Shown: one piece after another, positions 1 through 64,000 of the stretch
How positions within the stretch are numbered: position 1 is the stretch's first letter
How the letters are laid out: each line of letters begins with the position of its first letter
NCBI RefSeq assembly: GCF_000710775.1
Contig: NZ_JOJP01000001.1
Coordinates: 1,875,825 to 1,939,824, forward strand
Length of the DNA: 64,000 nt
Reading direction: 5' to 3'
Source: Endozoicomonas elysicola
GTDB lineage: Bacteria > Pseudomonadota > Gammaproteobacteria > Pseudomonadales > Endozoicomonadaceae
Notes under the pieces: model-generated
The model's input: only the letters and a program-made list of their open reading frames with translations
Told to the model about the DNA's origin: nothing
Databases searched by the model: none
Position numbers and translations under genes: made by a program

Positions 1-290
1 ACGGTTCCGTAAAATTACGAATAATTCAGACGCTTTTTATACACTATACTGTCGTTTAGTTTACACAGACCAATCATTGGTTCTCCTTTTACAGTCAGGC
101 ATTTACAAGCCTTCTGCCGTTTGCTTTCCATTCGAAAATTGTTTGCTTCTCCATGGTTATGGAGCGGGTAGTGGCTGGGTTGAGCATGATTGTAGTGGTT
201 GGTTGTATCAGTCGTGTGTAGTACCGCTGTTGCGGATGTTGTTATCACAATTTAAGTCTGGTTGTTTCGGTATAAACCCCTAAATCGACG
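1..290. other. Upstream leader region, no convincing gene
   Basis: No reading frame here has a recognisable product or a good ribosome binding site; the short frames on both strands look like chance. The promoter of the polysaccharide operon should lie in this stretch or before the window, because the ops element at 291-302 must be transcribed to act. I could not identify a convincing -35/-10 pair. Confidence 0.4.
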
Positions 291-302
291 GGCGGTAGCG
301 TG
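291..302 (+). promoter_or_regulatory. ops (JUMPstart) element, RfaH recruitment site
   Basis: The 12 bases GGCGGTAGCGTG match the classical ops element, which pauses RNA polymerase and recruits the antiterminator RfaH to long polysaccharide, toxin and conjugation operons. It sits about 170 bases before wecA in the direction of transcription, the usual place for such a leader. The same 12 bases plus nine preceding bases recur on the minus strand at 37024-37044. RfaH regulation is inferred from the motif; no rfaH gene is in the window. Confidence 0.8.
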
Positions 303-469
303 GGGAAGGGCTTGTGTTTTAATGCGAGCCAGGCTTTAAGCGTTATTCGTCAATACATCGATACACTAAGGCTTGTGCTCAGGCTGTGTTAATGCACCTG
401 ACCGTAAATGCGTTGTGTGTTGAACATCAGATCGTCTTTTTTGAACTCCCATCCAGTAGAAAACTATAA

Positions 470-1543
470 ATGGAACTCGCAATAGTTAAAGCCGTTTTTG
501 CCTTTGTGCTGTCCTTTGCTCTTATAAAGTTACTGAAGCCGGTTTCCCGAAAAATGGGGCTGGTGGATAAACCCGATGAACGTAAACACCATGAGAATGC
601 AGTGCCATTAATTGGTGGGTTGGTGATTTACCTGACATTGTTGATTATCGGAATATTCTTTTTTGCGGGCAGTACAACCCTGGCTGCTTATTATGCTGCG
701 GCTGGCCTGCTGACGGTCGTGGGTGTGTTTGATGACCGGTTTAACCTGAGCGTTCGGCTACGCATACTGGCCACCTTTATAGCCACTGGTATGATGATGT
801 ATTTTGGTGGCACCATTTTTACCAACCTTGGGAACCTGCTGGGGTTTGGAGTCATTATCCTGCCATTATGGATCGCAGTGCCATTCACCCTGATTGCGGC
901 TTTTGGCATTGTTAACTGCATGAATATGATTGATGGGATAGACGGCCTCAGCTCCGGCATCTCAATTATTGCGCTGACTTCCATCCTGATTGCTCTGGAC
1001 TTTAATACCCGGCTGCAGATTTTCATTATCGTGTTTATTGCAGCGATTCTGGCCTTTCAGGTATTTAATTTACAGCTGACGTCACGTTTGCAAAAAGTAT
1101 TTATGGGCGATGCAGGCAGCATGATGATTGGCTTTACCCTGATAATGCTGATCGCCTATTGCACACAGGCGACTGCCACCCGTGGGCCAAGGTTTGAAGC
1201 CGTCACCGGATTGTATTTTCTGGGCCTGCCGCTGATCGATATGGTTTCTACCGTATTGCGGCGGGTGAAAAAAGGGATGAACCCCTTTAAGCCGGATCGT
1301 ACCCATGCGCACCATATTTTTATGCATGCCGGTTTCAGCCCAAGGCAGACGCTGGTGATTATGCTGGCCATTGCGGCACTGATTAACGGCATGGGTATAT
1401 TGTTGAACCATCTTGAAACACCGGCCTGGTTACAGTTTGGTTTGTTTATTTTGCTGTTTGCTTTTTATTTTCAGGGGGTTCAGCATGGGTTCAAACTCAG
1501 CCACCTGTTGCAGAAAGTACATGGTGAGCGGGTTCCTTCCTGA
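470..1543 (+). CDS. wecA: WecA-type polyprenyl-phosphate N-acetylhexosamine-1-phosphate transferase
   Basis: Inner-membrane enzyme of the MraY/WecA family that moves a sugar-1-phosphate (in WecA, GlcNAc-1-P from UDP-GlcNAc) onto undecaprenyl phosphate and so starts glycan assembly. The protein has 357 residues, as expected, and about ten hydrophobic segments. It has the DD pair at residues 88-89, the NMIDGIDGL motif at about 152-160, a GDAGS motif near 214 and the HAHH motif near 279, which bind Mg2+ and substrate. It is the first gene after the ops leader. The ATG at 470 has only a weak ribosome site. The family is certain; the exact sugar is inferred. Confidence 0.9.
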   Translation: MELAIVKAVFAFVLSFALIKLLKPVSRKMGLVDKPDERKHHENAVPLIGGLVIYLTLLIIGIFFFAGSTTLAAYYAAAGLLTVVGVFDDRFNLSVRLRILATFIATGMMMYFGGTIFTNLGNLLGFGVIILPLWIAVPFTLIAAFGIVNCMNMIDGIDGLSSGISIIALTSILIALDFNTRLQIFIIVFIAAILAFQVFNLQLTSRLQKVFMGDAGSMMIGFTLIMLIAYCTQATATRGPRFEAVTGLYFLGLPLIDMVSTVLRRVKKGMNPFKPDRTHAHHIFMHAGFSPRQTLVIMLAIAALINGMGILLNHLETPAWLQFGLFILLFAFYFQGVQHGFKLSHLLQKVHGERVPS

Positions 1544-1554
1544 AATTTACATGA

Positions 1555-1675
1555 TTGTTCACCACAGAGGCGCAGAGGACACAGAGTTTTTTAAATTAAA
1601 AGCCTTCCCTCTGTGTTCTCTGTGCCTTTTATGCCCTTTGGGTACTGTGGTGAAAAAGTCTTTTCATCTGATCTT
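1555..1675. repeat. Type A intergenic palindromic repeat
   Basis: An imperfect inverted repeat fills the wecA-ugd gap. The left arm begins CACCACAGAGGCGCAGAGGA and the right arm ends with the complementary CTCTGTG...GTACTGTGGTG. It is related to the ACCACAAAGAGCACGAAG-type elements at about 21.6, 24.3, 24.5 and 26.4 kb. In RNA it would form a long hairpin. Confidence 0.7.
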
Positions 1676-1690
1676 CCTAAGGACTAATAA

Positions 1691-3010
1691 ATGAGAGTCA
1701 CCGTTTTCGGTATTGGCTATGTAGGCTTGGTTCAAGCTGCCGTTCTGGCAGAAGTCGGCCACGATGTTATGTGTGTTGATATCGACCAGCAGAAAGTCGA
1801 CAACCTGAAGAACGGTATCATCCCCATTTACGAACCCGGCCTGGAGACACTGGTCAAAGGAAACTTCGAATCCGGTCGGCTGCAATTTACCACCAACGCC
1901 GCAGAAGGTGTTGAACACGGTAAACTGCAGTTTATTGCGGTAGGCACACCACCGGATGAGGACGGCTCGGCCGATCTGAAATACGTACTGGCCGTGGCAG
2001 AAACCATCGCCACCCATATGAGCAGTGATAAAATCATTATCAATAAATCCACCGTACCGGTGGGAACGGGCGATAAGGTAAAAGCCAAAGTCACAGAAGT
2101 ATTAACTGCCCGTAATGCGGAGCTTGGCTTTCATGTGTGTTCAAACCCCGAATTCCTGAAAGAAGGCGCTGCCGTTAACGACTGCATGAAGCCTGACCGA
2201 ATCGTGATCGGTACCGACAGCGATGAAGTAAAAGATGTGATGCACGAACTCTATGCACCGTTTAATCGCAACCATGACCGTATCATTTTTATGGATGTGC
2301 GCAGTGCCGAGCTGACCAAATACGCCGCCAACTGCATGCTGGCCACCAAGATCAGCTTTATGAATGAAATGGCCGGGTTGGCAGAACGGTTAGGCGCTGA
2401 TATTGAAATGGTTCGCCAGGGTATTGGGTCAGACCCTCGGATTGGTTACCACTTTATTTACCCCGGTTGTGGTTATGGTGGTTCTTGCTTCCCGAAAGAT
2501 GTGCAGGCACTAAAGCGTACCGCAGAAGAGATTGATTTTGAGCCCCTGATATTAAGAGCTGTTGAAGATCGTAATGCTCAGCAGAAGCAGGTGCTGTTCA
2601 ACAAAATCTCGGCTCATTATAAAGGTGATTTGGCTGGTAAGACCTTTGCACTCTGGGGACTTTCTTTCAAACCCAATACTGACGATATGCGTGATGCGCC
2701 CAGTCGGGTATTGATGGAGGCACTGTGGCAGGCTGGTGCTAAAGTGCAGGCATTTGATCCGGAAGCTATGGAAGAAACTCAGCGTATTTATGGTGTGCGG
2801 AACGATCTGCAGCTGTGTGGTACCCGGCAGTCGGCGTTGCAAGGGGCGGATGCTTTGGTGATTTGTACTGAATGGAAACAGTTTTGGGCGCCCGATTTTG
2901 AGTTGATGAAAGAATTGCTAAATGAAGTAGTGATTTTTGACGGGAGAAATTTGTTTGACCCTGAATTGATGAAGCGGAATGAATTTACTTATTTGGCTAT
3001 TGGCCGGTGA
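1691..3010 (+). CDS. ugd: UDP-glucose 6-dehydrogenase
   Basis: Oxidises UDP-glucose twice with NAD+ to UDP-glucuronate, a cytosolic precursor for acidic polysaccharides. The N-terminus has the Rossmann motif GIGYVG at residues 7-12. The active-site block [12 protein letters not shown] holds the catalytic cysteine at residue 266, and the C-terminal UDP-binding domain ([13 protein letters not shown]) is intact. The 439-residue length is typical of bacterial UDP-glucose/GDP-mannose dehydrogenases. The UDP-glucose type is preferred over GDP-mannose dehydrogenase from overall resemblance. The ATG follows AAGGACTAATAA, a good ribosome site. Confidence 0.93.
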
Positions 3011-3224
3011 GCTTGAAGAAAGCCTAAGTTTAAAAAGATAGGCATTGGGTGTTCAAGATTCAAGACTTGACCCCAGCTTTTTAGTGCCCGGCTTCTTAGG
3101 ATCGCTAAGGGTTCAGTTGATAATGGTCACAAAATGAAAAGTATTGCAAAGAAAAAATACACTTGGGATATCATAACGAATATGTATGAATCTCTTTACT
3201 AATACATGGCAGTAGGTCTCAAGC
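3011..3224. repeat. REP-like sequence in intergenic gap
   Basis: The gap contains TTCAAGATTCAAGACTTGACCCC at about 3051-3074. Its reverse complement begins GGGGTCAAGTCTTGAATC, the style of GGGGTCA-type REP sequences mobilised by RAYT transposases. The remainder is AT-rich and marks the switch into the AT-rich block. No gene is evident. Confidence 0.4.
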
Positions 3225-4448
3225 TTGTCAGTTCTCAGAAAGAAAATAAAAGAGTCATTCTTAAGTAGTAATTCTCGTCTGCTATTTTCCATAATTGGAT
3301 CGTTAACTCTCGTTCCGTTACTTATAACACATCTAGGACCTGAAAAGTACGGGATGGTTATGTCCATTACAGTCATAACTGGGTTGACTGTTTGTTTTGA
3401 ATCAGGCGTAGCAAAGTATATTGTAAAAAAGGCAGGGAATCATGGTATAGAATATAATATTGTTTATATATTAACATTGTCTTTGATAAATGTTTTAAGT
3501 ACTTGCGTACTACTTTTTTTGTTAAGCATGCTATTTGAGTTTAATAATGAACACTATGCCTACTATGTTGTATCTATAACTGTTTTGCTGTTGATGTCGA
3601 TCAACACACTTTTAAAATCAATTCTAGAATATAATTTACTCTTTAAAGAAATACAAACCTATGCCTTCATCAATTCATTTAGTATGTTGGTGTATTTGTT
3701 TTTTATCAGCTTAATTAGCCTTGATGTTAGGCATCTGTTTTTGGCTCATTTTTTTTCTGTTATCAGTGGATCAATTTACTTGGTTTGCAAATTAGGTAAA
3801 ATAGAATTAAAAAATATCAACAGACAACCGTTTGTCGATGTTTTTAGAGAGCGAAATGTACTTTTAAAATATTATTTTATGGGCTTGAGTGTTTCGGGTT
3901 TTCATCCGTTATCGAGAGCGTTATTTCTAACATGTTTTGGAACAACTGGTTTTGTAATCTGGGACGTTTCTTCAAGGTTAGCTCAGGTTGCTAATAGCAT
4001 TATAACTAGCTTATCTCTCCCTATATACTCTTTAGCAATTAGAGAGCCAAAGTCTGTAAGTAAAAATGCAGTCCTTAAGATATTTATTGGTTCGCTAATG
4101 ATGTATGTTCTAGGAATGGTATTTTACTATTTTACGCGATGTTATATTGTTAAATATTTTTCTTTATCCGAAGTTTATAACTCAATCGATACCATAATAT
4201 TTTTTCTGGTTTTTGGTTTCTGTTGTAATGGTGTTTCTGAGCCATTCAGTAGATACATTATTGCAACCTCAAATTTAAAAGATTATGTGATGATAAAAAT
4301 GTCATCAATTATGATGATGTTTGTTTTATTTATAAGTAATACTCTGTCCGATGTTAATTTTTCCATTTGGTACTTCATAATTAATGTATTAACTTCCTTT
4401 CTAATATCTATCATGTTTTATCGGCGGAATATATATAGTTATGGATGA
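3225..4448 (+). CDS. wzx: Wzx-like polysaccharide flippase
   Basis: A 407-residue integral membrane protein with about twelve hydrophobic segments and the organisation of MATE-like/MOP flippases (PST family) that flip lipid-linked repeat units across the inner membrane. The N-terminus resembles Wzx proteins: a short basic stretch, then SNSRLLFSIIGSLTLVPLLI and a GPEKYG loop. The in-frame stop at 3213 and a GTAGG about nine bases upstream favour the TTG start at 3225; the next methionine is already inside the second membrane segment. It overlaps the next gene by 8 bases. The coding sequence is much more AT-rich than ugd, which suggests transfer. Confidence 0.8.
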   Translation: MSVLRKKIKESFLSSNSRLLFSIIGSLTLVPLLITHLGPEKYGMVMSITVITGLTVCFESGVAKYIVKKAGNHGIEYNIVYILTLSLINVLSTCVLLFLLSMLFEFNNEHYAYYVVSITVLLLMSINTLLKSILEYNLLFKEIQTYAFINSFSMLVYLFFISLISLDVRHLFLAHFFSVISGSIYLVCKLGKIELKNINRQPFVDVFRERNVLLKYYFMGLSVSGFHPLSRALFLTCFGTTGFVIWDVSSRLAQVANSIITSLSLPIYSLAIREPKSVSKNAVLKIFIGSLMMYVLGMVFYYFTRCYIVKYFSLSEVYNSIDTIIFFLVFGFCCNGVSEPFSRYIIATSNLKDYVMIKMSSIMMMFVLFISNTLSDVNFSIWYFIINVLTSFLISIMFYRRNIYSYG

Positions 4449-5697
4449 GTTGCAAATACTATTTATTTCATGCATGTTTCTATACTGGTCTATTGTTAAT
4501 CCCACTTATGCAGTTATAATATATTTATTATTTTCCACTAAGGTGCTTGGTTTTTATGACCTGGGTGACTTGATTATAGGTGGTCTAGATATTGGCTACT
4601 TCACTCTACACATGATTTTGATGGTTTCGATTATATTAACTGGTGCGTATAGAAGACTTCCCAGCAAGTTAACCGGTTTATATTTAGTGGCAATATTATT
4701 ACTTTTCTATGGGTTAATTTATCCAGTTGCACTTGGTTATCAGTCATTTACATATTCAATTATTGGTTCAAAAGACTACTTGTCAATAATTTTATTGTTT
4801 TATATGGCCGCAAATGTAGATACGATTGACCGAGATTTGGTATTTAAGTTTTTATGTGGTGTCGCAATTTATTTTTCATTTGTCTATGTAGTGTTTGCTT
4901 TATTCACTATTGCTCCGACAAAGTATTTGGTTATATATGAAAGTGGGACTATTGCCGCTAGAACATACTTTCCTACTTACATAAGTCTTGCAATATTTTA
5001 TTTGTTAAGCAAGGGGAACCTCAAACAAACTAAAATAACAATAGCATTTACCATAATGATTATTGGGTTGATATTTAGCAATTACACATCAATTACATTA
5101 ACTACACTTGCTTTTGCTTATTTTAGTCTTTTATTTAAGAGTGGGAAATACTCTAAAGGTGCTCATCTTTTTATAACTTTACTGTTATTGATTACATTGA
5201 TATGTCTAGTAGAATTATTACATCCAAATTTTTCAAGCCAGTTATGGACAAAAATATCAGAAGTACTTAGGCAAGAAGATTTATCTCAGCGCACAAGAAC
5301 GATTTATAATGAATTTAGATGGGAGGCTATTAACAAGAACCCTTTATGGGGTTATGGCTTTCTACATCCGTCATCTTATGTGATGGATAGTTTTGTGGGG
5401 CGAGTGCAAGGAAGTTACTTGATGAATTCTCTTGCTGTAATTGACTCTGGTTATGTTGATCTTTTGACCAAGTTTGGTTTTTTTGGTACAGGAATATATC
5501 TAATCTGTATTGTATATTACGTAGGTTTGCTAGTTAAACAAAAAGATACTCGAGTGATGGGTTTTTTTCTAGTTCAGTTTTTCCTTGTCAATTATACATG
5601 GTCGGTACTTAGCTATCGCCATGGGATTATTCCTATGTCCATTGTGTTGGCATTATTTTTATTTACGCATTCAGGGAAGAAGATTAAAAGGGTTTGA
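4441..5697 (+). CDS. wzy: Wzy-like O-antigen/capsule polymerase
   Basis: A 418-residue polytopic membrane protein with about ten to twelve hydrophobic segments and a larger external loop around residues 270-335 (after LLHPNFSSQLW, including REDLSQRTRTIYNEFRWEA and NPLWGYGF). This loop with an R-x-x-x-x-x-x-x-NPLxGxG pattern is typical of the O-antigen ligase/polymerase superfamily (Wzy_C-like). It is translationally coupled to the upstream flippase by an 8-base overlap and to the next gene through the TTGA at its stop. Polymerisation of lipid-linked repeat units at the periplasmic face is inferred from fold and context. Confidence 0.75.
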   Translation: MDELQILFISCMFLYWSIVNPTYAVIIYLLFSTKVLGFYDLGDLIIGGLDIGYFTLHMILMVSIILTGAYRRLPSKLTGLYLVAILLLFYGLIYPVALGYQSFTYSIIGSKDYLSIILLFYMAANVDTIDRDLVFKFLCGVAIYFSFVYVVFALFTIAPTKYLVIYESGTIAARTYFPTYISLAIFYLLSKGNLKQTKITIAFTIMIIGLIFSNYTSITLTTLAFAYFSLLFKSGKYSKGAHLFITLLLLITLICLVELLHPNFSSQLWTKISEVLRQEDLSQRTRTIYNEFRWEAINKNPLWGYGFLHPSSYVMDSFVGRVQGSYLMNSLAVIDSGYVDLLTKFGFFGTGIYLICIVYYVGLLVKQKDTRVMGFFLVQFFLVNYTWSVLSYRHGIIPMSIVLALFLFTHSGKKIKRV

Positions 5698-5699
5698 AT

Positions 5700-6761
5700 A
5701 TGAATGTTCTGTATCTACTCGCTACATTGAATATCAAAACGGGTACACCAAAGAAAATACTCGATTTAGTCGGTGAGAGTTCTGCTAATAGTACAGTTTT
5801 TACATGGACACTTGGTAGTTCAGAAAACGCTAAATTATATAGGGCTAATGGTGCAGACGTAGTTCAAATTGATGGTGGTAGAAATGTATTTTTAGTTATA
5901 TATAAACTTAAAAGATTAATTGATGCAAAGAATATTGATGTAGTGGTTTGTCATTACTCTTATGGAGAGTTTATTGGTTCGATATTGAAAGTGCTATGCC
6001 AAAATATAAAAATTGTTGTGCCCTTCGTCGGCCCGTTCGCACCTTCTAGATTAAAAAGAATTGTCCTTGAAAGCTTCTCATATAAAAAATTAGATGCCGT
6101 AATCTATGTTTCTGAATATATCAAGAAAGAAAAGCTTATTCAATTTCCAATGCTAAAGAACGTCGAGTCTAGAGTAATATATAATGGTACAGATCTTCCT
6201 TTGGAAAAATACAAGATTAAAAGTGAAAATTTTTTGACAATGAGTACCACTGGCTCACTCATTGACTGGAAAAATATCGACTTCCTTTTGCCCATTATTA
6301 AGGATTTAAAAAGTAAACATCACCTTGATACTCGACTTTATATTTTGGGTGCTGGCCCAATGAAAAGCATATTGCAAGATAAAATTGCGATGTTGGGCTT
6401 AGGAAATGATGTGGTATTGGTCGGCGCCACTGACAATGTTGGCGGTTATCTTAATGCAAGCGATATATATTTACATCCATCCTTAAAAGAAGGATTTGGT
6501 GTAGCCGTCATTGAAGGAATGTATTGTGAAAACTGCGTGATTACATCAGATAAAGGTGCACTTCCTGAATTGACCAATAACGTATCTTCATTTTCAATAG
6601 CTTGTGATAGCACGTTATGGGTAGATAAGATTGTCGAACTCTGTGGGTCAGATAAGTTAGAAGTTTTAAAACAACATAGTAAAACTTATGTAGAAAGTAA
6701 ATTTTCTACAAAATTGTTTTCTAGTAAATATGACACCTTTCTTGATTCTTTGATAAAATAA
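5700..6761 (+). CDS. Glycosyltransferase family 4
   Basis: Cytosolic GT-B glycosyltransferase, about 353 residues. The C-terminal half has the GT4 signature: sugar-nucleotide binding block YILGAGPMK, then LHPSLKEGFGVAVIEGM with the E-x7-E pattern near residues 262-270. The N-terminal acceptor domain starts NVLYLLATLNIKTGTPKK. An in-frame TTG lies at 5694, overlapping the wzy stop, but the ATG at 5700 is simpler. Donor and acceptor sugars cannot be read from the sequence. It is part of the AT-rich co-oriented operon. Confidence 0.8.
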   Translation: MNVLYLLATLNIKTGTPKKILDLVGESSANSTVFTWTLGSSENAKLYRANGADVVQIDGGRNVFLVIYKLKRLIDAKNIDVVVCHYSYGEFIGSILKVLCQNIKIVVPFVGPFAPSRLKRIVLESFSYKKLDAVIYVSEYIKKEKLIQFPMLKNVESRVIYNGTDLPLEKYKIKSENFLTMSTTGSLIDWKNIDFLLPIIKDLKSKHHLDTRLYILGAGPMKSILQDKIAMLGLGNDVVLVGATDNVGGYLNASDIYLHPSLKEGFGVAVIEGMYCENCVITSDKGALPELTNNVSSFSIACDSTLWVDKIVELCGSDKLEVLKQHSKTYVESKFSTKLFSSKYDTFLDSLIK

Positions 6762-6770
6762 GATTGTTTA

Positions 6771-8030
6771 ATGTATAAAGAAGTATTTAGTTTTTTTGAA
6801 GAAAATAATATCGAATATGCAGTACTTAATGGATATGAAGAGCTGGAGAATATATATGATACTGCGAAAGACGTAGATATATTAATTGAGCGCGTGTCAT
6901 TTGGAAATCTAAGAAATATTATTCATGATATGTGCAAAGAAAATAACTTCTCAATTGTTCAAATTTTACATCATGATGTTTGGGCTATGGATGTGTTTTT
7001 ATACTCACATAGTCAAAATCAAATGTTACATTTGGATTTTTATGCAGAAGTTTCTTCTAATGGTAAGTATATTTATAGTACAAGTGAACTACTAAAAAAT
7101 ACGAAAAATTATCGCGGATTTAAAATATTATCTCCTGCTCACGAACTTATAACCTATTTTGATAAATGTATCAGAAAAAATAATTTCAGTAAGGAAGTAT
7201 TAGAAAAATTCGGTAGTTTGTTATTTGAAAATTCGAAAGCATCTGCAGAGTTACAGCGTATCTTCGGGGAAGACGCTAGCTTGCTTGAATCTATCTTTGC
7301 TAACAAAGACACTGATTTACTAGTAGATAATATAGATGTGCTAAAGGATAAAATAAATCAAAGGAAAATTACAGCTAGATTCTACTTATTAGGCGAGATT
7401 AAAAGAATTATTTCTCGAATATTGAAGCCAACTGGTATAACTATTGCCTTCTACGGTTGCGACGGGGTAGGTAAGTCAACAGTAATAGAAAAAATTATAC
7501 GAAGCCAAATGCCGTTTCGTCAGACACAATATTTTCATTTCAAGCCTTTGCATGCTCGAAACACAACTGAAGGAAATAGCTCTACTCCTCATTTGATGGG
7601 AAAATATTCTTATACCAAGTCAGTCGTTAAGCTTTTTTATTTCGTATTGCAATATAATCTGGGATGGTTGAAAAATATTTCACCCTTGAGGGTGAAGAGT
7701 TATATGATCATTTTTGATCGCTATTACTTTGATATTTTTGTAGACCAAATAAGATATCGTTATGGTGCAAGTGACATACTGTTACGATTAGCTGGTTGGT
7801 TAATACCTAAGCCAAACATTAGCTTCGTTTTAGTTGCTCCGCCCGAAGTAATTTATGCAAGAAAACAAGAAGTTGAATTGGCCAACCTTTCAACACAAGT
7901 CTACGGCTACAAAAAATTGGCAAAAAATAACGATTATTATCTAGTTGAAGCTAACTCTTCACTAGACAAAGTAGTGAAAACAGTTAGAACACATATCTTA
8001 GATCAGATGAAAGAAAGGCACTTGAATTGA
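6771..8030 (+). CDS. Two-domain protein: nucleotidyltransferase-like plus thymidylate-kinase-like P-loop domain
   Basis: The N-terminal ~200 residues resemble a nucleotidyltransferase fold (VLNGYEELENIYDTAKDVDILI, with a D-V-D metal-binding pair as in minimal nucleotidyltransferases). The C-terminal half starts with a Walker A loop GCDGVGKST near residue 227, followed by an FDRYYFD motif typical of dTMP-kinase-like proteins. Such fusions occur in polysaccharide clusters, where they are usually called thymidylate kinases; a role in phosphorylating a sugar or alcohol intermediate is only a guess. It ends in a TTGA overlap with the next gene, so translation is probably coupled. Confidence 0.65.
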   Translation: MYKEVFSFFEENNIEYAVLNGYEELENIYDTAKDVDILIERVSFGNLRNIIHDMCKENNFSIVQILHHDVWAMDVFLYSHSQNQMLHLDFYAEVSSNGKYIYSTSELLKNTKNYRGFKILSPAHELITYFDKCIRKNNFSKEVLEKFGSLLFENSKASAELQRIFGEDASLLESIFANKDTDLLVDNIDVLKDKINQRKITARFYLLGEIKRIISRILKPTGITIAFYGCDGVGKSTVIEKIIRSQMPFRQTQYFHFKPLHARNTTEGNSSTPHLMGKYSYTKSVVKLFYFVLQYNLGWLKNISPLRVKSYMIIFDRYYFDIFVDQIRYRYGASDILLRLAGWLIPKPNISFVLVAPPEVIYARKQEVELANLSTQVYGYKKLAKNNDYYLVEANSSLDKVVKTVRTHILDQMKERHLN

Positions 8031-9292
8031 AGAATATCCTGATTGCTGCATATGCTTGTGAACCAAATAAAGGTAGCGAACCAGAAGTTGGTTGGCAAAC
8101 TGTAGTGCATATAGCAAATGAAAATAAAGAGAGCACTATTTATGTAGTGACAAAGAAAAATAATCAAATTTCTATCAACAACCAAGAGGGTATACCAACA
8201 AACATAAAGTTCATTTATTATGAACTCCCAAAAAAATTTACATTTTGGAAAAGAGGTCAGCGTGGTGTTCGTACGTATTACTATATGTGGATGTATGGTG
8301 CTGTCAGGCATGTCAAAGCGCAGGGACTTGATTTTGATGTTATACACCATGTGACATTTGTAAATGACTGGCTCCCTAGCCTCTGGTATAAGTTGAAAAA
8401 GAATGACAATATATTTATTTGGGGCGCGATAGGTAGTAACGATAGAATACCAAGAGAATTTATACCCAAAAAAAAAAATCGACTTATAGAATCATTAAGA
8501 ATGACACTGCAGGCGATTTTTCGAAACTTCGACATCCATTTTCACAGATGTAAACGTTCAGCGGACTTTATCATTGGCATAAATGACGACGTTTTTAATA
8601 AAATGAATTTGAATGGTTCGCACAACTTTTACCATACCCCTGCTATTGCTGTAAGCGAGAAGTATGTTAGAGCAGTAGATTATGTTCGTGAGCCAAACAA
8701 TGATTTTCTAATTGTATCGGTTGGCCGGTTGATTTACATAAAAAATTTCAAACTGACTATTGAAGCTTTTGCTAGTTTTCTAAATTTCAACAAAGTTAAT
8801 AGTCGACTTATAATAATTGGTTCTGGCCCAGATTTAGAAGAGTTAAAATCTCTTGCTATAAAGTTGGGGGTTGCTGACTTTGTCGACTTTAAGGGGCAAA
8901 TTGAACAAGAAGAAGTTTTTGAATATATGAAAAAGAGTGATCTTTTTCTATACCCAACCTTGGAAAATGCCGGTTTTGTGTATTTAGAGGCGATGACATA
9001 TGGATTGCCCATTGTTGCACTTGATCATGGTGGTGCAAAACAATTTATCACGACAGATAAAGAACTACAGTTAGTTCAGCCTAATCAACCATATAAAGAA
9101 ATTGTATCTTCTATGGCATCTCGCATTGAAGGTTTTTATCAAGACAGTAAAAAGTGTCGTGAAGTTGGTGATTTAAATCGTGAAAACCTTTTAAATAGTT
9201 TAACTTGGGAATCCAAGGCGAAATTTTATTCGAAACTTTATTTTAAAAAACAAGGGCGTGAAAATGTACTACAAGTTGACGCTAAAAAATAG
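8027..9292 (+). CDS. Glycosyltransferase family 4
   Basis: A 421-residue GT-B glycosyltransferase. The N-terminus NILIAAYACEPNKGSEPEVGW is typical of a GT4 group with an EPxxGSExxxGW loop at the acceptor site. The donor domain has VSVGRLIYIKN and IIIGSGPDLEEL, then YPTLENAGFVYLEAMTYGLP with the conserved glutamates. The start is a TTG overlapping the stop of the upstream gene (TTGA at 8027-8030); no better start exists upstream. The sugar specificity is unknown. Confidence 0.8.
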   Translation: MKNILIAAYACEPNKGSEPEVGWQTVVHIANENKESTIYVVTKKNNQISINNQEGIPTNIKFIYYELPKKFTFWKRGQRGVRTYYYMWMYGAVRHVKAQGLDFDVIHHVTFVNDWLPSLWYKLKKNDNIFIWGAIGSNDRIPREFIPKKKNRLIESLRMTLQAIFRNFDIHFHRCKRSADFIIGINDDVFNKMNLNGSHNFYHTPAIAVSEKYVRAVDYVREPNNDFLIVSVGRLIYIKNFKLTIEAFASFLNFNKVNSRLIIIGSGPDLEELKSLAIKLGVADFVDFKGQIEQEEVFEYMKKSDLFLYPTLENAGFVYLEAMTYGLPIVALDHGGAKQFITTDKELQLVQPNQPYKEIVSSMASRIEGFYQDSKKCREVGDLNRENLLNSLTWESKAKFYSKLYFKKQGRENVLQVDAKK

Positions 9293-10319
9293 CGCAGTTT
9301 GTTTTGTTAGCTTGAAGTCGAATAAGTGCATAATTGATTCGCTTTCCTTTTATCAACCATTGAGTTTAAAAGGTAAGATATATAAATTCTTTATGGGTTC
9401 TTACTTTATTCTACTCAGGAATTTAGGGTTTATAAAAAGCCGAAATTTGCTAAGTGAAGGCGATATTATAAAATTTCTTATTAGCCTGTCTTTTGATGTT
9501 CAATCTAGCGATGTTTGCTCATATCCTATGTTTCTTTCCTCTTGTGGTCATAAATTGATTATAAAGGAACGCAATAATACCTATCGTAAGTTTGGTATAT
9601 ATGATGCACAACATCCTTGTATTAACGAGATTAAGGCATACGTCATTATGAATGACAGGATATCAAATTTCGTTGCTTCCAGTATATCAGATATATCAAT
9701 CTCAAGTAATATTGTTTCATTCAGAATGAGTATGGAACAAGAATCATCATATAAAAATGATTCTTTTTACGAATATAAGGCAATAAATAGAAGTTTAATC
9801 GAACTATTTAACTTATCTCGAGATGATTCAAGAATACTTCTCTCAACTATTGAAAAGCTTAGCATGAAACTTAGTGAATTAAATTTACAGCGGGATTTTT
9901 ATGAAAATATAAAATCGTATTTGGAGTCCTTAAGTGTGACTAAGATTAATGTACCACTTGGGTTCGTCCATAATGATTTTAAAATATGGAATATCAAATC
10001 TTGCAATGGAAAAATACATATTTTTGATTTTGAAAGTTCTTATGCGTCAGGATTGCCTTTTATTGATCTGATTAATTATTATATCGATCCTCTGATAGTG
10101 AAAGGTAACTCTGTTATCAATATTATAAGGTTTTTACAATGTGATAGATTTTCAAAGATCCTCGATGACTACTCTAGTAGACTCAATGCATGTTCTGATA
10201 TTAGCTTAATGATCATTTTAAGTTTGGTTTGTCGTTTCATTTATCACTTTGAAAATGGAAATGAATATAGTGCATTAATATATTCTGGTGTTATTAGCGG
10301 ATTGCTGATGGATTATTGA
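9264..10319 (+). CDS. Aminoglycoside-phosphotransferase/choline-kinase-like protein
   Basis: About 351 residues. Near residue 236 the sequence HNDFKIWNI fits the kinase-like catalytic loop HxDxxxxN, and IFDFESS about 17 residues later fits the metal-binding D-F-E motif of the APH/choline-kinase/LicA family. Upstream residues SSCGHKLIIKERNN could supply the ATP-binding lysine. In a glycan locus such a kinase might phosphorylate a small alcohol, choline-like compound or sugar that decorates the polymer; this is inference. A GTG at 9258 also exists, but AAGGG lies better for the ATG at 9264. It overlaps the upstream gene. Confidence 0.6.
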   Translation: MYYKLTLKNSAVCFVSLKSNKCIIDSLSFYQPLSLKGKIYKFFMGSYFILLRNLGFIKSRNLLSEGDIIKFLISLSFDVQSSDVCSYPMFLSSCGHKLIIKERNNTYRKFGIYDAQHPCINEIKAYVIMNDRISNFVASSISDISISSNIVSFRMSMEQESSYKNDSFYEYKAINRSLIELFNLSRDDSRILLSTIEKLSMKLSELNLQRDFYENIKSYLESLSVTKINVPLGFVHNDFKIWNIKSCNGKIHIFDFESSYASGLPFIDLINYYIDPLIVKGNSVINIIRFLQCDRFSKILDDYSSRLNACSDISLMIILSLVCRFIYHFENGNEYSALIYSGVISGLLMDY

Positions 10320-10326
10320 TTTTAAT

Positions 10327-11430
10327 ATGAAAAAAATACTTTTCCTTTTTCATCTTCCACCGCCAATGCATGGCGTTTCGAAAATAAATACTTTTATAAA
10401 AGATAGCAAAGTTCTTGGTCAAAAATTTCTAATCGATCATGTTAGCATATCAACGTCACGTAGCGTCGAAGATATAGGTACCTCAGGCGTAAGAAAAATA
10501 TTATTTTTCTTAAAGATCTTTTGTGATGTTTTTTTTAAGTTAATAACAAAACGTTATGATGCGATTTATATTACTCCGTCCCTACCTGGGATTGGTTTCT
10601 TTAAGGATTCAATATTTGTAATCCTGTCGAAAATATTCTGCGCGAATATAATTCTTCATTTACATGTTCAAGGTTACAAGAAAGCCTGTAAGAATAAGCT
10701 ATATAAAGTGATTTATTCTTTGGTTTTTAAAAACACAAAGGTGATTCACTTGTCACCGCTGTTATATGAAGATATTTCCGGATTGGTTGATGACCGCTAT
10801 GTTTATTTTTTAGGTAACGGTGCGGAAAACCTTTTTGAATGGCGGGATAGAGCTAGAGGCCTAAAATGTAACACATCAATCACGGTTCTTTTCTTTTCGA
10901 ACCTGCTTGAATTTAAAGGCCCATTAGTTCTCTTAAAGGCATTGTCATATATAAAGTCCAATACCAAACATAATATTTTTATCCAGTTTGTAGGGGAATG
11001 GCATGATCCAGATTTTAAAAATGTTTTTTTTGATTATCTATTAGAGCATGAGCTTTCAGACGTTGTGAGCGTACGAACAGGGATTCGGGGAGACTCTAGA
11101 AAAGAGTTCTTTAACACTGCTGATGTGTTTGTATTGCCAACTAAGTATGAAGCGTATCCTTTAGTTTTATTGGAGGCCATGTCATGCGGGTTGCCTATAA
11201 TAAGTACTTTTGAGGGGGCTATCCCTTCAATAATCAAACAAAATGAAAATGGTATATTGGTAAATAAAGATGATCACAAAGCTCTAGCGCATGCTTTGTT
11301 GAAGTTAATTGAAAATGAATCGCTAAGAATAGCTATTAGTAATAACAATCGGGTAAAATATTTGGAGAACTACAGTGTAGAATCTTTTGAGATTAGGCTG
11401 ACGAGTTTACTTGAAGAAATCGTAAGTTAA
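10327..11430 (+). CDS. Glycosyltransferase family 4
   Basis: A 367-residue GT-B enzyme starting KKILFLFHLPPPMHGVSKIN, a frequent N-terminus among GT4 enzymes of O-antigen loci. Donor-site motifs are present: LFFSNLLEFKGP, QFVGEWHDP and VLPTKYEAYPLVLLEAMSCGLP with the E-x7-E pattern. It is the last gene of the AT-rich block; after its stop base composition returns toward the average of the window. Acceptor and donor are unknown. Confidence 0.82.
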   Translation: MKKILFLFHLPPPMHGVSKINTFIKDSKVLGQKFLIDHVSISTSRSVEDIGTSGVRKILFFLKIFCDVFFKLITKRYDAIYITPSLPGIGFFKDSIFVILSKIFCANIILHLHVQGYKKACKNKLYKVIYSLVFKNTKVIHLSPLLYEDISGLVDDRYVYFLGNGAENLFEWRDRARGLKCNTSITVLFFSNLLEFKGPLVLLKALSYIKSNTKHNIFIQFVGEWHDPDFKNVFFDYLLEHELSDVVSVRTGIRGDSRKEFFNTADVFVLPTKYEAYPLVLLEAMSCGLPIISTFEGAIPSIIKQNENGILVNKDDHKALAHALLKLIENESLRIAISNNNRVKYLENYSVESFEIRLTSLLEEIVS

Positions 11431-11736
11431 AAAACAATGTCGTTACGACGAATAGCTGTTATTTAGGAAGAATATTACGATTTAATCGTCGCATCATATA
11501 GCACTTCTGCTCATTTACCGGACTAGGTCATGGCACTGCGTATATTTGGCGAATAGTTCTTCGGTCTGGCAATTTCGCGTTCAATCAGAAACTTAAATAT
11601 CAAATGGCCCAGTTCGCCAATCTGTCGAACTGAGAAAAACCGGGGTCAGAAATCCGAGGTCAGTTCCTGATTCTTGACGCCCCTTAGTTCTGTTCTACTT
11701 TTATAGCTCTCTTGATATTACTTGGGGGCATATTAA
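11431..11736. repeat. Gene-free stretch with REP-like sequence
   Basis: No open frame looks real. At about 11640-11685 the sequence CGGGGTCAGAAATCCGAGGTCAG followed by TTCTTGACGCCCC forms an imperfect inverted repeat of the GGGGTCA class that accompanies RAYT transposases, and it lies just upstream of a RAYT gene remnant. The stretch is the junction between the AT-rich block and the more conserved downstream genes. Confidence 0.5.
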
Positions 11737-11860
11737 GTGAGCAGGCCATTACGAATCCAGTACGCAGGTGCTGTACCATGTGACTTCGCCGGGAAATGAG
11801 CGTAAGCCAATTTACCGGGAAGAAGTGGATTTCAATCTTTTCCTGGATGTGCTCCCGTGA
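11737..11860 (+). pseudogene. RAYT (REP-associated tyrosine transposase) 5' fragment, frameshifted
   Basis: From GTG at 11737 the sequence reads SRPLRIQYAGA. After a frameshift near 11770 it continues as YHVTSPGNERKPIYREEVDF and then NLFLDVLP, ending in TGA at 11858-11860. This matches the well-known start of RAYT/Y1 transposases (RPLRIEFPGAxYHVTSRGNER, then a short-helix region). Only about 40 codons remain and the HUH and tyrosine regions are gone, so it is a dead fragment. The flanking GGGGTCA-like inverted repeats fit a former RAYT/REP unit. Confidence 0.7.
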
Positions 11861-11865
11861 TTAAT

Positions 11866-12936
11866 ATGTCTAAAGTAAGTATTATTGGAACCGTTGGCCT
11901 CCCAGCCTGCTATGGCGGCTTCGAAACACTGGCGGAAAACCTGGTTGATCACCGACGTAACGAAATCAACTTTGAAGTCTACTGCTCTTCCAAAACCTAT
12001 AAAGAGAAGAAGACAACATACAAAAATGCCACTCTCCATTACCTCCCATTTAATGCGAATGGCATCAGTAGTATCATCTATGATATCTGCTCATTCTTAC
12101 ACGCCGTTTTTATCAGGAAATCCAATACACTGTTAGTGCTTGGCGTTTCTGGCTGTATTATCTTGCCTTTTCTCCGGTTGTTTTATAAACGTAAGATCAT
12201 TACCAATATTGATGGTCTAGAGTGGAAGCGTGATAAGTGGAATGCTTTGGCCAAGTCCTTCCTTAAGTTCTCGGAAAAGCTGGCAGTGCGTTATTCCGAT
12301 GTGGTTATTGCCGATAACCAGGCCATTGCTGATTATGTCAAACGGGAATACGGCGCCGATTCAGTGGTGATCGCCTATGGCGGTGACCATGCCGTTTCTG
12401 ATTTTGCCAGCTGTTTAGCAATTGAGCCTAATGAAGGGTACGCTTTTTCCCTCTGCCGTATTGAGCCAGAAAATAATGTTCATATTACCCTGGAAGCGTT
12501 TGCCCAGTCTGGCAAAACACTTAAGTTTGTGGGTAACTGGAATATCAGTGACTATGGGCGATCACTAAAGCTTCAATACACTGATTATCCAAATATCGAA
12601 TTGATTGACCCCATTTACGATGTAGAGCAGTTATTCAAGCTCCGTGCCCGTTGCAGTTATTATGTTCATGGTCACTCTGCTGGGGGAACAAACCCTTCAT
12701 TGGTTGAGATTATGCACTTTGCCAAACCGGTAATCGCTTTTGACTGTGACTATAACCGAGCCACCACGGAAGATAAGGCTATTTATTTTCATAATGCTGG
12801 TGAGTTGATTGTTGCAGTTGAACAGCTGGGTGTAACTTCCGGTAACCTTGGCTCCGTTATGCTGGAGATTGCTCAACGCCGTTATACCTGGGATATTGTT
12901 GCTAACCAGTATCTTGATGTTATCTGTAGCAGTTGA
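11866..12936 (+). CDS. DUF1972 glycosyltransferase (rhamnosyltransferase-like)
   Basis: 356 residues. The N-terminus KVSIIGTVGLPACYGGFETLAENL is the hallmark of the DUF1972 domain, found in family 4 glycosyltransferases such as Cps2T-type beta-1,4-rhamnosyltransferases. The donor domain includes YAFSLCRIEPENNV, FVGNWN and HSAGGTNPSLVEIMHFAKP. An upstream GTG at 11857 overlaps the RAYT remnant, so the ATG at 11866 is preferred. Position directly before the dTDP-rhamnose genes fits a rhamnose donor, but this is inference. Confidence 0.82.
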   Translation: MSKVSIIGTVGLPACYGGFETLAENLVDHRRNEINFEVYCSSKTYKEKKTTYKNATLHYLPFNANGISSIIYDICSFLHAVFIRKSNTLLVLGVSGCIILPFLRLFYKRKIITNIDGLEWKRDKWNALAKSFLKFSEKLAVRYSDVVIADNQAIADYVKREYGADSVVIAYGGDHAVSDFASCLAIEPNEGYAFSLCRIEPENNVHITLEAFAQSGKTLKFVGNWNISDYGRSLKLQYTDYPNIELIDPIYDVEQLFKLRARCSYYVHGHSAGGTNPSLVEIMHFAKPVIAFDCDYNRATTEDKAIYFHNAGELIVAVEQLGVTSGNLGSVMLEIAQRRYTWDIVANQYLDVICSS

Positions 12937-13019
12937 TTAATCACCTCCACATTTCAGTGCCCACAAAGCTCAATCAAACCTTCAGTTTGCTTTTCCCTCT
13001 ATTAGGTTAAACCCTCCTC

Positions 13020-13919
13020 ATGCATAAACATACGACCACCCGAAAAGGAATTATTCTGGCTGGCGGTTCTGGCACCCGTCTTTATCCATTAACCCAGGCG
13101 GTCAGTAAACAACTGATGCCAGTTTATGATAAGCCGATGATCTATTACCCGATTTCCACCCTGATGCTGGCGGGTATTCGTGAAATTCTGATTATCACCA
13201 CTCCGGAAGAACAACCGCGCTTTAAAGAGCTGCTGGGTGATGGGCATCAGTGGGGTATTCATTTTGAATATGCAGAACAGGAAGAACCTAAGGGACTAGC
13301 CCAAGCCTTTACCATCGGTGCAGATTTTATTAATGGCCATGAGTGCGCCATGATTCTGGGGGATAACCTGTTTTATGGGTTTAATTTTGTCAATATGCTG
13401 CAGTCTGCCGATTGCCGTAAAGAGGGTGCCTCCGTATTTTGTTACCACGTAAAGAACCCTTCGGCTTACGGTGTTGTTGAATTTGATGGAAATGGCAAGG
13501 CAATCTCCATTGAAGAGAAGCCAGAAAACCCAACGTCCCCTTATGCTGTGACCGGCCTTTATTTCTTTGATAAAAATGTCAGCATGTTTGCCCGGGATGT
13601 TGAACCCTCAGCCCGTGGAGAGCTTGAAATTACGTCGGTTATTGATTGCTATTTGCAACGTGGCGAACTCTATGTAGAAAAATTAAGCCGTGGCACCTGC
13701 TGGCTCGATACCGGTACTCACGGTAGTCTTCTCGATGCTGCCAGTTTTATTCAAACCGTAGAAGAACGCACCGGCCTTAAAATTGCCTGCCCGGAAGAAA
13801 TAGCCTTCCGACAGGGTTGGATCACCAGCGAACAGGTGATGGATATTGCCGTACCACTGCGCAAAAGTGGTTATGGGGAATACCTGTTGCAGGTTATTAC
13901 TGAGGTGAATCCGCTGTGA
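13020..13919 (+). CDS. rfbA: Glucose-1-phosphate thymidylyltransferase
   Basis: First enzyme of dTDP-L-rhamnose synthesis: dTTP plus glucose-1-phosphate gives dTDP-glucose. 299 residues, close to the usual 290. The nucleotide-binding signature [11 protein letters not shown] is at about residues 16-26, followed by [16 protein letters not shown] and the GDNLFYG motif. The stop overlaps the rfbC start by four bases (GTGA). It heads a compact rfbA-rfbC-rfbD-rfbB group. Confidence 0.95.
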
Positions 13920-14482
13920 ATATTATCGAAACGCCTATTCAAGACCTGTTGATTATTGAACCAAAAGTGTTTGGTGATGAACGTGGTTATTTTATGGAAA
14001 CCTTTCAGGCCCGGACGTTTGCTGAGTTTGAGCTGCCCTCCAATTTTGTGCAGGATAACCACAGTTATTCCGCACGGGGTATTTTGCGTGGTCTGCATTT
14101 CCAGAAGCAGCACCCTCAGGGCAAGTTGGTGCGTGTGATTGATGGGGAAGTGTACGATGTGGCGGTGGATCTTCGTAAAGATTCCGCTACCTATGGCCAA
14201 AGCTACGGTTTATTGCTGTCTGGTGACAATAAGCGCATGTTCTGGGTACCGGCAGGGTTTGCCCATGGGTTTTATGTGGTGAGTGAGACAGCGCATTTTC
14301 TTTATAAATGCACTGATTATTACGCGCCAGATTATGAAATGAGCATTGCCTGGGATGACCCTGAGTTAGGCATCGACTGGCCTTTGGTTAATGGTGAGCC
14401 ACCACAGCTTTCTGCAAAAGATCAGTTGGGTGTATGCCTGGCAGATGCTGGAGGTTTTAACAATGGAGTGTATGAGCCTTGA
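13916..14482 (+). CDS. rfbC: dTDP-4-dehydrorhamnose 3,5-epimerase
   Basis: Third enzyme of the dTDP-rhamnose pathway, epimerising C3 and C5 of dTDP-4-keto-6-deoxyglucose. 188 residues, typical of the cupin-fold RmlC family. [29 protein letters not shown] (with the catalytic histidine in LRGLHFQ), [11 protein letters not shown] and [11 protein letters not shown] are all present. It starts with GTG inside the rfbA stop region and ends within TGATG, overlapping the rfbD start, so translation is coupled on both sides. Confidence 0.95.
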
Positions 14483-15360
14483 TGAATGTATTAATCACCG
14501 GCGCTGATGGCCAGTTGGGTTATGAGTTGCGTAGGACTGCACCGGATTTTGCCCAACTGTCTTTTACAGACTATCAGCAGTTGGATATTACTGATGAAGC
14601 GGCCATTCAGGCCTTCTTTGCTTCTGCATCACCGGCGGTGGTGATTAACGCCGCCGCCTATACCGCTGTTGATAAGGCTGAGTTGGATGTAGATACCGCT
14701 CGGGCAGTCAACGCAACCGGGGCCGCTCTGCTAGCCAGAGCTTGTGCTGACCATAATATTCCCATGCTTCAGGTGTCTACCGACTTTGTCTTTGATGGTG
14801 CCCAATCGTCACCTTATCATGCGGATGACCAGCCTCACCCCCTGAGTGTCTATGGCCAGACCAAGCTAGAGGGAGAGAACCATGTTCGGGAATTGCTGCC
14901 ACAACGCAGTCTGATTATTCGTACTGCCTGGGTCTATTCTGCCCATGGCAATAATTTCGTAAAAACCATGCTTCGCCTGATGCAGGAGAAAGAGCAGCTA
15001 GGGGTAGTAGCAGACCAGGTGGGGACGCCAACCTGGGCCAATCACCTGGCACGTTGTGTATGGAATGGTGTTGTCCGTTTGCTGGAAGGCTCGGTGCAGT
15101 TGCCGGTGCATCATTTCACCGATGCCGGTGTGGCCAGCTGGTATGACTTTGCTGTGGCCATTCAAGAAGAGGCGTTACAATTGGGCTTGCTGGATAAAGC
15201 GATTCAGATAACGCCGATCCAGACCCTTGACTACCCGACTCCGGCTACCCGGCCTGCCTACAGTGTGTTGGATAAAACCTCTACCTGGGCTGAGTTGGAA
15301 GCGCCACAAGTGCACTGGCGGGTAGCGCTTCGACAAATGTTGGCTGAGCTGGTTGGCTAA
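14482..15360 (+). CDS. rfbD: dTDP-4-dehydrorhamnose reductase
   Basis: Final enzyme of the pathway, reducing the 4-keto sugar to dTDP-L-rhamnose with NAD(P)H. About 292 residues of the extended SDR fold: [10 protein letters not shown] nucleotide-binding motif near the N-terminus, [20 protein letters not shown] and the YGQTKLEGE catalytic Y-x-x-x-K. The ATG at 14482 shares its first base with the rfbC stop (TGATG). An in-frame TTG one codon upstream is less likely. Confidence 0.95.
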
Positions 15361-15407
15361 GGCGTCAACTCCATTTCTGCGTTTTAACTCCCCCTCTGGA
15401 ACTTTCT

Positions 15408-16502
15408 ATGAAATCACTTCTGGTGACTGGTGGTGCCGGTTTTATTGGTGCCAATTTTGTTCATTACTGGCTGAACCAGTACCCCGACCATAAAGTGGTG
15501 GTGCTGGATGCCCTGACCTATGCAGGTAATCTGGCAAACCTTGAGCCGGTTAATGGTCTTCCTAATTTTGAGTTTGTGCACGGTGATATTCTCCATACCG
15601 ATCTGATTGTGGAGCTGCTTAAGCACCATGCCGTTGATACGATTGTCCACTTTGCTGCAGAGTCTCATGTGGACCGCTCCATTACCGGGCCCGATGCATT
15701 TTTGGAAACCAATATCATGGGTACCCACAGTTTGCTGAAGGCTGCCAAACAGGTTTGGCTGGATGGTGGTGTGGTAGATCATCGTTTTCACCATGTGTCT
15801 ACCGATGAGGTTTATGGCACTCTGGCGGAGAATGATCCACCGTTTACCGAAACAACGGCTTATGCGCCGAACTCACCCTATGCCGCCAGTAAAGCGTCCA
15901 GTGACCATCTGGTGCGGGCTTATCAGGAAACGTATGGCCTGAATACAACCATCAGTAACTGTTCCAACAATTATGGCCCCTACCATTTTCCGGAAAAGCT
16001 CATACCTCTGGTGATTACCAATATTCTGGAAGATAAGCCTTTGCCTATATACGGCGATGGTAAGCAAGTGCGGGACTGGTTGTTTGTAGAAGACCATGCC
16101 CGAGGCATTGAGCTGGTGCTGAATAAAGGCATGGTGGGTGAGAACTACAATATCGGTGGTCATAATGAATGGCAGAATATCGATATTGTTAAGCTTGTTT
16201 GCCAGCTGGTCAATGAAGCGTTTTCGGCTGATGCTGAGCTGGCTTCTCGCTTCCCTAATGCGACCAAAGCAGCTAATGGTATTGCTGAAGAGCTGATTAC
16301 TTTTGTGAAGGATCGGCCAGGGCATGATCGGCGCTATGCAATTGATGCAGCCAAGTCTCGTCGTGAACTGGGTTATGAACCGGTTGAGTCTTTTGAGACG
16401 GGTATTCGAAAGACGCTGCACTGGTATCTCGATAATGAAGTTTGGTGGCGAGGGGTGATGGATGGGAGTTATCAGGATTGGATGGAGCGGCAGTATCGTT
16501 GA
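15408..16502 (+). CDS. rfbB: dTDP-glucose 4,6-dehydratase
   Basis: Second enzyme of dTDP-rhamnose synthesis. 364 residues, extended SDR fold. The NAD-binding loop [10 protein letters not shown] is at residues 7-16; [19 protein letters not shown] and the [12 protein letters not shown] catalytic Y-x-x-x-K are present, followed by [16 protein letters not shown] and the [12 protein letters not shown] motif. The gene sits last in the rfb group and is followed by a terminator hairpin. The gene order A-C-D-B is rearranged compared with enterobacterial BDAC but the set is complete. Confidence 0.95.
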
Positions 16503-16511
16503 GTAAATAAT

Positions 16512-16534
16512 GGAGAGCTTTGGCTCTCCTTTTT
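16512..16534 (+). terminator. Rho-independent terminator after rfbB
   Basis: GGAGAGC, a four-base loop TTTG, GCTCTCC and a run of five Ts, starting nine bases after the rfbB stop. It probably ends the rfbACDB transcript. Confidence 0.85.
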
Positions 16535-16583
16535 GTTTTGGGCTGCATTATTTCACGGTGAGTAAGATGATGGCCTGGCAGCT

Positions 16584-16680
16584 ATTGGCGTAGTCCGTCG
16601 TATGGAAGCTTTCGGCAAGTTTGATCTTGAGCTGATTTGAAGTGCAACGCGGTGGTTATCTGGGGAAGGCCGAGGGTCTT
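16584..16680 (+). pseudogene. Remnant of a second manC 3' end
   Basis: The frame starting at 16584 reads [18 protein letters not shown]. After one extra T at about 16637 the neighbouring frame gives EVQRGGYLGKAE. This aligns with [29 protein letters not shown] at the C-terminus of the intact manC at 18523-18610. About 30 codons remain with one frameshift. It is either a relic of an ancestral manC or of a duplication; its position just upstream of the live gene suggests past rearrangement. Confidence 0.75.
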
Positions 16681-16805
16681 GCAGGAATTGTAAACATAAC
16701 ACGTTCTACAGATCACTTCGTGCCGGTGAGCTCAGGGGCAGATGTAGCACCAAAATTCTTTGCTATGCTCAAGGCTCAAACAACAAGCAGTCATGGGTCG
16801 TTATT

Positions 16806-17099
16806 ATGTCTCTGGAAGCCAGGGTGAAAAATATTGAGTCCAAACAAGATGCTCTGGAGCATGCTTTTCGTGAGAATAACAAAATTTTTGAAGCAACTCA
16901 TGGTGTTGTCTCCCTGATTCTGAACGAGCAAAGGGCAATGCAAAAGGAACAGGAGGGCATGAAGAAAGAGCTAAAGGGAATGAAAAATGAGCAGCAGGCA
17001 ATGAGAAACGAGATATCGGCAAACCAGCGTGAAACCTGCAAACGCTTTGACAAAATAGAAGAAACGCTCATTCAGATTGTCAACCACCTGGCTAAGTAA
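16806..17099 (+). CDS. Small coiled-coil protein of unknown function
   Basis: 97 residues, almost entirely helical with heptads: [20 protein letters not shown], then [20 protein letters not shown], then [11 protein letters not shown]. It is charged, has no signal peptide and no membrane segment. Repeated KEQ/KEL/NEQ triplets suggest internal duplication. No ribosome site of note precedes the ATG. It lies alone between a manC remnant and manC. I do not recognise the family. Confidence 0.5.
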
Positions 17100-17166
17100 A
17101 TCGGGAATCACTGAACTTTACTCTGCTTCTGTTAGTTCTTTCGTCGGATTGCCGATTTACAAGGTT

Positions 17167-18648
17167 ATGAACATTATCCCCGTAATCATGGCAGGCGGCT
17201 CCGGCTGCCGCCTCTGGCCTCAGTCCCGAGCACTGAATCCTAAGCAGTTTCTGCCGTTGGTCAATGAGCAATCCATGCTGCAGAACACGGTGGCCAGGTT
17301 GGATGGACTGGACTCTGTTTCTGCACCATTGGTAATTGCCAATGAAGATCACCGGTTTCTGGTGGCGGAGCAGCTGCGCCAAATGGAGCGAAAAGCGTCG
17401 GCGATTATTCTGGAGCCGGTGGGGCGTAATACTGCTCCGGCAGTGGCTCTGGCTGCTTTGAAAGCGTTAAGCCAAAAGAATTTGAATCACAAAGGAAAGA
17501 TTGAGGGTGAGGACGAAGATGAGCCACTTTTGTTGGTGCTGGCTGCGGATCATGTGATTCAGGATGTTGATGCTTTTCATCGGGCGGTTGAGGTAGCGTT
17601 GCCAGCGGCGATGGACGGTAAGCTGGTGACGTTTGGTGTTGTGCCTACCCATGCTGAAACGGGGTACGGTTATATAAAAGCGTTTAACCACAGAGACCAC
17701 AAAGCCCTCAAAGAAAAGATAAGCGAAGAACAGGTTTTTGCGGTTCAGGAGTTTGTTGAGAAGCCGGATCTGGAGACGGCCCAGGGGTATCATGCTTCTG
17801 GTCATTATTATTGGAATTCCGGGATGTTTCTGTTCAAAGCCTCCCGCTATCTGGAGGCGCTGAAGCAGTTTCGGCCGGATATTCTGTCTGCCTGTGAACA
17901 GGCAATGGCGGTGCAGAATCCGGATCTCGATTTTGTTCGTCTGGATGAAGACGCATTCAAGGCCTGCCCGGATGACTCCATTGATTATGCGGTGATGGAA
18001 AAAACGACGGATGCCGTTGTGGTTCCGCTGGATGCTGGTTGGTCTGATGTGGGGGCCTGGTCTTCTCTTGGGGATCTCTCTGAGAAGGATGAACAGGGTA
18101 ATGCTGTTCTGGGTGATGTCCTGCTGCACGATACCCGTAATACCTATGTGCGCAGTGAGAGACAATTAATTGCGACGGTGGGTGTTGATGACCTAGTGGT
18201 TGTGGAAAGTGACGATGCTATCCTGGTGGCCCATAAGGATCGGGTGCAGGAGGTAAAGACGGTGGTAGAGCAACTGAAGGCCGAAGGACGGCCAGAGGTG
18301 AATCTTCACCGGAAGGTATACCGGCCATGGGGCGCTTATGACTCGATTGATGTGGGCGAGCGCTTTCAAGTGAAACATATTACCGTGAAGCCGGGTGCCA
18401 GGCTGTCGCTGCAGAAGCACTACCACCGGGCAGAGCACTGGATTGTGGTGAAAGGCACGGCGCTGGTGGAGGTTGAGGGTAAAGAGGTTCTGCTGACGGA
18501 GAATCAGTCCACCTATATTCCCATTGGTGCGGTGCACCGGTTGGAAAACCCGGGTAAGTTCGACCTTGAGCTAATTGAGGTACAGAGTGGGGGGTATCTG
18601 GGTGAGGATGATATCGTCCGGTTTGAAGATACATACGGGCGGACTTGA
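17167..18648 (+). CDS. manC: Mannose-1-phosphate guanylyltransferase / mannose-6-phosphate isomerase
   Basis: Bifunctional type II enzyme making GDP-mannose (GTP plus mannose-1-P) and isomerising fructose-6-P. 493 residues; ATG at 17167 begins [20 protein letters not shown], the pyrophosphorylase signature, with NPKQFLPL after it. FVEKPD lies near residue 200. The C-terminal cupin isomerase domain has [23 protein letters not shown] and the [12 protein letters not shown] block. Two inserts, at about 17481-17525 and 17683-17730, interrupt usually compact regions and look like the intergenic repeat family of this genome read in frame. No phosphomannomutase gene is nearby. Confidence 0.92.
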
Positions 18649-18715
18649 GTTGTGTGGAAATGGTTAAATGGGAATTGGGAATGTGGCTATTCACAGTTAA
18701 CTATGCCCACATAAC

Positions 18716-19147
18716 TCATGGCTCATAAGCGCCGTCAATTTGTTGAGCAGCCTTATCAAAGGTGTACACACCCGCTAGCGTTTGAGGAGGCTTTGTACAG
18801 TAAGCTGCTTTATTGATAATCAGCGCATCAGGAAAGTCAGCCGTTTTTCGTTTGCTACCGACTTTTACCGGTGTAGCCAGTCGATAATCGTTCAGTGCGC
18901 CCCATACTGTCTGGCCATCTTCAAAACGGATATTGGGTTCTGCAAAGAGCTGTTGAATAACGGCGATAAGCTGGCTTTTATCAAGGTTGTATTTTTTCCC
19001 CCGCAGTGTCCACAGGGCTTCAACCAGGACAATATCGGTAAGCAGAACGGTGTGCTGGCCATTAATCAGCTTATCGGCCTTTGTTGACTGCTGTTTGTCA
19101 TCATCCAGGAGATAACGGAGCAGTACATTGGTGTCGATGGCGATCAT
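18716..19147 (-). CDS. vapC: VapC-type PIN-domain toxin (predicted RNase)
   Basis: 143 residues with the PIN fold acidic set: D5 in AIDTNVLLRYLL, E43 in VLVEALW, D104/D107 in TADFPDALI and D131 in TFD. Such toxins cleave specific RNAs, often initiator tRNA, and are held inactive by the partner antitoxin. The start overlaps the stop of the upstream antitoxin gene by four bases (ATGA), the standard vapBC arrangement. It is convergent with manC. Confidence 0.88.
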   Translation of the reverse strand: MIAIDTNVLLRYLLDDDKQQSTKADKLINGQHTVLLTDIVLVEALWTLRGKKYNLDKSQLIAVIQQLFAEPNIRFEDGQTVWGALNDYRLATPVKVGSKRKTADFPDALIINKAAYCTKPPQTLAGVYTFDKAAQQIDGAYEP

Positions 19148-19365
19148 GGGTTAATGCCCGTTTGCATTGAGGTTTCATCGGTGAATCGTTTATCGTTTTT
19201 GGTATCTTTGAGAAAACCTCTGGCAGCCCCTCTGGTTTTTTTCACAATCGTAATATGCCCGTGATTATCAATATAACTTTCGTATTCATCGCCCGGAGCC
19301 AGTCCCGCTAACCGGCACTGTTCAGCGGGCAGGGTAATTTGTCTTTTGGCACTGATGATTGGCAT
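19144..19365 (-). CDS. vapB: VapB-type AbrB/SpoVT antitoxin
   Basis: 73 residues. The N-terminal half is a swapped-hairpin AbrB domain: MPIISAKRQITLPAEQCR, a glycine-rich turn LAPGDEY, then a second strand pair ending ITIVKK. The C-terminal tail (GFLKDTKNDKRFTDE) would wrap the toxin. The pair probably represses its own promoter just upstream of 19365, where TTTACTTTTAAACAAAAAG-type sequence forms a small dyad (TTTACTTT...AAAGTAAA at 19378-19401). Confidence 0.85.
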   Translation of the reverse strand: MPIISAKRQITLPAEQCRLAGLAPGDEYESYIDNHGHITIVKKTRGAARGFLKDTKNDKRFTDETSMQTGINP

Positions 19366-19379
19366 AACAGGGTCCTCTT

Positions 19380-19400
19380 TACTTTTTGTTTAAAAGTAAA
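19380..19400. promoter_or_regulatory. Dyad upstream of vapBC, possible autoregulatory operator
   Basis: TACTTTT, TGTTTA, then AAAAGTA form an almost perfect inverted repeat just upstream of the vapB start. Its position fits an AbrB-type operator for VapB/VapBC autorepression. The dyad is seen; the function is inferred. Confidence 0.5.
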
Positions 19401-19494
19401 GATAGGTGCGACTGTTAAAAGGGTCAAGTATTGCTGGGGGGGAAATGGGTCATTCGACGGGTTTAATGGTTGCGGTTATGATGTACGTCCCATA

Positions 19495-19590
19495 TTTAAG
19501 CTTGCATTTGTGCGACCGCCAAGGATGGCGGAAGTGTCGAACATGCAGGAGCATTTTTCGACCCTTTGTGATCTTCGTGGTTTCGAGTTT
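19495..19590 (-). repeat. Composite repeat (type B within type A), inverted copy
   Basis: Read on the minus strand this stretch has ACCACGAAGATCACAAAGGG, then TGCTCCTGCATG, CTTCCGCCATCCTTGGCGG and TCGCACAAA. The same order of modules occurs on the plus strand at 24505-24580 and 26409-26485. It shows that the two repeat types travel together. Confidence 0.65.
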
Positions 19591-19648
19591 TACCAACTTC
19601 GCCCGCAGCCCTTGCGAGAGCGTCGACTAATCGATTAATGTTGAATTT

Positions 19649-20053
19649 ATGAATAAACCATCAAGCCAAATCCCATGGAAAGGGTTGTTGTTTGTTGCCA
19701 TCTTATTACTATGCACTGTGATGGCACTGATTCCCGGTGCAATGGATCCCACCGGTTTCCTGAATGATAAATTCAAGCATGCAGTTACCTTTTTCTCGCT
19801 GGCACTGATGCTTGATTGCCTGGCTTTCCCTACTGCGAGGTTTGTTGTCTTAAAGCCATTAGGATTATTTATGTTTGGTATATTGCTGGAGGTACTGCAG
19901 AATCATGTTGGTTACCGGCAGGGTAACACTGGCGATTTAACGGATATCTTATCGAACCTGATCGGTATCAGTGGCTACTTCCTTATGGCTGCTGTTGTCA
20001 GGTATTTCCTCAGGCCTGACCCGGAAGCTTTACCAGGGACCGGTGAGGTTTAA
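19649..20053 (+). CDS. VanZ-like membrane protein
   Basis: 134 residues with four hydrophobic segments. The N-terminal segment is followed by NDKFKHAVTFFSLALMLD, the VanZ-family DKxxHxxxF motif, and the C-terminal half has a GILLEVLQ...GNTGDLTDILSNLIGI motif also typical of VanZ-like proteins. Such proteins are frequent near exopolysaccharide genes; their biochemical role is not settled. It is the first gene of a co-directional group that includes the ligase-like gene. Confidence 0.75.
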   Translation: MNKPSSQIPWKGLLFVAILLLCTVMALIPGAMDPTGFLNDKFKHAVTFFSLALMLDCLAFPTARFVVLKPLGLFMFGILLEVLQNHVGYRQGNTGDLTDILSNLIGISGYFLMAAVVRYFLRPDPEALPGTGEV

Positions 20054-20081
20054 CGAGTCTGTCGGACTTTTTCCCGTATGG

Positions 20082-20186
20082 TTGGTTAAGCTCAGGCTTC
20101 TGGGTGCGTTATCTATTGTTGCTTTTCTCCTGTCTTCGGTATTATTACCCGCGCTCTTATTTTCACTGGGCCTGAACCCGTTTTAA
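20082..20186 (+). CDS. Possible 34-residue membrane peptide
   Basis: A TTG start at 20082 gives VKLRLLGALSIVAFLLSSVL and then LPALLFSLGLNPF, a basic N-terminus plus one membrane helix. It fits exactly between the VanZ-like gene and the ligase-like gene on the same strand. The non-ATG start and tiny size make it uncertain; it could equally be chance. Confidence 0.3.
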   Translation: MVKLRLLGALSIVAFLLSSVLLPALLFSLGLNPF

Positions 20187-20197
20187 GGATTACTGCC

Positions 20198-21619
20198 TTG
20201 TCCATATCGGATAGCCGTTTTAGCCGTATTCTGTTTTATTGCCTCTTGCTGATTATTGCCTGGCTACCCTTGCCTTATGGCAGTAAACCCGAATGGGCTA
20301 TGGGTATTTTGCAAGTGAGTATTTTCATGCTGTCAGCCGTTTGGCTGGTGGGCTATGGTGTTGGGCAATTGTCGGTTACAACGGCCTTTCGAAAAGGTAT
20401 ACCGGTGGTTGTCGGGCTGGTTCTGGTGGCTTTTTGGGTGTGGATTCAGTCATTGCCTTTGCCTGCTCATATTGTTCAGCAGTTATCACCAGAGGCATGG
20501 GCCATTCAGCTTGAAGCGGCACATGCTTTGAGTCTGGCAGTGCCGGAATACCTTTATCTTTCTCTTGATCCTTTTGCATCTCAGGTGCATGCACTGTTAT
20601 CGCTGGCATATGCTCTGTTGTTTGCTTTGGTACTGCTACTGGTCAATAACCCTAAACGGTTACGGGTAATTGCCTGGGTGTTTGTGATTGCCGGTGCCTT
20701 TCAGGCATTGTTTGGCTCGTTGAGTACGCTTTCGGGGGCCGAGGTATTGCTGTTTGGCCCTAAAGAAACCGGGCAGGGGGTGGCTTCGGGCACATTTATT
20801 AACCGAAATAATTTTTCTGGCTGTCTGGAGATGACTCTGGCAGTGGGTATGGGGTTATTGCTGGGACAGCTGAATGAACGGCGGGCTCATGACTGGCAAG
20901 AGTTCTGGCGGCAAACGCTGCAAACCCTGTTGAGCAGCAAGGTGATATTAAGAACCGCCATTGCCATTATGGTGGTTGGCCTGGTGATGGGGCGTTCCCG
21001 CATGGGGAATACTGCATTCTTCTCCAGCTTGATGATTACCGGTGTTTTATACGTTATATGTCGTAAAAAACTTAGCCGTGGGGTGATCATCCTGTTTGTC
21101 AGTCTGTTTGTGATCGATACGATTATTGTCAGCCAGTGGTTTGGTCTGGAAGAGGTGGTTGAGCGGCTGGAAAGAACCAATGTTGAGATGGAAGCACGGA
21201 GTGATGTAAATCCGCAAACATTGGGTGCCATTCCTGATTTTTCATTGACCGGTTCCGGTGCGGGTAGTTTTTATACAACATTGCCTCAATATCACGATGG
21301 AACCTGGCGGGGATTTTTCGATCTGGCTCATAATGATTTTCTGCAATTTCCACTGGAGTTTGGCCTGCCTGCTGCTGCCTTGTTGGCATTGATGGTTTTG
21401 CTTTCCATCTGGCAGGCGGTTCAGGCGATGCGTCTGCGGCGCAATTTGTTAATGGTTGGTATGGGGTTTTCGTCGTTTATGGGAGTGTTGGCCATTATGA
21501 TTCACTCCTCCGTCGATTTTAATCTTCAGATTCCTTCGAACGCCGCGTATTTTATCTGCATGATGGCGCTGGCGTGGTTGGCAAGGTATTTACCTACAGT
21601 AGGTCGAGTTCGCGGGTAA
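20198..21619 (+). CDS. O-antigen ligase/polymerase superfamily membrane protein
   Basis: 473 residues, about eleven hydrophobic segments, with a long periplasmic loop in the last third. The Wzy_C-type motif GTFINRNNFSGCLEM, the loop TLGAIPDFSLTGSGAGSF and the HNDFLQFPLEFGLPAA block match the Wzy_C/WaaL family, including the conserved H-N-D-x-L-Q. It starts at TTG 20198 after AAGGATTACTGCC. It may ligate the finished glycan or polymerise a second exopolysaccharide; a separate Wzy already lies at 4441. Confidence 0.78.
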   Translation: MSISDSRFSRILFYCLLLIIAWLPLPYGSKPEWAMGILQVSIFMLSAVWLVGYGVGQLSVTTAFRKGIPVVVGLVLVAFWVWIQSLPLPAHIVQQLSPEAWAIQLEAAHALSLAVPEYLYLSLDPFASQVHALLSLAYALLFALVLLLVNNPKRLRVIAWVFVIAGAFQALFGSLSTLSGAEVLLFGPKETGQGVASGTFINRNNFSGCLEMTLAVGMGLLLGQLNERRAHDWQEFWRQTLQTLLSSKVILRTAIAIMVVGLVMGRSRMGNTAFFSSLMITGVLYVICRKKLSRGVIILFVSLFVIDTIIVSQWFGLEEVVERLERTNVEMEARSDVNPQTLGAIPDFSLTGSGAGSFYTTLPQYHDGTWRGFFDLAHNDFLQFPLEFGLPAAALLALMVLLSIWQAVQAMRLRRNLLMVGMGFSSFMGVLAIMIHSSVDFNLQIPSNAAYFICMMALAWLARYLPTVGRVRG

Positions 21620-21629
21620 AAGATTTTTT

Positions 21630-21830
21630 TGAACCACAAAGAGCACGAAGATCATAAAGGATAAGATAAGCTTTTCTTCTTTTTTCATTCTCTGTGGGTT
21701 TTCTGGTCTTCGTGGCTTAGAAGCCCGGAACCACAAAGAGCACGAAGACCACAAAGGAAAAGATAAGATTTTTCTTTTTTTTCTTTCTCTGTGTACTTTG
21801 TGGTCTTCGTGGTTCACGGTTTTTAAGGCT
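21630..21830. repeat. Two tandem type A palindromic repeats
   Basis: Two successive imperfect inverted repeats, 21632-21725 and 21729-21822. Each begins GAACCACAAAGAGCACGAAG, passes through GATAAGAT/CTTTT and ends with the complementary GTGGTCTTCGTGG-type arm. They would form long hairpins between the ligase-like gene and the convergent protease gene and may act as a bidirectional terminator. Confidence 0.8.
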
Positions 21831-21837
21831 CTTGATT

Positions 21838-22410
21838 TCAGTGTCTGAGTGCAATATCTCCATCTGGCTGGCAGCCATTCAGCAGGTATTTCTGTGAGGT
21901 ATCAATCACTGCAAGACTATCCAGGGTATTACGCCCCAGAAGAATACTCTGGGGAAAACGGGATCGGGACGTGAGGCTGAACTCGGTGGTGGTTTTAACA
22001 TTGCCCAGTTCAATAGTTGCTTCGATCACCGGCCGTTTTTGTGGTTTCCCTGCATGGGTTTGTACCAGAATGTATCGCTTGATGGGCTTGAGCAGCGTAA
22101 TTTCTCTGCCATTTTTACCTCGTTCAGTCAGGATTTTAAATCGCACCCAGAGTACCCCGTTGGGCATGGGTTTGATGGTAATATCGCGAGCGTCCATGGA
22201 TGAGGTGGTTGAGCCTGAATCAATTAAGGCCGTGAGCTGAGTATCAAATTGATGATCGATGCGGGTAACGTTTTCATGGTGCCCAAATAGATAGCGATCA
22301 CCAATTCGACATTGTTTCAGAGAGCTGTCTGCCAGTAGCTGAAACGGCATTAGCACTAACGCGAGAAATAGGGTGACACCGGTAAACCGGAGCCCTGGAG
22401 AATACAGCAT
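21838..22410 (-). CDS. Exported retropepsin-like protease (RimB/PF05618 family)
   Basis: About 190 residues. A signal peptide (YSPGLRFTGVTLFLALVLM, then PFQLLADS) is followed by a domain with ALIDSGSTTSSMDARDI, the D-[ST]-G aspartic-protease triad, and ILLGRNTLDSL near the C-terminus. This family is often annotated as ATP-dependent zinc protease, but the motif is that of a retropepsin fold. The ATG at 22410 is preferred because GGAGGA lies about six bases upstream. Substrate and role are unknown. Confidence 0.75.
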   Translation of the reverse strand: MLYSPGLRFTGVTLFLALVLMPFQLLADSSLKQCRIGDRYLFGHHENVTRIDHQFDTQLTALIDSGSTTSSMDARDITIKPMPNGVLWVRFKILTERGKNGREITLLKPIKRYILVQTHAGKPQKRPVIEATIELGNVKTTTEFSLTSRSRFPQSILLGRNTLDSLAVIDTSQKYLLNGCQPDGDIALRH

Positions 22411-22609
22411 GACTTCCTCCATGAAGGTACTGCTTAACTAAATCCTTCTCTTTATATTTGTAGCTGCTGGGGATAGGCTGAGCCGATTTAATGCAGATTG
22501 CTGGTGGTTAATGACGGTTTTCCGGCTAACTCATCCGTGTGTGAGTGTTATGAGCGCTGCATTGCCATGATTCTGTTGCCAAAATATGTCTATTGAGGGC
22601 GTGGTTCTC

Positions 22610-22870
22610 ATGAAAAAGTGGGTGCCTGGGTGGGATATCCCCCTGATTATGTTGGTGCTGGCGGTGGAAGTGCTGTTGATTAACACCCTTTCCGGGCCAG
22701 ATAATGCGCCGTTGAGCTTAAGTATTGTGGATGCGGTGGGCAGTATTGCCTTTGTGTTTACGTACTTTCATGTTCCGGTTCCTGTCGCATTGTTTTTGAC
22801 AGGCGTCATGCTGCTGATTCCTGCATGTTTGCTGACGCTATTGATTCGTCGCTTACTGTCCAGAAGCTGA
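22610..22870 (+). CDS. Small inner-membrane protein, unknown
   Basis: 86 residues from the ATG at 22610 (an alternative ATG eight codons earlier lacks a ribosome site). Two to three hydrophobic segments: IPLIMLVLAVEVLLINTL, IVDAVGSIAFVFTYF and PVALFLTGVMLLIPACLLTLL, ending in a basic RRLLSRS. No family is recognised. It lies on the same strand as the phosphatase gene that follows after 40 bases and may share its transcript. Confidence 0.55.
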   Translation: MKKWVPGWDIPLIMLVLAVEVLLINTLSGPDNAPLSLSIVDAVGSIAFVFTYFHVPVPVALFLTGVMLLIPACLLTLLIRRLLSRS

Positions 22871-22910
22871 GCGCTTGGTTCGCCTGTAACTTAATGATTT
22901 ATATGACTAA

Positions 22911-23645
22911 ATGATTGATATCCACAACCATGTAATTCCCGGCATTGACGATGGCGCTGATAGTCTGGAGCAGGCGCTGGCCATGCTGGAGCTGGCTCAG
23001 GCCGATGGCATCCAGAAGCTGGTGTGTACGCCTCATATGCACCCTGGTCGTTTTGAAAATAATGTGGGAACGATACGCCCGGCATTTACTGGGTTACAGA
23101 AACAGGCGGCAGAGGCAGGGCTGACTATCGAGCTGGCTATGGCCGCAGAAGTGCGTTTCAGCGATGAGATGATGTTTCAGCTTCGCAAGGATGAAATTCC
23201 GATGATTGGTCAGTGGGATAGTTACCAATGTCTGTTATTGGAGATGCCCCACCAACGCATTCCTGTGGGTATGGAACAGATGTTGGACTGGCTTCAGAAG
23301 AGGGAGGTGCGGGTAGTAATTGCTCACCCGGAGCGGAATAAAGAGCTGATGTCTTACCCTGAGCGTGTATTGCCATTTATTGATCGGGGGGCTTTGTTGC
23401 AGCTGACGGCGGGTTCGGTGGCAGGTCTGTTTGGGGAAAAGGCGGAAACCACGGCCCGTTGGTTTGTGGATCGTGGGCTGGTGCATTTTGTGGCTTCGGA
23501 TGCTCATCATCCGGTGCGTCGTCCACCGGCCATGGCGCTGGCGGCCAGAACGTTGAGCCAATGGGTTGGAAGCGAGCAGTGTGCTCAGCTGACAAGCGAG
23601 AATCCGGATAAGTTGACACAGTGCCTTTTTGGTGATGCCTTATGA
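22911..23645 (+). CDS. PHP-type tyrosine-protein phosphatase (CpsB/YwqE-like)
   Basis: 244 residues. The N-terminus IDIHNHVIPGIDDGADSLEQ carries the PHP metal-binding H-x-H and the IDDG loop of CpsB/Wzb-like manganese-dependent tyrosine phosphatases. VCTPHMHPG, IAHPERN and FVASDAHHPVRRPP provide the remaining metal ligands. In capsule systems the enzyme dephosphorylates the chain-length tyrosine kinase, though no such kinase is in the window. It overlaps the next gene by four bases. Confidence 0.88.
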   Translation: MIDIHNHVIPGIDDGADSLEQALAMLELAQADGIQKLVCTPHMHPGRFENNVGTIRPAFTGLQKQAAEAGLTIELAMAAEVRFSDEMMFQLRKDEIPMIGQWDSYQCLLLEMPHQRIPVGMEQMLDWLQKREVRVVIAHPERNKELMSYPERVLPFIDRGALLQLTAGSVAGLFGEKAETTARWFVDRGLVHFVASDAHHPVRRPPAMALAARTLSQWVGSEQCAQLTSENPDKLTQCLFGDAL

Positions 23646-24259
23646 AACGTTCGTTATCCTGGCGGCGTGCTTTGCTTATTCTACCGCTTGTGCTGGTGCT
23701 GTGTCTGGCCATTTCTCAGGCGTTTAGTTTGCTCCGTTCTGAGGTGGGGCGTTACCAGACAGAGCTGTTTGTTGATCACTGGCAGAAGGAAACTGCAGTC
23801 AACAACAGTTTTCTTATAGAACCTTCCGAGCTAGACATTGCTCTCAAGGGGGTGGATAGCGCCATACGTCAAATGCCAGGTAATCCTGCGTTGTATGTTT
23901 TGAAGGCACGAGTTCTTGAACGGGGCAGGCTTTCCGGTATCGCCAGGGATAATCATGCTGAGCTGGATGCCTGGCAGAAGGCGGTAGTATTAAGGCCATC
24001 CTGGCCTTACAGCTGGAGTGATTATGCCCGAGCCCGTTCCCAGTATTCTCTGATCGACTCGCAGTTTGAGGCTGCATTACTGCGCGCCAGCGAGCTTGGA
24101 CCATGGGAGCCTCGTGTTCTGGAAAACAGTGCGGTATTGGGGTTTCACTATCGGGGCTGGTTGAGTAATGAACTGCAGGCAGAATTGGATAACAGTTATC
24201 AGAAACTGGTTAAGCTTGCCCCTCATCGTGCCCGACAGATAGCGCAGCAGTATCAATGA
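23642..24259 (+). CDS. Membrane-anchored TPR-like protein of polysaccharide locus
   Basis: 205 residues. A single N-terminal membrane anchor (ALLILPLVLVLCLAISQAF) precedes a helical periplasmic domain with TPR-like spacing: PGNPALYVLKARVLERG, LDAWQKAVVLRPSWPYSWSD and ASELGPWEPRVLENSAV. It resembles the VpsP-type accessory proteins of exopolysaccharide loci, from memory. It overlaps the phosphatase gene by four bases, so the two are co-translated. A structural or regulatory role in export is inferred. Confidence 0.55.
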   Translation: MKRSLSWRRALLILPLVLVLCLAISQAFSLLRSEVGRYQTELFVDHWQKETAVNNSFLIEPSELDIALKGVDSAIRQMPGNPALYVLKARVLERGRLSGIARDNHAELDAWQKAVVLRPSWPYSWSDYARARSQYSLIDSQFEAALLRASELGPWEPRVLENSAVLGFHYRGWLSNELQAELDNSYQKLVKLAPHRARQIAQQYQ

Positions 24260-24267
24260 GATTTTGA

Positions 24268-24383
24268 TTGAACCACAGAGGTTTTAAAAGCTTTTGAACC
24301 ACAAAGGCCACAAAGCACACGAAGAAAAGAAAAAGGCTTATCTTTCTTTGTGAACTTTGCGGCCTTCGTGGTTCAAAAAATCT
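24268..24383. repeat. Type A palindromic repeat
   Basis: GAACCACAAAGGCCACAAAG is followed by GAAGAAAAGAAAAAGG and the complementary right arm CTTTGCGGCCTTCGTGGTTC. A truncated copy of the left arm (AACCACAGAGGTTTTAAAAG) sits just before it. Confidence 0.75.
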
Positions 24384-24387
24384 TGCC

Positions 24388-24482
24388 CCCGTTCCCATGC
24401 TCTGCGTGGGGATGATACCCTTTGGCTTTGGTATCTCAGGAAAGTCCGGTATGCATTCCCACGGAGGATCGTGGGAACGAAG
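24388..24482. repeat. GTTCCCA-type palindromic repeat
   Basis: CGTTCCCATGCTCTGCGTGG at the left and TCCCACGGAGGATCGTGGGA with ACG at the right form a long inverted repeat around GGTATCTCAGGAAAGTCCGGTATGCA. This CGTTCCCACGCTCTGCGTGG class is a common dispersed intergenic element in gammaproteobacterial genomes. It is distinct from the ACCACAAAG type on both sides. Confidence 0.75.
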
Positions 24483-24504
24483 TTAGAGATCCTAAGAGCT
24501 TTTT

Positions 24505-24645
24505 AACCACAAAGGGCACCGGTAATTGCTTCTGCATTAACGGCACTTCCGCCATTCTTGGCGGTCGCACGAAGGCAAAGATAAGCTTTTTCTTTTCTTA
24601 GTGATCTTTGTGCTCTTTGTGGTTCAAAAAATCTTATCTTTTCCT
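24505..24645. repeat. Composite type A/B repeat
   Basis: A left type A arm AACCACAAAGGGCACC runs directly into type B: GGTAATTGCTTCTGCATTAA, then CACTTCCGCCATTCTTGGCGG and TCGCAC. The type A sequence resumes with GAAGGCAAAGATAAGC and the right arm TGATCTTTGTGCTCTTTGTGG. The junctions are the same as in the copy at 26400. Confidence 0.8.
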
Positions 24646-24661
24646 CTTTTGTGAAAAAGAC

Positions 24662-25864
24662 TCAGAGGTCTTTATGGGGGCCAAATACTTCATAGTGGAG
24701 GCGGTCTTCAGTCACTCCCCAGCTTTGCAGCGATTTTTTCACCATCGCCATATACCCCAGGGGACCACAGAAGTAGTAGTGGGCGCCGGGCAGGTCTATC
24801 TTTTTGCGGATCAGTTCCAGGTCCGTCTTCCCAGCATGGTGATATCCAGAACAAGCACCGGTTGGCTCGTCGTAAAACAGAATCTGTTCTATGTTATCAC
24901 TCTGCTCTGTATGCTCCCTGACATGCTGATCAAAAGCGTGAACCCTGCTATTCATTGCACCATGAACATAAATGATCGGTTGTTGATGCCCCTGATGGAC
25001 CAAACTGTTCAGCATACTCAGCATGGGGGTTTGGCCGACGCCGCCACTGAGTAGTACAACCGGCGCTTCGGAGCGAGGGTTCAGATAGAAGTCTCCGCTC
25101 GGTGGACACAATTCCACAATATCATTTATATGTACATTGTCGTGCAGGTGATGGGAGATCATGCCCTGAGTTTCTCCTTTCCCCTCACGTTTTACCGAGA
25201 TGCGATAGCTTCGGCCATTGGGGGCATCAGAAAGGCTGTATTGACGAATGCAGCGATGTTCTGATTGTTCCGGGTGCAGGTAGATGCCAATGTATTGCCC
25301 GGGCTGGTAATCGGCTACCGGTAAACCATCCACCGGTTCAAAATAGAAGGAAGTGATCAGCTCACTTTCCTGTACTTTGTTCACCACTTTGAACTCACGG
25401 GTTCCCCGCCAGCCACCTTCAGCCAGTTCACTCTCCCGATAAATTCCTTCCTCAACTTCGATAAATAATGCGGCGAGAAAGCCATAAGCCTCTCTCCACG
25501 CATTAAGTATCTCATCCGTTGCTGCATCCCCCAGAACATGAGTCACTGCTTCGAGCAGGTGTTTACCTACGATTGGGTATTGTTCAGGCAGGATATTAAA
25601 GCTGGCGTGTTTGTGGGCAATTCGTTGTACGGCTGCGGTTAGAACGCCCAGGTTGTCGATATTGGCAGCGTAGGCATAGACGGCATTGGCCAGAGCCGCC
25701 TGTTGGCGACCGGTTTTCTGGTTGGTGGCGTTGAAGATGTTCAGCAGTTCTGGATTCTGGCTGAACATCTGCTGGTAGAAGTGCCGGGTAATGGTTTCAC
25801 CATGTTCCGCGAGAACCGGGGCAGTGGCTTTGACGATTTGAATCGTTTGTTCACTCAGGCTCAT
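24662..25864 (-). CDS. hmp: Flavohaemoprotein nitric oxide dioxygenase
   Basis: Detoxifies nitric oxide to nitrate using O2, haem, FAD and NAD(P)H in the cytosol. 400 residues in three domains: globin (1-140; SLSEQTIQIVKATAPVLAEH, proximal histidine region NILPEQYPIVGKHLLEAV), FAD domain (RQYSLSDAP) and NAD domain (LLSGGVGQTPMLSML, YYFCGPLGYMAMVK). The start at 25864 matches family N-termini and has AGAGG upstream; in-frame codons further upstream would run over the NsrR operator. It is divergent from nsrR, which should repress it. Confidence 0.96.
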   Translation of the reverse strand: MSLSEQTIQIVKATAPVLAEHGETITRHFYQQMFSQNPELLNIFNATNQKTGRQQAALANAVYAYAANIDNLGVLTAAVQRIAHKHASFNILPEQYPIVGKHLLEAVTHVLGDAATDEILNAWREAYGFLAALFIEVEEGIYRESELAEGGWRGTREFKVVNKVQESELITSFYFEPVDGLPVADYQPGQYIGIYLHPEQSEHRCIRQYSLSDAPNGRSYRISVKREGKGETQGMISHHLHDNVHINDIVELCPPSGDFYLNPRSEAPVVLLSGGVGQTPMLSMLNSLVHQGHQQPIIYVHGAMNSRVHAFDQHVREHTEQSDNIEQILFYDEPTGACSGYHHAGKTDLELIRKKIDLPGAHYYFCGPLGYMAMVKKSLQSWGVTEDRLHYEVFGPHKDL

Positions 25865-25894
25865 AAAGCACCTCTTTCCATCGTAAATAAAAAC

Positions 25895-25911
25895 ATGCAT
25901 TTGAAATGCAT
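25895..25911. promoter_or_regulatory. NsrR operator
   Basis: ATGCATTT, G, AAATGCAT: a perfect 8-1-8 dyad in the hmp-nsrR divergent region, 31 bases upstream of hmp and 50 upstream of nsrR. It matches the known NsrR consensus (AAGATGC-type half-sites around a single central base). NO damage to the NsrR Fe-S cluster would release it and induce hmp. Confidence 0.9.
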
Positions 25912-25960
25912 TTAATAAAAGTGCATTCTAGTTACATCTTTCGCCCATGTCTATGCTTGA

Positions 25961-26389
25961 ATGAAACTGACCAAACACACCGATTATGCCCTTCGCATTT
26001 TGATGTATGCAGCCCTCCAGCCTGAAGGGCAACTGCTTTCTATCCAGGAAGTAACGGACACCTATGATTTATCACGGAATCATGTGATGAAGATTGTTCA
26101 GAAACTCGGGCATGAGGGTTATCTGAAAACCTTACGCGGAAAGGGTGGCGGGTTCACCCTGGGCAAACCGCCGGAAGACATTAATCTCGGTGAACTGGTG
26201 CTGTGTATGGAAACCACCATGAAAGTGGTGGAGTGTGATCAGCCGCTCTGTCGGATTTCGCCTGGGTGTGAATTAAAAGGGGTGCTTGCTGAGGCCGTGG
26301 CTGCATTCATGGCGGTATTGAACCGATACAGTCTGGCGGATTTGATAGGCAACCGGAAAGAGTTGATCAAGCTGCTGGCGATTGCTTGA
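25961..26389 (+). CDS. nsrR: NO-sensing Rrf2-family repressor NsrR
   Basis: 142 residues of the Rrf2 family: winged helix KLTKHTDYALRILMYAAL, recognition-helix region LSRNHVMKIVQKL, wing LRGKGGGFTLG. Three cysteines in the order C-x4-C-x5-C (C92, C97, C103; ECDQPLCRISPGC) match the Fe-S cluster ligands of NsrR. Divergent position from hmp and the perfect operator between them support the name strongly. Confidence 0.93.
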   Translation: MKLTKHTDYALRILMYAALQPEGQLLSIQEVTDTYDLSRNHVMKIVQKLGHEGYLKTLRGKGGGFTLGKPPEDINLGELVLCMETTMKVVECDQPLCRISPGCELKGVLAEAVAAFMAVLNRYSLADLIGNRKELIKLLAIA

Positions 26390-26399
26390 GAAATAAAAA

Positions 26400-26592
26400 A
26401 GACCTTTAAACCACGAAGAGCACCGGTAATTGCTCCTACATTACCCACAATTCCGCCATCCTTGGCGATCGCACAAAGATCACAAAGACAAAAAAAGCTT
26501 ATCTTTCTCTGTGAACTTTGTGATTTCTGTGGTTCAAAAAGTTTTAGTCTTTCCTTTGTGAGCTTTGTGCTCTTCGTTTCGTGGTTCCAAAA
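26400..26592. repeat. Composite type A/B repeat plus extra type A arms
   Basis: AACCACGAAGAGCACC runs into type B (GGTAATTGCTCCTACATTAC, AATTCCGCCATCCTTGGCG, ATCGCAC), then AAAGATCACAAAG and right arms TGAACTTTGTGATTTCTGTGG and GAGCTTTGTGCTCTTCG. It fills the gap between convergent nsrR and the DUF3426 gene, a likely bidirectional terminator. Confidence 0.8.
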
Positions 26593-26611
26593 AAGTCTTA
26601 ATCAGTCACAT

Positions 26612-27565
26612 CTAGTTAAATCGTGTCATCTTGTTTTCACTGAATGTCAGTTGATAATTCACTGCTCTTTCGCCTGGATCAATAATTTCCAGCCCAAGCC
26701 GAATCGGTTGTGCTTTAGGCATCTCTTCTGAGCCAGCCAGTTCTCCACCAAGGTATTCAAAAGGTGTAAACGTGCGGTTAGCCACCAGTCTGCCATTGAT
26801 GTCCGTAAAGGTCAGTTCCAGATCCGGAAATGGCTGAGGGTGCTTGGCTTCATTGATGATGACAGCATCTATCTGCAAGGCATTATCTTGATTCGGATGA
26901 CTGCGAACCACCAGGTCAACGCTTCTTATGGCCTGAATATCGACCAGGGGGGGAAGGGTGCAGGGAAACAGATTACAGGCTATTGCATAGGCAGGCCTGA
27001 GTGAAGGGGTCAGAGACAGCGTGTTGCGGTTGAACCAGGCAAATTGCAGAACGAGCATCAGCATCAGGGCGCAGGCAGCAAATCCCCAGTAGGTTCTTTT
27101 TCGCCGGCGCTGCTGTTCGCTAATGGCTTCTTCAGTTTCCCGTTCATCCAGCTCCTGAATCAGGGTCTCAATGCTTTGCTGATGGTAACCATCGTACTCC
27201 ATGGGAGCAGTCGCAACCTTTGCCTTTACAGAAGGGTCAAGCTCTTTGGCTTTGGGTCTTTGCGGTTGCGATGATTCCGGTTTTTTTACCGGTTTGTGCT
27301 GTTGGACTACCAGCTTTTCCGGAGGCTGTTGCCTGGGCTGGGCCGCCACTGGTGCTTCTGTTTGATGGGGGGTGGTGTTTTCTTCAAGAGCCTTAACGGT
27401 TTCTTTTACTTTTTCCTGCTCTTTTGGACGCTCGACCTGATCCAGGGCGTTGAATACCTGCAGGCATGAGCCGCAGCGCACCGAACCATTGGCAGCCTTA
27501 AGCTGAGCATTGGTAATGCGAAATGTAGTCTGGCAATGGGGGCAAGTGACACTTGAAGGCGTCAT
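26612..27565 (-). CDS. DUF3426 zinc-ribbon membrane protein
   Basis: 317 residues. An N-terminal MJ0042-type zinc ribbon has two CxxC knuckles (VTCPHCQTTFRIT and SVRCGSCLQVF). A proline-, lysine- and glutamine-rich linker follows, then a basic patch with one membrane helix (RRRKRTYWGFAACALMLMLV). The C-terminal DUF3426 domain ends PGERAVNYQLTF. Function is unknown. The gene follows prmA on the same strand, its usual place in many gammaproteobacteria, often before dusB and fis, which are not seen here. Confidence 0.88.
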   Translation of the reverse strand: MTPSSVTCPHCQTTFRITNAQLKAANGSVRCGSCLQVFNALDQVERPKEQEKVKETVKALEENTTPHQTEAPVAAQPRQQPPEKLVVQQHKPVKKPESSQPQRPKAKELDPSVKAKVATAPMEYDGYHQQSIETLIQELDERETEEAISEQQRRRKRTYWGFAACALMLMLVLQFAWFNRNTLSLTPSLRPAYAIACNLFPCTLPPLVDIQAIRSVDLVVRSHPNQDNALQIDAVIINEAKHPQPFPDLELTFTDINGRLVANRTFTPFEYLGGELAGSEEMPKAQPIRLGLEIIDPGERAVNYQLTFSENKMTRFN

Positions 27566-27714
27566 GTTTACTTTGTACCTGATCTTTAGGCTGCATTTTT
27601 TATTAGACCAGAGCCCCCGTACTGAATCCAGTCTAATTCGTGAAGCAGGTGCAACAGGCTCTATTGATAATGAATCTGCAACGAGTTGTTATACCTGCAT
27701 CCTATGCATGATTT

Positions 27715-28614
27715 TTATGAACGTCGTTTACCAGAGAGCATGGCCCAGCCATCGAAAGTGACGGGGGCATCCATCGCAAACCACTGTTCATAGGTTTGAA
27801 TAATTTCATCCGCTTGCTCAGCCAGAATACCTGACAGTGCAATGGAACCGCCTTCCCTGGTCAGACTGGCCAGTTTGGGAGCCAGTTGAGTCAGGGGACC
27901 AGCCAGAATATTGGCTAATACAACATCGGCCTGATCGGTTGGCTCATCATCCGGCAGGAAAACGTCAAGTTTGCCCATTGGGATACTGTTCCGTCTTGCA
28001 TTCTCGATAGTTGCTTCCAATGCCTGTGGGTCGAGATCAACACCGACAGCCGATTGTGCTCCCAGCAGAAGTGCGGCAATGGCAAGAATACCTGAGCCAC
28101 AACCATAATCGATCACTTCTTTACCGTTCAGGCCATCTTCCAGGTGGCTCTGCTGATCAAGCCAGCGGAGACAAAGTGCCGTAGTAGGGTGAGTCCCGGT
28201 GCCAAATGCCAGACCCGGATCCAGCATCAGGTTAACGGCCTCTGGATCTGGAACTTCTTTCCAGCTTGGGCAAACCCACAGACGGTCACCAAACTGCATT
28301 GGATGGAAATGGGTCATCCACTCTCTTTCCCAGTCCTTATCTTCCACCAGTTCGACCTTGTGATTGGGGAAAGGGTTCAGTCCGGCATTCTCTTTGAGAA
28401 ACGGAATGACATTATCGGTGCGGGTTTGGGCATCAAACAGGCCAACAACGACGGTGTTATTCCACAGCGGGGTCGTACCCAGTTCCGGCTCATAGACCGG
28501 TTGATCTTTTGCATCCTGCAGGGTTACGGCACAGGCACCTGCTTCCAGAAGCAGGTCTTCCAGAATTTCAGCATGGTCAGAAGTAGTGTCCAGTCTGACT
28601 TGAATCCAAGACAT
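27715..28614 (-). CDS. prmA: Ribosomal protein L11 methyltransferase
   Basis: Trimethylates ribosomal protein L11 using S-adenosylmethionine. 299 residues from the ATG at 28614, whose product starts SWIQVRLDTT, as PrmA proteins do; the longer frame upstream is not conserved. Motifs include GLAFGTGTHPTTALCL, the SAM-binding DYGCGSGILAIAAL and ANILAGPL. It normally lies just downstream of accC; here accC is about 17.4 kb away. Confidence 0.95.
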   Translation of the reverse strand: MSWIQVRLDTTSDHAEILEDLLLEAGACAVTLQDAKDQPVYEPELGTTPLWNNTVVVGLFDAQTRTDNVIPFLKENAGLNPFPNHKVELVEDKDWEREWMTHFHPMQFGDRLWVCPSWKEVPDPEAVNLMLDPGLAFGTGTHPTTALCLRWLDQQSHLEDGLNGKEVIDYGCGSGILAIAALLLGAQSAVGVDLDPQALEATIENARRNSIPMGKLDVFLPDDEPTDQADVVLANILAGPLTQLAPKLASLTREGGSIALSGILAEQADEIIQTYEQWFAMDAPVTFDGWAMLSGKRRS

Positions 28615-29050
28615 TGTGTTATCCAGAATGAAAAGCGATAAGAATTCCGGCCTGCTCTTCATGAGAGCTTCAGGGGAGAAATTCATGGAACATAACGCAG
28701 GGTATTGTAGCTGAGCACGGATATTTCATATTAATATAAGGGGGAAAACGCCCCCTTTATTTTCAATGAGTTATATACGAATCAGTTACTTACAACTGCA
28801 CTTGCGTGCAACCATTAATGGTTGTTAGTGGTTACAGGCAAGTTCTTTCGACACTTGAGAGCATACTATACGGCCAATCCCTGTCAATCTGGACGAATGG
28901 TTTATAAGTGGGGAGGTGCTATAGAGAGAGCTATATAGGTAGGGGAAAGTGGAAGGTGATCATTCTTGCCATGCAAAATCCTTGTTCAATTTTGGTATTG
29001 GAGTCCAATAAAACGGGGGAAGTACATCATCGCCCGACTTCCGTTTTCCA
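28615..29050. other. Gene-free junction at prmA side of the insertion
   Basis: No convincing gene in 436 bases. It includes one terminator-like hairpin (28738-28757) and short dyads such as CAACCATTAATGGTTG at 28810-28825. It is the left edge of the foreign region and may contain the prmA promoter, now needed because accC is far away. Confidence 0.5.
28738..28757. terminator. Terminator-like hairpin upstream of prmA
   Basis: AAGGGGG, loop AAAACG, CCCCCTT, followed by TATTTT on the plus strand. On the minus strand it is preceded and followed by A/T-rich sequence as well. It would stop transcripts coming from the cassette region before prmA, or act in either direction. Confidence 0.6.
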
Positions 29051-29374
29051 CTATCTGATAGGATTAAACTGGCTCTTGGCTAAACAGTACATTTTCTTTT
29101 TAGTGAGGTTATGTCGAGTCTTCTCTATGTCAAATGAACCATATTTATGACATTGATCCCTGAAATAATGCTGTGCCTGGCGGCGACAACCACGATTTTC
29201 TACAGAACCTCTCTTGTAATTAGAACAAACTGCATTGTAGTCAATCTTATTATTTTTATAGCTGTAACGAACCTGATAGTACACATCGTGTTTATCTAGA
29301 TTCACTGACCAGCTATTAAAGCTAATAAATAAAAGAGCTGCAATGACTTTAAACTTCAAAGAAACTGAGTGCAT
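29051..29374 (-). CDS. Small exported cysteine-containing protein, unknown
   Basis: 107 residues. The N-terminus has a signal peptide (KFKVIAALLFISFNSWS) followed by a basic, tyrosine-rich mature part with four cysteines (YNAVCSNYKRG, NRGCRRQAQ, RDQCHKYG, KMYCLAK), enough for two disulfides. No family is recognised. It lies last in the minus-strand cassette region and might be a cassette product or a resident gene. Confidence 0.5.
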   Translation of the reverse strand: MHSVSLKFKVIAALLFISFNSWSVNLDKHDVYYQVRYSYKNNKIDYNAVCSNYKRGSVENRGCRRQAQHYFRDQCHKYGSFDIEKTRHNLTKKKMYCLAKSQFNPIR

Positions 29375-29440
29375 TGGTTGAAACTCTGTAAAACTATTTT
29401 TATCATCAGTCCTCTTAGGACAGGAAGTAATTTAAGCTTA

Positions 29441-29461
29441 TGCACTATGAAAGACCTGACC
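29441..29461 (-). repeat. GGTCAGGTCTTTCAT repeat, copy 1
   Basis: Minus strand GGTCAGGTCTTTCATAGTGC, eight bases after the stop of the 29470-30042 gene. Three direct copies and one inverted copy lie in this region (also 30187-30207, 30245-30265, 31317-31337). The style resembles REP sequences of RAYT transposases. Confidence 0.7.
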
Positions 29462-29469
29462 ATAACTTT

Positions 29470-30042
29470 TTAGGCATTTTTGGCAGATTTATCTTTTTGC
29501 CATTTTGCTCTTGCGTGCGAACCTGTTCCTCTAGAAAGATTTTTCCTATGAATCATCTGGCTTTCAAAAGAGAAGTCATTATTGATTTTTACTATTAATA
29601 ACTTACTAAAATTTCCTGCACGCTTAACTCTTACTTCGTCTACGTTTTTTTCAGGAGAGATTGTTTTAATTTCAATGAAATCATTTCCAAGTTTACCATC
29701 TGAACCTTTTGTATGAGCTTTATGACGCTTGATGTTGTAATAAATTTCACCAAACAACTCTCCTAACTCTCCCCAAATTTGAAGGTAACGATTCGTTAAT
29801 AAGTGAAACTCTTTTGCATTGTAAACCAGTTTTTCAAAAATTTCCTCCAACTCAGTATTTATAAGTAATCTGTCAGAAAGGAATTCCTCATCTTCAACTT
29901 CTTCCCACTCATTAGGGCTAAAGCCGTAATCAACAAAAGTTGTTGGCTCATACGGGTTGTAACCACAAGCAGCTGCATCAGCTATTTGGTCTGGGTTATA
30001 ACCCTCATTATGCATATCGTGTAAAAAATCCCAATCGCTCAT
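29470..30042 (-). CDS. Cassette gene: possible PD-(D/E)XK-like protein
   Basis: 190 residues. The acidic N-terminal third has two short repeats (MHNEGYNPDQIADAAACGYN and TFVDYGFSPNEWEEVE), each ending in an acidic tail. The C-terminal half has ELFGEIYYNIKRHKAH, then GSDGKLGNDFIEIKTIS; the D-x(n)-E-I-K pattern resembles the catalytic core of small restriction-endonuclease-like folds. The end is basic. Function is not established. It is the last large gene in the cassette array. Confidence 0.45.
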   Translation of the reverse strand: MSDWDFLHDMHNEGYNPDQIADAAACGYNPYEPTTFVDYGFSPNEWEEVEDEEFLSDRLLINTELEEIFEKLVYNAKEFHLLTNRYLQIWGELGELFGEIYYNIKRHKAHTKGSDGKLGNDFIEIKTISPEKNVDEVRVKRAGNFSKLLIVKINNDFSFESQMIHRKNLSRGTGSHARAKWQKDKSAKNA

Positions 30043-30063
30043 ACTTACCTCGATGAAATGTGA

Positions 30064-30165
30064 ATGAATGCCTAATGCTTATTAGTGTGAATTCCGCTTT
30101 TCACTTTGAAGATCTGCACAAATGAGTTCACCTTACAAATTTATACTGATTGAAAATCATCATTT
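30064..30165 (-). other. Candidate divergent attC-like site, copy 1
   Basis: Minus strand GGTGAACTCATTTGTGCAGA, CTTCAAAGTGAAAAGCGG and AATTCACACTAATAAGCATTAGGC. GGTGAACTC pairs with GAATTCAC. It is about 80% identical to 36673-36765, whose end is a clear cassette boundary. It falls between two minus-strand genes, where an attC is expected. The fit to a classical attC is weak. Confidence 0.45.
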
Positions 30166-30186
30166 TTGATGACATGGAAAACTGAT

Positions 30187-30265
30187 GTCAGGTCTTTCAT
30201 TGTGTATTAAACAAAGTATGGGGTTTTCAGATTTATCAATTTAAATGCACGATGAAAGACCTGAC
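30187..30265. repeat. Inverted pair of GGTCAGGTCTTTCAT repeats
   Basis: GTCAGGTCTTTCATTGTG at 30187 faces CACGATGAAAGACCTGAC ending at 30265, with 43 bases between; 17 of 18 bases pair. It would form a stable stem downstream of the gene ending at 30280 and just before the attC-like site. A REP doublet is the best explanation. Confidence 0.8.
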
Positions 30266-30279
30266 TCTTATTTTACGTT

Positions 30280-31158
30280 CTATTTTTTAAGTGCTTTTAA
30301 GGCAATTTGAGAAAATGATGCAGGAAGAGCCTTAGCTTTTGCTTGATTGGATAAATAAGTTGAGAGCTTGCCGTCGCCAATATAAACCTCTCTGAACCAT
30401 CTTCTGAACTCACCTAGTGCAGACTCAGGATAGCACCAAGGAACTTGAGGGTTTGACATTGCTTGTGGGAAATAATCGGGATAATTATGTTCATATTTAT
30501 CACGCTCCCCAAATTTCTGCTCAAGATTGTTTTTTGTCCAATGGCTACTCCATGTTCGACCAACACTGATATCAGGCACAAATTTGTGATCAATATGCAA
30601 ACCAGCCTGCCCAAGAGTTACAACCATATCTGCAATTTCTTTGAAGATACTAAAATAACCTGCTGGTACAGAGTCATATGTAAGAGAAACTCTATCGTGG
30701 AACTGTTTCCATTGCTCTGGAACAGCTTGGTTTGGGTCATAGCCAACTTGGGCATATACGAACTCTTCGAACCCTCGACCAGCGAGAGTTCGATAGTTTT
30801 GTAATGCGATGGCGTTGTCGTTTTGCAAAGCATCAAAAGCATAATATTCTAGGACAGCAAGACAAACTGACCCAGTCCAGAACCTACTTCCATTTACTTC
30901 TAAATACGGTGAATGTAGGCTTACACCACGATTATCTAAAATTTGTTTAATCTTTGTGACACGAGGTTTTTGGACGGATTCTGACCATTCAGAACCAAGT
31001 CGTACAATTGGTGCGTTATCAACACCACATAACCGAGCTAACCCACGACCAGTTAGATAAGGAGTACCATCAGAAAGTACACCCATTCCCACTCCATTGA
31101 TTTCAACTTCTTTCTCGACTTTGAGGTCAAGCTGGTCTTGAACGGTTGGATAATTCAT
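30280..31158 (-). CDS. Cassette gene: possible BstA-like abortive-infection protein
   Basis: 292 residues, cytosolic. The N-terminal ~125 residues (MGVLSDGTPYLTGRGLARLC, then VCLAVLEYYAFDA, NYRTLAGRGFEEFVY) look like an Ant/KilA-N-type DNA-binding module. The C-terminal half is rich in aromatic residues: FHDRVSLTYDSVPAGYFSIF, PDISVGRTWSSHW, YEHNYPDYFPQA and GEFRRWFREVYI. From memory this organisation resembles BstA, a prophage-encoded abortive-infection protein; I cannot verify it here. It lies in the defence-type cassette array. Confidence 0.5.
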   Translation of the reverse strand: MNYPTVQDQLDLKVEKEVEINGVGMGVLSDGTPYLTGRGLARLCGVDNAPIVRLGSEWSESVQKPRVTKIKQILDNRGVSLHSPYLEVNGSRFWTGSVCLAVLEYYAFDALQNDNAIALQNYRTLAGRGFEEFVYAQVGYDPNQAVPEQWKQFHDRVSLTYDSVPAGYFSIFKEIADMVVTLGQAGLHIDHKFVPDISVGRTWSSHWTKNNLEQKFGERDKYEHNYPDYFPQAMSNPQVPWCYPESALGEFRRWFREVYIGDGKLSTYLSNQAKAKALPASFSQIALKALKK

Positions 31159-31209
31159 ATTTGTCCCCTAAAAGTAGGTGTAAGAGCATACTTTAAAATT
31201 ATGTTAAGC

Positions 31210-31259
31210 ATGTAACACCTAAAACAAGTACGCTGTAGGTGTCATCTGGAAAATTAGGA
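31210..31259 (-). other. Degenerate attC site (attC3)
   Basis: On the minus strand: TCCTAAT, then TTTCCAGATG, ACACCTACAGCG, TACTTGTTTTAGGT and the crossover box GTTACAT. The core aligns with attC1 (CCAGGTG, ACGCCTACGGCG, CACCTG). The first box matches five of seven bases of the TGCTAAC expected from the start of the upstream cassette (TTAGCA at 33252). It separates the ATPase cassette from the BstA-like cassette. Confidence 0.65.
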
Positions 31260-31311
31260 TCAGGTTTTTGATTATGAATTACAAATCATAGCGTTCAGGT
31301 TTATCATTTTT

Positions 31312-31500
31312 CTACAATGCACGATGAAAGACCTGACCCTTATTTTTTTCATTGTATGTAGCTGAGTGGAGCGAGTCTTCGGCTTCGTCTGCTTGTTTTG
31401 CTATAAGTGCGATTTCATCAGTTCTTTTGGCAGATTGCCCTGCAACATTGTCAGAGTTTTTTGAAAGAGCCTTAGCGATAGCTGAAAAAAAATCCTGCAT
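31312..31500 (-). CDS. Doubtful 62-residue frame after the ATPase gene
   Basis: An open frame MQDFFSAIAKALSKNSDN with alanine/glutamate-rich continuation and a C-terminus (GQVFHRAL) encoded by a copy of the GGTCAGGTCTTTCAT repeat. It is 64 bases downstream of the ATPase stop on the same strand. Reading through a repeat element argues against a conserved protein, but a small cassette peptide is possible. Confidence 0.25.
   Translation of the reverse strand: MQDFFSAIAKALSKNSDNVAGQSAKRTDEIALIAKQADEAEDSLHSATYNEKNKGQVFHRAL
31317..31337 (-). repeat. GGTCAGGTCTTTCAT repeat, copy 3
   Basis: Minus strand GTCAGGTCTTTCATCGTGCA. A degenerate inverted partner (GATCAGGTTTTTGATTATG) lies at 31259-31277, so this is another REP-like doublet placed between a cassette gene and its attC. 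Confidence 0.7.
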
Positions 31501-31564
31501 TGGCTCCGGTGGCCAGCAAAGCGGAAGCTAAGCGTATAGCAATTATTATTTTATTTTTCACAAA

Positions 31565-33214
31565 CTAAGACCTTTTATCAATTGCTAGTGCACGCCATAA
31601 TATTTTGTGAATATATACGATGGATGTGTTCTCTATTTTCTTTGCTGTTAGGTCTTGGCTTCTATCGTGAGACCATTTTACTGTACTTGTCCCATCTACT
31701 TTTATTCCGATAACTCCAATTTTATATAAAACATAAAGTATATTTTGTCTTAACTGAACAATATGAGCTTTAGAGGCTGGATATCCTGTTTTCATGTATG
31801 CATACGCAGATCTAACAGCTATGTCTGAGTTTTCTTCTGGAAATTCCGCCAGTTCAAGAATTAAAAATTCAAGTTGATCATCAGTTATTGCGCTAACTTT
31901 AAAGTTGCTATTCCTGTTATGTAAGAGATCAATATATTTATCAAGAGCTGGATGCTCAACAAACCATTCATACTTTAAGGATTCTATCCTATCTACAGAA
32001 TAGGATTTTTCAGCTAACTTTATTATAGAAGATGTGATTTCGGACTTTCCTTGAGATTCATTTAAACATGCATTTACAAACATTATCGCATCTCTAGGGC
32101 GAAGTAGTGTTCTATCTAATATATATTCAGCTGCTGTAACTTTATCTATTTTATCAGGAAAGACATCATTGAAATTAACAGATCCACTTTTGTACTTATA
32201 TTTAAGTAAGTGATTAACCCTGCTGTCTAGCACACTCATTAATTGATCTTTATTCCAACCCAACTGGAGAAAGAGACTGTTATATTTCTCACGCTGAAAT
32301 CCAGAATCTCTTGTTTTATCTAACACCCTATCTAAAAGGTCTGTTCTCAAAGTAATAATAATTTTTACAGGTGTAATGTTTCTAAACTTTTTAATTGTTT
32401 CAATTAATGCCCGTATTAGCTTATAGCGAAGTCCATCCTCCACCCAGTTTTCATCTAATCTATCAATTAGAATATATATTTTGTTTTGTGGGTCAGTGAA
32501 TATATCTTCCGCTAAGAGATTTACTATTTTGGATAGTTTTTCAATTTGAACGGAGCTTACTACTTTTTTTCCGTAATGTATGACTTCTGATTTTTGCTCC
32601 TCAGATAAAGCAATCTCAGCTTTGCCATTAACCTTTACTCCAGGGACATTAGAATTAATTGAAGATTTTAAGCTTCTTTCTAACTTATCTGTAAATTCCT
32701 TAATACGCGTTTCTGTGTCAATCCAGAATTTATCTCCCCACTCTTCAATATATTGAAGTGCCTGTTGTTTTTTATGGTTTCCAGAAAGTAATGCAGTAAT
32801 TGAGTCAATAAAATTTGTTTTTGCTTGTGCTGAATCAATATTGTATTTATTTTTAATAAGTTCAACAGCTAAGGTGTGCTGCCATAGTAGGCTGTAAAAT
32901 ATATCTAAATTGACACCTAATTCCTCAAAAAAGTTTAATATGGTTGAATTTGATATATGTCTAAGTGCCAGCTCTTCAGGTTCAATTCTTATTACAGTGT
33001 CACTATTTTTTTCTAATTGCTCTAATAATGCACTTTTTCCAATTCCTGTTCTTCCAAGAACTATCGATTGTGAAGCAGTCGTATCTTCTAGGATTTCATA
33101 ATCACCAATATCAACGAAGCACTCTTCCAAAAACTGCTTATCGTTTTCAGCATCAGCCTCACCGACCGACATATGCTTTTTAAAAACGAAGTCTTGCTTA
33201 GCTCTTTTTGTCAT
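31565..33214 (-). CDS. Cassette gene: P-loop ATPase (Sll1717-like)
   Basis: 549 residues. The N-terminal MSVGEADAENDKQFLEECFVD block and Walker A GRTGIGKSALLEQL (about residues 54-67) match the group annotated as Sll1717-family P-loop ATPases, related to KAP/STAND-like NTPases. Walker B is KIYILIDRLDENW near residue 250, followed by a sensor-like arginine region IIITLRTDLLDR. The C-terminal 200 residues form an uncharacterised helical part. Such ATPases are common in defence islands, usually with unknown targets. The cassette start lies 38 bases upstream, inside attC1. Confidence 0.7.
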   Translation of the reverse strand: MTKRAKQDFVFKKHMSVGEADAENDKQFLEECFVDIGDYEILEDTTASQSIVLGRTGIGKSALLEQLEKNSDTVIRIEPEELALRHISNSTILNFFEELGVNLDIFYSLLWQHTLAVELIKNKYNIDSAQAKTNFIDSITALLSGNHKKQQALQYIEEWGDKFWIDTETRIKEFTDKLERSLKSSINSNVPGVKVNGKAEIALSEEQKSEVIHYGKKVVSSVQIEKLSKIVNLLAEDIFTDPQNKIYILIDRLDENWVEDGLRYKLIRALIETIKKFRNITPVKIIITLRTDLLDRVLDKTRDSGFQREKYNSLFLQLGWNKDQLMSVLDSRVNHLLKYKYKSGSVNFNDVFPDKIDKVTAAEYILDRTLLRPRDAIMFVNACLNESQGKSEITSSIIKLAEKSYSVDRIESLKYEWFVEHPALDKYIDLLHNRNSNFKVSAITDDQLEFLILELAEFPEENSDIAVRSAYAYMKTGYPASKAHIVQLRQNILYVLYKIGVIGIKVDGTSTVKWSHDRSQDLTAKKIENTSIVYIHKILWRALAIDKRS

Positions 33215-33246
33215 ATTCCCTCATGGTTTAACGATTTATGTTTTAA

Positions 33247-33303
33247 TGCTAACGCCTAAATCAGGTGCGCCGTAGGCGTCACCTGGATTTATTTGTTAAG
33301 CGC
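33247..33303 (-). other. attC recombination site (attC1)
   Basis: Minus strand: R'' GCTTAAC, arm AAATCCAGGTG, centre ACGCCTACGGCG, arm CACCTGATTT, AGGC, R' GTTAGCA. The arms pair with one unpaired C in the R''-side arm, the extrahelical base expected for attC and the base that sets orientation. R'' GCGCTTAAC is complementary to GTTAAGCGC, the start of the same cassette at attC2, as required if this cassette was once a circle. It begins at the last base of the DUF4326 gene stop region. Confidence 0.85.
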
Positions 33304-33908
33304 TACTCACCATCATCCCAGCTGTTTAAATAATTAGCCAAAACATCACCGTGGCAATTGGCAGGCTTACAAAAACATCCTAGACGCTTACCGGCAAGTC
33401 GATAAACCTCATTTTTTTTCAGATGTGGAAATTTATCAAAGTCAAAATCATATTTGAACTTTCTAATTACTTCATCACGGTCACCGTCACCATCATACAT
33501 TGAATGAGGGTTTCCCCATTTTGAGCCTCTACCAATGTATTCATAGTCTTCAGTGCTCTTTTTGCCTTTATACTCTGTCTCATTCTTTATATTTATAACT
33601 CGAGTGATTTTAATTTTTATAAATCTAGAAAAAACACCCTTTTCTTTAAGCTCTTTTCTTAAATCAGAGAATTCTTCACCATCATCAAAAATAATAGCAT
33701 GAGTGATACTTTCTAGATTTAGACGGCCAATCTCTGTAAAATTTATATCTGGTAATTTTTCAAGGCAAAGTCGGGCAATGAGATTATTGTGATCTTTAAT
33801 TGTCGCAATTGTATAGTTGTCAAGGTTGGATAGGATATTGCCGACTTTCCTTTCAAGCTTTTCATAGCAGTTGAAGGCTTCAGGGTACTGTATTAATACA
33901 ACATTCAT
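33303..33908 (-). CDS. Cassette gene: DUF4326 protein
   Basis: 201 residues. The C-terminal DUF4326 domain has YIGRGSKWGNPHSM, DRDEVIRKFKYDF and RLAGKRLGCFCKPANCHGDV, with the C-x-C...C-H motif. The N-terminal ~100 residues form an alpha/beta domain (VVLIQYPEAFNCYEKLERKV). The function of the family is not established; association with nucleic-acid modification or conflict systems is from memory. It follows the DUF488 gene with a one-base gap, so they are co-translated. Its stop lies at attC1. Confidence 0.75.
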   Translation of the reverse strand: MNVVLIQYPEAFNCYEKLERKVGNILSNLDNYTIATIKDHNNLIARLCLEKLPDINFTEIGRLNLESITHAIIFDDGEEFSDLRKELKEKGVFSRFIKIKITRVINIKNETEYKGKKSTEDYEYIGRGSKWGNPHSMYDGDGDRDEVIRKFKYDFDFDKFPHLKKNEVYRLAGKRLGCFCKPANCHGDVLANYLNSWDDGE

Positions 33909-33909
33909 T

Positions 33910-34353
33910 TTAGAATAAATGCTTAACTTGAAGGTTTAGTTCTGAATTGTCGTTTAAATACTCAACGACAAGGCGACGATGACAAAAATGAGGTTTGTGT
34001 TCGCTGCATAGTAAGCAACCGCTATCCATGAGTGCAGAGCTTAAAGTTTTTTCAATGCAACGTTGTGACATCAGATTGAGGAATCTGTCTTCATACGCCT
34101 CCCAAGATATTTCCTTCTTCTTATAGGCATTTAATAAATCTTTTGTTGGCGCTAGCTCTGGTGCGTGTTCATAATCAACACCACATAGTTTTTCTAAGAA
34201 GAATTTCAAGTCATCTCTTTTTGCAAAACCTGAGAGTTGAGAAACATTGTTTAATCTGACATCAATAAGAGTTTTTATATCCTCATGGTTTATGAGGCTG
34301 AAGAACTCTTTTGCCTTTTTTTGAGTAAAGCCTATTGTATATATTTTCCCCAT
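33910..34353 (-). CDS. Cassette gene: DUF488 protein
   Basis: 147 residues. The start KIYTIGFTQKKAKEFFSLI, the LIDVRLNN motif and the C-terminal CLLCSEHKPHFCHRRLVVEYL (C-x2-E-x-x-P-x-x-C-H-R) are the hallmarks of DUF488, which also carries a C...CHR motif like that of the DUF4326 neighbour. Enzymatic activity is suspected for the family but unknown. It lies between the DuOB-like gene (14-base gap) and the DUF4326 gene (one-base gap). Confidence 0.85.
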   Translation of the reverse strand: MGKIYTIGFTQKKAKEFFSLINHEDIKTLIDVRLNNVSQLSGFAKRDDLKFFLEKLCGVDYEHAPELAPTKDLLNAYKKKEISWEAYEDRFLNLMSQRCIEKTLSSALMDSGCLLCSEHKPHFCHRRLVVEYLNDNSELNLQVKHLF

Positions 34354-34367
34354 ATTCAGCTCCTCGT

Positions 34368-35066
34368 TTAATAGCTCCGGATGTTTCTCTGATAATCAGG
34401 GAAAGTATAAATACCGTTTACCTGTAACCAATACCCGTTTCTATGGTCAGGACTATAGGCACGACTTAGACCAATCCGTAAATATACTTCATCTTGGCTA
34501 GAAATGAAATCTTGAACCCTATCGAGCTCTCCATCATTCTGGTGCATTATCGCATAATCATAGAAGCCACGGTCAGTTATTGATAGATAGCGATAGCTGT
34601 GGCCATCTTGATCAGTAAAGCTAAGTTTGATTTTTCCTGGATTGTATTGGTCTTCGTGAATATGAAGTTCAGCTGGATCCACTTCTATTGTAATTATTGA
34701 GCATTCAACCTCATCATTTATATCCACATGTTTTTGATTTCTTTCAAACTCATAGTTAAAGCCATCTTCAACTGAATTAGAAAGAGAGTTTAATAAAACT
34801 TCTTTAAAATCTTCAGATGAAGCAGGGCCTCTGAATATGAGATTGGAGTAGCTTGCATCTTCTATATGGGGATTCTCTGCATCTTCATCAAAGGTGAAGT
34901 TTCCTGTAAAAATTGCTCCTGGTTGAATGTTGTGATCTGCACATGCCCTACTAGAAAAATAAGGCATTGGGCGAATACACTCCCCAGTATTAACATCAAT
35001 CATTGCTGTACAAACAATATCAGGGTTTCTGAATCTAGTGAGGTCGGTGACTATTACTCGTCTCAT
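34368..35066 (-). CDS. Cassette gene: DuOB-like (dual OB) uncharacterised protein
   Basis: 232 residues from the ATG at 35066. The open frame continues upstream, but only through the attC2 site, so that part is not the gene. The N-terminus RRVIVTDLTRFRNPDIVCTA, followed by ECIRPMPY and a beta-rich remainder (GAIFTGNFTF, YRYLSITDRGFYDY, YLRIGLSRAY, GYWLQVNGIYTFPDY), resembles the beta-barrel proteins that accompany DUF488 genes, called DuOB from memory. It is the first gene of a three-gene cassette with DUF488 and DUF4326. Confidence 0.55.
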   Translation of the reverse strand: MRRVIVTDLTRFRNPDIVCTAMIDVNTGECIRPMPYFSSRACADHNIQPGAIFTGNFTFDEDAENPHIEDASYSNLIFRGPASSEDFKEVLLNSLSNSVEDGFNYEFERNQKHVDINDEVECSIITIEVDPAELHIHEDQYNPGKIKLSFTDQDGHSYRYLSITDRGFYDYAIMHQNDGELDRVQDFISSQDEVYLRIGLSRAYSPDHRNGYWLQVNGIYTFPDYQRNIRSY

Positions 35067-35094
35067 TATGATACTCCGTTGTTGATGTTTTTTG

Positions 35095-35143
35095 CGCTTA
35101 ACGCCTGCGTGTGCGGCTTGTCCGCACCACGCACTTGTTAGCT
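35095..35143 (-). other. attC recombination site (attC2)
   Basis: Minus strand: R'' AGCTAAC, arm AAGTGCGTGGTGCGG, loop ACAAG, arm CCGCACACGCAGGC, R' GTTAAGC, a perfect GTTRRRY. The arms pair with one extra G on the R'' side, giving the same orientation as attC1. R'' extended (GCAGCTAAC) is complementary to GTTAGCTGC at 36674-36682, the start of the cassette it ends. This is the second solid attC of the array. Confidence 0.85.
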
Positions 35144-35181
35144 GCGTCCTTACTCTAAAACTGAACAAAGGTATTTCTGTA

Positions 35182-36552
35182 TTATTGAACTGCTTCTATG
35201 TAACTTTTTTTCAAACTATCAAAATCTGAAAAATCCGAATTTTCTAGAATAACAACTCTTCTAGGTGAATAACTGACGCCATGATTTCTAGGTGGTATCC
35301 TTTGTCCTATATGAGTATCAAAAAAAGTCATTAATACATTATTTTTATCTTCTATTTTTAAGGCTATAAAGTATTCGATCAATTCAGCTTTGACTTGAAC
35401 ATCCTTTATATAAGAAAAAACCTCAAACACTTCATCTTTTAGTTCTTGTATATCCCTATCGAGTTCAATTAACCCTGTAACAAGATTTTGAGATAAAAAT
35501 GATGTTTCAACAGTATTAAGATTCCAGTCGTCAGCCTTTCTAAGTTGAGACAAGATGCTATTTTTGGAATTCTGAATATCTAAATTAACAACGACCTTAA
35601 CAGCTTCTGAAATATATATGCAGTCCATTGACGACAAATCAGAAGAAATAGTTAAATTCAAATTTCTTATTGTCACTTCTTGTGGCTGATAAGGTAAATT
35701 TCTTAACGAGGTCTCCAAAACTCTTACGGCTGTAGGGTTCTGGTAACAGCAAGACAAAGCTGTCCATATAGCATTTTGATAATAGGTGTCCCTAAAACCC
35801 TGCAAAGTCCTATAAAGATCATTCAAGGAAATAGAGCCAGGGAGCTTCTTTTCATCATCAATAATGTTTATTTCACTTAACTTAAATGTAGTAACAACCT
35901 CTTGGATTTGGTTATCTGTAAAACAAAAGTAACCAATTCTTTTTTCTTCAGTTTTAAACTCATTATTCAGTTCAACTTTAGAAAATATTAATCCTTTAAA
36001 ATGATTTTCATTGACAGTGTCAATATGCTTGAAAGGAAGATGGTATTCTCCACACAAAATTCTTTCTATTTGTTCAAAGAGTATATTAATGCTATTTTTT
36101 AGATTATATTGTTTTATTATTGATACTGATTTGGGACTGCGCTCAATCATAGATTGGAGCTGTTGCCTATCCCAAACTTTCATTTTAAAGCCATTTCTAT
36201 CAGAGTTTTCTGCATCGAAATTACTTTGAACAGTTGCGCTAGCAATAGTAGAAGTAATTAGAAAATAACCATCTACTTTAAATTTTTTACAAGCGCTTCT
36301 CCAGTCCCCAAGCTCGTTTTCATATACAGATTTGTTGCTGTGGGCTTTATGTTTACATTGAACTAAATACTTTATTGAGGTTGTTGTACCTATTTGATCT
36401 TTATTCTCAACTTCAACAATTAAGTCTTTTTTCTGGTCAGCACCTCTTGATGGTGAAGATAGAATTTTGACCCCATGACTTTCTAGAACATCTCTAATTA
36501 AGAGTTCAAAGTCTTCGCCATCATCGCTGATTCTTTTGAAATCAATAGTCAT
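35182..36552 (-). CDS. Cassette gene: Mrr-like restriction endonuclease fused to an unknown domain
   Basis: About 456 residues. The N-terminal ~150 residues match the Mrr/PD-(D/E)XK restriction fold: FELLIRDVLESHGVKI, GADQKKDLIVEVE and YLVQCKHKAHS give the catalytic D...Q-x-K set, followed by DGYFLITSTIASATV. The rest (about 300 residues, mixed alpha/beta) is unknown and may sense or bind targets. Either of two ATGs (36570 or 36552) could start it; neither has a clear ribosome site. It is the first gene after the upstream ops element and fills one cassette (35102-36681). Confidence 0.7.
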   Translation of the reverse strand: MTIDFKRISDDGEDFELLIRDVLESHGVKILSSPSRGADQKKDLIVEVENKDQIGTTTSIKYLVQCKHKAHSNKSVYENELGDWRSACKKFKVDGYFLITSTIASATVQSNFDAENSDRNGFKMKVWDRQQLQSMIERSPKSVSIIKQYNLKNSINILFEQIERILCGEYHLPFKHIDTVNENHFKGLIFSKVELNNEFKTEEKRIGYFCFTDNQIQEVVTTFKLSEINIIDDEKKLPGSISLNDLYRTLQGFRDTYYQNAIWTALSCCYQNPTAVRVLETSLRNLPYQPQEVTIRNLNLTISSDLSSMDCIYISEAVKVVVNLDIQNSKNSILSQLRKADDWNLNTVETSFLSQNLVTGLIELDRDIQELKDEVFEVFSYIKDVQVKAELIEYFIALKIEDKNNVLMTFFDTHIGQRIPPRNHGVSYSPRRVVILENSDFSDFDSLKKSYIEAVQ

Positions 36553-36672
36553 ATTTATTTCACAAAACAAGTAAGTATTAGAATTACTGGGAAATATTAA
36601 ATATCTATAAAGTAAATAAAGTTTTTATTTATTGCTTTTTTAAATACACTACACTTTCGTTTTTTTCGGCAT

Positions 36673-36765
36673 AGCAGCTAACACTTATTAGTGCGAATTC
36701 CGCTTTTCACTTTGAATATCTGCACGCACGAGTTCACTTTAAAACTTTCAACTAATTGAAAATTA
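36673..36765 (-). other. attC-like cassette boundary, copy 2
   Basis: On the minus strand: AAAGTGAACTCGTGCGTGCA, ATTCAAAGTGAAAAGCGG, AATTCGCACTAATAAGTG and then the crossover box GTTAGCT. The box and the following GC are complementary to the R'' box of attC2, so this is the upstream boundary of the Mrr cassette. Its stem is weak, so the element may be a divergent attC or an attI-like end. It is a near copy of 30064-30165. Confidence 0.6.
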
Positions 36766-37480
36766 TAATTTTTTAATACGATAATTAATTAAGCCGTACT
36801 AGTCATGTTCTGACAAAGCGAGAATTGGTATTAATCGAGAATCAAGATTCACGATAAAGATCCAGAGGCTAAAATTATTTCTCTAAAAACATACAGATAA
36901 ATTTTTTACCACTATTTATCAAGAATTGTGGGTACGCTATACACTCTGGGAATTCAGCAAAATCACCGACTTTTTATTATAACTGTATGCTCATACAGCA
37001 GATTGAGAGTGATGACCATCAGGCACGCTACCGCCCGTCGATTTTAACTTCTGCCTTATACAGACATCAGGGAGCACATATATCAAACAGCTCAACAACA
37101 ATTTTTGGGATGTAATATTGGTTCGATGATGTGAACCGTTGCTTACAAAAACCGGACTAAAGTATCAGGTAGGGCTTTATAATTAAAGAAAATCTTTATT
37201 GTTCTTCCATCGTCTTCTACTTACAGCTCATCACTTGGTAATAAAGGCTCTCCACTACCTTTTTATGTGCTGGTTCAACCTCGATTTGGACTATATTCAG
37301 GGGTTTGAGTCTGTGCGTCAGTTTTATTCTGAAAGCCTACCTCCTGCTGAATAGTTGTAATTTTGAACAACACCCGACGTAGTCCAATAAATCTGTTGCC
37401 TCTTCGGACAAAACATTTTTTGGACACGTCTTTACCTGTCGTTCCTGGACAAATTACATTCAGCAAACGAGGTAAACATC
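36766..37480. other. Long gene-free leader of the cassette array
   Basis: About 700 bases without a convincing gene; a 63-codon minus frame at 37275 has no support. It holds the minus-strand ops element at 37024-37035. By position it should include the promoter and leader for the cassettes and the left junction of the prophage. I could not identify either exactly. Confidence 0.5.
37024..37035 (-). promoter_or_regulatory. Second ops element, facing the cassette array
   Basis: Minus strand GGCGGTAGCGTG, preceded by AAATCGACG exactly as at 291-302 (21 identical bases across the two sites). It points toward the minus-strand genes starting at 36552, about 470 bases away. RfaH recruitment here would help transcription run through several cassettes and attC hairpins. 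The motif is seen; the function is inferred. Confidence 0.75.
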
Positions 37481-37708
37481 ATGAAAACACTCACTAACTC
37501 GATGCTCTGCACCCTGATTCATTTGACCAAAAATCAGCTTGAAGAAAAGCGACATGAAATTTCAGAACTGAGCCAGTACACCACCAAGGTGATTCGCGAG
37601 AGTTATAATTCCGAAGTCGAAGAACTGGTGGCCATATTGGAAATTCTTCACGTTTTACTTAAAGATCATTCCTCACTTGAGCAGCAGATTCGTCCCACCA
37701 AGAAATAG
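37481..37708 (+). CDS. Small helical protein at prophage edge
   Basis: 75 residues, mostly helical with two charged coiled-coil-like stretches (IHLTKNQLEEKRHEISELSQ and SYNSEVEELVAILEILHVLL). The ATG follows ACGAGGTAAACATC, a good ribosome site, so translation is likely. It points against the rep gene and is separated from it by a hairpin. The family is not recognised; a phage accessory or superinfection role is possible. Confidence 0.55.
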   Translation: MKTLTNSMLCTLIHLTKNQLEEKRHEISELSQYTTKVIRESYNSEVEELVAILEILHVLLKDHSSLEQQIRPTKK

Positions 37709-37740
37709 CAGAGTGGGGTTTATCCCCTTTCTGCGCCATT
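37709..37740. terminator. Bidirectional terminator between convergent genes
   Basis: GCAGAGTGGGG, TTTAT, CCCCTTTCTGC: an imperfect stem between the stops of the 37481 gene and the rep gene, followed by CATTTTAAGG. Confidence 0.6.
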
Positions 37741-37751
37741 TTAAGGGCTGG

Positions 37752-39059
37752 TTAGATGCTGTATCCCATCAGTATTCTTTCCTGATAGGAGTTTCGTAGT
37801 CGCTCAATGAGTTGGTGTTCAGTCGTGTTATTTTTCTCGTAGTGGTCGGCAATGTCTGTCCAGATAATGCTTTCTTGCAGTTCTTTCAGTACCTTTTTGA
37901 ACTTCAATCCTTTTCGTGCACAGGCTGACAGTAAGTTACCGATGTAGAGCTGGTAGTTTTTGCCGGAGAATGAGGTGGCTTTTTTGTAGTAGCGTTTGTA
38001 GTGGAGATTCTCTTTGTAGGCGGACTCAGGGTATTTGAAGACGATATCGTCCAGCAGGATTGTCCAGATCGGATCAAGGTAGTTGCTGTTGTACTTGAGT
38101 TTGAAGGATTTCAGACCGTAGAGCCAGAGTGCCTGAATATGTTTGATGACCTCGGAGTAGGTGTTCATTTTAACGCCGATTTCACCGGTTTCTTTGTTGC
38201 AGGTTCCCAGGGCAAACTGTTGGATCACGGAATGGTGAAAGCGTACCTCAAACCGGAAGACATCGGATTCAGGATCATATCCACTGCAACCATTTTTTAA
38301 TTGGGTGCTTTGTTCCCATTTGTGTTCCATATAGTCGAACTTATCAATGGTTTTGGCCTGAATGGTTTTGTTGTAGATGGCCATTTGGACGGCACCCGCA
38401 GAGCCAAACTTAAAAGACTGGGAACGATCATAGATGCAGGAGACTTCCGAGACATTGAACTCCGCTTTATCAATCCCGTTAAACTGGGCGATTCTCCGTG
38501 ATTTACAGGTCATTCGTTCAGAGAGTTCGTTATCCGGTTTCCAACCCTGTACGTCCACCGCCAGGTGGATAGCAGGGTAGTGCGGTTCAGCGCATCGAAG
38601 CACTTTCTTGGCAATGTTCGTCAGGAACTGATCCACTTTCTTTGGAGAGCGGTTATCCAGGAACCACGGGGAGCATTCAATTTTCAGGTGGGAGCCAATG
38701 GATTCCGCTTTGGAGTGGAACATTTTGCAGAAGATAATGACTCCAAGCTGGTTATTCTGGAGTCGATACTGGTAACCGGATGCTTTACCACTTTTGCCCA
38801 GTATCCAGTTATGACCCAAAAACCGGAAGGTTTTCTCCCCAAAGCTCATGGAGTCTTCGATATCCGTCAGGAAGTCCAGATCCATAGCGCCTTTAAAAAG
38901 CTGTCGTAAGGTATCCACATAGGTTCCTACGATCTGGAAATTGTCTTGATAGAGATCCTGTACTTTCCCATAGCGAGGATGGACAAAGAGAAGGCCTTTA
39001 TCACTGGCTATGGTTTCAGCTCTATCCTCTGATAGTTCATATCGTTCTAAAGATTGCAT
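37752..39059 (-). CDS. Filamentous phage replication initiation protein
   Basis: 435 residues with the general pattern of inovirus/ssDNA-plasmid replication initiators (Rep_trans/RstA-like): a central block YPAIHLAVDVQGW with acidic residues, then SVIYDRS-like ESCIYDRSQSF, IYNKTIQAK and VFRFEVRFHHSVIQQF. It would nick or open the phage origin for rolling-circle replication. It is the last gene of the phage coding strand, after Zot. Assignment rests on context plus partial resemblance. Confidence 0.7.
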   Translation of the reverse strand: MQSLERYELSEDRAETIASDKGLLFVHPRYGKVQDLYQDNFQIVGTYVDTLRQLFKGAMDLDFLTDIEDSMSFGEKTFRFLGHNWILGKSGKASGYQYRLQNNQLGVIIFCKMFHSKAESIGSHLKIECSPWFLDNRSPKKVDQFLTNIAKKVLRCAEPHYPAIHLAVDVQGWKPDNELSERMTCKSRRIAQFNGIDKAEFNVSEVSCIYDRSQSFKFGSAGAVQMAIYNKTIQAKTIDKFDYMEHKWEQSTQLKNGCSGYDPESDVFRFEVRFHHSVIQQFALGTCNKETGEIGVKMNTYSEVIKHIQALWLYGLKSFKLKYNSNYLDPIWTILLDDIVFKYPESAYKENLHYKRYYKKATSFSGKNYQLYIGNLLSACARKGLKFKKVLKELQESIIWTDIADHYEKNNTTEHQLIERLRNSYQERILMGYSI

Positions 39060-39175
39060 TATAAAATCCTTCTTATAACTTTTTGTCTTATATCTACCCT
39101 TGTTTAATGACGTGCTACAGGAACGTCCGCCTGTGCGGGCTGCGCTGCGCGTTGCAGCCTCGCACAGTGTCTGGC

Positions 39176-40480
39176 TCAGAGTTCGTCATAGGGTGCAATC
39201 TCTCTTTTCTGGCTGCGGCGACTGTTTCTGTCGTGTCGTTTATCCGAGAGTGTTTCGTCGAAATAGCCGTTGCGGACAACGGATTTGCACAGGTAGTCCG
39301 GCACATCCATCCGTGTCACCCGCTGGGAGTAACAGATGCAGACTTCCTGTGCGGTGTCTTCCCGCCAGAGCACACAGTTTTGTGGCTTAGGGAAGGAGCG
39401 GGGTTTGGTGAGGTGGTCGTAGACCGGCGCCGTATGTGTGATGCCGACAATTCTCGGCTTGCGCTCTTCCAGATACTGCTCACGGCTTTGAGGCTGGGTG
39501 TCAGCAACCGGCAGCAGAGAACCGGAGGGTTCCGGTGCTGGTGCGGCTTCGCCTGGTTGATCAGGGGTAAGCGTGGTGTAGCCGAAATAGAGTGCACAGC
39601 CGATAGCACCGAGCAGTAGCGGGATCAGCCAGATCACCGGCGGCAGGCTCAGCTTGTGCGTGTGCTCAAAGGCCGAGAAGTAGACTCCGAAGTATTTCCT
39701 GGGTTTGCCGGTGACGGATTTGCGTCCTTCTTTCTTGGCAAAGTGGTCATCGGGATCAGCGCACTTGTCCCAAGTGTATCGGGTGACTTTGGACGATCCC
39801 CAGAAATTGAAGTAGTGGGTATGGTGTCCGCACAGCCTTCTCAGGTGTACATCAAGAAAGTTCGGGTGTTGGGTAATCAGGATGACATCAAAACTGTCGT
39901 GGCGATGCTTTTCAAAGCGTGAAGCGTATACAGGGACTTTGTCTTTGCCGGAGCGTACCGGAAAGAACTCCTGTGCCTCATCGATCACCAGCACTGAGTA
40001 ACCTTGCAGGTCGTACCATTGGTGAGGATCAGGAAAGTGTGTCCAGTGCAGGTTCAGATGCTCGAAGTCCTTGAAAGTGAGTTCCACACCTTCAGGTGCA
40101 TTCTTCTCGATCTCCGATACTTTCTGAACTTGTGAAGCTGGATAGCAGACTTTCACCCACTTCAGCCATTGCCTCAGTGGATCATGTTGCTGAAAAGCCT
40201 GTTCCAGAAACGGCGCATCCTTCAGTTCTACAAATCGCTTTTGCTCATGGATCGGTTGAATCATCGGAGCAATGACAGACTTTTGATTCCTGGTCAGTGA
40301 CGGTAGATAGATGTCGTAGAAAAATGCCTGGAAGGTCTGGCACTGCTGATAGTCCAGCAGGTTGAGTTTGATGTTGTTGTAGAACTTGGGTCGGCCAGCG
40401 TATTTCTTATCGGTGCAGACGGTTTTGAAGCAGTTCAGGCTTTTGCTGGCACCTGGTCTGCCGGTAATGAAGTGCAGCAC
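39176..40480 (-). CDS. zot: Zot-like filamentous phage assembly ATPase (pI)
   Basis: 434 residues from the GTG at 40480, chosen because AGGAG lies ten bases upstream and because LHFITGRPGASKS is the usual N-terminus. Walker A GRPGASKS is at residues 7-14; Walker B YSVLVIDEAQEFFP lies near 165; one membrane helix (VIWLIPLLLGAIGCALYFGY) divides the cytosolic ATPase from a periplasmic tail. The Zot/pI protein drives extrusion of the phage across the inner membrane. It is the key marker gene of inoviruses. Confidence 0.93.
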   Translation of the reverse strand: MLHFITGRPGASKSLNCFKTVCTDKKYAGRPKFYNNIKLNLLDYQQCQTFQAFFYDIYLPSLTRNQKSVIAPMIQPIHEQKRFVELKDAPFLEQAFQQHDPLRQWLKWVKVCYPASQVQKVSEIEKNAPEGVELTFKDFEHLNLHWTHFPDPHQWYDLQGYSVLVIDEAQEFFPVRSGKDKVPVYASRFEKHRHDSFDVILITQHPNFLDVHLRRLCGHHTHYFNFWGSSKVTRYTWDKCADPDDHFAKKEGRKSVTGKPRKYFGVYFSAFEHTHKLSLPPVIWLIPLLLGAIGCALYFGYTTLTPDQPGEAAPAPEPSGSLLPVADTQPQSREQYLEERKPRIVGITHTAPVYDHLTKPRSFPKPQNCVLWREDTAQEVCICYSQRVTRMDVPDYLCKSVVRNGYFDETLSDKRHDRNSRRSQKREIAPYDEL

Positions 40481-40615
40481 TGTCCCTTTTCTCCTGTGGT
40501 CATCCTTGCGGATTGTTAATGGCTGTTGTTGTTGGGTTCCGCTGGAAACCGAGTTCTTTTCAGGAAAAGAACACCATTTCCAGCGGCTCAATAGACAGCG
40601 TTAACAACCCGTGGT

Positions 40616-40933
40616 TCAGGACGTGCCACCAAAGCCTTTCCAGAAGGAAACGCTTTGTTTTGGCCGTCCGTTGAAATAGGAGATGCCCTTGATCACCATG
40701 ATGACGGTGATAAACGACAGTGCGATATTGACCGCTTTCGGAATGCCCAGCAGGGAAAGCATCTGGAACATGGCAACCGGCATACCATCAAAGTTGGCCT
40801 GTATCTGCTCACCCAGATAATCCACCATGATATCCAGGCCAAAGTAGGTGACCACACCGACACCCAGTCCGCGCAGCAGTAGCCAGGCAATGGGAACAAT
40901 GGTGGAAACAATAAAGGTGAGTATGTAGCCCAT
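40616..40933 (-). CDS. DUF2523 minor coat protein (pVI-like)
   Basis: 105 residues from the ATG at 40933. Three hydrophobic segments (ILTFIVSTIVPIAWLLLRGL, VVTYFGLDIMVDYL region and AVNIALSFITVIMVIKGI) and an NGRPKQSVSF tail fit DUF2523. In inoviruses this gene sits between the adsorption protein and Zot and is the counterpart of pVI, located at the virion end. A longer frame extends upstream but overlaps the previous gene. Confidence 0.8.
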   Translation of the reverse strand: MGYILTFIVSTIVPIAWLLLRGLGVGVVTYFGLDIMVDYLGEQIQANFDGMPVAMFQMLSLLGIPKAVNIALSFITVIMVIKGISYFNGRPKQSVSFWKGFGGTS

Positions 40934-40959
40934 GAGGTTTCTCCTATTTGTTGTGTTGT

Positions 40960-42282
40960 TTAACCAGAACCAAGTGACTTGGCCAGAATCACCGCCATCG
41001 AGAACCAAGTGGCAAAAATAATGAACCATGAGATATAGGAAGCCAGGTCACACAACGGAGTCAGGACAAATTCATATTCAGCACCGAGAACGGTAAAGCC
41101 GATTGGGTCTGGGCATTGGTTGTCCGACGTGACGTATTCATCGGTATCCAGGAAGTCTTCAACGTGAATTTCCAGCGTGTCACCTGGGAGTGACCCCAGT
41201 GGTGACATGTTTGGGTTGTTGCTGATGATGGAACCGACTTCCCCCTCGTTGTATTGGGAGAGGCACAGTTGCTTTTTCTCCATTCGGGCAATGGCGCACT
41301 GAATCGCGTCACCGGAACAGGTCACTTCTTTATCGCATTCAAAACCAGAGAATGCTGATTTGGGATTGTCGCTTTCTGCCTGTTTTTCGGCTTGCTGGCG
41401 AATACCCGTTTCTTTGACAATTTGCTGAACGGTTTGGGCTTCAGGTGTGTTGTCCGTGAGATCCTGCTGATCGAGAATATCATCCGTTGTACTGCCATTA
41501 GCATTGCCACCATTGGCAGGATGATCCGCAGAATTTGGGTCAACCATATCGCCTTCAGGGTAGGTGCAAAGGTATTCACCGTTGACGTATTGGCAGTTGC
41601 TGTAAGCATTCTTTTCAAAGCAGACGACTTCACCGTTAAAGGTTCCGCAGTTGAATTGGTCTTCCAGTGTTTCGTTATCAATACAGACAGGCACCCCATT
41701 CACCAACTTGCAGGTTTGATCAGCACTGATGCAGACCTGGGTATAACCATCCGTCCGGCAAGGCAGTTCATCTTCATTGATTTCGGTGTATTCGCTGATA
41801 CCCGCTAACTGAGTCGTGTCTTCATTACCGGTACAGGCTCCTCCGGTCGGAATGTATTCATAGGCGATGGGAGCCAGTGCATTGTCATAGTCACGAAATC
41901 CTCCCAGTGAGGTATAGCTGCACTGGTTGTAACAGGCCGTTTGAGCATTGGTAGAACTGGTGATTGGTTTTGCTGTTAAGCATGATGAAGTACAGGAACC
42001 CGTTTCGTCATACACCTCACATTCAGGTGGTGTACTGAAGTTGTAGAGCGCAGTGAAACTTGATGATTGATCATCAGGAGGGCAGTAATTGTACAGGGTG
42101 CTGTTTGGGTATTGATTTAAGCCATTATGAACATGGGATAACAAGCGAACAGAGTAGGTTGAGCCAGAGTTATGGGAATAGGTTTGACCGATGGGCGACG
42201 TACAATCAGCACCACCAGTTTGATAAGATAAAACATCCAGACTGAAAACACTGGGCAGAATAACGGCTAAAAGTCGTTTCAT
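40960..42282 (-). CDS. Adsorption protein (pIII/TspB-like)
   Basis: 440 residues. A signal peptide (KRLLAVILPSVFSLDVLS) is followed by a large cysteine-rich ectodomain with over 20 cysteines and low-complexity Ser/Asn/Gly/Asp stretches (SADHPANGGNANGSTTDD). A C-terminal membrane helix (YISWFIIFATWFSMAVILAK) anchors it. This layout and position before DUF2523 and Zot match the TspB/pIII attachment protein, which determines the receptor. ATG at 42282; the longer frame upstream is not expected to be used. Confidence 0.8.
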   Translation of the reverse strand: MKRLLAVILPSVFSLDVLSYQTGGADCTSPIGQTYSHNSGSTYSVRLLSHVHNGLNQYPNSTLYNYCPPDDQSSSFTALYNFSTPPECEVYDETGSCTSSCLTAKPITSSTNAQTACYNQCSYTSLGGFRDYDNALAPIAYEYIPTGGACTGNEDTTQLAGISEYTEINEDELPCRTDGYTQVCISADQTCKLVNGVPVCIDNETLEDQFNCGTFNGEVVCFEKNAYSNCQYVNGEYLCTYPEGDMVDPNSADHPANGGNANGSTTDDILDQQDLTDNTPEAQTVQQIVKETGIRQQAEKQAESDNPKSAFSGFECDKEVTCSGDAIQCAIARMEKKQLCLSQYNEGEVGSIISNNPNMSPLGSLPGDTLEIHVEDFLDTDEYVTSDNQCPDPIGFTVLGAEYEFVLTPLCDLASYISWFIIFATWFSMAVILAKSLGSG

Positions 42283-42430
42283 GGCTGCATCATCCAGACA
42301 GCCATGAGGACAACCAGTACATAGAACCATCCATAGTCTGGAACCCACATAAGCCTGTTGTCCTTTTATGGTTGTTCATACTGACAATTGCTCGTGTATT
42401 GCCAGCATACCGTCCATCCCTGGACATAAA

Positions 42431-42453
42431 GACGGGAGGACGAACCTCCCGCC
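42431..42453 (-). terminator. Terminator after major coat gene
   Basis: On the minus strand: CGGGAGG, loop TTCGT, CCTCCCG, then TCTTTAT. It lies 20 bases after the major coat stop, where inoviruses commonly end the abundant coat transcript. Confidence 0.75.
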
Positions 42454-42471
42454 AACCCATGCAAACAAGTC

Positions 42472-42675
42472 TCAGCCGAAAATCGCGCCTTTGACCCATT
42501 TGAACACCACGGCAAGTGCCGCCACGCCAATCAATGCAGTACCCACAGCGGTAATCGCTGTCGAACCATCGGTTGAAATGGCGGTAGTGGCTGCTGACAC
42601 ATCAATCTCGGCAAAGGCACTGGATGCCATTGCTGAAGTTGCCAGCAGGAGTGCAAGGTGTTTTAGCTTCTTCAT
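42472..42675 (-). CDS. Major coat protein pVIII
   Basis: 67 residues: signal peptide KKLKHLALLLATSAMASSAFA (cleavage after AFA at residue 22), then a 45-residue mature coat EIDVSAATT... with one membrane helix (VGTALIGVAALAVVFKWV) and a basic C-terminus (KWVKGAIFG) that would contact ssDNA. This is the classic inovirus major coat. It has a good ribosome site (AAGGAGATTAGCC) before the ATG. Confidence 0.93.
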   Translation of the reverse strand: MKKLKHLALLLATSAMASSAFAEIDVSAATTAISTDGSTAITAVGTALIGVAALAVVFKWVKGAIFG

Positions 42676-42693
42676 GGCTAATCTCCTTGTTGG

Positions 42694-42906
42694 TTAACGT
42701 AATTGACGAAGGATCAGGGCAAAGATGAACCCGATGACCAGCAGCATCAGCGTTGCGCTGATCAGGGCATCCGCCTGTTCTTTCGTCAGCCCATTCGATG
42801 CAGGGATCGCCTGCACCTCTTCAAGCGTGATGGTGGCGGACTCACCAGAGCAGGAAATCTGCCCTTCCGAATCCGAACTGAAGCCATCACACAGAAGCAG
42901 TTGCAT
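42694..42906 (-). CDS. Small membrane protein, minor coat candidate
   Basis: 70 residues. A polar N-terminal half with two cysteines and acidic residues is followed by one membrane helix (ALISATLMLLVIGFIFALIL) and RQLR. Size and location between the ssDNA-binding protein and pVIII fit pVII/pIX-like minor coat proteins. The start overlaps the stop of the previous gene by one base. Confidence 0.65.
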   Translation of the reverse strand: MQLLLCDGFSSDSEGQISCSGESATITLEEVQAIPASNGLTKEQADALISATLMLLVIGFIFALILRQLR

Positions 42907-43196
42907 TACTTAACCGCCTTTTCTAATGCCGGTTTTTTAATGCCAAGAATTTTGATGGAGATGCGTTGTTTTGAACCGGACATGACTTTGGTTCGAAACT
43001 CGTAAGGTTTTAAGGGTTGCAGGGATTGAAAATCCTGAAGTCTTTCATAATCAGAACTGCAAATCATGACATCCAGTCCGAAAATATTGGGGTCGTCATC
43101 TTCTCCTGTCGCAGAAAGAAAAACTTTTAAATAGCGACTGGATTCAAATTCGGTAACTTTTGCGCCCAGGTAAAGTGCCTTTATTGATGATTCCAT
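42906..43196 (-). CDS. ssDNA-binding protein (pV-like)
   Basis: 96 residues from the ATG at 43196, preceded by CAGGAGCAAAAAA; a longer frame starting at 43265 lacks this. The sequence is beta-rich (IKALYLGAKVTEFESSRYLK, PYEFRTKVMSGSKQRISIKI), in keeping with an OB-like ssDNA-binding protein that coats nascent phage genomes. Position at the head of the structural operon supports it. Confidence 0.6.
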   Translation of the reverse strand: MESSIKALYLGAKVTEFESSRYLKVFLSATGEDDDPNIFGLDVMICSSDYERLQDFQSLQPLKPYEFRTKVMSGSKQRISIKILGIKKPALEKAVK

Positions 43197-43341
43197 TTTT
43201 TTGCTCCTGATGTAATTTGTTGTTTTGGCAATTACAGATTTAATTGCAAAGGGAATGGTTTTCAATAGGGGGTTTTAAACTCGCCCGTAACCGCCAACAG
43301 TGGCTAAAAGAAAAGTGAAAATTTACAATTCAAAAGCGAAA

Positions 43342-43449
43342 ATTGATTTATTGACAGCAAAGCTTGGCAAGGCAATTAATCGCATGAAAGGGCAAGGGGT
43401 TGCCCTGCGATTAATTTTAATGCCTTGCCTTCACTGTCAATAAATCAAT
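43342..43449. repeat. Giant hairpin in phage intergenic region (origin/packaging signal candidate)
   Basis: Four nested perfect stems: ATTGATTTATTGACAG (43342-43357) with 43434-43449; GGCAAGGCA (43366-43374) with 43421-43429; ATTAATCGCA (43375-43384) with 43406-43415; GGGCAA (43390-43395) with 43400-43405. In total 41 base pairs close on a four-base loop region. In an ssDNA phage this would be a dominant fold, suitable as packaging signal or minus-strand origin. It lies between the early genes and the ssDNA-binding gene. Confidence 0.85.
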
Positions 43450-43456
43450 TGGGTTT

Positions 43457-43654
43457 TTACGTGTCAGACGACGTGTGGTTGCTGGTTGGCCATGTGTCGT
43501 TAGGAGGCTCACGCCCGATAATCACGCCCTTAGTGCGGTGATAATGGTAGACACACTCCCATATGTGGGACTTGATAATGTCCATTGCTACCAGGTGTCT
43601 TTCCTCCAGAGAGCAGCCAGGTTTAACCCGTGAGCTTGTTCTTTTTCTTCTCAT
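43457..43654 (-). CDS. Small phage protein, unknown
   Basis: 65 residues from the ATG at 43654; a longer frame to 43687 overlaps the upstream gene. It has a basic N-terminus (RRKRTSSRVKPG) and a central SLEERHLVAMDIIKSHIWEC helix. No family recognised. Its stop is eight bases from the giant hairpin. Confidence 0.4.
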   Translation of the reverse strand: MRRKRTSSRVKPGCSLEERHLVAMDIIKSHIWECVYHYHRTKGVIIGREPPNDTWPTSNHTSSDT

Positions 43655-43664
43655 GGTGGTGTTC

Positions 43665-43934
43665 TTATGGGTTAGGGCAGGACTCATTTAACTGATTAAA
43701 CCACTCAGAAAGAAATGCCTGAATGGTTCTCAGGGTTTTTAATTCATTGAGCAATTGGGCTTTAAGGTTTTCAGAAATAAAATGTGCTTGATCAGCTAAT
43801 TGAAACTCCAATTGTTCTTTTTGAATGGTTACAGATTTGATAGAATACTGTATCAAAATTAATTGAAGATAAGGGTCGTTAATAACATCAACCGCTTCAA
43901 TAGCATTGCCTGTAAAAATAAATACATTGCTCAT
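43665..43934 (-). CDS. Small phage protein, unknown
   Basis: 89 residues, one hydrophobic patch (YLQLILIQYSIKSVTI) and a helical C-terminal half (AQLLNELKTLRTIQAFLSEW). The ATG follows AAGGACGAAAAAA. It lies between the excisionase-like gene and the other small early gene. No family is recognised. Confidence 0.5.
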   Translation of the reverse strand: MSNVFIFTGNAIEAVDVINDPYLQLILIQYSIKSVTIQKEQLEFQLADQAHFISENLKAQLLNELKTLRTIQAFLSEWFNQLNESCPNP

Positions 43935-43954
43935 TTTTTTTCGTCCTTGTTATT

Positions 43955-44176
43955 TTATTTAAGAGGAATGTTGTTCTGGCCTTTTGCAATTTGCTCCCTG
44001 AGTAACAGCATATTGATAAACACCCGTCTTCCAATTCGAAACAATGGCAGGAGTCCTTGTTTCATCCAATGACGAACAACGTGTTCTGAAATATCCAGAG
44101 ATTGGGCGAAAGCCTTTGGTGTACAAATGACTTCACTGGGGAGGTGACCCTTAATGATCAGGTCTTCAATGTCCAT
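43955..44176 (-). CDS. AlpA/MerR-like DNA-binding protein (excisionase or regulator)
   Basis: 73 residues from the ATG at 44176; a start at 44233 would add 19 residues. VICTPKAFAQSLDISEHVVR, HWMKQGLLPLFRIGRRVFIN is a winged-helix MerR/excisionase signature (helix-turn-helix, then GRRxxI wing). It is divergent from the repressor gene, as a Cro/Xis counterpart would be, and probably controls excision or the early promoter. Confidence 0.7.
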   Translation of the reverse strand: MDIEDLIIKGHLPSEVICTPKAFAQSLDISEHVVRHWMKQGLLPLFRIGRRVFINMLLLREQIAKGQNNIPLK

Positions 44177-44235
44177 ACCATCATCCGTGACGATTGGGTT
44201 TATGAAAACTTCTATAAAGTATGCATATAGCATGC

Positions 44236-44254
44236 AGATGTAATATTTACATCT
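44236..44254. promoter_or_regulatory. Dyad between divergent phage genes, candidate repressor operator
   Basis: AGATGTAA, TAT, TTACATCT: a perfect 8-3-8 dyad in the 170-base divergent region between the excisionase-like gene and the repressor gene. A second palindromic stretch (TGCATGTATATATGTCATGTAC) follows at 44286-44308. Both are plausible sites for the XRE repressor. Confidence 0.6.
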
Positions 44255-44408
44255 ATAATAAGATAATGTAAAGGTTTTTATTACCTTGCATGTATATATG
44301 TCATGTACTGCAAAAATTTATTAGCGAAGGTAGTATTAATACATACCAACAGGACTACCTGATTTAACTGCTCATAAGGCGGTTAAAGAGGGGGATAGGA
44401 GCTGATAA

Positions 44409-44738
44409 ATGAGCAGGACTGACAATAACGGTTTGACCATGAATGGTCGGCTGGAGCTGGTTCGTCGATTGCTGGAATACACCCGTAAAGAGTGGGCTGA
44501 TTTGCTGGGATGCAGCGTAAACTTGATCTCCAACATAGAACATGGTCGCCAGAGGCCGACCAGTGATTTGCTGGAAGCGATCAGTGAACGCTTTCCGTAC
44601 CTGATTGAGTACATTATTACCGGTCAGGCCGAGAACATCATCAGTGATAAAGAGAAGGCATTCATCAGGGAACTGGCAGGCTATGAACCGGAAAAGGTAA
44701 AGGAGATCCTCAACTCTAAACCCAGGAAACGCTATTAG
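44409..44738 (+). CDS. XRE-family phage repressor
   Basis: 109 residues. An N-terminal helix-turn-helix (RLLEYTRKEWADLLGCSVNL, ISNIEHGRQRPTSDLLEAIS) of the lambda-repressor type, then a short C-terminal region (SDKEKAFIRELAGYEPEKV). It probably controls the divergent excisionase-like gene and the phage lytic genes. It precedes the integrase gene by 23 bases and points the same way, a usual lysogeny module. Confidence 0.82.
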   Translation: MSRTDNNGLTMNGRLELVRRLLEYTRKEWADLLGCSVNLISNIEHGRQRPTSDLLEAISERFPYLIEYIITGQAENIISDKEKAFIRELAGYEPEKVKEILNSKPRKRY

Positions 44739-44761
44739 CGTAACTAAAGGTCAGTCAGTTT

Positions 44762-45772
44762 ATGAAAATAACAAAAAATCCAGAAACAGGAAAATGGAAA
44801 CTTGATGTAGAAATCTCCAAGAACAAGCGGTATCGCAAAACCTGCAATACCAAAACAGAATGCCTGGAGTATTACCACAAGATCAAACGGATGCATGATG
44901 ATCAGGAAGTGAACGGTTCTGAGGATAAGCGCTCCCTGAAAACCATTATTGATATCTGGTATGAAGGTAAAGGGTGTGAGTTGATTGAAGGGGAGCGACT
45001 TCAGAGAATACTCCATGCATTAGCGGACGTGATTGGGAATCCCGAAGCACGAAGTGTGACGCCAAAGCGCTTCAATGACTACAAAACCATCAGGCGTATG
45101 GAGTCTAAGAATGGTAAGAAGTGCATTGCCGATTCCACCCTGAATAACTATCTGACGTATCTCCGGTGTGTGTATAACTACCTGTTTGCGATTGGTGAGA
45201 TCAACTATCCCAACCCGCTGGCAAAGGCTCATAGAATAAAGGTGCAGGAACCGGAGCTGTCTTATCTGACCTGTGATCAGATTCATGACTTGTTAACCGT
45301 TATGAAAGAGCATTTTCAGGAGGATCACCTGTTGCTGCTCACAAAGCTCTGTCTTGCTACTGGGGCTCGCTGGAGTGAGATCATCAGTCGAAAAGCCTAT
45401 CACTTTAAAAATGGGCAGATTGACTTGACCAAGACCAAAGGGAAGCGCATTCGCAGCATTCCACTCAATAAAGATCTTTATGAAGCCGCGAGGCAGCACC
45501 TGGAGCAGCATGGCAGCTTCAAATGCACCCGCAGGGGGTTTAGTAAGGCAATTAAGCTGGCAGGAATCCGCTTGCCTGAAGGACAAAGCAGTCACGTACT
45601 CAGGCATACCTTTGCCAGTCACTTCATGATGAACAAAGGGAATATCATCGTGCTTCAGAACATACTGGGGCATACGGATATAAAGCTGACAATGAAGTAC
45701 GCGAAGTTCGATCCTGAGCACTTCAAGGATGCCATAAATCTGAATCCATTAACCCAACTTGAACGACAGTAA
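44762..45772 (+). CDS. int: Tyrosine recombinase (prophage integrase)
   Basis: 336 residues. The C-terminal catalytic domain has all five conserved residues: R203 (ATGARWSEI), H278 and R281 (SHVLRHTF), H304 (ILGHTD) and Y313 (MKYAKF). The N-terminal arm-binding and core-binding regions are normal. Many filamentous phages use host XerCD instead, so an own integrase places this one with integrase-bearing inoviruses. It lies at the accC-proximal edge of the insertion; attachment sites could not be identified by eye. Confidence 0.92.
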   Translation: MKITKNPETGKWKLDVEISKNKRYRKTCNTKTECLEYYHKIKRMHDDQEVNGSEDKRSLKTIIDIWYEGKGCELIEGERLQRILHALADVIGNPEARSVTPKRFNDYKTIRRMESKNGKKCIADSTLNNYLTYLRCVYNYLFAIGEINYPNPLAKAHRIKVQEPELSYLTCDQIHDLLTVMKEHFQEDHLLLLTKLCLATGARWSEIISRKAYHFKNGQIDLTKTKGKRIRSIPLNKDLYEAARQHLEQHGSFKCTRRGFSKAIKLAGIRLPEGQSSHVLRHTFASHFMMNKGNIIVLQNILGHTDIKLTMKYAKFDPEHFKDAINLNPLTQLERQ

Positions 45773-45943
45773 GTGTACAAAAAAGCTGGGTTGGCATGTT
45801 TACGACGTTTGATCGACATGCCTCGAAAAAATGGGACGAAAGGTCAAAATAATATCAGTGGAAACAAGCGGTTATGGTAAGTGCTTGTTTTGGTTCAAAT
45901 ATTTCATAAACAGACACTGGCTGAGCAATCAGAGGGTATACAA

Positions 45944-45979
45944 AATAAAGGCCATACCCGGAAGGTAATGGCCTTTATT
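45944..45979. terminator. Bidirectional terminator between int and accC
   Basis: AATAAAGGCCAT-ACC and GGTA-ATGGCCTTTATT form a long stem around CGGAA, between the convergent integrase and accC genes. The A-run/T-run flanks allow termination in both directions. Confidence 0.8.
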
Positions 45980-46004
45980 AAGCGAAGACGTAGAAACAGT
46001 GACT

Positions 46005-47345
46005 TTAGTCAGCCAGTTTCTTCTCCAGATAGTGAATACTCACGCAGCCTTCTTTGAAGTGAGGGTCAGTTACCAGATCCTGATGGAGAGGAATATTGGT
46101 TTTGATCCCTTCAATGACCGTTTCGTCCAGCGCGTTCTTCATACGGGTCAGGGCTGTTTCGCGGTCTGGGCCATAACTGATGATCTTGGCGATCAGTGAG
46201 TCATAGTAAGGGGGAACGCTGTAGCCGTTGTAAAGGTGGCTATCAACGCGAACACCATTGCCGCCCGGTGCATGGAACTGCACAACCTTGCCAGGTGATG
46301 GCATAAAGGTTTTCGGATCTTCCGCGTTGATACGGCACTCGAAGGAATGACCTTTGAGTTCGATGTCTTCCTGGCGAACACTCAGTGGCAGACCACTGGC
46401 AATTCTCAACTGCTCTTTAACGATATCAAGACCGCTGATCATTTCCGTCACCGGATGTTCCACCTGAACCCGGGTGTTCATTTCAATGAAATAGAACTCA
46501 CCGTTTTCATACAGGAATTCAAAGGTGCCGGCACCTTTGTAACCCAGTTCGATGCAGGCACGGGTACAGGCACTGGCCACTTCCTGACGTTTTGCTTCAG
46601 GAATGCCGGGAGCCGGTGCTTCTTCGATGACCTTCTGATGACGACGCTGCAGTGAACAGTCGCGGTCACCCAGGTGAATGGCATTGCCCTGTCCATCCGC
46701 CAGTACCTGAAACTCAACATGACGTGGGTTCTGCAGGAATTTTTCCAGATAGACCGTATCGTTGTTGAACGCAGCACCGGCTTCTGATTTGGTCAAGGCT
46801 ACTGAAGCAATCAGTTCTTCTTCGTCGTGGACCACGCGCATACCACGGCCACCACCGCCGCCAGCGGCTTTGATGATGACGGGGTAACCAATATCCCGGG
46901 CAATGGCCATGGTACGACTGTCATCATCAGTCAGCGCACCGTTGGAGCCGGGAACGGTCGGTACGCCTGCTTTCTGCATGGCTTCAATCGCGGAAACCTT
47001 GTCACCCATCAGGCGGATAACATCGGCGGAAGGCCCGATAAAGGTAAAGCCACTGCGTTCTACCTGTTCAGCAAAATCGGCATTCTCTGACAGGAAACCA
47101 TACCCCGGGTGAATGGCGGTGGCATGAGTCACCTCAGCTGCACTGATAATGGCAGGAATATTGAGATAGCTTTCTGCCGGGTTGTTTGGACCAATGCAGA
47201 CAGACTCATCCGCCAGATGCAGATGCATAAGGTCTGCATCGGCTTTGGAGTGAACCGCAACGGTCTTGATGCCCAGCTCTTTGCAGGCTCTTAATATTCG
47301 AAGAGCAATCTCGCCCCGGTTGGCTATAACGACTTTATCGAGCAT
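46005..47345 (-). CDS. accC: Biotin carboxylase subunit of acetyl-CoA carboxylase
   Basis: Carboxylates biotin on AccB with ATP and bicarbonate, the first step of fatty-acid synthesis. 446 residues from the ATG at 47345 ([20 protein letters not shown]); six upstream codons are not conserved. The ATP-grasp loop [24 protein letters not shown], the [15 protein letters not shown] block and [14 protein letters not shown] are all present. It follows accB with a ten-base gap. prmA, its usual downstream neighbour, is displaced by about 17.4 kb. Confidence 0.97.
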
Positions 47346-47355
47346 AACGGGACTC

Positions 47356-47820
47356 TCAGGCAATGGTGAACAGGGGCTGGTCGTACTCTACTGGCTGACC
47401 ATTCTCAACCAGAACGGCCGTAATAGTGCCGGATTTATCCGCCTTGATCTGGTTCATCATTTTCATGGCTTCAACAATGCAGAGTACATCGCCTTCCTTA
47501 ACCGATTGACCTTCTTTAGCGAAAACCGGTGATTCTGGGGATGGAGAGCTGTAGAAAGTACCAACCATTGGAGACTTGACCTGATGCCCGGAAAGTACTG
47601 GATCAGCCGTTGGTGCAGTTGGAGCAGTTGGTGCCGCTTCTGCTGCAACCGGGGCTGCAGCCGGTGCAGGCGCAGGGTAGGCGATTGGGGCATGAGCGAC
47701 TGGGGCGTTCTTGGAGTAACGGCTGATGCGAACGGACTCTTCGCCCTCATGGATTTCGAGTTCATCGATACCTGATTCTTCCAGCAGCTCAATGAGCTTT
47801 TTTACTTTTCTAATATCCAT
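47356..47820 (-). CDS. accB: Biotin carboxyl carrier protein
   Basis: 154 residues from the ATG at 47820 ([20 protein letters not shown]). A Pro/Ala-rich linker ([14 protein letters not shown] and following) joins the N-terminal helix pair to the biotinyl domain; the biotinylation motif VEAMKMMN lies near residue 120. It is the carrier subunit of acetyl-CoA carboxylase and forms an operon with accC directly downstream. Confidence 0.97.
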
Positions 47821-47987
47821 AGTCAGTCTCAAATGCTTGTACTGGCAGAACCGGCCGGCCAGTGTGGTTGATTTTTTCCAAAAATCGAACGTTCGACTCG
47901 TCGAAACGTCAGATATTGGGTAGTCAGTTTTTTACGTTGTCCATGCAGCGGTTTAAATACCCGCACGGTCATTTAAATGAACTCAAG

Positions 47988-48020
47988 AGGCTGCCTTCCG
48001 ATCTATCTTGTGGGCAGCCT
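47988..48020. terminator. Hairpin between aroQ and accB
   Basis: GAGGCTGCC and GGGCAGCCTC pair over a 15-base loop, just after the aroQ stop. There is no long T-run, so it may be an attenuator or pause rather than a classical terminator. Confidence 0.5.
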
Positions 48021-48034
48021 CCTGGCAATTTGAC

Positions 48035-48481
48035 TCATGGCTGTCTGGCAAGAGTTTCGATAGCGGCAGTCAGCGCGAGTTCATAACCTTTTGGCCCAAG
48101 ACCGGCAATGACACCCTCAGCCACATCACTGAAATAGGAGTGATGGCGAAAAGGCTCTCTGCGGTGGACGTTCGAAAGATGTACTTCAATAAACGGTATG
48201 GCGACGCCCAGCAGTGCATCCCGCAACGCAACACTGGTATGAGTGAACGCTGCCGGATTGATGATAATGAAGCGTACCTTATCCTGACCTGCCTGATGAA
48301 TGCGTTCTACCAGGAGGTGTTCTGCATTGCTCTGGAAGTTTTCCAGACCAAGGCCTGCATCGGCAGCCAGCTGAACAAGGTTCTGGCTGATCTGCTCAAG
48401 TGTGGTTGCTCCATACACACCGGGCTCTCGGGTACCCAGTAAATTCAGGTTGGGGCCGTTGAGCACAAGAATGTCTGCCAT
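48035..48481 (-). CDS. aroQ: Type II 3-dehydroquinate dehydratase
   Basis: Third step of the shikimate pathway. 148 residues from the ATG at 48481: [20 protein letters not shown] with the catalytic tyrosine in the next residues (VYGATTL), [17 protein letters not shown] and [18 protein letters not shown]. The order aroQ-accB-accC is a familiar gammaproteobacterial arrangement. A longer frame upstream of 48481 has no support. Confidence 0.96.
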
Positions 48482-48643
48482 GTTTATCCTCTTGACTTCC
48501 GGCTGAAGGAAATTCTTTCTGAAGCACATTGCAATCGTTATTGATCAGGCATTTTGCCCCATTGTCAAGGGTGCGTCCAGTTTGCGCGTGTTACAGGAGG
48601 TTAACGACAGTTACGAAGAATTTCATGCCTGTTTCAGACATCT

Positions 48644-50485
48644 TTAGACATCAAGCGTATGCAGAAGCTTTAACAGCTTCTGGTGGAGTTGGGGGGCCGT
48701 GATTTCACCCTGCGATTTCAAGGCGGGCAGTTCCAGCCCGGCAGCGTCGAAAAACAGTATGGCTGGCGGGCCAAACAGTTGATATTGGTTGAGAAACTGC
48801 TGATGTTCTCTGGTGTTGTCGGTGATGTCCAGTTTGATCAGTGTAATAGCGGCAAGCTGCTCTGCAACCAGTGGGTCAGGGAAAACGGTGCGCTCGATGA
48901 TTTTGCAGGAAATACACCAGTCAGCATAGAGATCAACCAGCGCAGGCTGTTGATTGCTGGCTGCTTCTGCAAGCAGGCTATTCAGTTCGCTCACCGTGGT
49001 AACGGTTCTGAAACCTGATGTTACCGTTTTGTCAGAGATCAGTGACGTTGATGGGCTGTTTTGACGGTAAAGTGGCCTCAGTGGATCACTGTTGCCCATG
49101 GCAGCACCAACAATCAGGCAGGTTCCATAGATCAGGCACAGAATACCAATGGCCTGCCTGAGTTTCCGGCTTGCTGTTTCTGCGGCCATGTCGACTGGAA
49201 AGTGGAGTGCTCCCAGAAAAATACCACTGCCAATCAACAGTGATCCCCAGAGGAACAAGGTCACCGTGGCAGGGATGACTCTTTCCAGCATCCAGATGGC
49301 TACGCCAAGCAGAAGAACACCAAACAGCCCTCGGACACCATTCATCCATGAGCCTGATTTCGGCAACCAGTGGCGTCCGCCCATGGCCAGAGCAAACAGT
49401 GGAAGCCCCATTCCCAAGCCAAGGGCAAACAGTGTCAAGCCGCCAAACAGTGCGTCACCCGTTGAGCTGATATAGATCAGGGCACCCGCCAATGGTGCAG
49501 AGACACAGGGCGAGACGACCAGCGCTGACAGTAACCCCATCACCGCGGCACCATATAAGCTGCCGGATCTTTGCTGATTACCACTGAGCTTATCTCGAAT
49601 CCGGGCGGGCAGCTGCAGTTCGTACAGGCCGAACATACTCAGAGCCAGGAGCACGAAGAGGATAGCCATTGGCACCAGCAGCCAGGGGGATTGAAGTTTT
49701 GCCTGTAAATTAAGGCTGGCTCCAAACAGCCCCATTAATGTACCGGCAGTAGCAAAGGTAATGGACATGCTGAGTACATAAGTTAACGTCAGAATCAATG
49801 TTCTGGCTTTGCTTAACTCTCTGGCACCCAGAATCAGGCTGGAGAGTATCGGAAACATTGGCAGAACACAGGGCGTCAGGCTCAGACCGATACCCGCCAG
49901 TACAAAGAGAATCAGGGTGATCGGGAGACTGTCGTGCTCGAGTTGCTGCTGGAATGCATTCTCTGAGCCGGGCATCTCTGAGAGACTGGTTTTGATGGCC
50001 TTGGGCGGTTCACTGATTTCAGTCTGAGTAATCAGAGGGATGGTCAGTTTATGGGGAGGGTAACAAAGCCCTGCTTTGGCACAGCCCTGAAATCCAATTT
50101 CCAGCTCAGGAAGATTGCCCGAATAGTTTACTGGTAGCTCGACGATGAAATTCTCACTGAAAATCTCAAGCTCTTTATTGTAATAAGGGTCAAAAATCTG
50201 TTCGCCATCTGGGTAGGCAGCCGTTTCCAGCTTAGAAATATCGGTGATAGGAGTAAAAGTAAAACGGTGCTTATAAAGGTAGTGTTCCGGTGTGACCTGA
50301 ACATCAATAATGGCTTTATTATCCTCAATTCGCCCCGTGAACCGGAATGCTTCTTCAACAGGGAGAAATGCCGGGCTCTCACTGGAATCAGAGCCAAACA
50401 GCTGGGTCAGGCTGGCTTGAGCAGACAAGGATATCAACAGGCCTAGCAATAAAGGCCAGATCAGGCGAAGAGATAGCGTTGGCAT
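48644..50485 (-). CDS. dsbD: Thiol:disulfide interchange protein DsbD
   Basis: 613 residues, inner membrane. A signal peptide (LSLRLIWPLLLGLLISLSAQA) is followed by a periplasmic alpha domain with the cysteine pair in GCAKAGLCYPPH. Eight membrane helices carry TPCVLPMFPIL and VSPCVSAPLAGAL, and a C-terminal thioredoxin domain has WCISC at residues 523-527. It transfers electrons from cytosolic thioredoxin to periplasmic DsbC/DsbG and cytochrome maturation proteins. It is upstream of aroQ on the same strand. Confidence 0.95.
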   Translation of the reverse strand: MPTLSLRLIWPLLLGLLISLSAQASLTQLFGSDSSESPAFLPVEEAFRFTGRIEDNKAIIDVQVTPEHYLYKHRFTFTPITDISKLETAAYPDGEQIFDPYYNKELEIFSENFIVELPVNYSGNLPELEIGFQGCAKAGLCYPPHKLTIPLITQTEISEPPKAIKTSLSEMPGSENAFQQQLEHDSLPITLILFVLAGIGLSLTPCVLPMFPILSSLILGARELSKARTLILTLTYVLSMSITFATAGTLMGLFGASLNLQAKLQSPWLLVPMAILFVLLALSMFGLYELQLPARIRDKLSGNQQRSGSLYGAAVMGLLSALVVSPCVSAPLAGALIYISSTGDALFGGLTLFALGLGMGLPLFALAMGGRHWLPKSGSWMNGVRGLFGVLLLGVAIWMLERVIPATVTLFLWGSLLIGSGIFLGALHFPVDMAAETASRKLRQAIGILCLIYGTCLIVGAAMGNSDPLRPLYRQNSPSTSLISDKTVTSGFRTVTTVSELNSLLAEAASNQQPALVDLYADWCISCKIIERTVFPDPLVAEQLAAITLIKLDITDNTREHQQFLNQYQLFGPPAILFFDAAGLELPALKSQGEITAPQLHQKLLKLLHTLDV

Positions 50486-50584
50486 ACAACCTGCGGTTTA
50501 TAATGGTGAGTTCTATTTATTTTGCAGTGATATATCAGAGATGCAAGGGGAAGTGATTAATACTGTTTCAAAAAGCAGGATTGT

Positions 50585-50614
50585 CTGAGCTCAGGTCAGA
50601 AAACCTGAGCTCAG
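50585..50614. terminator. Perfect 12-bp hairpin after ppa
   Basis: CTGAGCTCAGGT, loop CAGAAA, ACCTGAGCTCAG, 12 bases after the ppa stop on the minus strand. A TTTTTG run follows about 15 bases later. It probably ends the ppa transcript before dsbD. Confidence 0.7.
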
Positions 50615-50625
50615 AATAAAGAAAA

Positions 50626-51153
50626 TCAGCCTTTGTAGTTTGCGGCAGATTTCTTGATGACTTCCAAGGCCGCTTCGGAACCTTCCCAGCCATCAATCTT
50701 GACCCATTTTCCTGGCTCAAGGTCTTTGTAGTTTTCAAAGAAGTGCTCGATCTGCTGAAGCAGCAGAGCTGGCAGGTCAGTGTATTCCTTCACATCTTTA
50801 TAGATGGCAGAGAGCTTGTCATGAGGAACGGCGATCAGCTTTTCATCACGACCACTTTCATCAGACATGTTCAGCATGCCTACGGTACGGCAGCGAATCA
50901 CAGAACCGGGAATGACCGGGTATGGGGTAACGACCAGAACATCCAGTGGGTCGCCATCGTCGGCCAGGGTCTGGTTGATGTAGCCGTAGTTTGCTGGGTA
51001 AAACATGGGGGTTGCCATGAAACGGTCAACCAGAATGGCATCCATATCCTTGTCGACTTCGTACTTTATTGGAGAAGCATTAGCAGGAATTTCGATGATT
51101 ACGTAGATATCTTCTGGGAGATTTTTGCCAGCAGGAATAGATGAATAGCTCAT
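50626..51153 (-). CDS. ppa: Inorganic pyrophosphatase
   Basis: Hydrolyses PPi in the cytosol. 175 residues, the family I bacterial length. [37 protein letters not shown] with the metal-binding D-x-x-D-P-L-D and [13 protein letters not shown] are present. Single-gene transcript between the dsbD side and a gene-poor stretch. Confidence 0.97.
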
Positions 51154-51600
51154 TGACAGTCAGTCTCTGTGTGGGTATCGGTTTGAAATTGCCGCGTATT
51201 ATATAGAGTTTGCTGCGTTCTTTTCCACTTGCAAAGGTTATGACTGACCAGTGGGCGTTACCAACAGGTTTAATTTCCAGTAGGTAACGCCCACTGAGAC
51301 ATTGAGTCAAAGGCTGTCGTCAAATAGGGGGTGGATGCTTTTTACAGTGACGTATATAAACAGACGGTTGAAAAAATAAGTAATGATGTAAGAGGCTTAT
51401 ATTGAACTGTAGCCAAAAATACACAGCCAGAGGTGCCAAACCCGTTGCATTTCAAGCAGCTACTTTGCTGGCTAAGTTCACTCACTGGAGCGTTAGCCCC
51501 GCCCGATTACTTACTCATTGTAGGCTAACGGGGGGCGCCATGCAGCAACTTGAAATCCTCTGGGTATATGGATTTTGTGGCTGTTTTTATGAAAACAGAC
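51154..51600. repeat. Gene-poor stretch with a large imperfect inverted repeat
   Basis: ATTTCAAG (51449) pairs with CTTGAAAT (51549-51556), and CGTTAGCC (51491-51498) with GGCTAACG (51523-51530), a nested stem around GATTACTTACTCATTG. The plus frame that covers it shows no protein-like features. An additional short inverted pair (GTGGGCGTTACC/GGTAACGCCCAC, 51251-51293) lies just upstream of ppa. Confidence 0.65.
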
Positions 51601-52122
51601 TCAATCCGTTTTAACTTTTGGTTTCACATTGGTTGGAAGCTCACTATTGCCGGTCATCAATGGTGAGTATTCAATACTTTTAGCAAGAGCAGTTAATCCA
51701 GTAACGGTTCGGGAAGCACTTTGGTAGACAGCACTCCCACCACTGGAAATCAGACTGCAACTTTTATCATATGCTGCATACGCTGCACTTGATGCGGCAC
51801 TGCTACTGGCAGAAGCAAGAGCACAGCCCTTTTCATAAAAGGCATTAACGGCATCAGAAGCAACAGCAGAAATTTTTCGACCAGAGGAAACCGCTAAACT
51901 GGAACAACTATCGTATAGCCAGTCCTGATGATTCTGGTTGGTGGAAGCATAGGCGATATAACAGGCACCAAGTGTTAAAAACGGTTTTACCGAGAGTCCA
52001 AACGCAATGCCCAGTCCGAGAAGTATACCTTTACTGGTCGAATTGTCCTGAGCATGACCTTGTTGTTGAGTGTTTGTAACTACAGCATTGGAAGCTGGTT
52101 GGCTGGCTACTGGTGTAGTCAT
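51601..52122 (-). CDS. Unknown alanine/serine-rich protein with one hydrophobic stretch
   Basis: 173 residues. A polar N-terminus rich in T, Q, N and S (TTPVASQPASNAVVTNTQQQ) could be a type III secretion signal. One hydrophobic region follows (GILLGLGIAFGLSVKPFLTL), then repeats of the type YEKGCALASASSSAASSAAY / YDKSCSLISSGGSAVYQSAS. No family is recognised. It is close to, but separated from, the type III secretion genes. Being an effector is only a possibility. Confidence 0.5.
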   Translation of the reverse strand: MTTPVASQPASNAVVTNTQQQGHAQDNSTSKGILLGLGIAFGLSVKPFLTLGACYIAYASTNQNHQDWLYDSCSSLAVSSGRKISAVASDAVNAFYEKGCALASASSSAASSAAYAAYDKSCSLISSGGSAVYQSASRTVTGLTALAKSIEYSPLMTGNSELPTNVKPKVKTD

Positions 52123-52443
52123 CTTTTAATTCCTTGTAAATCCATATGTGTTTTCTGGTCACAAAGTTAGATAGTTATTTCGTATATAAGTTCAACTTTC
52201 AGAGTAATAGGTGAATATTTTATAGATGAGAGACTAATTGATTGTTTTTCCTGGTTTTTATTGTTGCTTTGCACGTGTGAGACTTGTACTGTTGGTCAAT
52301 ATACGGAGTAATCTGCTAAATGCCACCGGTGAAATAGCTTCTGACAAATTAGATATATTCAGATATCTGTTTGATTGAAGACTAAAATTAAACAGGTATC
52401 AGTCGCTGGCGTGAGTGGGATTTATATCCCGAAGGAGGTGATT
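52123..52443. other. Intergenic region, no gene seen
   Basis: AT-rich stretch between a divergent pair of genes. It includes the 23 in-frame codons upstream of the CBS gene start, which are better read as leader. No repeat or hairpin of note. Confidence 0.5.
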
Positions 52444-52857
52444 GTGAGATCGATTACTGTTGAAGATTGCATGACCCCCAAAGTTGTAACCATTTCTCCG
52501 GATATACAAGTTGTTGAAGCAATTCGTATTTTACTGCAACATAATATTACTGCTGCACCGGTTGTGGATAATGAAGGAGTGCTTGTAGGCATTCTGTCAG
52601 AGTCTGATTGCCTGGAAGGCACGTTGAATGGTAGCTATTTTTCCCAGGATGCCGGTCTGGTAAGTGAATACATGACAAGGAATGTTGTGACGGCCGACCC
52701 ACAGGAAGATATTATCACGGTTTATCAACGATTTATGACTGATAAGGCCTTCAGGGTACCGGTCGTCTCAGAGGGAACCCTGGTAGGGATTTTGAGTCCA
52801 AAGGATTTGATGTCTGCTCTTCTGGAGTTTTACGAGCGTCCAGTGGACTCTGGATGA
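52444..52857 (+). CDS. CBS-domain pair protein
   Basis: 137 residues from the GTG at 52444. The choice rests on an unusually perfect ribosome site: AAGGAGGTGA at 52432-52441, complementary to the 16S rRNA end. The frame is open 23 codons further up from a TTG without such a site. Two CBS motifs: VEDCMTPKVVTISPDIQVVE ... VLVGILSESD, and VSEYMTRNVVTADPQEDI ... TLVGILSPKDLM. Such stand-alone proteins bind adenine nucleotides and sense energy state; the partner is unknown. Confidence 0.85.
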   Translation: MRSITVEDCMTPKVVTISPDIQVVEAIRILLQHNITAAPVVDNEGVLVGILSESDCLEGTLNGSYFSQDAGLVSEYMTRNVVTADPQEDIITVYQRFMTDKAFRVPVVSEGTLVGILSPKDLMSALLEFYERPVDSG

Positions 52858-52910
52858 GGCACTGATGCCTTTTTTATTGGTTCAAATGTCAGCAGATTAA
52901 CAGTTCATAC

Positions 52911-53570
52911 CTACTGCCCAGGCTTATCCTCAGGCGTGGATGAGTCATCAAAATTGAACTTTGGAAGCTCCAGTCCTTTATAAATAGCCAGAATACGCAG
53001 AGTAAATCCGGAAATCAGTGTGATAAGAATAACGCTATTAGCTGAAAGAGGAGTCATTATCAAACCGAAATACAGCCATGCAGAAAGAAATGCAATACTG
53101 CCATAGAGCTCTTTGCGAAAAACCAGTGGTACCTGATTGCAAAGAATATCCCGAACGACGCCCCCAAAAGCGCCGGTAAATACAGCCATGGTTGCAGCAA
53201 TAATATAGCCATGCCCTAATTCAAGCGTTTTCTGGGCGCCAATAATGCTGAAGGTGATCAGGCCTACGGCATCAAGCACCAGAAAAAGCTCAGTCATATA
53301 GCGAATCCAGGGGCGGATGAATAACACCAGCAGGGCAGCTGAGCAGGTAATCATTAGATATTCTGGTTTGCCAACCCATACCATGGGGTGGTTATTCAGT
53401 ACCAGGTCTCGAACAGTGCCTCCGGCGAATGCGGTGCAGCAGGCAATAATTAAAATACCGAATGGATCCATTTTTTTTCTGCCAGCGACAATAGCACCTG
53501 CCATGGCTTCAACTGTTATTGCCAGAATATAGAGTGTTTCAAGCACGTCAGAGACCCTGATTAATTTCAT
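52911..53570 (-). CDS. TRIC-type channel / UPF0126 membrane protein (YicG-like)
   Basis: 219 residues with seven hydrophobic segments in two homologous halves. Each half has a glycine-rich motif: ITVEAMAGAIVAGRKKMDPF with FAGGTVRDLVL, and DAVGLITFSIIGAQKTLELG with AFGGVVRDILCNQVP. This duplicated motif defines the UPF0126/TRIC family; bacterial members are reported cation channels or glycine transporters. A basic, disordered tail follows. Convergent with the CBS gene. Confidence 0.9.
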   Translation of the reverse strand: MKLIRVSDVLETLYILAITVEAMAGAIVAGRKKMDPFGILIIACCTAFAGGTVRDLVLNNHPMVWVGKPEYLMITCSAALLVLFIRPWIRYMTELFLVLDAVGLITFSIIGAQKTLELGHGYIIAATMAVFTGAFGGVVRDILCNQVPLVFRKELYGSIAFLSAWLYFGLIMTPLSANSVILITLISGFTLRILAIYKGLELPKFNFDDSSTPEDKPGQ

Positions 53571-53719
53571 TAAATAACAGCTATTAGGATAGTTATTATT
53601 TTTTTGTTTTATTCGAAATTAAAATAATTTTATAAATTTCTTTTAATTATTGAATTTGCCGTTTATTCATCAGCTAGACTTTTCTTTTATATAAGGAATA
53701 TTTTTGAAAAGGAATTCGC

Positions 53720-56254
53720 ATGGCACATCCACCGTCTGGGCCTTCTGGGGGGCCACAGGTTCTTTCACAAGGGGACTTAAGCTCACAGGGTAAGCTTGGT
53801 GGTGTGAGTGGTAAGTTTGTTACTCCAACGGGTAAGAGAACCGTCAAACCTAAAGAGGTTGAGTCTAAGTTAGGCAAGGGGAGTGTGGGGTCACCTACTG
53901 TTTCACCTGCTAACAAACAGAGAACGATCAGCGCAACTGGCAGCGAAGGGGATGAAGGATTTGAAGATGGAAAAGCGCTGGATAATGCTCTTGCAGCCAG
54001 TCTGGATGATGTAGAAAACGATTCACAAACTTCAGAAGACTCTGCTGTTTTTTCAGGTTCTAATAAGTCTGAAGTTGAAGATGATCCAGAGGATTTGACT
54101 CCTGATACCCATAAAGACTTTCCGGCTTCTGTTGATCCTGCTATAGCTGGGGTTTCTAATCAAAGGGTGGCCAATCCAAGAGAAAGTGAAGATGTTGATG
54201 AAGGGTTCGAAGAAGGAGAAGAGTCAGATCAAGCAACGGTCCCCGGTTCGGGTGATGTAAAAACTGGGATACAGACTCCGGTTCACTCTGCGACTTCGCC
54301 TCAAGTTCAGTATGCGCCAGAAGATGTTGTTTCTCCTCCCAATACAAGCTTTCCGGTTCCTGTTGATTCTCAAACTAATGATGCCTCTATTACGATCAGC
54401 AATACCGGTGCCGACAATGATGCGGCAATTAATGGTGATGAAACGATCACTATCGAAGGTGGCGGGCAGGTTAATAAAGGGAAGTTTTTAAAAGCACTTA
54501 AAGCAGTCGCTAACTGGTTTATGGGGCTTTTTAGTAATAAGATCGCCGTTGGCCTGGCGGTGTTTTTTGCCCTGACTTTCCTTTTTGGTCTTTTGGCAAG
54601 CCCTGCAGGTGCCCCCTTTGTTTTTATATTAATGGCCGGTCTTTCAGCTGCTATTACCTGTGGGTTAACGGGGCTGCTAATTGCTGATCTGTCTCCAGAT
54701 CTTTCAAGGCAACAGCAAGAGCATCAGCAACCCAGCAATAACCAGAATCCAAACCAGCAGAATAATAACCAGAGTGATAAATCATCTTCTGAAATAGACA
54801 AAACGAAGAGCGGCTCTGGTTCAAGTCAACCCAGCGCTGACAGTGTTGATGAAAATGATACGGCTGGCAGCTTTTTTATGAAGCCAAACGGAAAAAAAGC
54901 GCCTGCACCCGTTATCAATGGAGGTGGCAGTTCCTCAGTCAGGGAGAGTCCGGACGCTGCTTCAGCAGCGAGTGCTGTAGACGCTCAGCTTGACAAAATT
55001 TTCGGTACCGAAGCGTTTGATGAATGGCTCAATGAAAACCTTCTTCGTTGGTCGAATAAAGCACAGTTTGCAGAGTTTTCGAAAACCTTACGGGGAAGAG
55101 ATGATTACAAAGAGCTGGCGATGGACGACAAGCTGGATAGTCTTTTAGAAGACCTCCATCGTGAGAGTAATGATCTTTCCTATCTCGCACATTCACCTCT
55201 GGAAGAACTGGATAGCAGCGGTCCCCGCCAGTTTGACAGACTGAATTATTTTAATTCGTCATTTGATAGGGCGCTGGAGTTGCTTGATCCTACTCCCGAA
55301 CATTGTCAGACCATGTTTAACCGGCTTATGAGAGTACTCCCTAAAGAACAGTTTCCCTGGGTTTCCTCCAATTTATACTCTCCTTTGTTATCAATTGGAG
55401 ACCAGCGTAAGAGTCTTGAGGCGCAACCCAGTCAGGAAATTGCCAAGGCTGAAGTATCTGACATGCTGAGGATCGCTTTACGAAGGTTGGATAGCTATGG
55501 GAAGGGAGGAGAGCTTCAAAAAGAAAGTGAAGAGCAGGAAAAGCGTCGCCAGGTTCAAACGGTTAAGCGCAAACGGGCAGCTGATCCTCAAGATGGAAAG
55601 CCTCCAGAAAAAGTCAGGGTCATTGAGAAAACATCTTCAATCGAGGTAAAGCCAGTTGAAACCCATGAAAAGGAAGTTCAGGTTAATTTGAGCCATGAGG
55701 ATCTAGAGGGGAATGCCGAAAGTCGAGCCAGAGTAGCCAAGACTTGGAATCGAGATATTGATGGGCTTGGTCTTGATTGGAAGCCGACAGATGAAAGTAA
55801 ATCGGGAAAAGCCTGGTTTATGAGAATCAAAGGTGAATTGCAAGGTTGTGTTAGTGAATTAAAGTGGAGTAGTACAAACCCTTTTGTGCCAGCTAATGCC
55901 ACTGATATGGAAAAACGCTTCATGGCAACAACAGGTAAATCTGTTCCCCCCTCAGATCTTGATAAGAACTACTTCGAGATTGCTGTTGAACAAGCAGCAT
56001 TGGCTATTAAGGACAAAGTAGAAAAAACCATTACCGAGGAGCAGATTCGTGACCTTAAGAGTGAAGGCTCTAGAGGTTACCAGATGTTTGGTGATTTTAA
56101 GGCCGCATTTGTTGACAGTATTTTGGATGCGCCTCAGGTTGGCAGTGAAAAAACAATGGAGGATGCTTTTCAAGCTGTAAGTGCGAAAGGTCAAGACAAG
56201 CTATTGATTAAAAGTTACATCAGGGGTCACCTTATAAATAAATGGATGCCTTAA
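53720..56254 (+). CDS. Candidate type III effector with Inc-like bilobed hydrophobic domain
   Basis: 844 residues. A Gly/Ser/Pro-rich N-terminus (AHPPSGPSGGPQVLSQGDLS) suits a type III secretion signal. Two acidic repeats follow (GDEGFEDGKALDNA at ~78 and DVDEGFEEGEESDQA at ~159). Two membrane helices lie close together (about 274-294 and 299-323, divided by ASPAGAP), a bilobed pattern seen in chlamydial Inc proteins. A Q/N-rich linker (332-352) leads to a 480-residue charged helical part. No catalytic motif seen. It lies directly before the translocator operon. Confidence 0.55.
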   Translation: MAHPPSGPSGGPQVLSQGDLSSQGKLGGVSGKFVTPTGKRTVKPKEVESKLGKGSVGSPTVSPANKQRTISATGSEGDEGFEDGKALDNALAASLDDVENDSQTSEDSAVFSGSNKSEVEDDPEDLTPDTHKDFPASVDPAIAGVSNQRVANPRESEDVDEGFEEGEESDQATVPGSGDVKTGIQTPVHSATSPQVQYAPEDVVSPPNTSFPVPVDSQTNDASITISNTGADNDAAINGDETITIEGGGQVNKGKFLKALKAVANWFMGLFSNKIAVGLAVFFALTFLFGLLASPAGAPFVFILMAGLSAAITCGLTGLLIADLSPDLSRQQQEHQQPSNNQNPNQQNNNQSDKSSSEIDKTKSGSGSSQPSADSVDENDTAGSFFMKPNGKKAPAPVINGGGSSSVRESPDAASAASAVDAQLDKIFGTEAFDEWLNENLLRWSNKAQFAEFSKTLRGRDDYKELAMDDKLDSLLEDLHRESNDLSYLAHSPLEELDSSGPRQFDRLNYFNSSFDRALELLDPTPEHCQTMFNRLMRVLPKEQFPWVSSNLYSPLLSIGDQRKSLEAQPSQEIAKAEVSDMLRIALRRLDSYGKGGELQKESEEQEKRRQVQTVKRKRAADPQDGKPPEKVRVIEKTSSIEVKPVETHEKEVQVNLSHEDLEGNAESRARVAKTWNRDIDGLGLDWKPTDESKSGKAWFMRIKGELQGCVSELKWSSTNPFVPANATDMEKRFMATTGKSVPPSDLDKNYFEIAVEQAALAIKDKVEKTITEEQIRDLKSEGSRGYQMFGDFKAAFVDSILDAPQVGSEKTMEDAFQAVSAKGQDKLLIKSYIRGHLINKWMP

Positions 56255-56382
56255 ATTTAAATTTAATTCATTTTTCTTATAAAAAATTATCGACCAAGGT
56301 GTAATTGGCAAGAACATTGTTTCATAACCTAGAGTTAAAGGTAGTGCTTTTACGGATATTCCAATAAGACAGGGAGTCAATA

Positions 56383-57261
56383 ATGAGTAACCCAGTTGGC
56401 GGCACTGGTTCCACCGGTACTGAATCAGGAACGACCTCGCCCACAATTACTTTGAACGATGCCAGAATCGCTTCACTGCGTGCTGCAGGTTATACCGATG
56501 CTCAGATTGAAGCCCTGCTGTCACTGGCCGATCCGGATGATCAGGGCAACTCCCTAGCCCCAACACACTTTTATTCCGTCAATAAGCAGACACTTAATTC
56601 GCTGCAGTATACCGGTCAGCTTGATGAGGCTTCCCAGGAGCTGGTCTATCTACAGGCCCCTATTGCTCTGGTTCAGGAAGTCAGCAATCCTGCCAATTGG
56701 AACGGTGATAATTATATAGGTCCCGGGGCTTCAGAAATTAATGCGTACCTTCTGGGTGAACCGGTAGATTTCACCAAGCCCAGTCTGGATGCCTTAATAA
56801 TGTCTGTATTGACGGCCAGGGCGGACATTCTTCAGACACAGCTGGAAGAGCAGATTGAATCCATCCAGCAGAAGAATGATTTGCTTGAAACGGCGAATGC
56901 CTGGCTGGCTGAAGCCAAGTCTTTAAAAACGACTGCGGGCACTTCCGGCAGATCTGAAATCACTCAGGAAATGAAAGATTTCTGGGAGCAAATGGGTGCC
57001 AAGCTTGCTGAAGATTCAAATGGTAACCCGCTTGGTACGGATGGCGATGGTGACGGTCTTCGTTCCTATAATTCCGCAGAGTGGGATGTGAATATTGAAG
57101 CCCTTAAAGGGAAGATTGAGTCTCTTACCAGTCAGTCGCAACTGGAAACCACCAAGCTTCAGCAAACCATCAATAAATACAACCAGACATTTGAAATGCT
57201 TTCGAATTTCATCAATAAGTACTTCCAGTCAATAAGTACGATTATTCAGAATATGCGTTAA
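56383..57261 (+). CDS. Type III secretion tip-like (LcrV/IpaD/EspA-type) protein
   Basis: 292 residues. The N-terminal 26 residues are Gly/Thr/Ser-rich. Residues 27-66 carry the shared motif (LRAAGYTDAQIEALLSLADP, then NSLAPTH). A central part has a coiled coil (TQLEEQIESIQQKNDLLETA). The final helix (LQQTINKYNQTFEMLSNFIN, KYFQSISTIIQNM) resembles the C-terminal coiled coil of tip proteins. Directly upstream of the chaperone and translocators, the tip position. Secreted, at the needle end; inferred. Confidence 0.55.
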   Translation: MSNPVGGTGSTGTESGTTSPTITLNDARIASLRAAGYTDAQIEALLSLADPDDQGNSLAPTHFYSVNKQTLNSLQYTGQLDEASQELVYLQAPIALVQEVSNPANWNGDNYIGPGASEINAYLLGEPVDFTKPSLDALIMSVLTARADILQTQLEEQIESIQQKNDLLETANAWLAEAKSLKTTAGTSGRSEITQEMKDFWEQMGAKLAEDSNGNPLGTDGDGDGLRSYNSAEWDVNIEALKGKIESLTSQSQLETTKLQQTINKYNQTFEMLSNFINKYFQSISTIIQNMR

Positions 57262-57279
57262 CTCATGGAGGAGTCTCAC

Positions 57280-57756
57280 GTGAATAATGAAGATCTTAAC
57301 GGTTATGAAGGTGAAGAGCTGGAGGATATGCTCCTGAATTTCTTCGGTAAGGGGGGAACCTTCAAGGATTTGAAAAACATGAGTGATGATGCCATGGAGG
57401 CTATCTACTCAGTGGCTTACAACCTTTACCAGAGTGGGAAGTACGAAGAAGCGAAGAAGGTTTTTCAGTTTCTATGCTTTTATGACCATTTCAACCGTAA
57501 ATACTTTTTGGGGCTGGGCGCATGTCAGCAAATGCAGAAGCAGTATGACAGCGCTATAGAGATCTTTTCGTTTGCAACGATTCTTGATTCTGATGACCCT
57601 CGTCCAATGATGTATATCGGTGATTGTCATATGGCCAAAGGCGATAAAGAAAAAGCCCAGATAGCCTATGAGACCTCTATTGAATGGTCCGATGGCAGCC
57701 CTGAGTACGCCAAAGACCTGGAGCGTGCCAAGAACATGTTGGAAAATCTTAAATAA
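57280..57756 (+). CDS. LcrH/SycD-type TPR translocator chaperone
   Basis: 158 residues from the GTG at 57280: GGAGGAG lies six bases upstream, while the ATG at 57265 overlaps that site. Three tetratricopeptide repeats: EAIYSVAYNLYQSGKYEEAK, YFLGLGACQQMQKQYDSAIE and PMMYIGDCHMAKGDKEKAQI. These class II chaperones hold the hydrophobic translocators in the cytosol before secretion. Its position just before two translocator-like genes is the standard layout. Confidence 0.92.
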   Translation: MNNEDLNGYEGEELEDMLLNFFGKGGTFKDLKNMSDDAMEAIYSVAYNLYQSGKYEEAKKVFQFLCFYDHFNRKYFLGLGACQQMQKQYDSAIEIFSFATILDSDDPRPMMYIGDCHMAKGDKEKAQIAYETSIEWSDGSPEYAKDLERAKNMLENLK

Positions 57757-57772
57757 CTGAGGAGTAATCAGG

Positions 57773-59386
57773 ATGTCTACTATTCAACAGGGACCTCAGT
57801 CGACGGATCAAACGGGGATAGATCCTTCGCTCTTGCAGCAGCAGAAAAAAGAACAGGTTGCAAAAGAAGAGCGCGTCAGCCGTGGTTACCCACCTGAGAA
57901 CAGTGTTTCCACGGCCAGCGCACAGGACGATATTGATCCACCCATAAAAGCTCAACATAATTTGGATGTGCCAACAGAAGGCTCCGACTCACCTTCAGAA
58001 AAAGTGCTGAAAGAGATCTCTGTCTTTGCAGAAATCGAGAAGCTTGCCAAGTCCGATCCTGAGGCTGCCAAACTAGGCCTGCTTTCAGAGTTTCTCGTTG
58101 AAAATGGTGGACCGGACATATTGGACCCATTCGGCGCTTCTCTTGAGAGACAAAACCCGCTCGCCAAGCACATCAGTACTTTGCAAAGCAATAAGGATCA
58201 TCTCTTGTCCCTCGGATACAGTGAGGAGCTCATTGATGGGCTGCTTGCAATGGCTGATCCCAATGACCCAGACAATTCTCTGGCGAGTATGCACTCATTC
58301 TCTGCCCGGGTTACTGGGAGGTTAGCTGGTGATGACTCACTTGAGAATCTGAGCAACCTGTTTGCAGATACCCTTAACAGGGTTGGCAACTTGAAGGGTG
58401 GGCCTGCTGATCTTCATGCTCAGTTACAGGCAGATTTGAAAAATTTTAATGCCACCTTTCTAAACTCCAAAAAGCATATTGATGTTGATACGGCAACACA
58501 AATGCTTATGAGTATACAAACAAAAATCCAGAATAACCGGCTGTTATTTGACCAGGAAAACATCAAGTTGAATCAGGTGGCCAGGGAGCAGGCCTCAGAA
58601 AAGCGGATAAACAAGATTCTGGACTCTATTGAAAAAGCAAAAGAAGCCAAAAAGGCCGGCATGATCAGTCGAATCTTTGGTTACATTGCCGTAGCCATTA
58701 TGGCGGTTGTTATGGTTGTCATGTTTGCCACTGGTGTTGGTTCGCCTCTTGCCATGGGCCTTATGGCAGCAGCACTTGCCCTGACGGTGCTAATGACAGT
58801 TTCCTCTGAAACAGGCGACTGGATGAATAAAGGTGTCGCACAAATGTTCGAGGCTTTTGGGCTCTCTGAAGAAAATGCCATGATCGGAGCTATGGTCTTC
58901 TGGTCGGCAATTATTCTGGTGTTGAGTGCTGGTGGCGCTGTTGCTGCGGGGGCAGGGACTACCGCATCTACCGCTGCCAATGCTGCTGCCACAGGTACCA
59001 GCGCTGCAGCAGGTGGTGCCTCGGGCGGTGCTACGGTTACGGCTCAGGTAACCACGGCCGCAACCACTACGGCAAGACTTTCCAGAATGGCCAGTATGGC
59101 TGCACGTTTTGCCCGACTGGCGAGAATTGCAGGTGGTGGAGCCATGGTAGGCGATGGCTCATCCAGTGCTGTCAGTACGACCATGCAGTATCAGGCGGAT
59201 ATGTTAAGAGCTGAGGCTAAAGAGCTATTTGCCTGGATGTTGGCAAATCAGCACATCATTGATGACCTGACCGAGGATATCCGTAAAGTTATTGAGGATA
59301 TGCAGCAGGTCTGGCAGGTCATGACTGGCATGATGAAAGACACCAATGAGACGATGACGAAGCTCAATGCCGCTCTCAAAGGGTAA
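57773..59386 (+). CDS. Type III translocator, YopB/SipB/IpaB-like
   Basis: 537 residues. Two hydrophobic regions (GYIAVAIMAVVMVVMFATGV with LMAAALALTVLMTVS at about 304-344, and MVFWSAIILVLSAGGAVAAG at about 376-396) are flanked by helical coiled-coil regions, the architecture of SseC/YopB large translocators that form the host-membrane pore. Residues 142-180 hold the motif LGYSEELIDGLLAMADPNDP, DNSLASMH, shared with the tip-like and the next protein. ATG preceded by GAGGAGTAATCAGG. Follows the chaperone by 16 bases. Confidence 0.8.
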   Translation: MSTIQQGPQSTDQTGIDPSLLQQQKKEQVAKEERVSRGYPPENSVSTASAQDDIDPPIKAQHNLDVPTEGSDSPSEKVLKEISVFAEIEKLAKSDPEAAKLGLLSEFLVENGGPDILDPFGASLERQNPLAKHISTLQSNKDHLLSLGYSEELIDGLLAMADPNDPDNSLASMHSFSARVTGRLAGDDSLENLSNLFADTLNRVGNLKGGPADLHAQLQADLKNFNATFLNSKKHIDVDTATQMLMSIQTKIQNNRLLFDQENIKLNQVAREQASEKRINKILDSIEKAKEAKKAGMISRIFGYIAVAIMAVVMVVMFATGVGSPLAMGLMAAALALTVLMTVSSETGDWMNKGVAQMFEAFGLSEENAMIGAMVFWSAIILVLSAGGAVAAGAGTTASTAANAAATGTSAAAGGASGGATVTAQVTTAATTTARLSRMASMAARFARLARIAGGGAMVGDGSSSAVSTTMQYQADMLRAEAKELFAWMLANQHIIDDLTEDIRKVIEDMQQVWQVMTGMMKDTNETMTKLNAALKG

Positions 59387-59433
59387 TTAATTAAGGTTGT
59401 TTTTACCTTAACGGTGATACATGGAGGTAACGC

Positions 59434-60966
59434 ATGGCTGAGGGAATATCCGGTGCAGACCGCGCGTCGCAGAATGCGCATATGAACATGCTCCTTGAAA
59501 AAGGCGGGACATCAGCAGAAAAGAAAGCGGCAATCAAGAAGGGTGACATTGACTTTCAGCAGGAGAGTTTGCGGATTGCCTCAAAGCAGCATACTGGTAC
59601 TGAGGCATTGAAAGATCTCCAGAAAGCCGGAGAACAACTTAAACCGGCGCTGCCCACTCCTGATGATTTGTCAACGAATCAAATGACGAATGCCAACAAA
59701 ATGCTGGGGGATTTGTCCAAGTCCACTGATAAGGCCATGGAGTCGACCAAACAGCTGTTCAATAATATCTTGAATGGTTCTGTGACCCAAGGTGAAGCCG
59801 CGAAACTGAAATCACACGCAGCCGTCCTTGATGACACGGCATCCTATATGGAGCTTTTGTCTGGCAAAGGCGTGGAAACGGCTGAAGGTAAGCGGCAAGT
59901 ACTGGCAGGTATGGGGGGATTTCATAAGTTCCAACTGGATAACCTTGAGCAGCTGTCAGGCTCTAAGGACATTACCACGTTTCTGGCTGCCCAGCATGGT
60001 GGTGCTAAGGGGTTGGACCAGAAAACGGCGATCCTCCGATCGTTAGGATACAGTGATAGCCAGATTAAAACGCTTATGTCCCTTGCGCCACCGGATACGG
60101 ATGGCAGCCGCCTTGATATGATGCGAGCAGCAGGCTCTGATGTAAAAGCAGTTTTACAGGCTCTCGGGTTTGCCGATGCTGCTGAAGGCCTTGCCGCATT
60201 ATTGAATGGGCAGCATCCGAAGCTTGGTAGTGCAGAACAAAAGCAGCTCCTGGCCAAAATGGGCTTCAGTGACCAGGAGATTGAAGTCATTCTTCTCTCA
60301 AGTCATCCTACGTCACTGAAAAATCAGGCTGCAATGATGCGCAGCGGTCCCCAGGGGCTTGCAGCCCTGCTAGGAGCTAACAGCGCCGGTATGAATTTGC
60401 TTGCTGCAGGCAAAACTTTTGAGGACCTGAAAATACTGGAGCAGCTGGTGGATATCTTTGCAGTGATGGAACTGCTGTTTAAGATGAGTACCACTCAGCG
60501 ACGTCAGGCCAGGGAATTCCGTGCAGTCAATTATGAAGCTGCCAAGAATGAGGTTCTAAACCAGGCTGAAGAGATGAAGAAAGCTGCCTTGATGTCAGCC
60601 ATTGGTGGCTGGGTCAGTGCAGGTACGAAAATCATAGCGGGTGCTGCTTCGATTGGACTTGCCGTTAAAGCCGGTAATGCGCCAAATCAGGGGGCGATGC
60701 AACAGCAGGTGGCTGTGGCGAATGGTGTTTCCCAGGTTATTTCTGCATCCGGCGATATGATTAAAGCGGGTACAGACTATAAGGCTGGTATGCATCAGGC
60801 TCAGGTGAAAATTCATGAAGCGATGCAGAAAACCTATGATAACGCGGCTCAGTCTGAAACTGAGTTTATGAACCTGCATCAAGATATGCAGAAGACAGTT
60901 CTGAGCAAAATGGACGAAATTATCCGGTCATGGTTCGAAACCCTGAAGTCAACAACCAGAGCTTGA
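59434..60966 (+). CDS. Second type III translocator-like protein (YopD/IpaC position)
   Basis: 510 residues. Helical throughout, with one hydrophobic segment near residues 384-412 (ALMSAIGGWVSAGTKIIAGA, ASIGLAVKAG) typical of small translocators, and a coiled-coil end. The shared motif occurs twice: residues 201-223 (LRSLGYSDSQIKTLMSLAPP) and 273-292 (LAKMGFSDQEIEVILLSSHP). GGAGGTAACGC precedes the ATG. A strong terminator follows. Placement and hydrophobic layout support a translocator, though it is longer than YopD. Confidence 0.65.
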   Translation: MAEGISGADRASQNAHMNMLLEKGGTSAEKKAAIKKGDIDFQQESLRIASKQHTGTEALKDLQKAGEQLKPALPTPDDLSTNQMTNANKMLGDLSKSTDKAMESTKQLFNNILNGSVTQGEAAKLKSHAAVLDDTASYMELLSGKGVETAEGKRQVLAGMGGFHKFQLDNLEQLSGSKDITTFLAAQHGGAKGLDQKTAILRSLGYSDSQIKTLMSLAPPDTDGSRLDMMRAAGSDVKAVLQALGFADAAEGLAALLNGQHPKLGSAEQKQLLAKMGFSDQEIEVILLSSHPTSLKNQAAMMRSGPQGLAALLGANSAGMNLLAAGKTFEDLKILEQLVDIFAVMELLFKMSTTQRRQAREFRAVNYEAAKNEVLNQAEEMKKAALMSAIGGWVSAGTKIIAGAASIGLAVKAGNAPNQGAMQQQVAVANGVSQVISASGDMIKAGTDYKAGMHQAQVKIHEAMQKTYDNAAQSETEFMNLHQDMQKTVLSKMDEIIRSWFETLKSTTRA

Positions 60967-61002
60967 TGATCGGGTATTTAAAGGACGTGGTTTATAAGAT
61001 GT

Positions 61003-61027
61003 AGCCAACCTCTGTGGTTGGCTTTTT
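61003..61027 (+). terminator. Strong terminator ending the translocator operon
   Basis: AGCCAACC, loop TCTGT, GGTTGGCT, TTTTC: eight perfect pairs and a T-run, 37 bases after the second translocator stop. Confidence 0.92.
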
Positions 61028-61045
61028 CTTGTATAGAGGGAAGAG

Positions 61046-63355
61046 ATGGGTAATCCAATTGGAGGGGTTCCAGGGTCTGGAGTGACGCAGCAGCTGACTC
61101 CCGCAGCGGTGGCGCAAGGCACTGAAAAGGCTGGGCAGAGTAACGGGCGAGCGATTATTGCATCGAATCCAGCTTCGTTGGTTGCTACCAGTAATATGAG
61201 TGAAGAAGCAACGGCGTTGGTTGCTAACCACAAAAAGGCGAGTGACTTCAAAGTATCCAAAGGTAAAACCGAGAGTGAACGACAGCTTGAATTAATCGAA
61301 AAAATCAAGATTGTTGAAGAGATTCAGGGTGTTGATGATTTTAAACGGCGTTTTCCTGAAGATTCAAAACAAGACTATCGGCACGAAGATTATCTGAAAG
61401 GTGCCAAAGAGCAATTCAAGGATCCTTATCACCAGTATGTCGCTCTTTATGAACTTGCCGTAGATTTTAAAGCCCAGCCTGATGATGAAGTTTTCCAAGC
61501 CATTGAAACGCTGGAGCAAGAACACCCTAAATATATTGAAGTTGGCGTAGAAATTTCAAAAGCAGCTGGTTTGCTGGCTGAGAAGTATGATGGTGTTTCG
61601 TATACTGAGATTAATCAGAAAGTCTTTGGTCATGTTAAAGATCATAAGTCCCTCTCAGAGGCTTTTAAGGATCTGAATAATAAGCAAGAGTCGACGGAAT
61701 TTGAAACCAATGTAGACATCAGGCTCAAATTGTTAAGTAGTGATTTGAATAAGATGACGTCTACAACAGAAGATACTCACTTGCGTTCAGTTATTAATGA
61801 TATGACGACGCTAAAAAGGCTTGTAGGTATCCATGATACTTGTATGGAAGCCCAGGGAGAGATGAGAAGACCTCCGAATAGTGTAGAACAGTTTGATGGC
61901 AAACTGTATATGACAAAGTTTTTGGATATATTGGATAAGCAGTTTGTTGTCGGTAGTGACTTTGTCACACTGCTGGATCAAATGGGAATGTCTGATCAGA
62001 CAATACAGGCCAAAACTGCACTTATTAATAAGACGGCTACCTTGATTCGTGATATTCCAGAAGAAGTTTTTGCTAATGAACAAATTAAAGGTGGTCTCGT
62101 AGCGGCTATCGGTGAAGAACAGGATTCACTGGCCTTGATTGAAGAAGGTGGTTGGACTTCGGATAAAGAGTACGGAAAAGTTGGAGAGAAAGAAGTTAAT
62201 TTAGATGGTTTTATTCGTTCTGGTGACATTCTTGGTGATCTGGGGGTCAATGTCACGGGGGCTCAAGCCAACCCAATACCTGACCTTGTGCCGACTCAGG
62301 ATACCGCTGTAAGTCCACTGCCTGACCTTGTGCCGACTCAGGATACCGCTGTAAGTCCACTGCCTGACCTTGTGCCGACTCAGGATACAGCTGTAAGTCC
62401 ACTGCCTGACCTTGTACCGAGTCAGGATACCGCTGTAAGTCCAATGCCTGATATTGTACCAACCCAAAAAGCACAGGTTGAAGCTTCTGGCACAGTAGAT
62501 AAAGTTTCTGCTGGTTCAGCAAAAAATACCACCGCGGAGGTTTCAGCAAAGGGCAGTATCGATGGGCTTCCCGATAAGGAGCTTATAAAAAGGCAGGATG
62601 AGCTTCTGGATAAGGCTCGTGGCCTGCAAGAGAAAAAAGATACAGATTTTGTGTACGGGTGTGCTGTGACTGGTTTGGAGCACGCTCTGAATAATGATCC
62701 GGATACCCTGTCGGCATTGAGTGCTGTCGCCAAGAAACGGGGTAAAGGAACATTCGCTCAAGGTCTGAAAATTGCCATTACTCCAGAGGGAAGTGGGAAG
62801 GAATTAAAGCTTATTCCTCCAGATAAAGAAGCGCTTCGAGCATGGCAGGCACAGAATCCAGATAAGAGTGTTGCTGACCTTGTTCAGACAGCAATCGATG
62901 TTTTGAAAAATAATCGTGACTCAGGCTTCGATCTGGAAAAAATAAATAATGAGCTTGCCAGCCTTAAAGGGGCTATTTCTGATATAGACTCGAGAATAAG
63001 AAAATCTCACTATACAAAATCTTTGAAAAATGCCTTTAAAAACCCAAGGAAGGAGCCATTGTTGCGTCAACCTGGGGTCGATACTTTTGACAATATAGAG
63101 TCTTCTCACAAATTTAGAATCAGGGCGGATCAGAGGTCTGTGGGTGAAATCAAAGCTGAAGCTGATACGCCAGAAAAAAATGGTGTCGCTGCTCAAAAAG
63201 AAAAAGTCGATGCGGCTTCAAAAGATCAGCAAATAGAACCGGTTATGGGCAATCAGTGGCGGATGCCAACATACACTGGGTTTGATAATCCTTCTGTTGG
63301 GGATATAACACCATTTGAGGATAAAGATGGTGATGGCTATATGATGGATGACTAA
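61046..63355 (+). CDS. Large secreted-type protein with 14-residue tandem repeats
   Basis: 769 residues. The Gly-rich start (GNPIGGVPGSGVTQQLTPAA) resembles the tip-like protein start (SNPVGGTGSTGT). Residues 45-400 are charged helical. Residues 412-472 hold four and a third copies of PDLVPTQDTAVSPL, encoded by 42-base repeats. The C-terminal part is helical and ends with an acidic tail (DKDGDGYMMDD, an EF-hand-like DxDxDG loop). No membrane helices. A neighbour of the CesT-like chaperone, so likely an effector. The family is unknown. Confidence 0.55.
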   Translation: MGNPIGGVPGSGVTQQLTPAAVAQGTEKAGQSNGRAIIASNPASLVATSNMSEEATALVANHKKASDFKVSKGKTESERQLELIEKIKIVEEIQGVDDFKRRFPEDSKQDYRHEDYLKGAKEQFKDPYHQYVALYELAVDFKAQPDDEVFQAIETLEQEHPKYIEVGVEISKAAGLLAEKYDGVSYTEINQKVFGHVKDHKSLSEAFKDLNNKQESTEFETNVDIRLKLLSSDLNKMTSTTEDTHLRSVINDMTTLKRLVGIHDTCMEAQGEMRRPPNSVEQFDGKLYMTKFLDILDKQFVVGSDFVTLLDQMGMSDQTIQAKTALINKTATLIRDIPEEVFANEQIKGGLVAAIGEEQDSLALIEEGGWTSDKEYGKVGEKEVNLDGFIRSGDILGDLGVNVTGAQANPIPDLVPTQDTAVSPLPDLVPTQDTAVSPLPDLVPTQDTAVSPLPDLVPSQDTAVSPMPDIVPTQKAQVEASGTVDKVSAGSAKNTTAEVSAKGSIDGLPDKELIKRQDELLDKARGLQEKKDTDFVYGCAVTGLEHALNNDPDTLSALSAVAKKRGKGTFAQGLKIAITPEGSGKELKLIPPDKEALRAWQAQNPDKSVADLVQTAIDVLKNNRDSGFDLEKINNELASLKGAISDIDSRIRKSHYTKSLKNAFKNPRKEPLLRQPGVDTFDNIESSHKFRIRADQRSVGEIKAEADTPEKNGVAAQKEKVDAASKDQQIEPVMGNQWRMPTYTGFDNPSVGDITPFEDKDGDGYMMDD
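62279..62460 (+). repeat. 42-bp coding tandem repeat
   Basis: Four full 42-base units (62279-62320, 62321-62362, 62363-62404, 62405-62446) and a partial unit. Units 1 and 2 are identical; unit 3 differs at one base seen (ATACCG to ATACAG); unit 4 has three changes. They encode PDLVPTQDTAVSPL. Such near-identical repeats vary in number by slippage or recombination. Confidence 0.95.
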
Positions 63356-63404
63356 GTCATTCATGTACGTTTTATAATAAAAACTGATTTCTGGAGAGAG
63401 CACC

Positions 63405-63773
63405 ATGGACTGGCGCAATAATGTAATCACTGAATTAGGTGAGGGCATGGGTATCAGAGGACTTGATTTTGGCGATACCGGCGTTGTCTGCTTTCAGATT
63501 GAAGGGGCAGGCTCTCTCTATATGGAGCAGAAAGAAGACGGTATTTTGATGTATCTGGTTCGAGAAATGGATAGTTTCAATAGTTTGCCAATTTTAGAGC
63601 GCGCACTGGCAGAGTGCCATTATAAAAAAAGCTTCCCCTATCCTTTACAGGTAGGTGTTCAAGAGAACCAGCTGTTTATCTGCTTATTTATTCATGATGT
63701 CGATTTCAACCGACCAAGCGTAGAAAGTGCAATGCAGTTTCTGATGAATAAGGTGGATGAGCTAAAATTATAA
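63405..63773 (+). CDS. CesT-like class I type III secretion chaperone
   Basis: 122 residues, acidic, with the alpha-beta layout of class I chaperones: helix DWRNNVITELGEGMGI, strands GVVCFQIEGAGSLYMEQKED, ILMYLVREM, then the core helix LPILERALAECHYKKSFPYP and strands VGVQENQLFICLFIHDVD, final helix ESAMQFLMNKVDEL. GGAGAG precedes the ATG. It lies after the large repeat protein, its likely client. Confidence 0.72.
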   Translation: MDWRNNVITELGEGMGIRGLDFGDTGVVCFQIEGAGSLYMEQKEDGILMYLVREMDSFNSLPILERALAECHYKKSFPYPLQVGVQENQLFICLFIHDVDFNRPSVESAMQFLMNKVDELKL

Positions 63774-63962
63774 ATGAAATAAATAAAAAATATAAAAAGC
63801 TGTAGCAGGCTCTGCTGACATAAGTATTCTTTCTCAGCATCAAGCCAGGATGCTTCTGGTTAGGCGTAAGAGCACAGGCATGCTAATGCCAGTAGATCCT
63901 AAAGCAGCAAAGAGGATTTATAAGTACCTCAAACCAATAAATAATGAACAGAGGTTACTATC
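63774..63962. other. Short gene-free gap
   Basis: 189 bases between the CesT-like gene and the next start, with a short inverted repeat (GTAGCAGG...and TCAAGCCAGGATGCTTCTGG-type local dyads). No clear terminator. Confidence 0.35.
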
Positions 63963-64000
63963 ATGGCGGACAATCTTATCAAGACGGGTGATCTTGCCGA
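63963..64000 (+). CDS. Start of a further gene, cut by the window end
   Basis: An ATG at 63963 preceded by CAGAGGTTACTATC begins ADNLIKTGDLA and runs off the window. Only twelve codons are visible, so no product can be named; it is probably another type III secretion component. Confidence 0.5.
   Translation, partial: MADNLIKTGDLA

Follow-up and report, generated by a model that had tools for sequence, protein, structure and literature searches.

Putative RfaH-dependent ops leaders ahead of gene cassettes in Endozoicomonas elysicola: a prophage-borne defence array and the integrons of the Endozoicomonadaceae

An ops element lies on the minus strand at 37024-37044 of the 64-kb stretch of E. 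elysicola DNA analysed here (the window), where it points into an array of phage-defence-type cassettes. The same element was found, in the antisense orientation, at the 3' end of every integron integrase gene (intI) that we identified in the Endozoicomonadaceae, and the E. elysicola genome encodes an RfaH-type paralogue. These observations probably mean that the core of the element (37024-37035) recruits RfaH in the leader of the cassette array, that ops is a standard part of the integron platforms of this family, and that a polymerase modified by RfaH would read across intI in antisense and on through attC hairpins and cassettes of foreign origin.

The ops element and the prophage-borne cassette array of the window

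According to the original prediction, one 21-base stretch occurs twice in the window, at 282-302 on the plus strand and at 37024-37044 on the minus strand. The two copies were indeed identical, and the only two exact matches to the 12-mer ops core, GGCGGTAGCGTG, lie within them. The copy at 282-302 precedes a polysaccharide locus that starts with a WecA-type transferase gene (470-1543, plus strand; TIGR02380, 285 bits, below the cut-off of 326), and the copy at 37024 faces minus-strand genes from 36570 downward. The genome (5,606,375 bases in two contigs, the larger of 5.57 Mb) was searched for all ops copies, and eight exact 12-mers were detected versus none for the reversed-pattern control, indicating genome-wide enrichment; six of the eight extend to GACGGGCGGTAGCGTG. 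Summed over 37 Endozoicomonadaceae genomes, the totals were 202 for the 12-mer and 12 for the control. A chance origin of the copies was rejected on the basis of the genome-wide control together with the positional match at 26 of 26 family intI loci described below.

The element had been predicted to stand before cassettes. Cassettes do follow it, but the prediction missed an inovirus prophage upstream, to which the leader belongs. This prophage spans 36679 to about 45784, and the ops leader forms its last part ahead of the cargo. Prophage and cargo together lie between accC (46008-47363) and prmA (27715-28686), which we take to be usual neighbours. The probable left end of the element lies at 28806-28889, its status as an end being deduced from 81% identity to positions 10624-10706 of another E. 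elysicola locus (L016). Minus-strand genes encode a replication-type protein (Rep) of 435 aa (37752-39059; phrog_1159, 442 bits, no function given there, so named from size and position), a Zot-like morphogenesis protein (39176-40591; Pfam Zot, 67 bits; phrog_197, 191 bits), a DUF2523 minor coat protein (40616-41029; profile matches), a pIII-like adsorption protein (40960-42348; phrog_4352, 81 bits, function not given, assigned from position) and an excisionase-like protein (43955-44233; phrog_575, a weak match of 23 bits). An HTH repressor-like protein (44409-44738; profile match) and a tyrosine integrase (44762-45772; phrog_1, 190 bits) are encoded on the plus strand; the latter is a phage integrase and not an integron integrase (TIGR02249, 56 bits versus a cut-off of 265). 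The Zot-like, small coat, pIII-like and Rep genes, the last two by position, identify the element as an inovirus prophage. An IMG/VR viral contig runs from the repressor gene into the cargo as far as the ATPase gene, and all window proteins compared within it were identical. Among 14 IMG/VR contigs carrying GACGGGCGGTAGCGTG, two contain inovirus genes (both with genome id 2515154160), and the other 12 gave no match to the phage or cassette proteins of the window; a Rep search of IMG/VR returned two contigs with the same genome id.

The leader (37036-37330, minus strand) is 71% identical over 234 nt to the leader of an intI relic and 72% identical over 303 nt to the leader of L016, and further copies exist. 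Counted from the ops at 37024, it ends about 356 nt on at a conserved point beyond which the genes are unrelated. We designated the last 100 nt (36679-36778, minus strand), which end in CACTAATAAGTGTTA and are followed by the cassettes, an attI-like entry site; the term was chosen because its sequence did not match that of the intact integron's attI region. A second, diverged end of this kind (CACTAATAAGCATTA) lies at 30073-30172 on the minus strand and is 84% identical over 96 nt to 36678-36773. Altogether, seven related ends were found in six loci (the window twice, L266, L267, L268, L269 and L271), with a mean pairwise identity of 83% over the last 100 nt and 31% over the following 60 nt. 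Four terminate exactly in CACTAATAAGYGTTA, and the other three are one base off. Judged from these alignments, a conserved end with unrelated genes beyond has the look of an attI occupied by different cassettes. Sites of the attC type were detected in the cargo of L266 and L268, and the fold scan found none in that of L267. Exact ops elements stand at two of the seven ends (36679 in the window, and L271). Two findings here count against our explanation: ops is degraded to GACGGTAGTGT, with two mismatches, at four ends (354-357 nt away in L267, L268 and L269, and displaced to 273 nt in L266), and it is absent at the window's 30073 end, where the best ops-like sequence has four mismatches. The degraded copies, three of them at the distance of the intact copy, look as if ops had been lost or its allele had changed.

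The cargo begins with a cassette for an Mrr-type restriction endonuclease of 462 aa (35182-36570; Pfam Mrr_cat, 41 bits), all of its features being on the minus strand. An attC site (35099-35140) is followed by a DuOB-domain gene (34368-35168 as the longest open frame, an ATG near 35067 appearing likelier by eye; Pfam DuOB), a DUF488 gene (33910-34353; Pfam, 86 bits) that matches the PADLOC candidate PDC-M45C (221 bits), and a gene with mSLOG and DUF4326 domains (33303-33908; profile search). After a second attC (33250-33298), whose core is nearly the same as that of the attC beside the intact integron, come a P-loop ATPase gene of the Sll1717 family (31565-33214; NCBIfam NF047389, 227 bits, cut-off 75), a BstA-type phage defence gene (30280-31158; PADLOC BstA, 395 bits) and, past the second attI-like end, an open frame of 190 aa (29470-30042), for which profile searches of Pfam, PADLOC and NCBIfam found no family. 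The array had been described as attC-rich; attC sites and defence-type genes are present, but "rich" overstated the case, as only two clear attC sites separate the cassettes. Both came from a fold-based scan, in which block shuffles of four loci gave 1 match in 12, and weaker candidates at 19365-19417 and 41930-41978 lie outside the array. No trace of intI was detected at the array, the sole window match with E under 1 being the phage integrase. A sequence of about 30 nt, AATGCACGATGAAAGACCTGAC, is repeated in both direct and inverted orientation in the surroundings of the BstA gene (29439-31346).

ops at integron integrase genes

Three integron loci elsewhere in the E. elysicola genome carry the element. 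At the intact integron (integrase at C1:3757161-3758183; TIGR02249, 451 bits, cut-off 265), GGCGGTAGCGTT lies on the other strand, within the final codons of intI, and an attC-bearing cassette is present on the attI side. At a relic locus, ops at 1087370 is followed by an antisense intI remnant with one stop and then by a long attC; a gene for an RPE65-type carotenoid oxygenase was noted in the region past this relic (L011:6182-7570). The third locus, L016 at 3975643, is integrase-less: leader and ops lead into a region that aligns with the intact integron's attI region at 79% identity over 76 nt, and further on there is a 31-nt attC-like blastn match, the fold scan having found no attC. The same leader is common to the window, the relic and the third locus.

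The original prediction had raised the question of whether the ops leader stands before other cassette arrays, and it was found to recur at the head of integron arrays throughout the family. With IntI loci defined by E<=1e-60, and relics below that line left out, 26 loci were identified in 20 of the 37 genomes. At each of them an antisense ops with no more than one mismatch (an exact 11-mer in 18) stands at the 3' end of intI, oriented through intI toward the cassettes; on the sense strand, ops was found at none of the 26. The idea of ops at the array head thus held, with the amendment that where intI is present the element lies antisense at its far end, so that read-through would cross intI first. 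In the 24 loci with a placed stop codon, the ops edge lies -53 to +253 nt from the stop, at +4 to +17 in 15 loci and after the stop in 20; the locus with the +253 value (L029) has a further one-mismatch copy close to the stop. Because ops occurs in all three reading frames and mostly past the stop, coding constraint at the IntI C-terminus was ruled out as a cause of its conservation. In an alignment of 24 leaders with <80% mutual identity, columns outside ops averaged 0.21 bits, and conservation of the motif columns themselves is in part an effect of how the alignment was built; two G residues that were no part of the query, at -1 (1.3 bits) and +11 (1.5 bits), were also conserved. Divergent integrases of one genome can have leaders in common (L033 and L049, 88% over 146 nt; L031 and L051, 82% over 50 nt), and from such comparisons the leader behaves as if it were a module. 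Scanning of 16 distinct loci revealed attC on the attI side, in the direction of ops, in 13 (up to eight in L247), and none was found in L248, L257 and L263. At L040:3766 we noticed a second exact ops on the cassette side of the intI locus, possibly inside the array. It counts against our explanation that the 26 loci are related and hence not independent.

Outside the family, ops within one mismatch was detected at 5 of 178 intI loci, three of them exact, and all four genomes tested for RfaH among these were positive. The 178 comprise 60 loci of other families of the order (one per genome), 40 of the class and 78 other named loci; one contig was duplicated between the class and named samples, and three named loci extend <400 nt after intI. 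Four of the 60 order loci were positive (three exact, one with one mismatch), their ops lying between -23 and +27 relative to where the IntI match stops, and five more had two mismatches, among them L099 at +20 in an RfaH-positive genome. One of the 40 class loci was positive, with one mismatch at +250 nt. The named sample originally held 80 loci, of which the two positives were both Endozoicomonas loci already among the 26, leaving 0 of 78. No sense-strand ops was found in the 60 order loci or in the 120 class and named loci. RfaH scoring >100 bits was found in 19 of the 60 order genomes, and ops at intI was found in 4 of 19 genomes with RfaH versus 0 of 41 without (one-sided Fisher test about 0.008 by hand, for a 100-bit line set after seeing the table and with two of the four positive genomes in the same family). 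This line may miss divergent RfaH proteins such as the family's own, and G128 at 61 bits would be a case. The 15 of 19 RfaH-positive genomes lacking ops at the examined intI count against our explanation. Because all four positives have RfaH while 15 genomes have RfaH and no ops at intI, the data fit RfaH being necessary, and not sufficient, for ops at this site.

Several ops sites of the E. elysicola genome lead into phage-defence genes, since Gabija, PtuA and Drt5 genes lie behind ops. In L015, an exact ops is followed by GajA (665 bits) and GajB (815 bits), the Gabija pair (L015:1842-6345); at L012, inovirus Rep and ops precede PtuA (552 bits) as the third open frame; and at L270, inovirus Rep and GGCGGTAGCGTT precede Drt5 (671 bits; DRT5). 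The inovirus proteins of the window were not found beside the Gabija pair. Polysaccharide genes follow the ops at 282 and those of L013 and L014. An ops variant at C1:3334562 was considered as a further cassette array and rejected, its run of small open frames having no attC and only three two-copy repeat families. At L275:4567-10723, the ops variant GGCGGTAGCGTA precedes about a dozen small genes without attC, the two that were scanned being a glyoxalase and a methyltransferase gene. An ops-like site at C1:1603310, where open frames and one protein were also examined, showed no attC by scan.

The RfaH paralogue, the proposed mechanism and its rivals

The original prediction depended on the genome having an RfaH/NusG paralogue. 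A PF02357 profile matched two E. elysicola genes, nusG and one for a 215-aa paralogue (match at C1:686585-686818) whose best NCBIfam model is RfaH (80.1 bits, the N-terminal domain being covered). Because this RfaH-type protein was found, the objection that no such paralogue exists falls away. The protein is a divergent RfaH, and it counts against our explanation that it fails the NCBIfam equivalog cut-off for RfaH (80.1 versus 144.5 bits); no family genome passed this cut-off, the best reaching about 138 bits. The four PDB sequences matched by the paralogue are all named RfaH, with alignment over the N-terminal domain. K10, H20, R23 and R73 are given as ops-contacting side chains of RfaH in PMC5995543. 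In 16 paralogues extracted from 21 proteins, R73 and K or R at position 10 were present in all 16, H20 in 2 and R23 in 1; NusG has P at position 73. The E. elysicola paralogue has N and S at the positions of E. coli H20 and R23, which counts against our explanation. Paralogues of this type occur in 34 of the 37 family genomes, the match in G015 being in two pieces. In the three genomes without one, ops was counted 0, 0 and 1 times and IntI was not found at E<=1e-60. A paralogue without any exact ops was seen in one genome (G005), a further point against our explanation. RfaH paralogues of three family genera have a long C-terminal part unmatched by the RfaH model (open frames of 213-267 aa; noted at L010:1123-1770), and other family genera have an ordinary RfaH of about 160 aa.

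From this arrangement we infer a promoter upstream of ops, RfaH binding, antitermination and an effect on intI. In integrons with intI, a transcript would start outside intI, pass ops and load RfaH, and the RfaH-loaded polymerase would cross intI in antisense for about 1 kb, pass attI and enter the cassettes. The antisense stretch of about 1 kb would be untranslated and a natural target for Rho. RfaH would exclude NusG, and hence Rho, and couple ribosomes, and premature termination would thereby be avoided in the antisense stretch that lacks translation, at attC hairpins and within foreign genes; lower IntI expression is a possible by-product. In the window, a filamentous prophage with the same kind of leader and an attI-like site, and no intI, would be read straight into phage-defence-type cassettes. 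Upstream of ops, a sigma-70 scan scored no better than on shuffled sequence (p<=0.1 in 1 of 27, mean p 0.54), the window included, and this absence of a promoter signal counts against our explanation. Rfam found nothing above gathering in window positions 28000-46500, and at a lax threshold, JUMPstart overlapped ops at one of five ops loci, the relic integron (22.2 bits, gathering 35, E 0.57).

The prophage setting raises the question of whether the ops leader is a phage device, in which case family inoviruses would use RfaH for their own accessory region and the cassettes would merely have been inserted there. The window leader is continuous with the prophage, and ops within one mismatch was found downstream of inovirus Rep, at +588 to +755 in five of six such rows. 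These six are the only ones among 22 rows (19 distinct loci), a proportion that also counts against our own explanation. The phage reading is unlikely because this leader also stands ahead of an intI relic and of a locus that bears attI but has no integrase, and because ops stands at 26 of 26 family intI loci, beside which tblastn with the window's Rep, Zot-like, pIII-like and cassette proteins found nothing in the fetched stretches, apart from the phage integrase matching IntI itself. The antisense position at the 3' end of all 26 genes could also be read as a device mainly for silencing intI through RfaH-stabilised antisense RNA, with cassette expression secondary; transcription interference between Pc and Pint of class 1 integrons is described in PMC8876359. 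The persistence of leader and ops where intI is a relic or gone, as in the window, makes this reading quite unlikely.

The divergence of the family's RfaH paralogues would allow the 11-mer to be conserved for a reason other than RfaH, for example because it pauses transcription, contributes to a terminator or forms a hairpin that a recombinase recognises. We consider this very unlikely, as the same motif stands ahead of polysaccharide loci in E. elysicola, tracks the presence of RfaH across genomes and has conserved flanking G residues. That the motif has no function and is owed to chance, or to common descent of the intI 3' flanks, is scarcely credible: the 26 loci are related, but their flanks are otherwise hardly conserved, the distance between ops and the stop varies, and in other families ops was found at the corresponding position in 4 of 60 loci, each in a genome that has RfaH. 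RfaH recruitment for read-through into the cassettes is accordingly the explanation that we prefer. A wider reading is possible and is put forward tentatively. RfaH antitermination may be the general mechanism of array expression in the Endozoicomonadaceae, turning promoterless cassettes into processive operons read antisense through intI, and filamentous phages may have taken up leader and attI-like site as movable, integrase-less platforms for defence cassettes served by host IntI and RfaH.

Relation to known systems and biological meaning

As in the RfaH/ops operons of Enterobacteria (LPS core, capsule, haemolysin and F tra), an ops core is found in a leader ahead of long gene sets of horizontal origin and an RfaH-type paralogue is encoded in trans; here, in contrast, the target is an integron or a prophage-borne array, ops is antisense at the intI 3' end where intI is present, and the C-terminal part of the E. 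elysicola paralogue is longer and divergent. IntI, attC and oriented cassettes are features in common with sedentary chromosomal integrons of the Vibrio superintegron type, to which the Endozoicomonadaceae add an ops beyond the intI 3' end. The window array, with attC and without intI, is what we take the name CALIN (cassette arrays lacking integrase) to cover, but it follows the leader of an inovirus prophage, which includes ops and an attI-like site. The CTXphi-like layout is known from inovirus prophages that carry accessory cargo. The window prophage resembles these in its Rep-type, coat, pIII-like, Zot-like and integrase genes and in having cargo at one end, and it differs in that the cargo follows an attI-like entry point and carries attC and that the leader has ops.

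The remark, made with the original prediction, that no such arrangement was known agrees with our searches of open-licence PMC full text. No paper tying RfaH or ops to integrons was found among the matches listed, and the combination of integron, antitermination and cassette array gave no full-text match. The matches listed for integrons in Endozoicomonas held nothing on an ops/RfaH arrangement, those for integrons or attC cassettes together with filamentous phages held none on cassettes carried by inoviruses, and those for RfaH and anti-phage functions held no paper on such an arrangement. In a text search of the integron-expression review PMC8876359, the terms RfaH, NusG and antitermin were absent. 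We have not found a description of two known kinds of system combined as they are here, and the family-wide pattern backs a plausible mechanism.

Taken together, the comparisons suggest that RfaH controls the expression of captured genes, including a defence array carried by a filamentous prophage. To our knowledge, there is no settled account of how long integron arrays express their distal, promoterless cassettes, and a conserved antitermination signal at the array head offers a directly testable answer for one bacterial family. Integrase silencing and cassette expression would then be linked, inovirus-borne attI-like sites would add a vehicle for the spread of cassettes, and the RfaH regulon would extend from surface polysaccharides to anti-phage defence.
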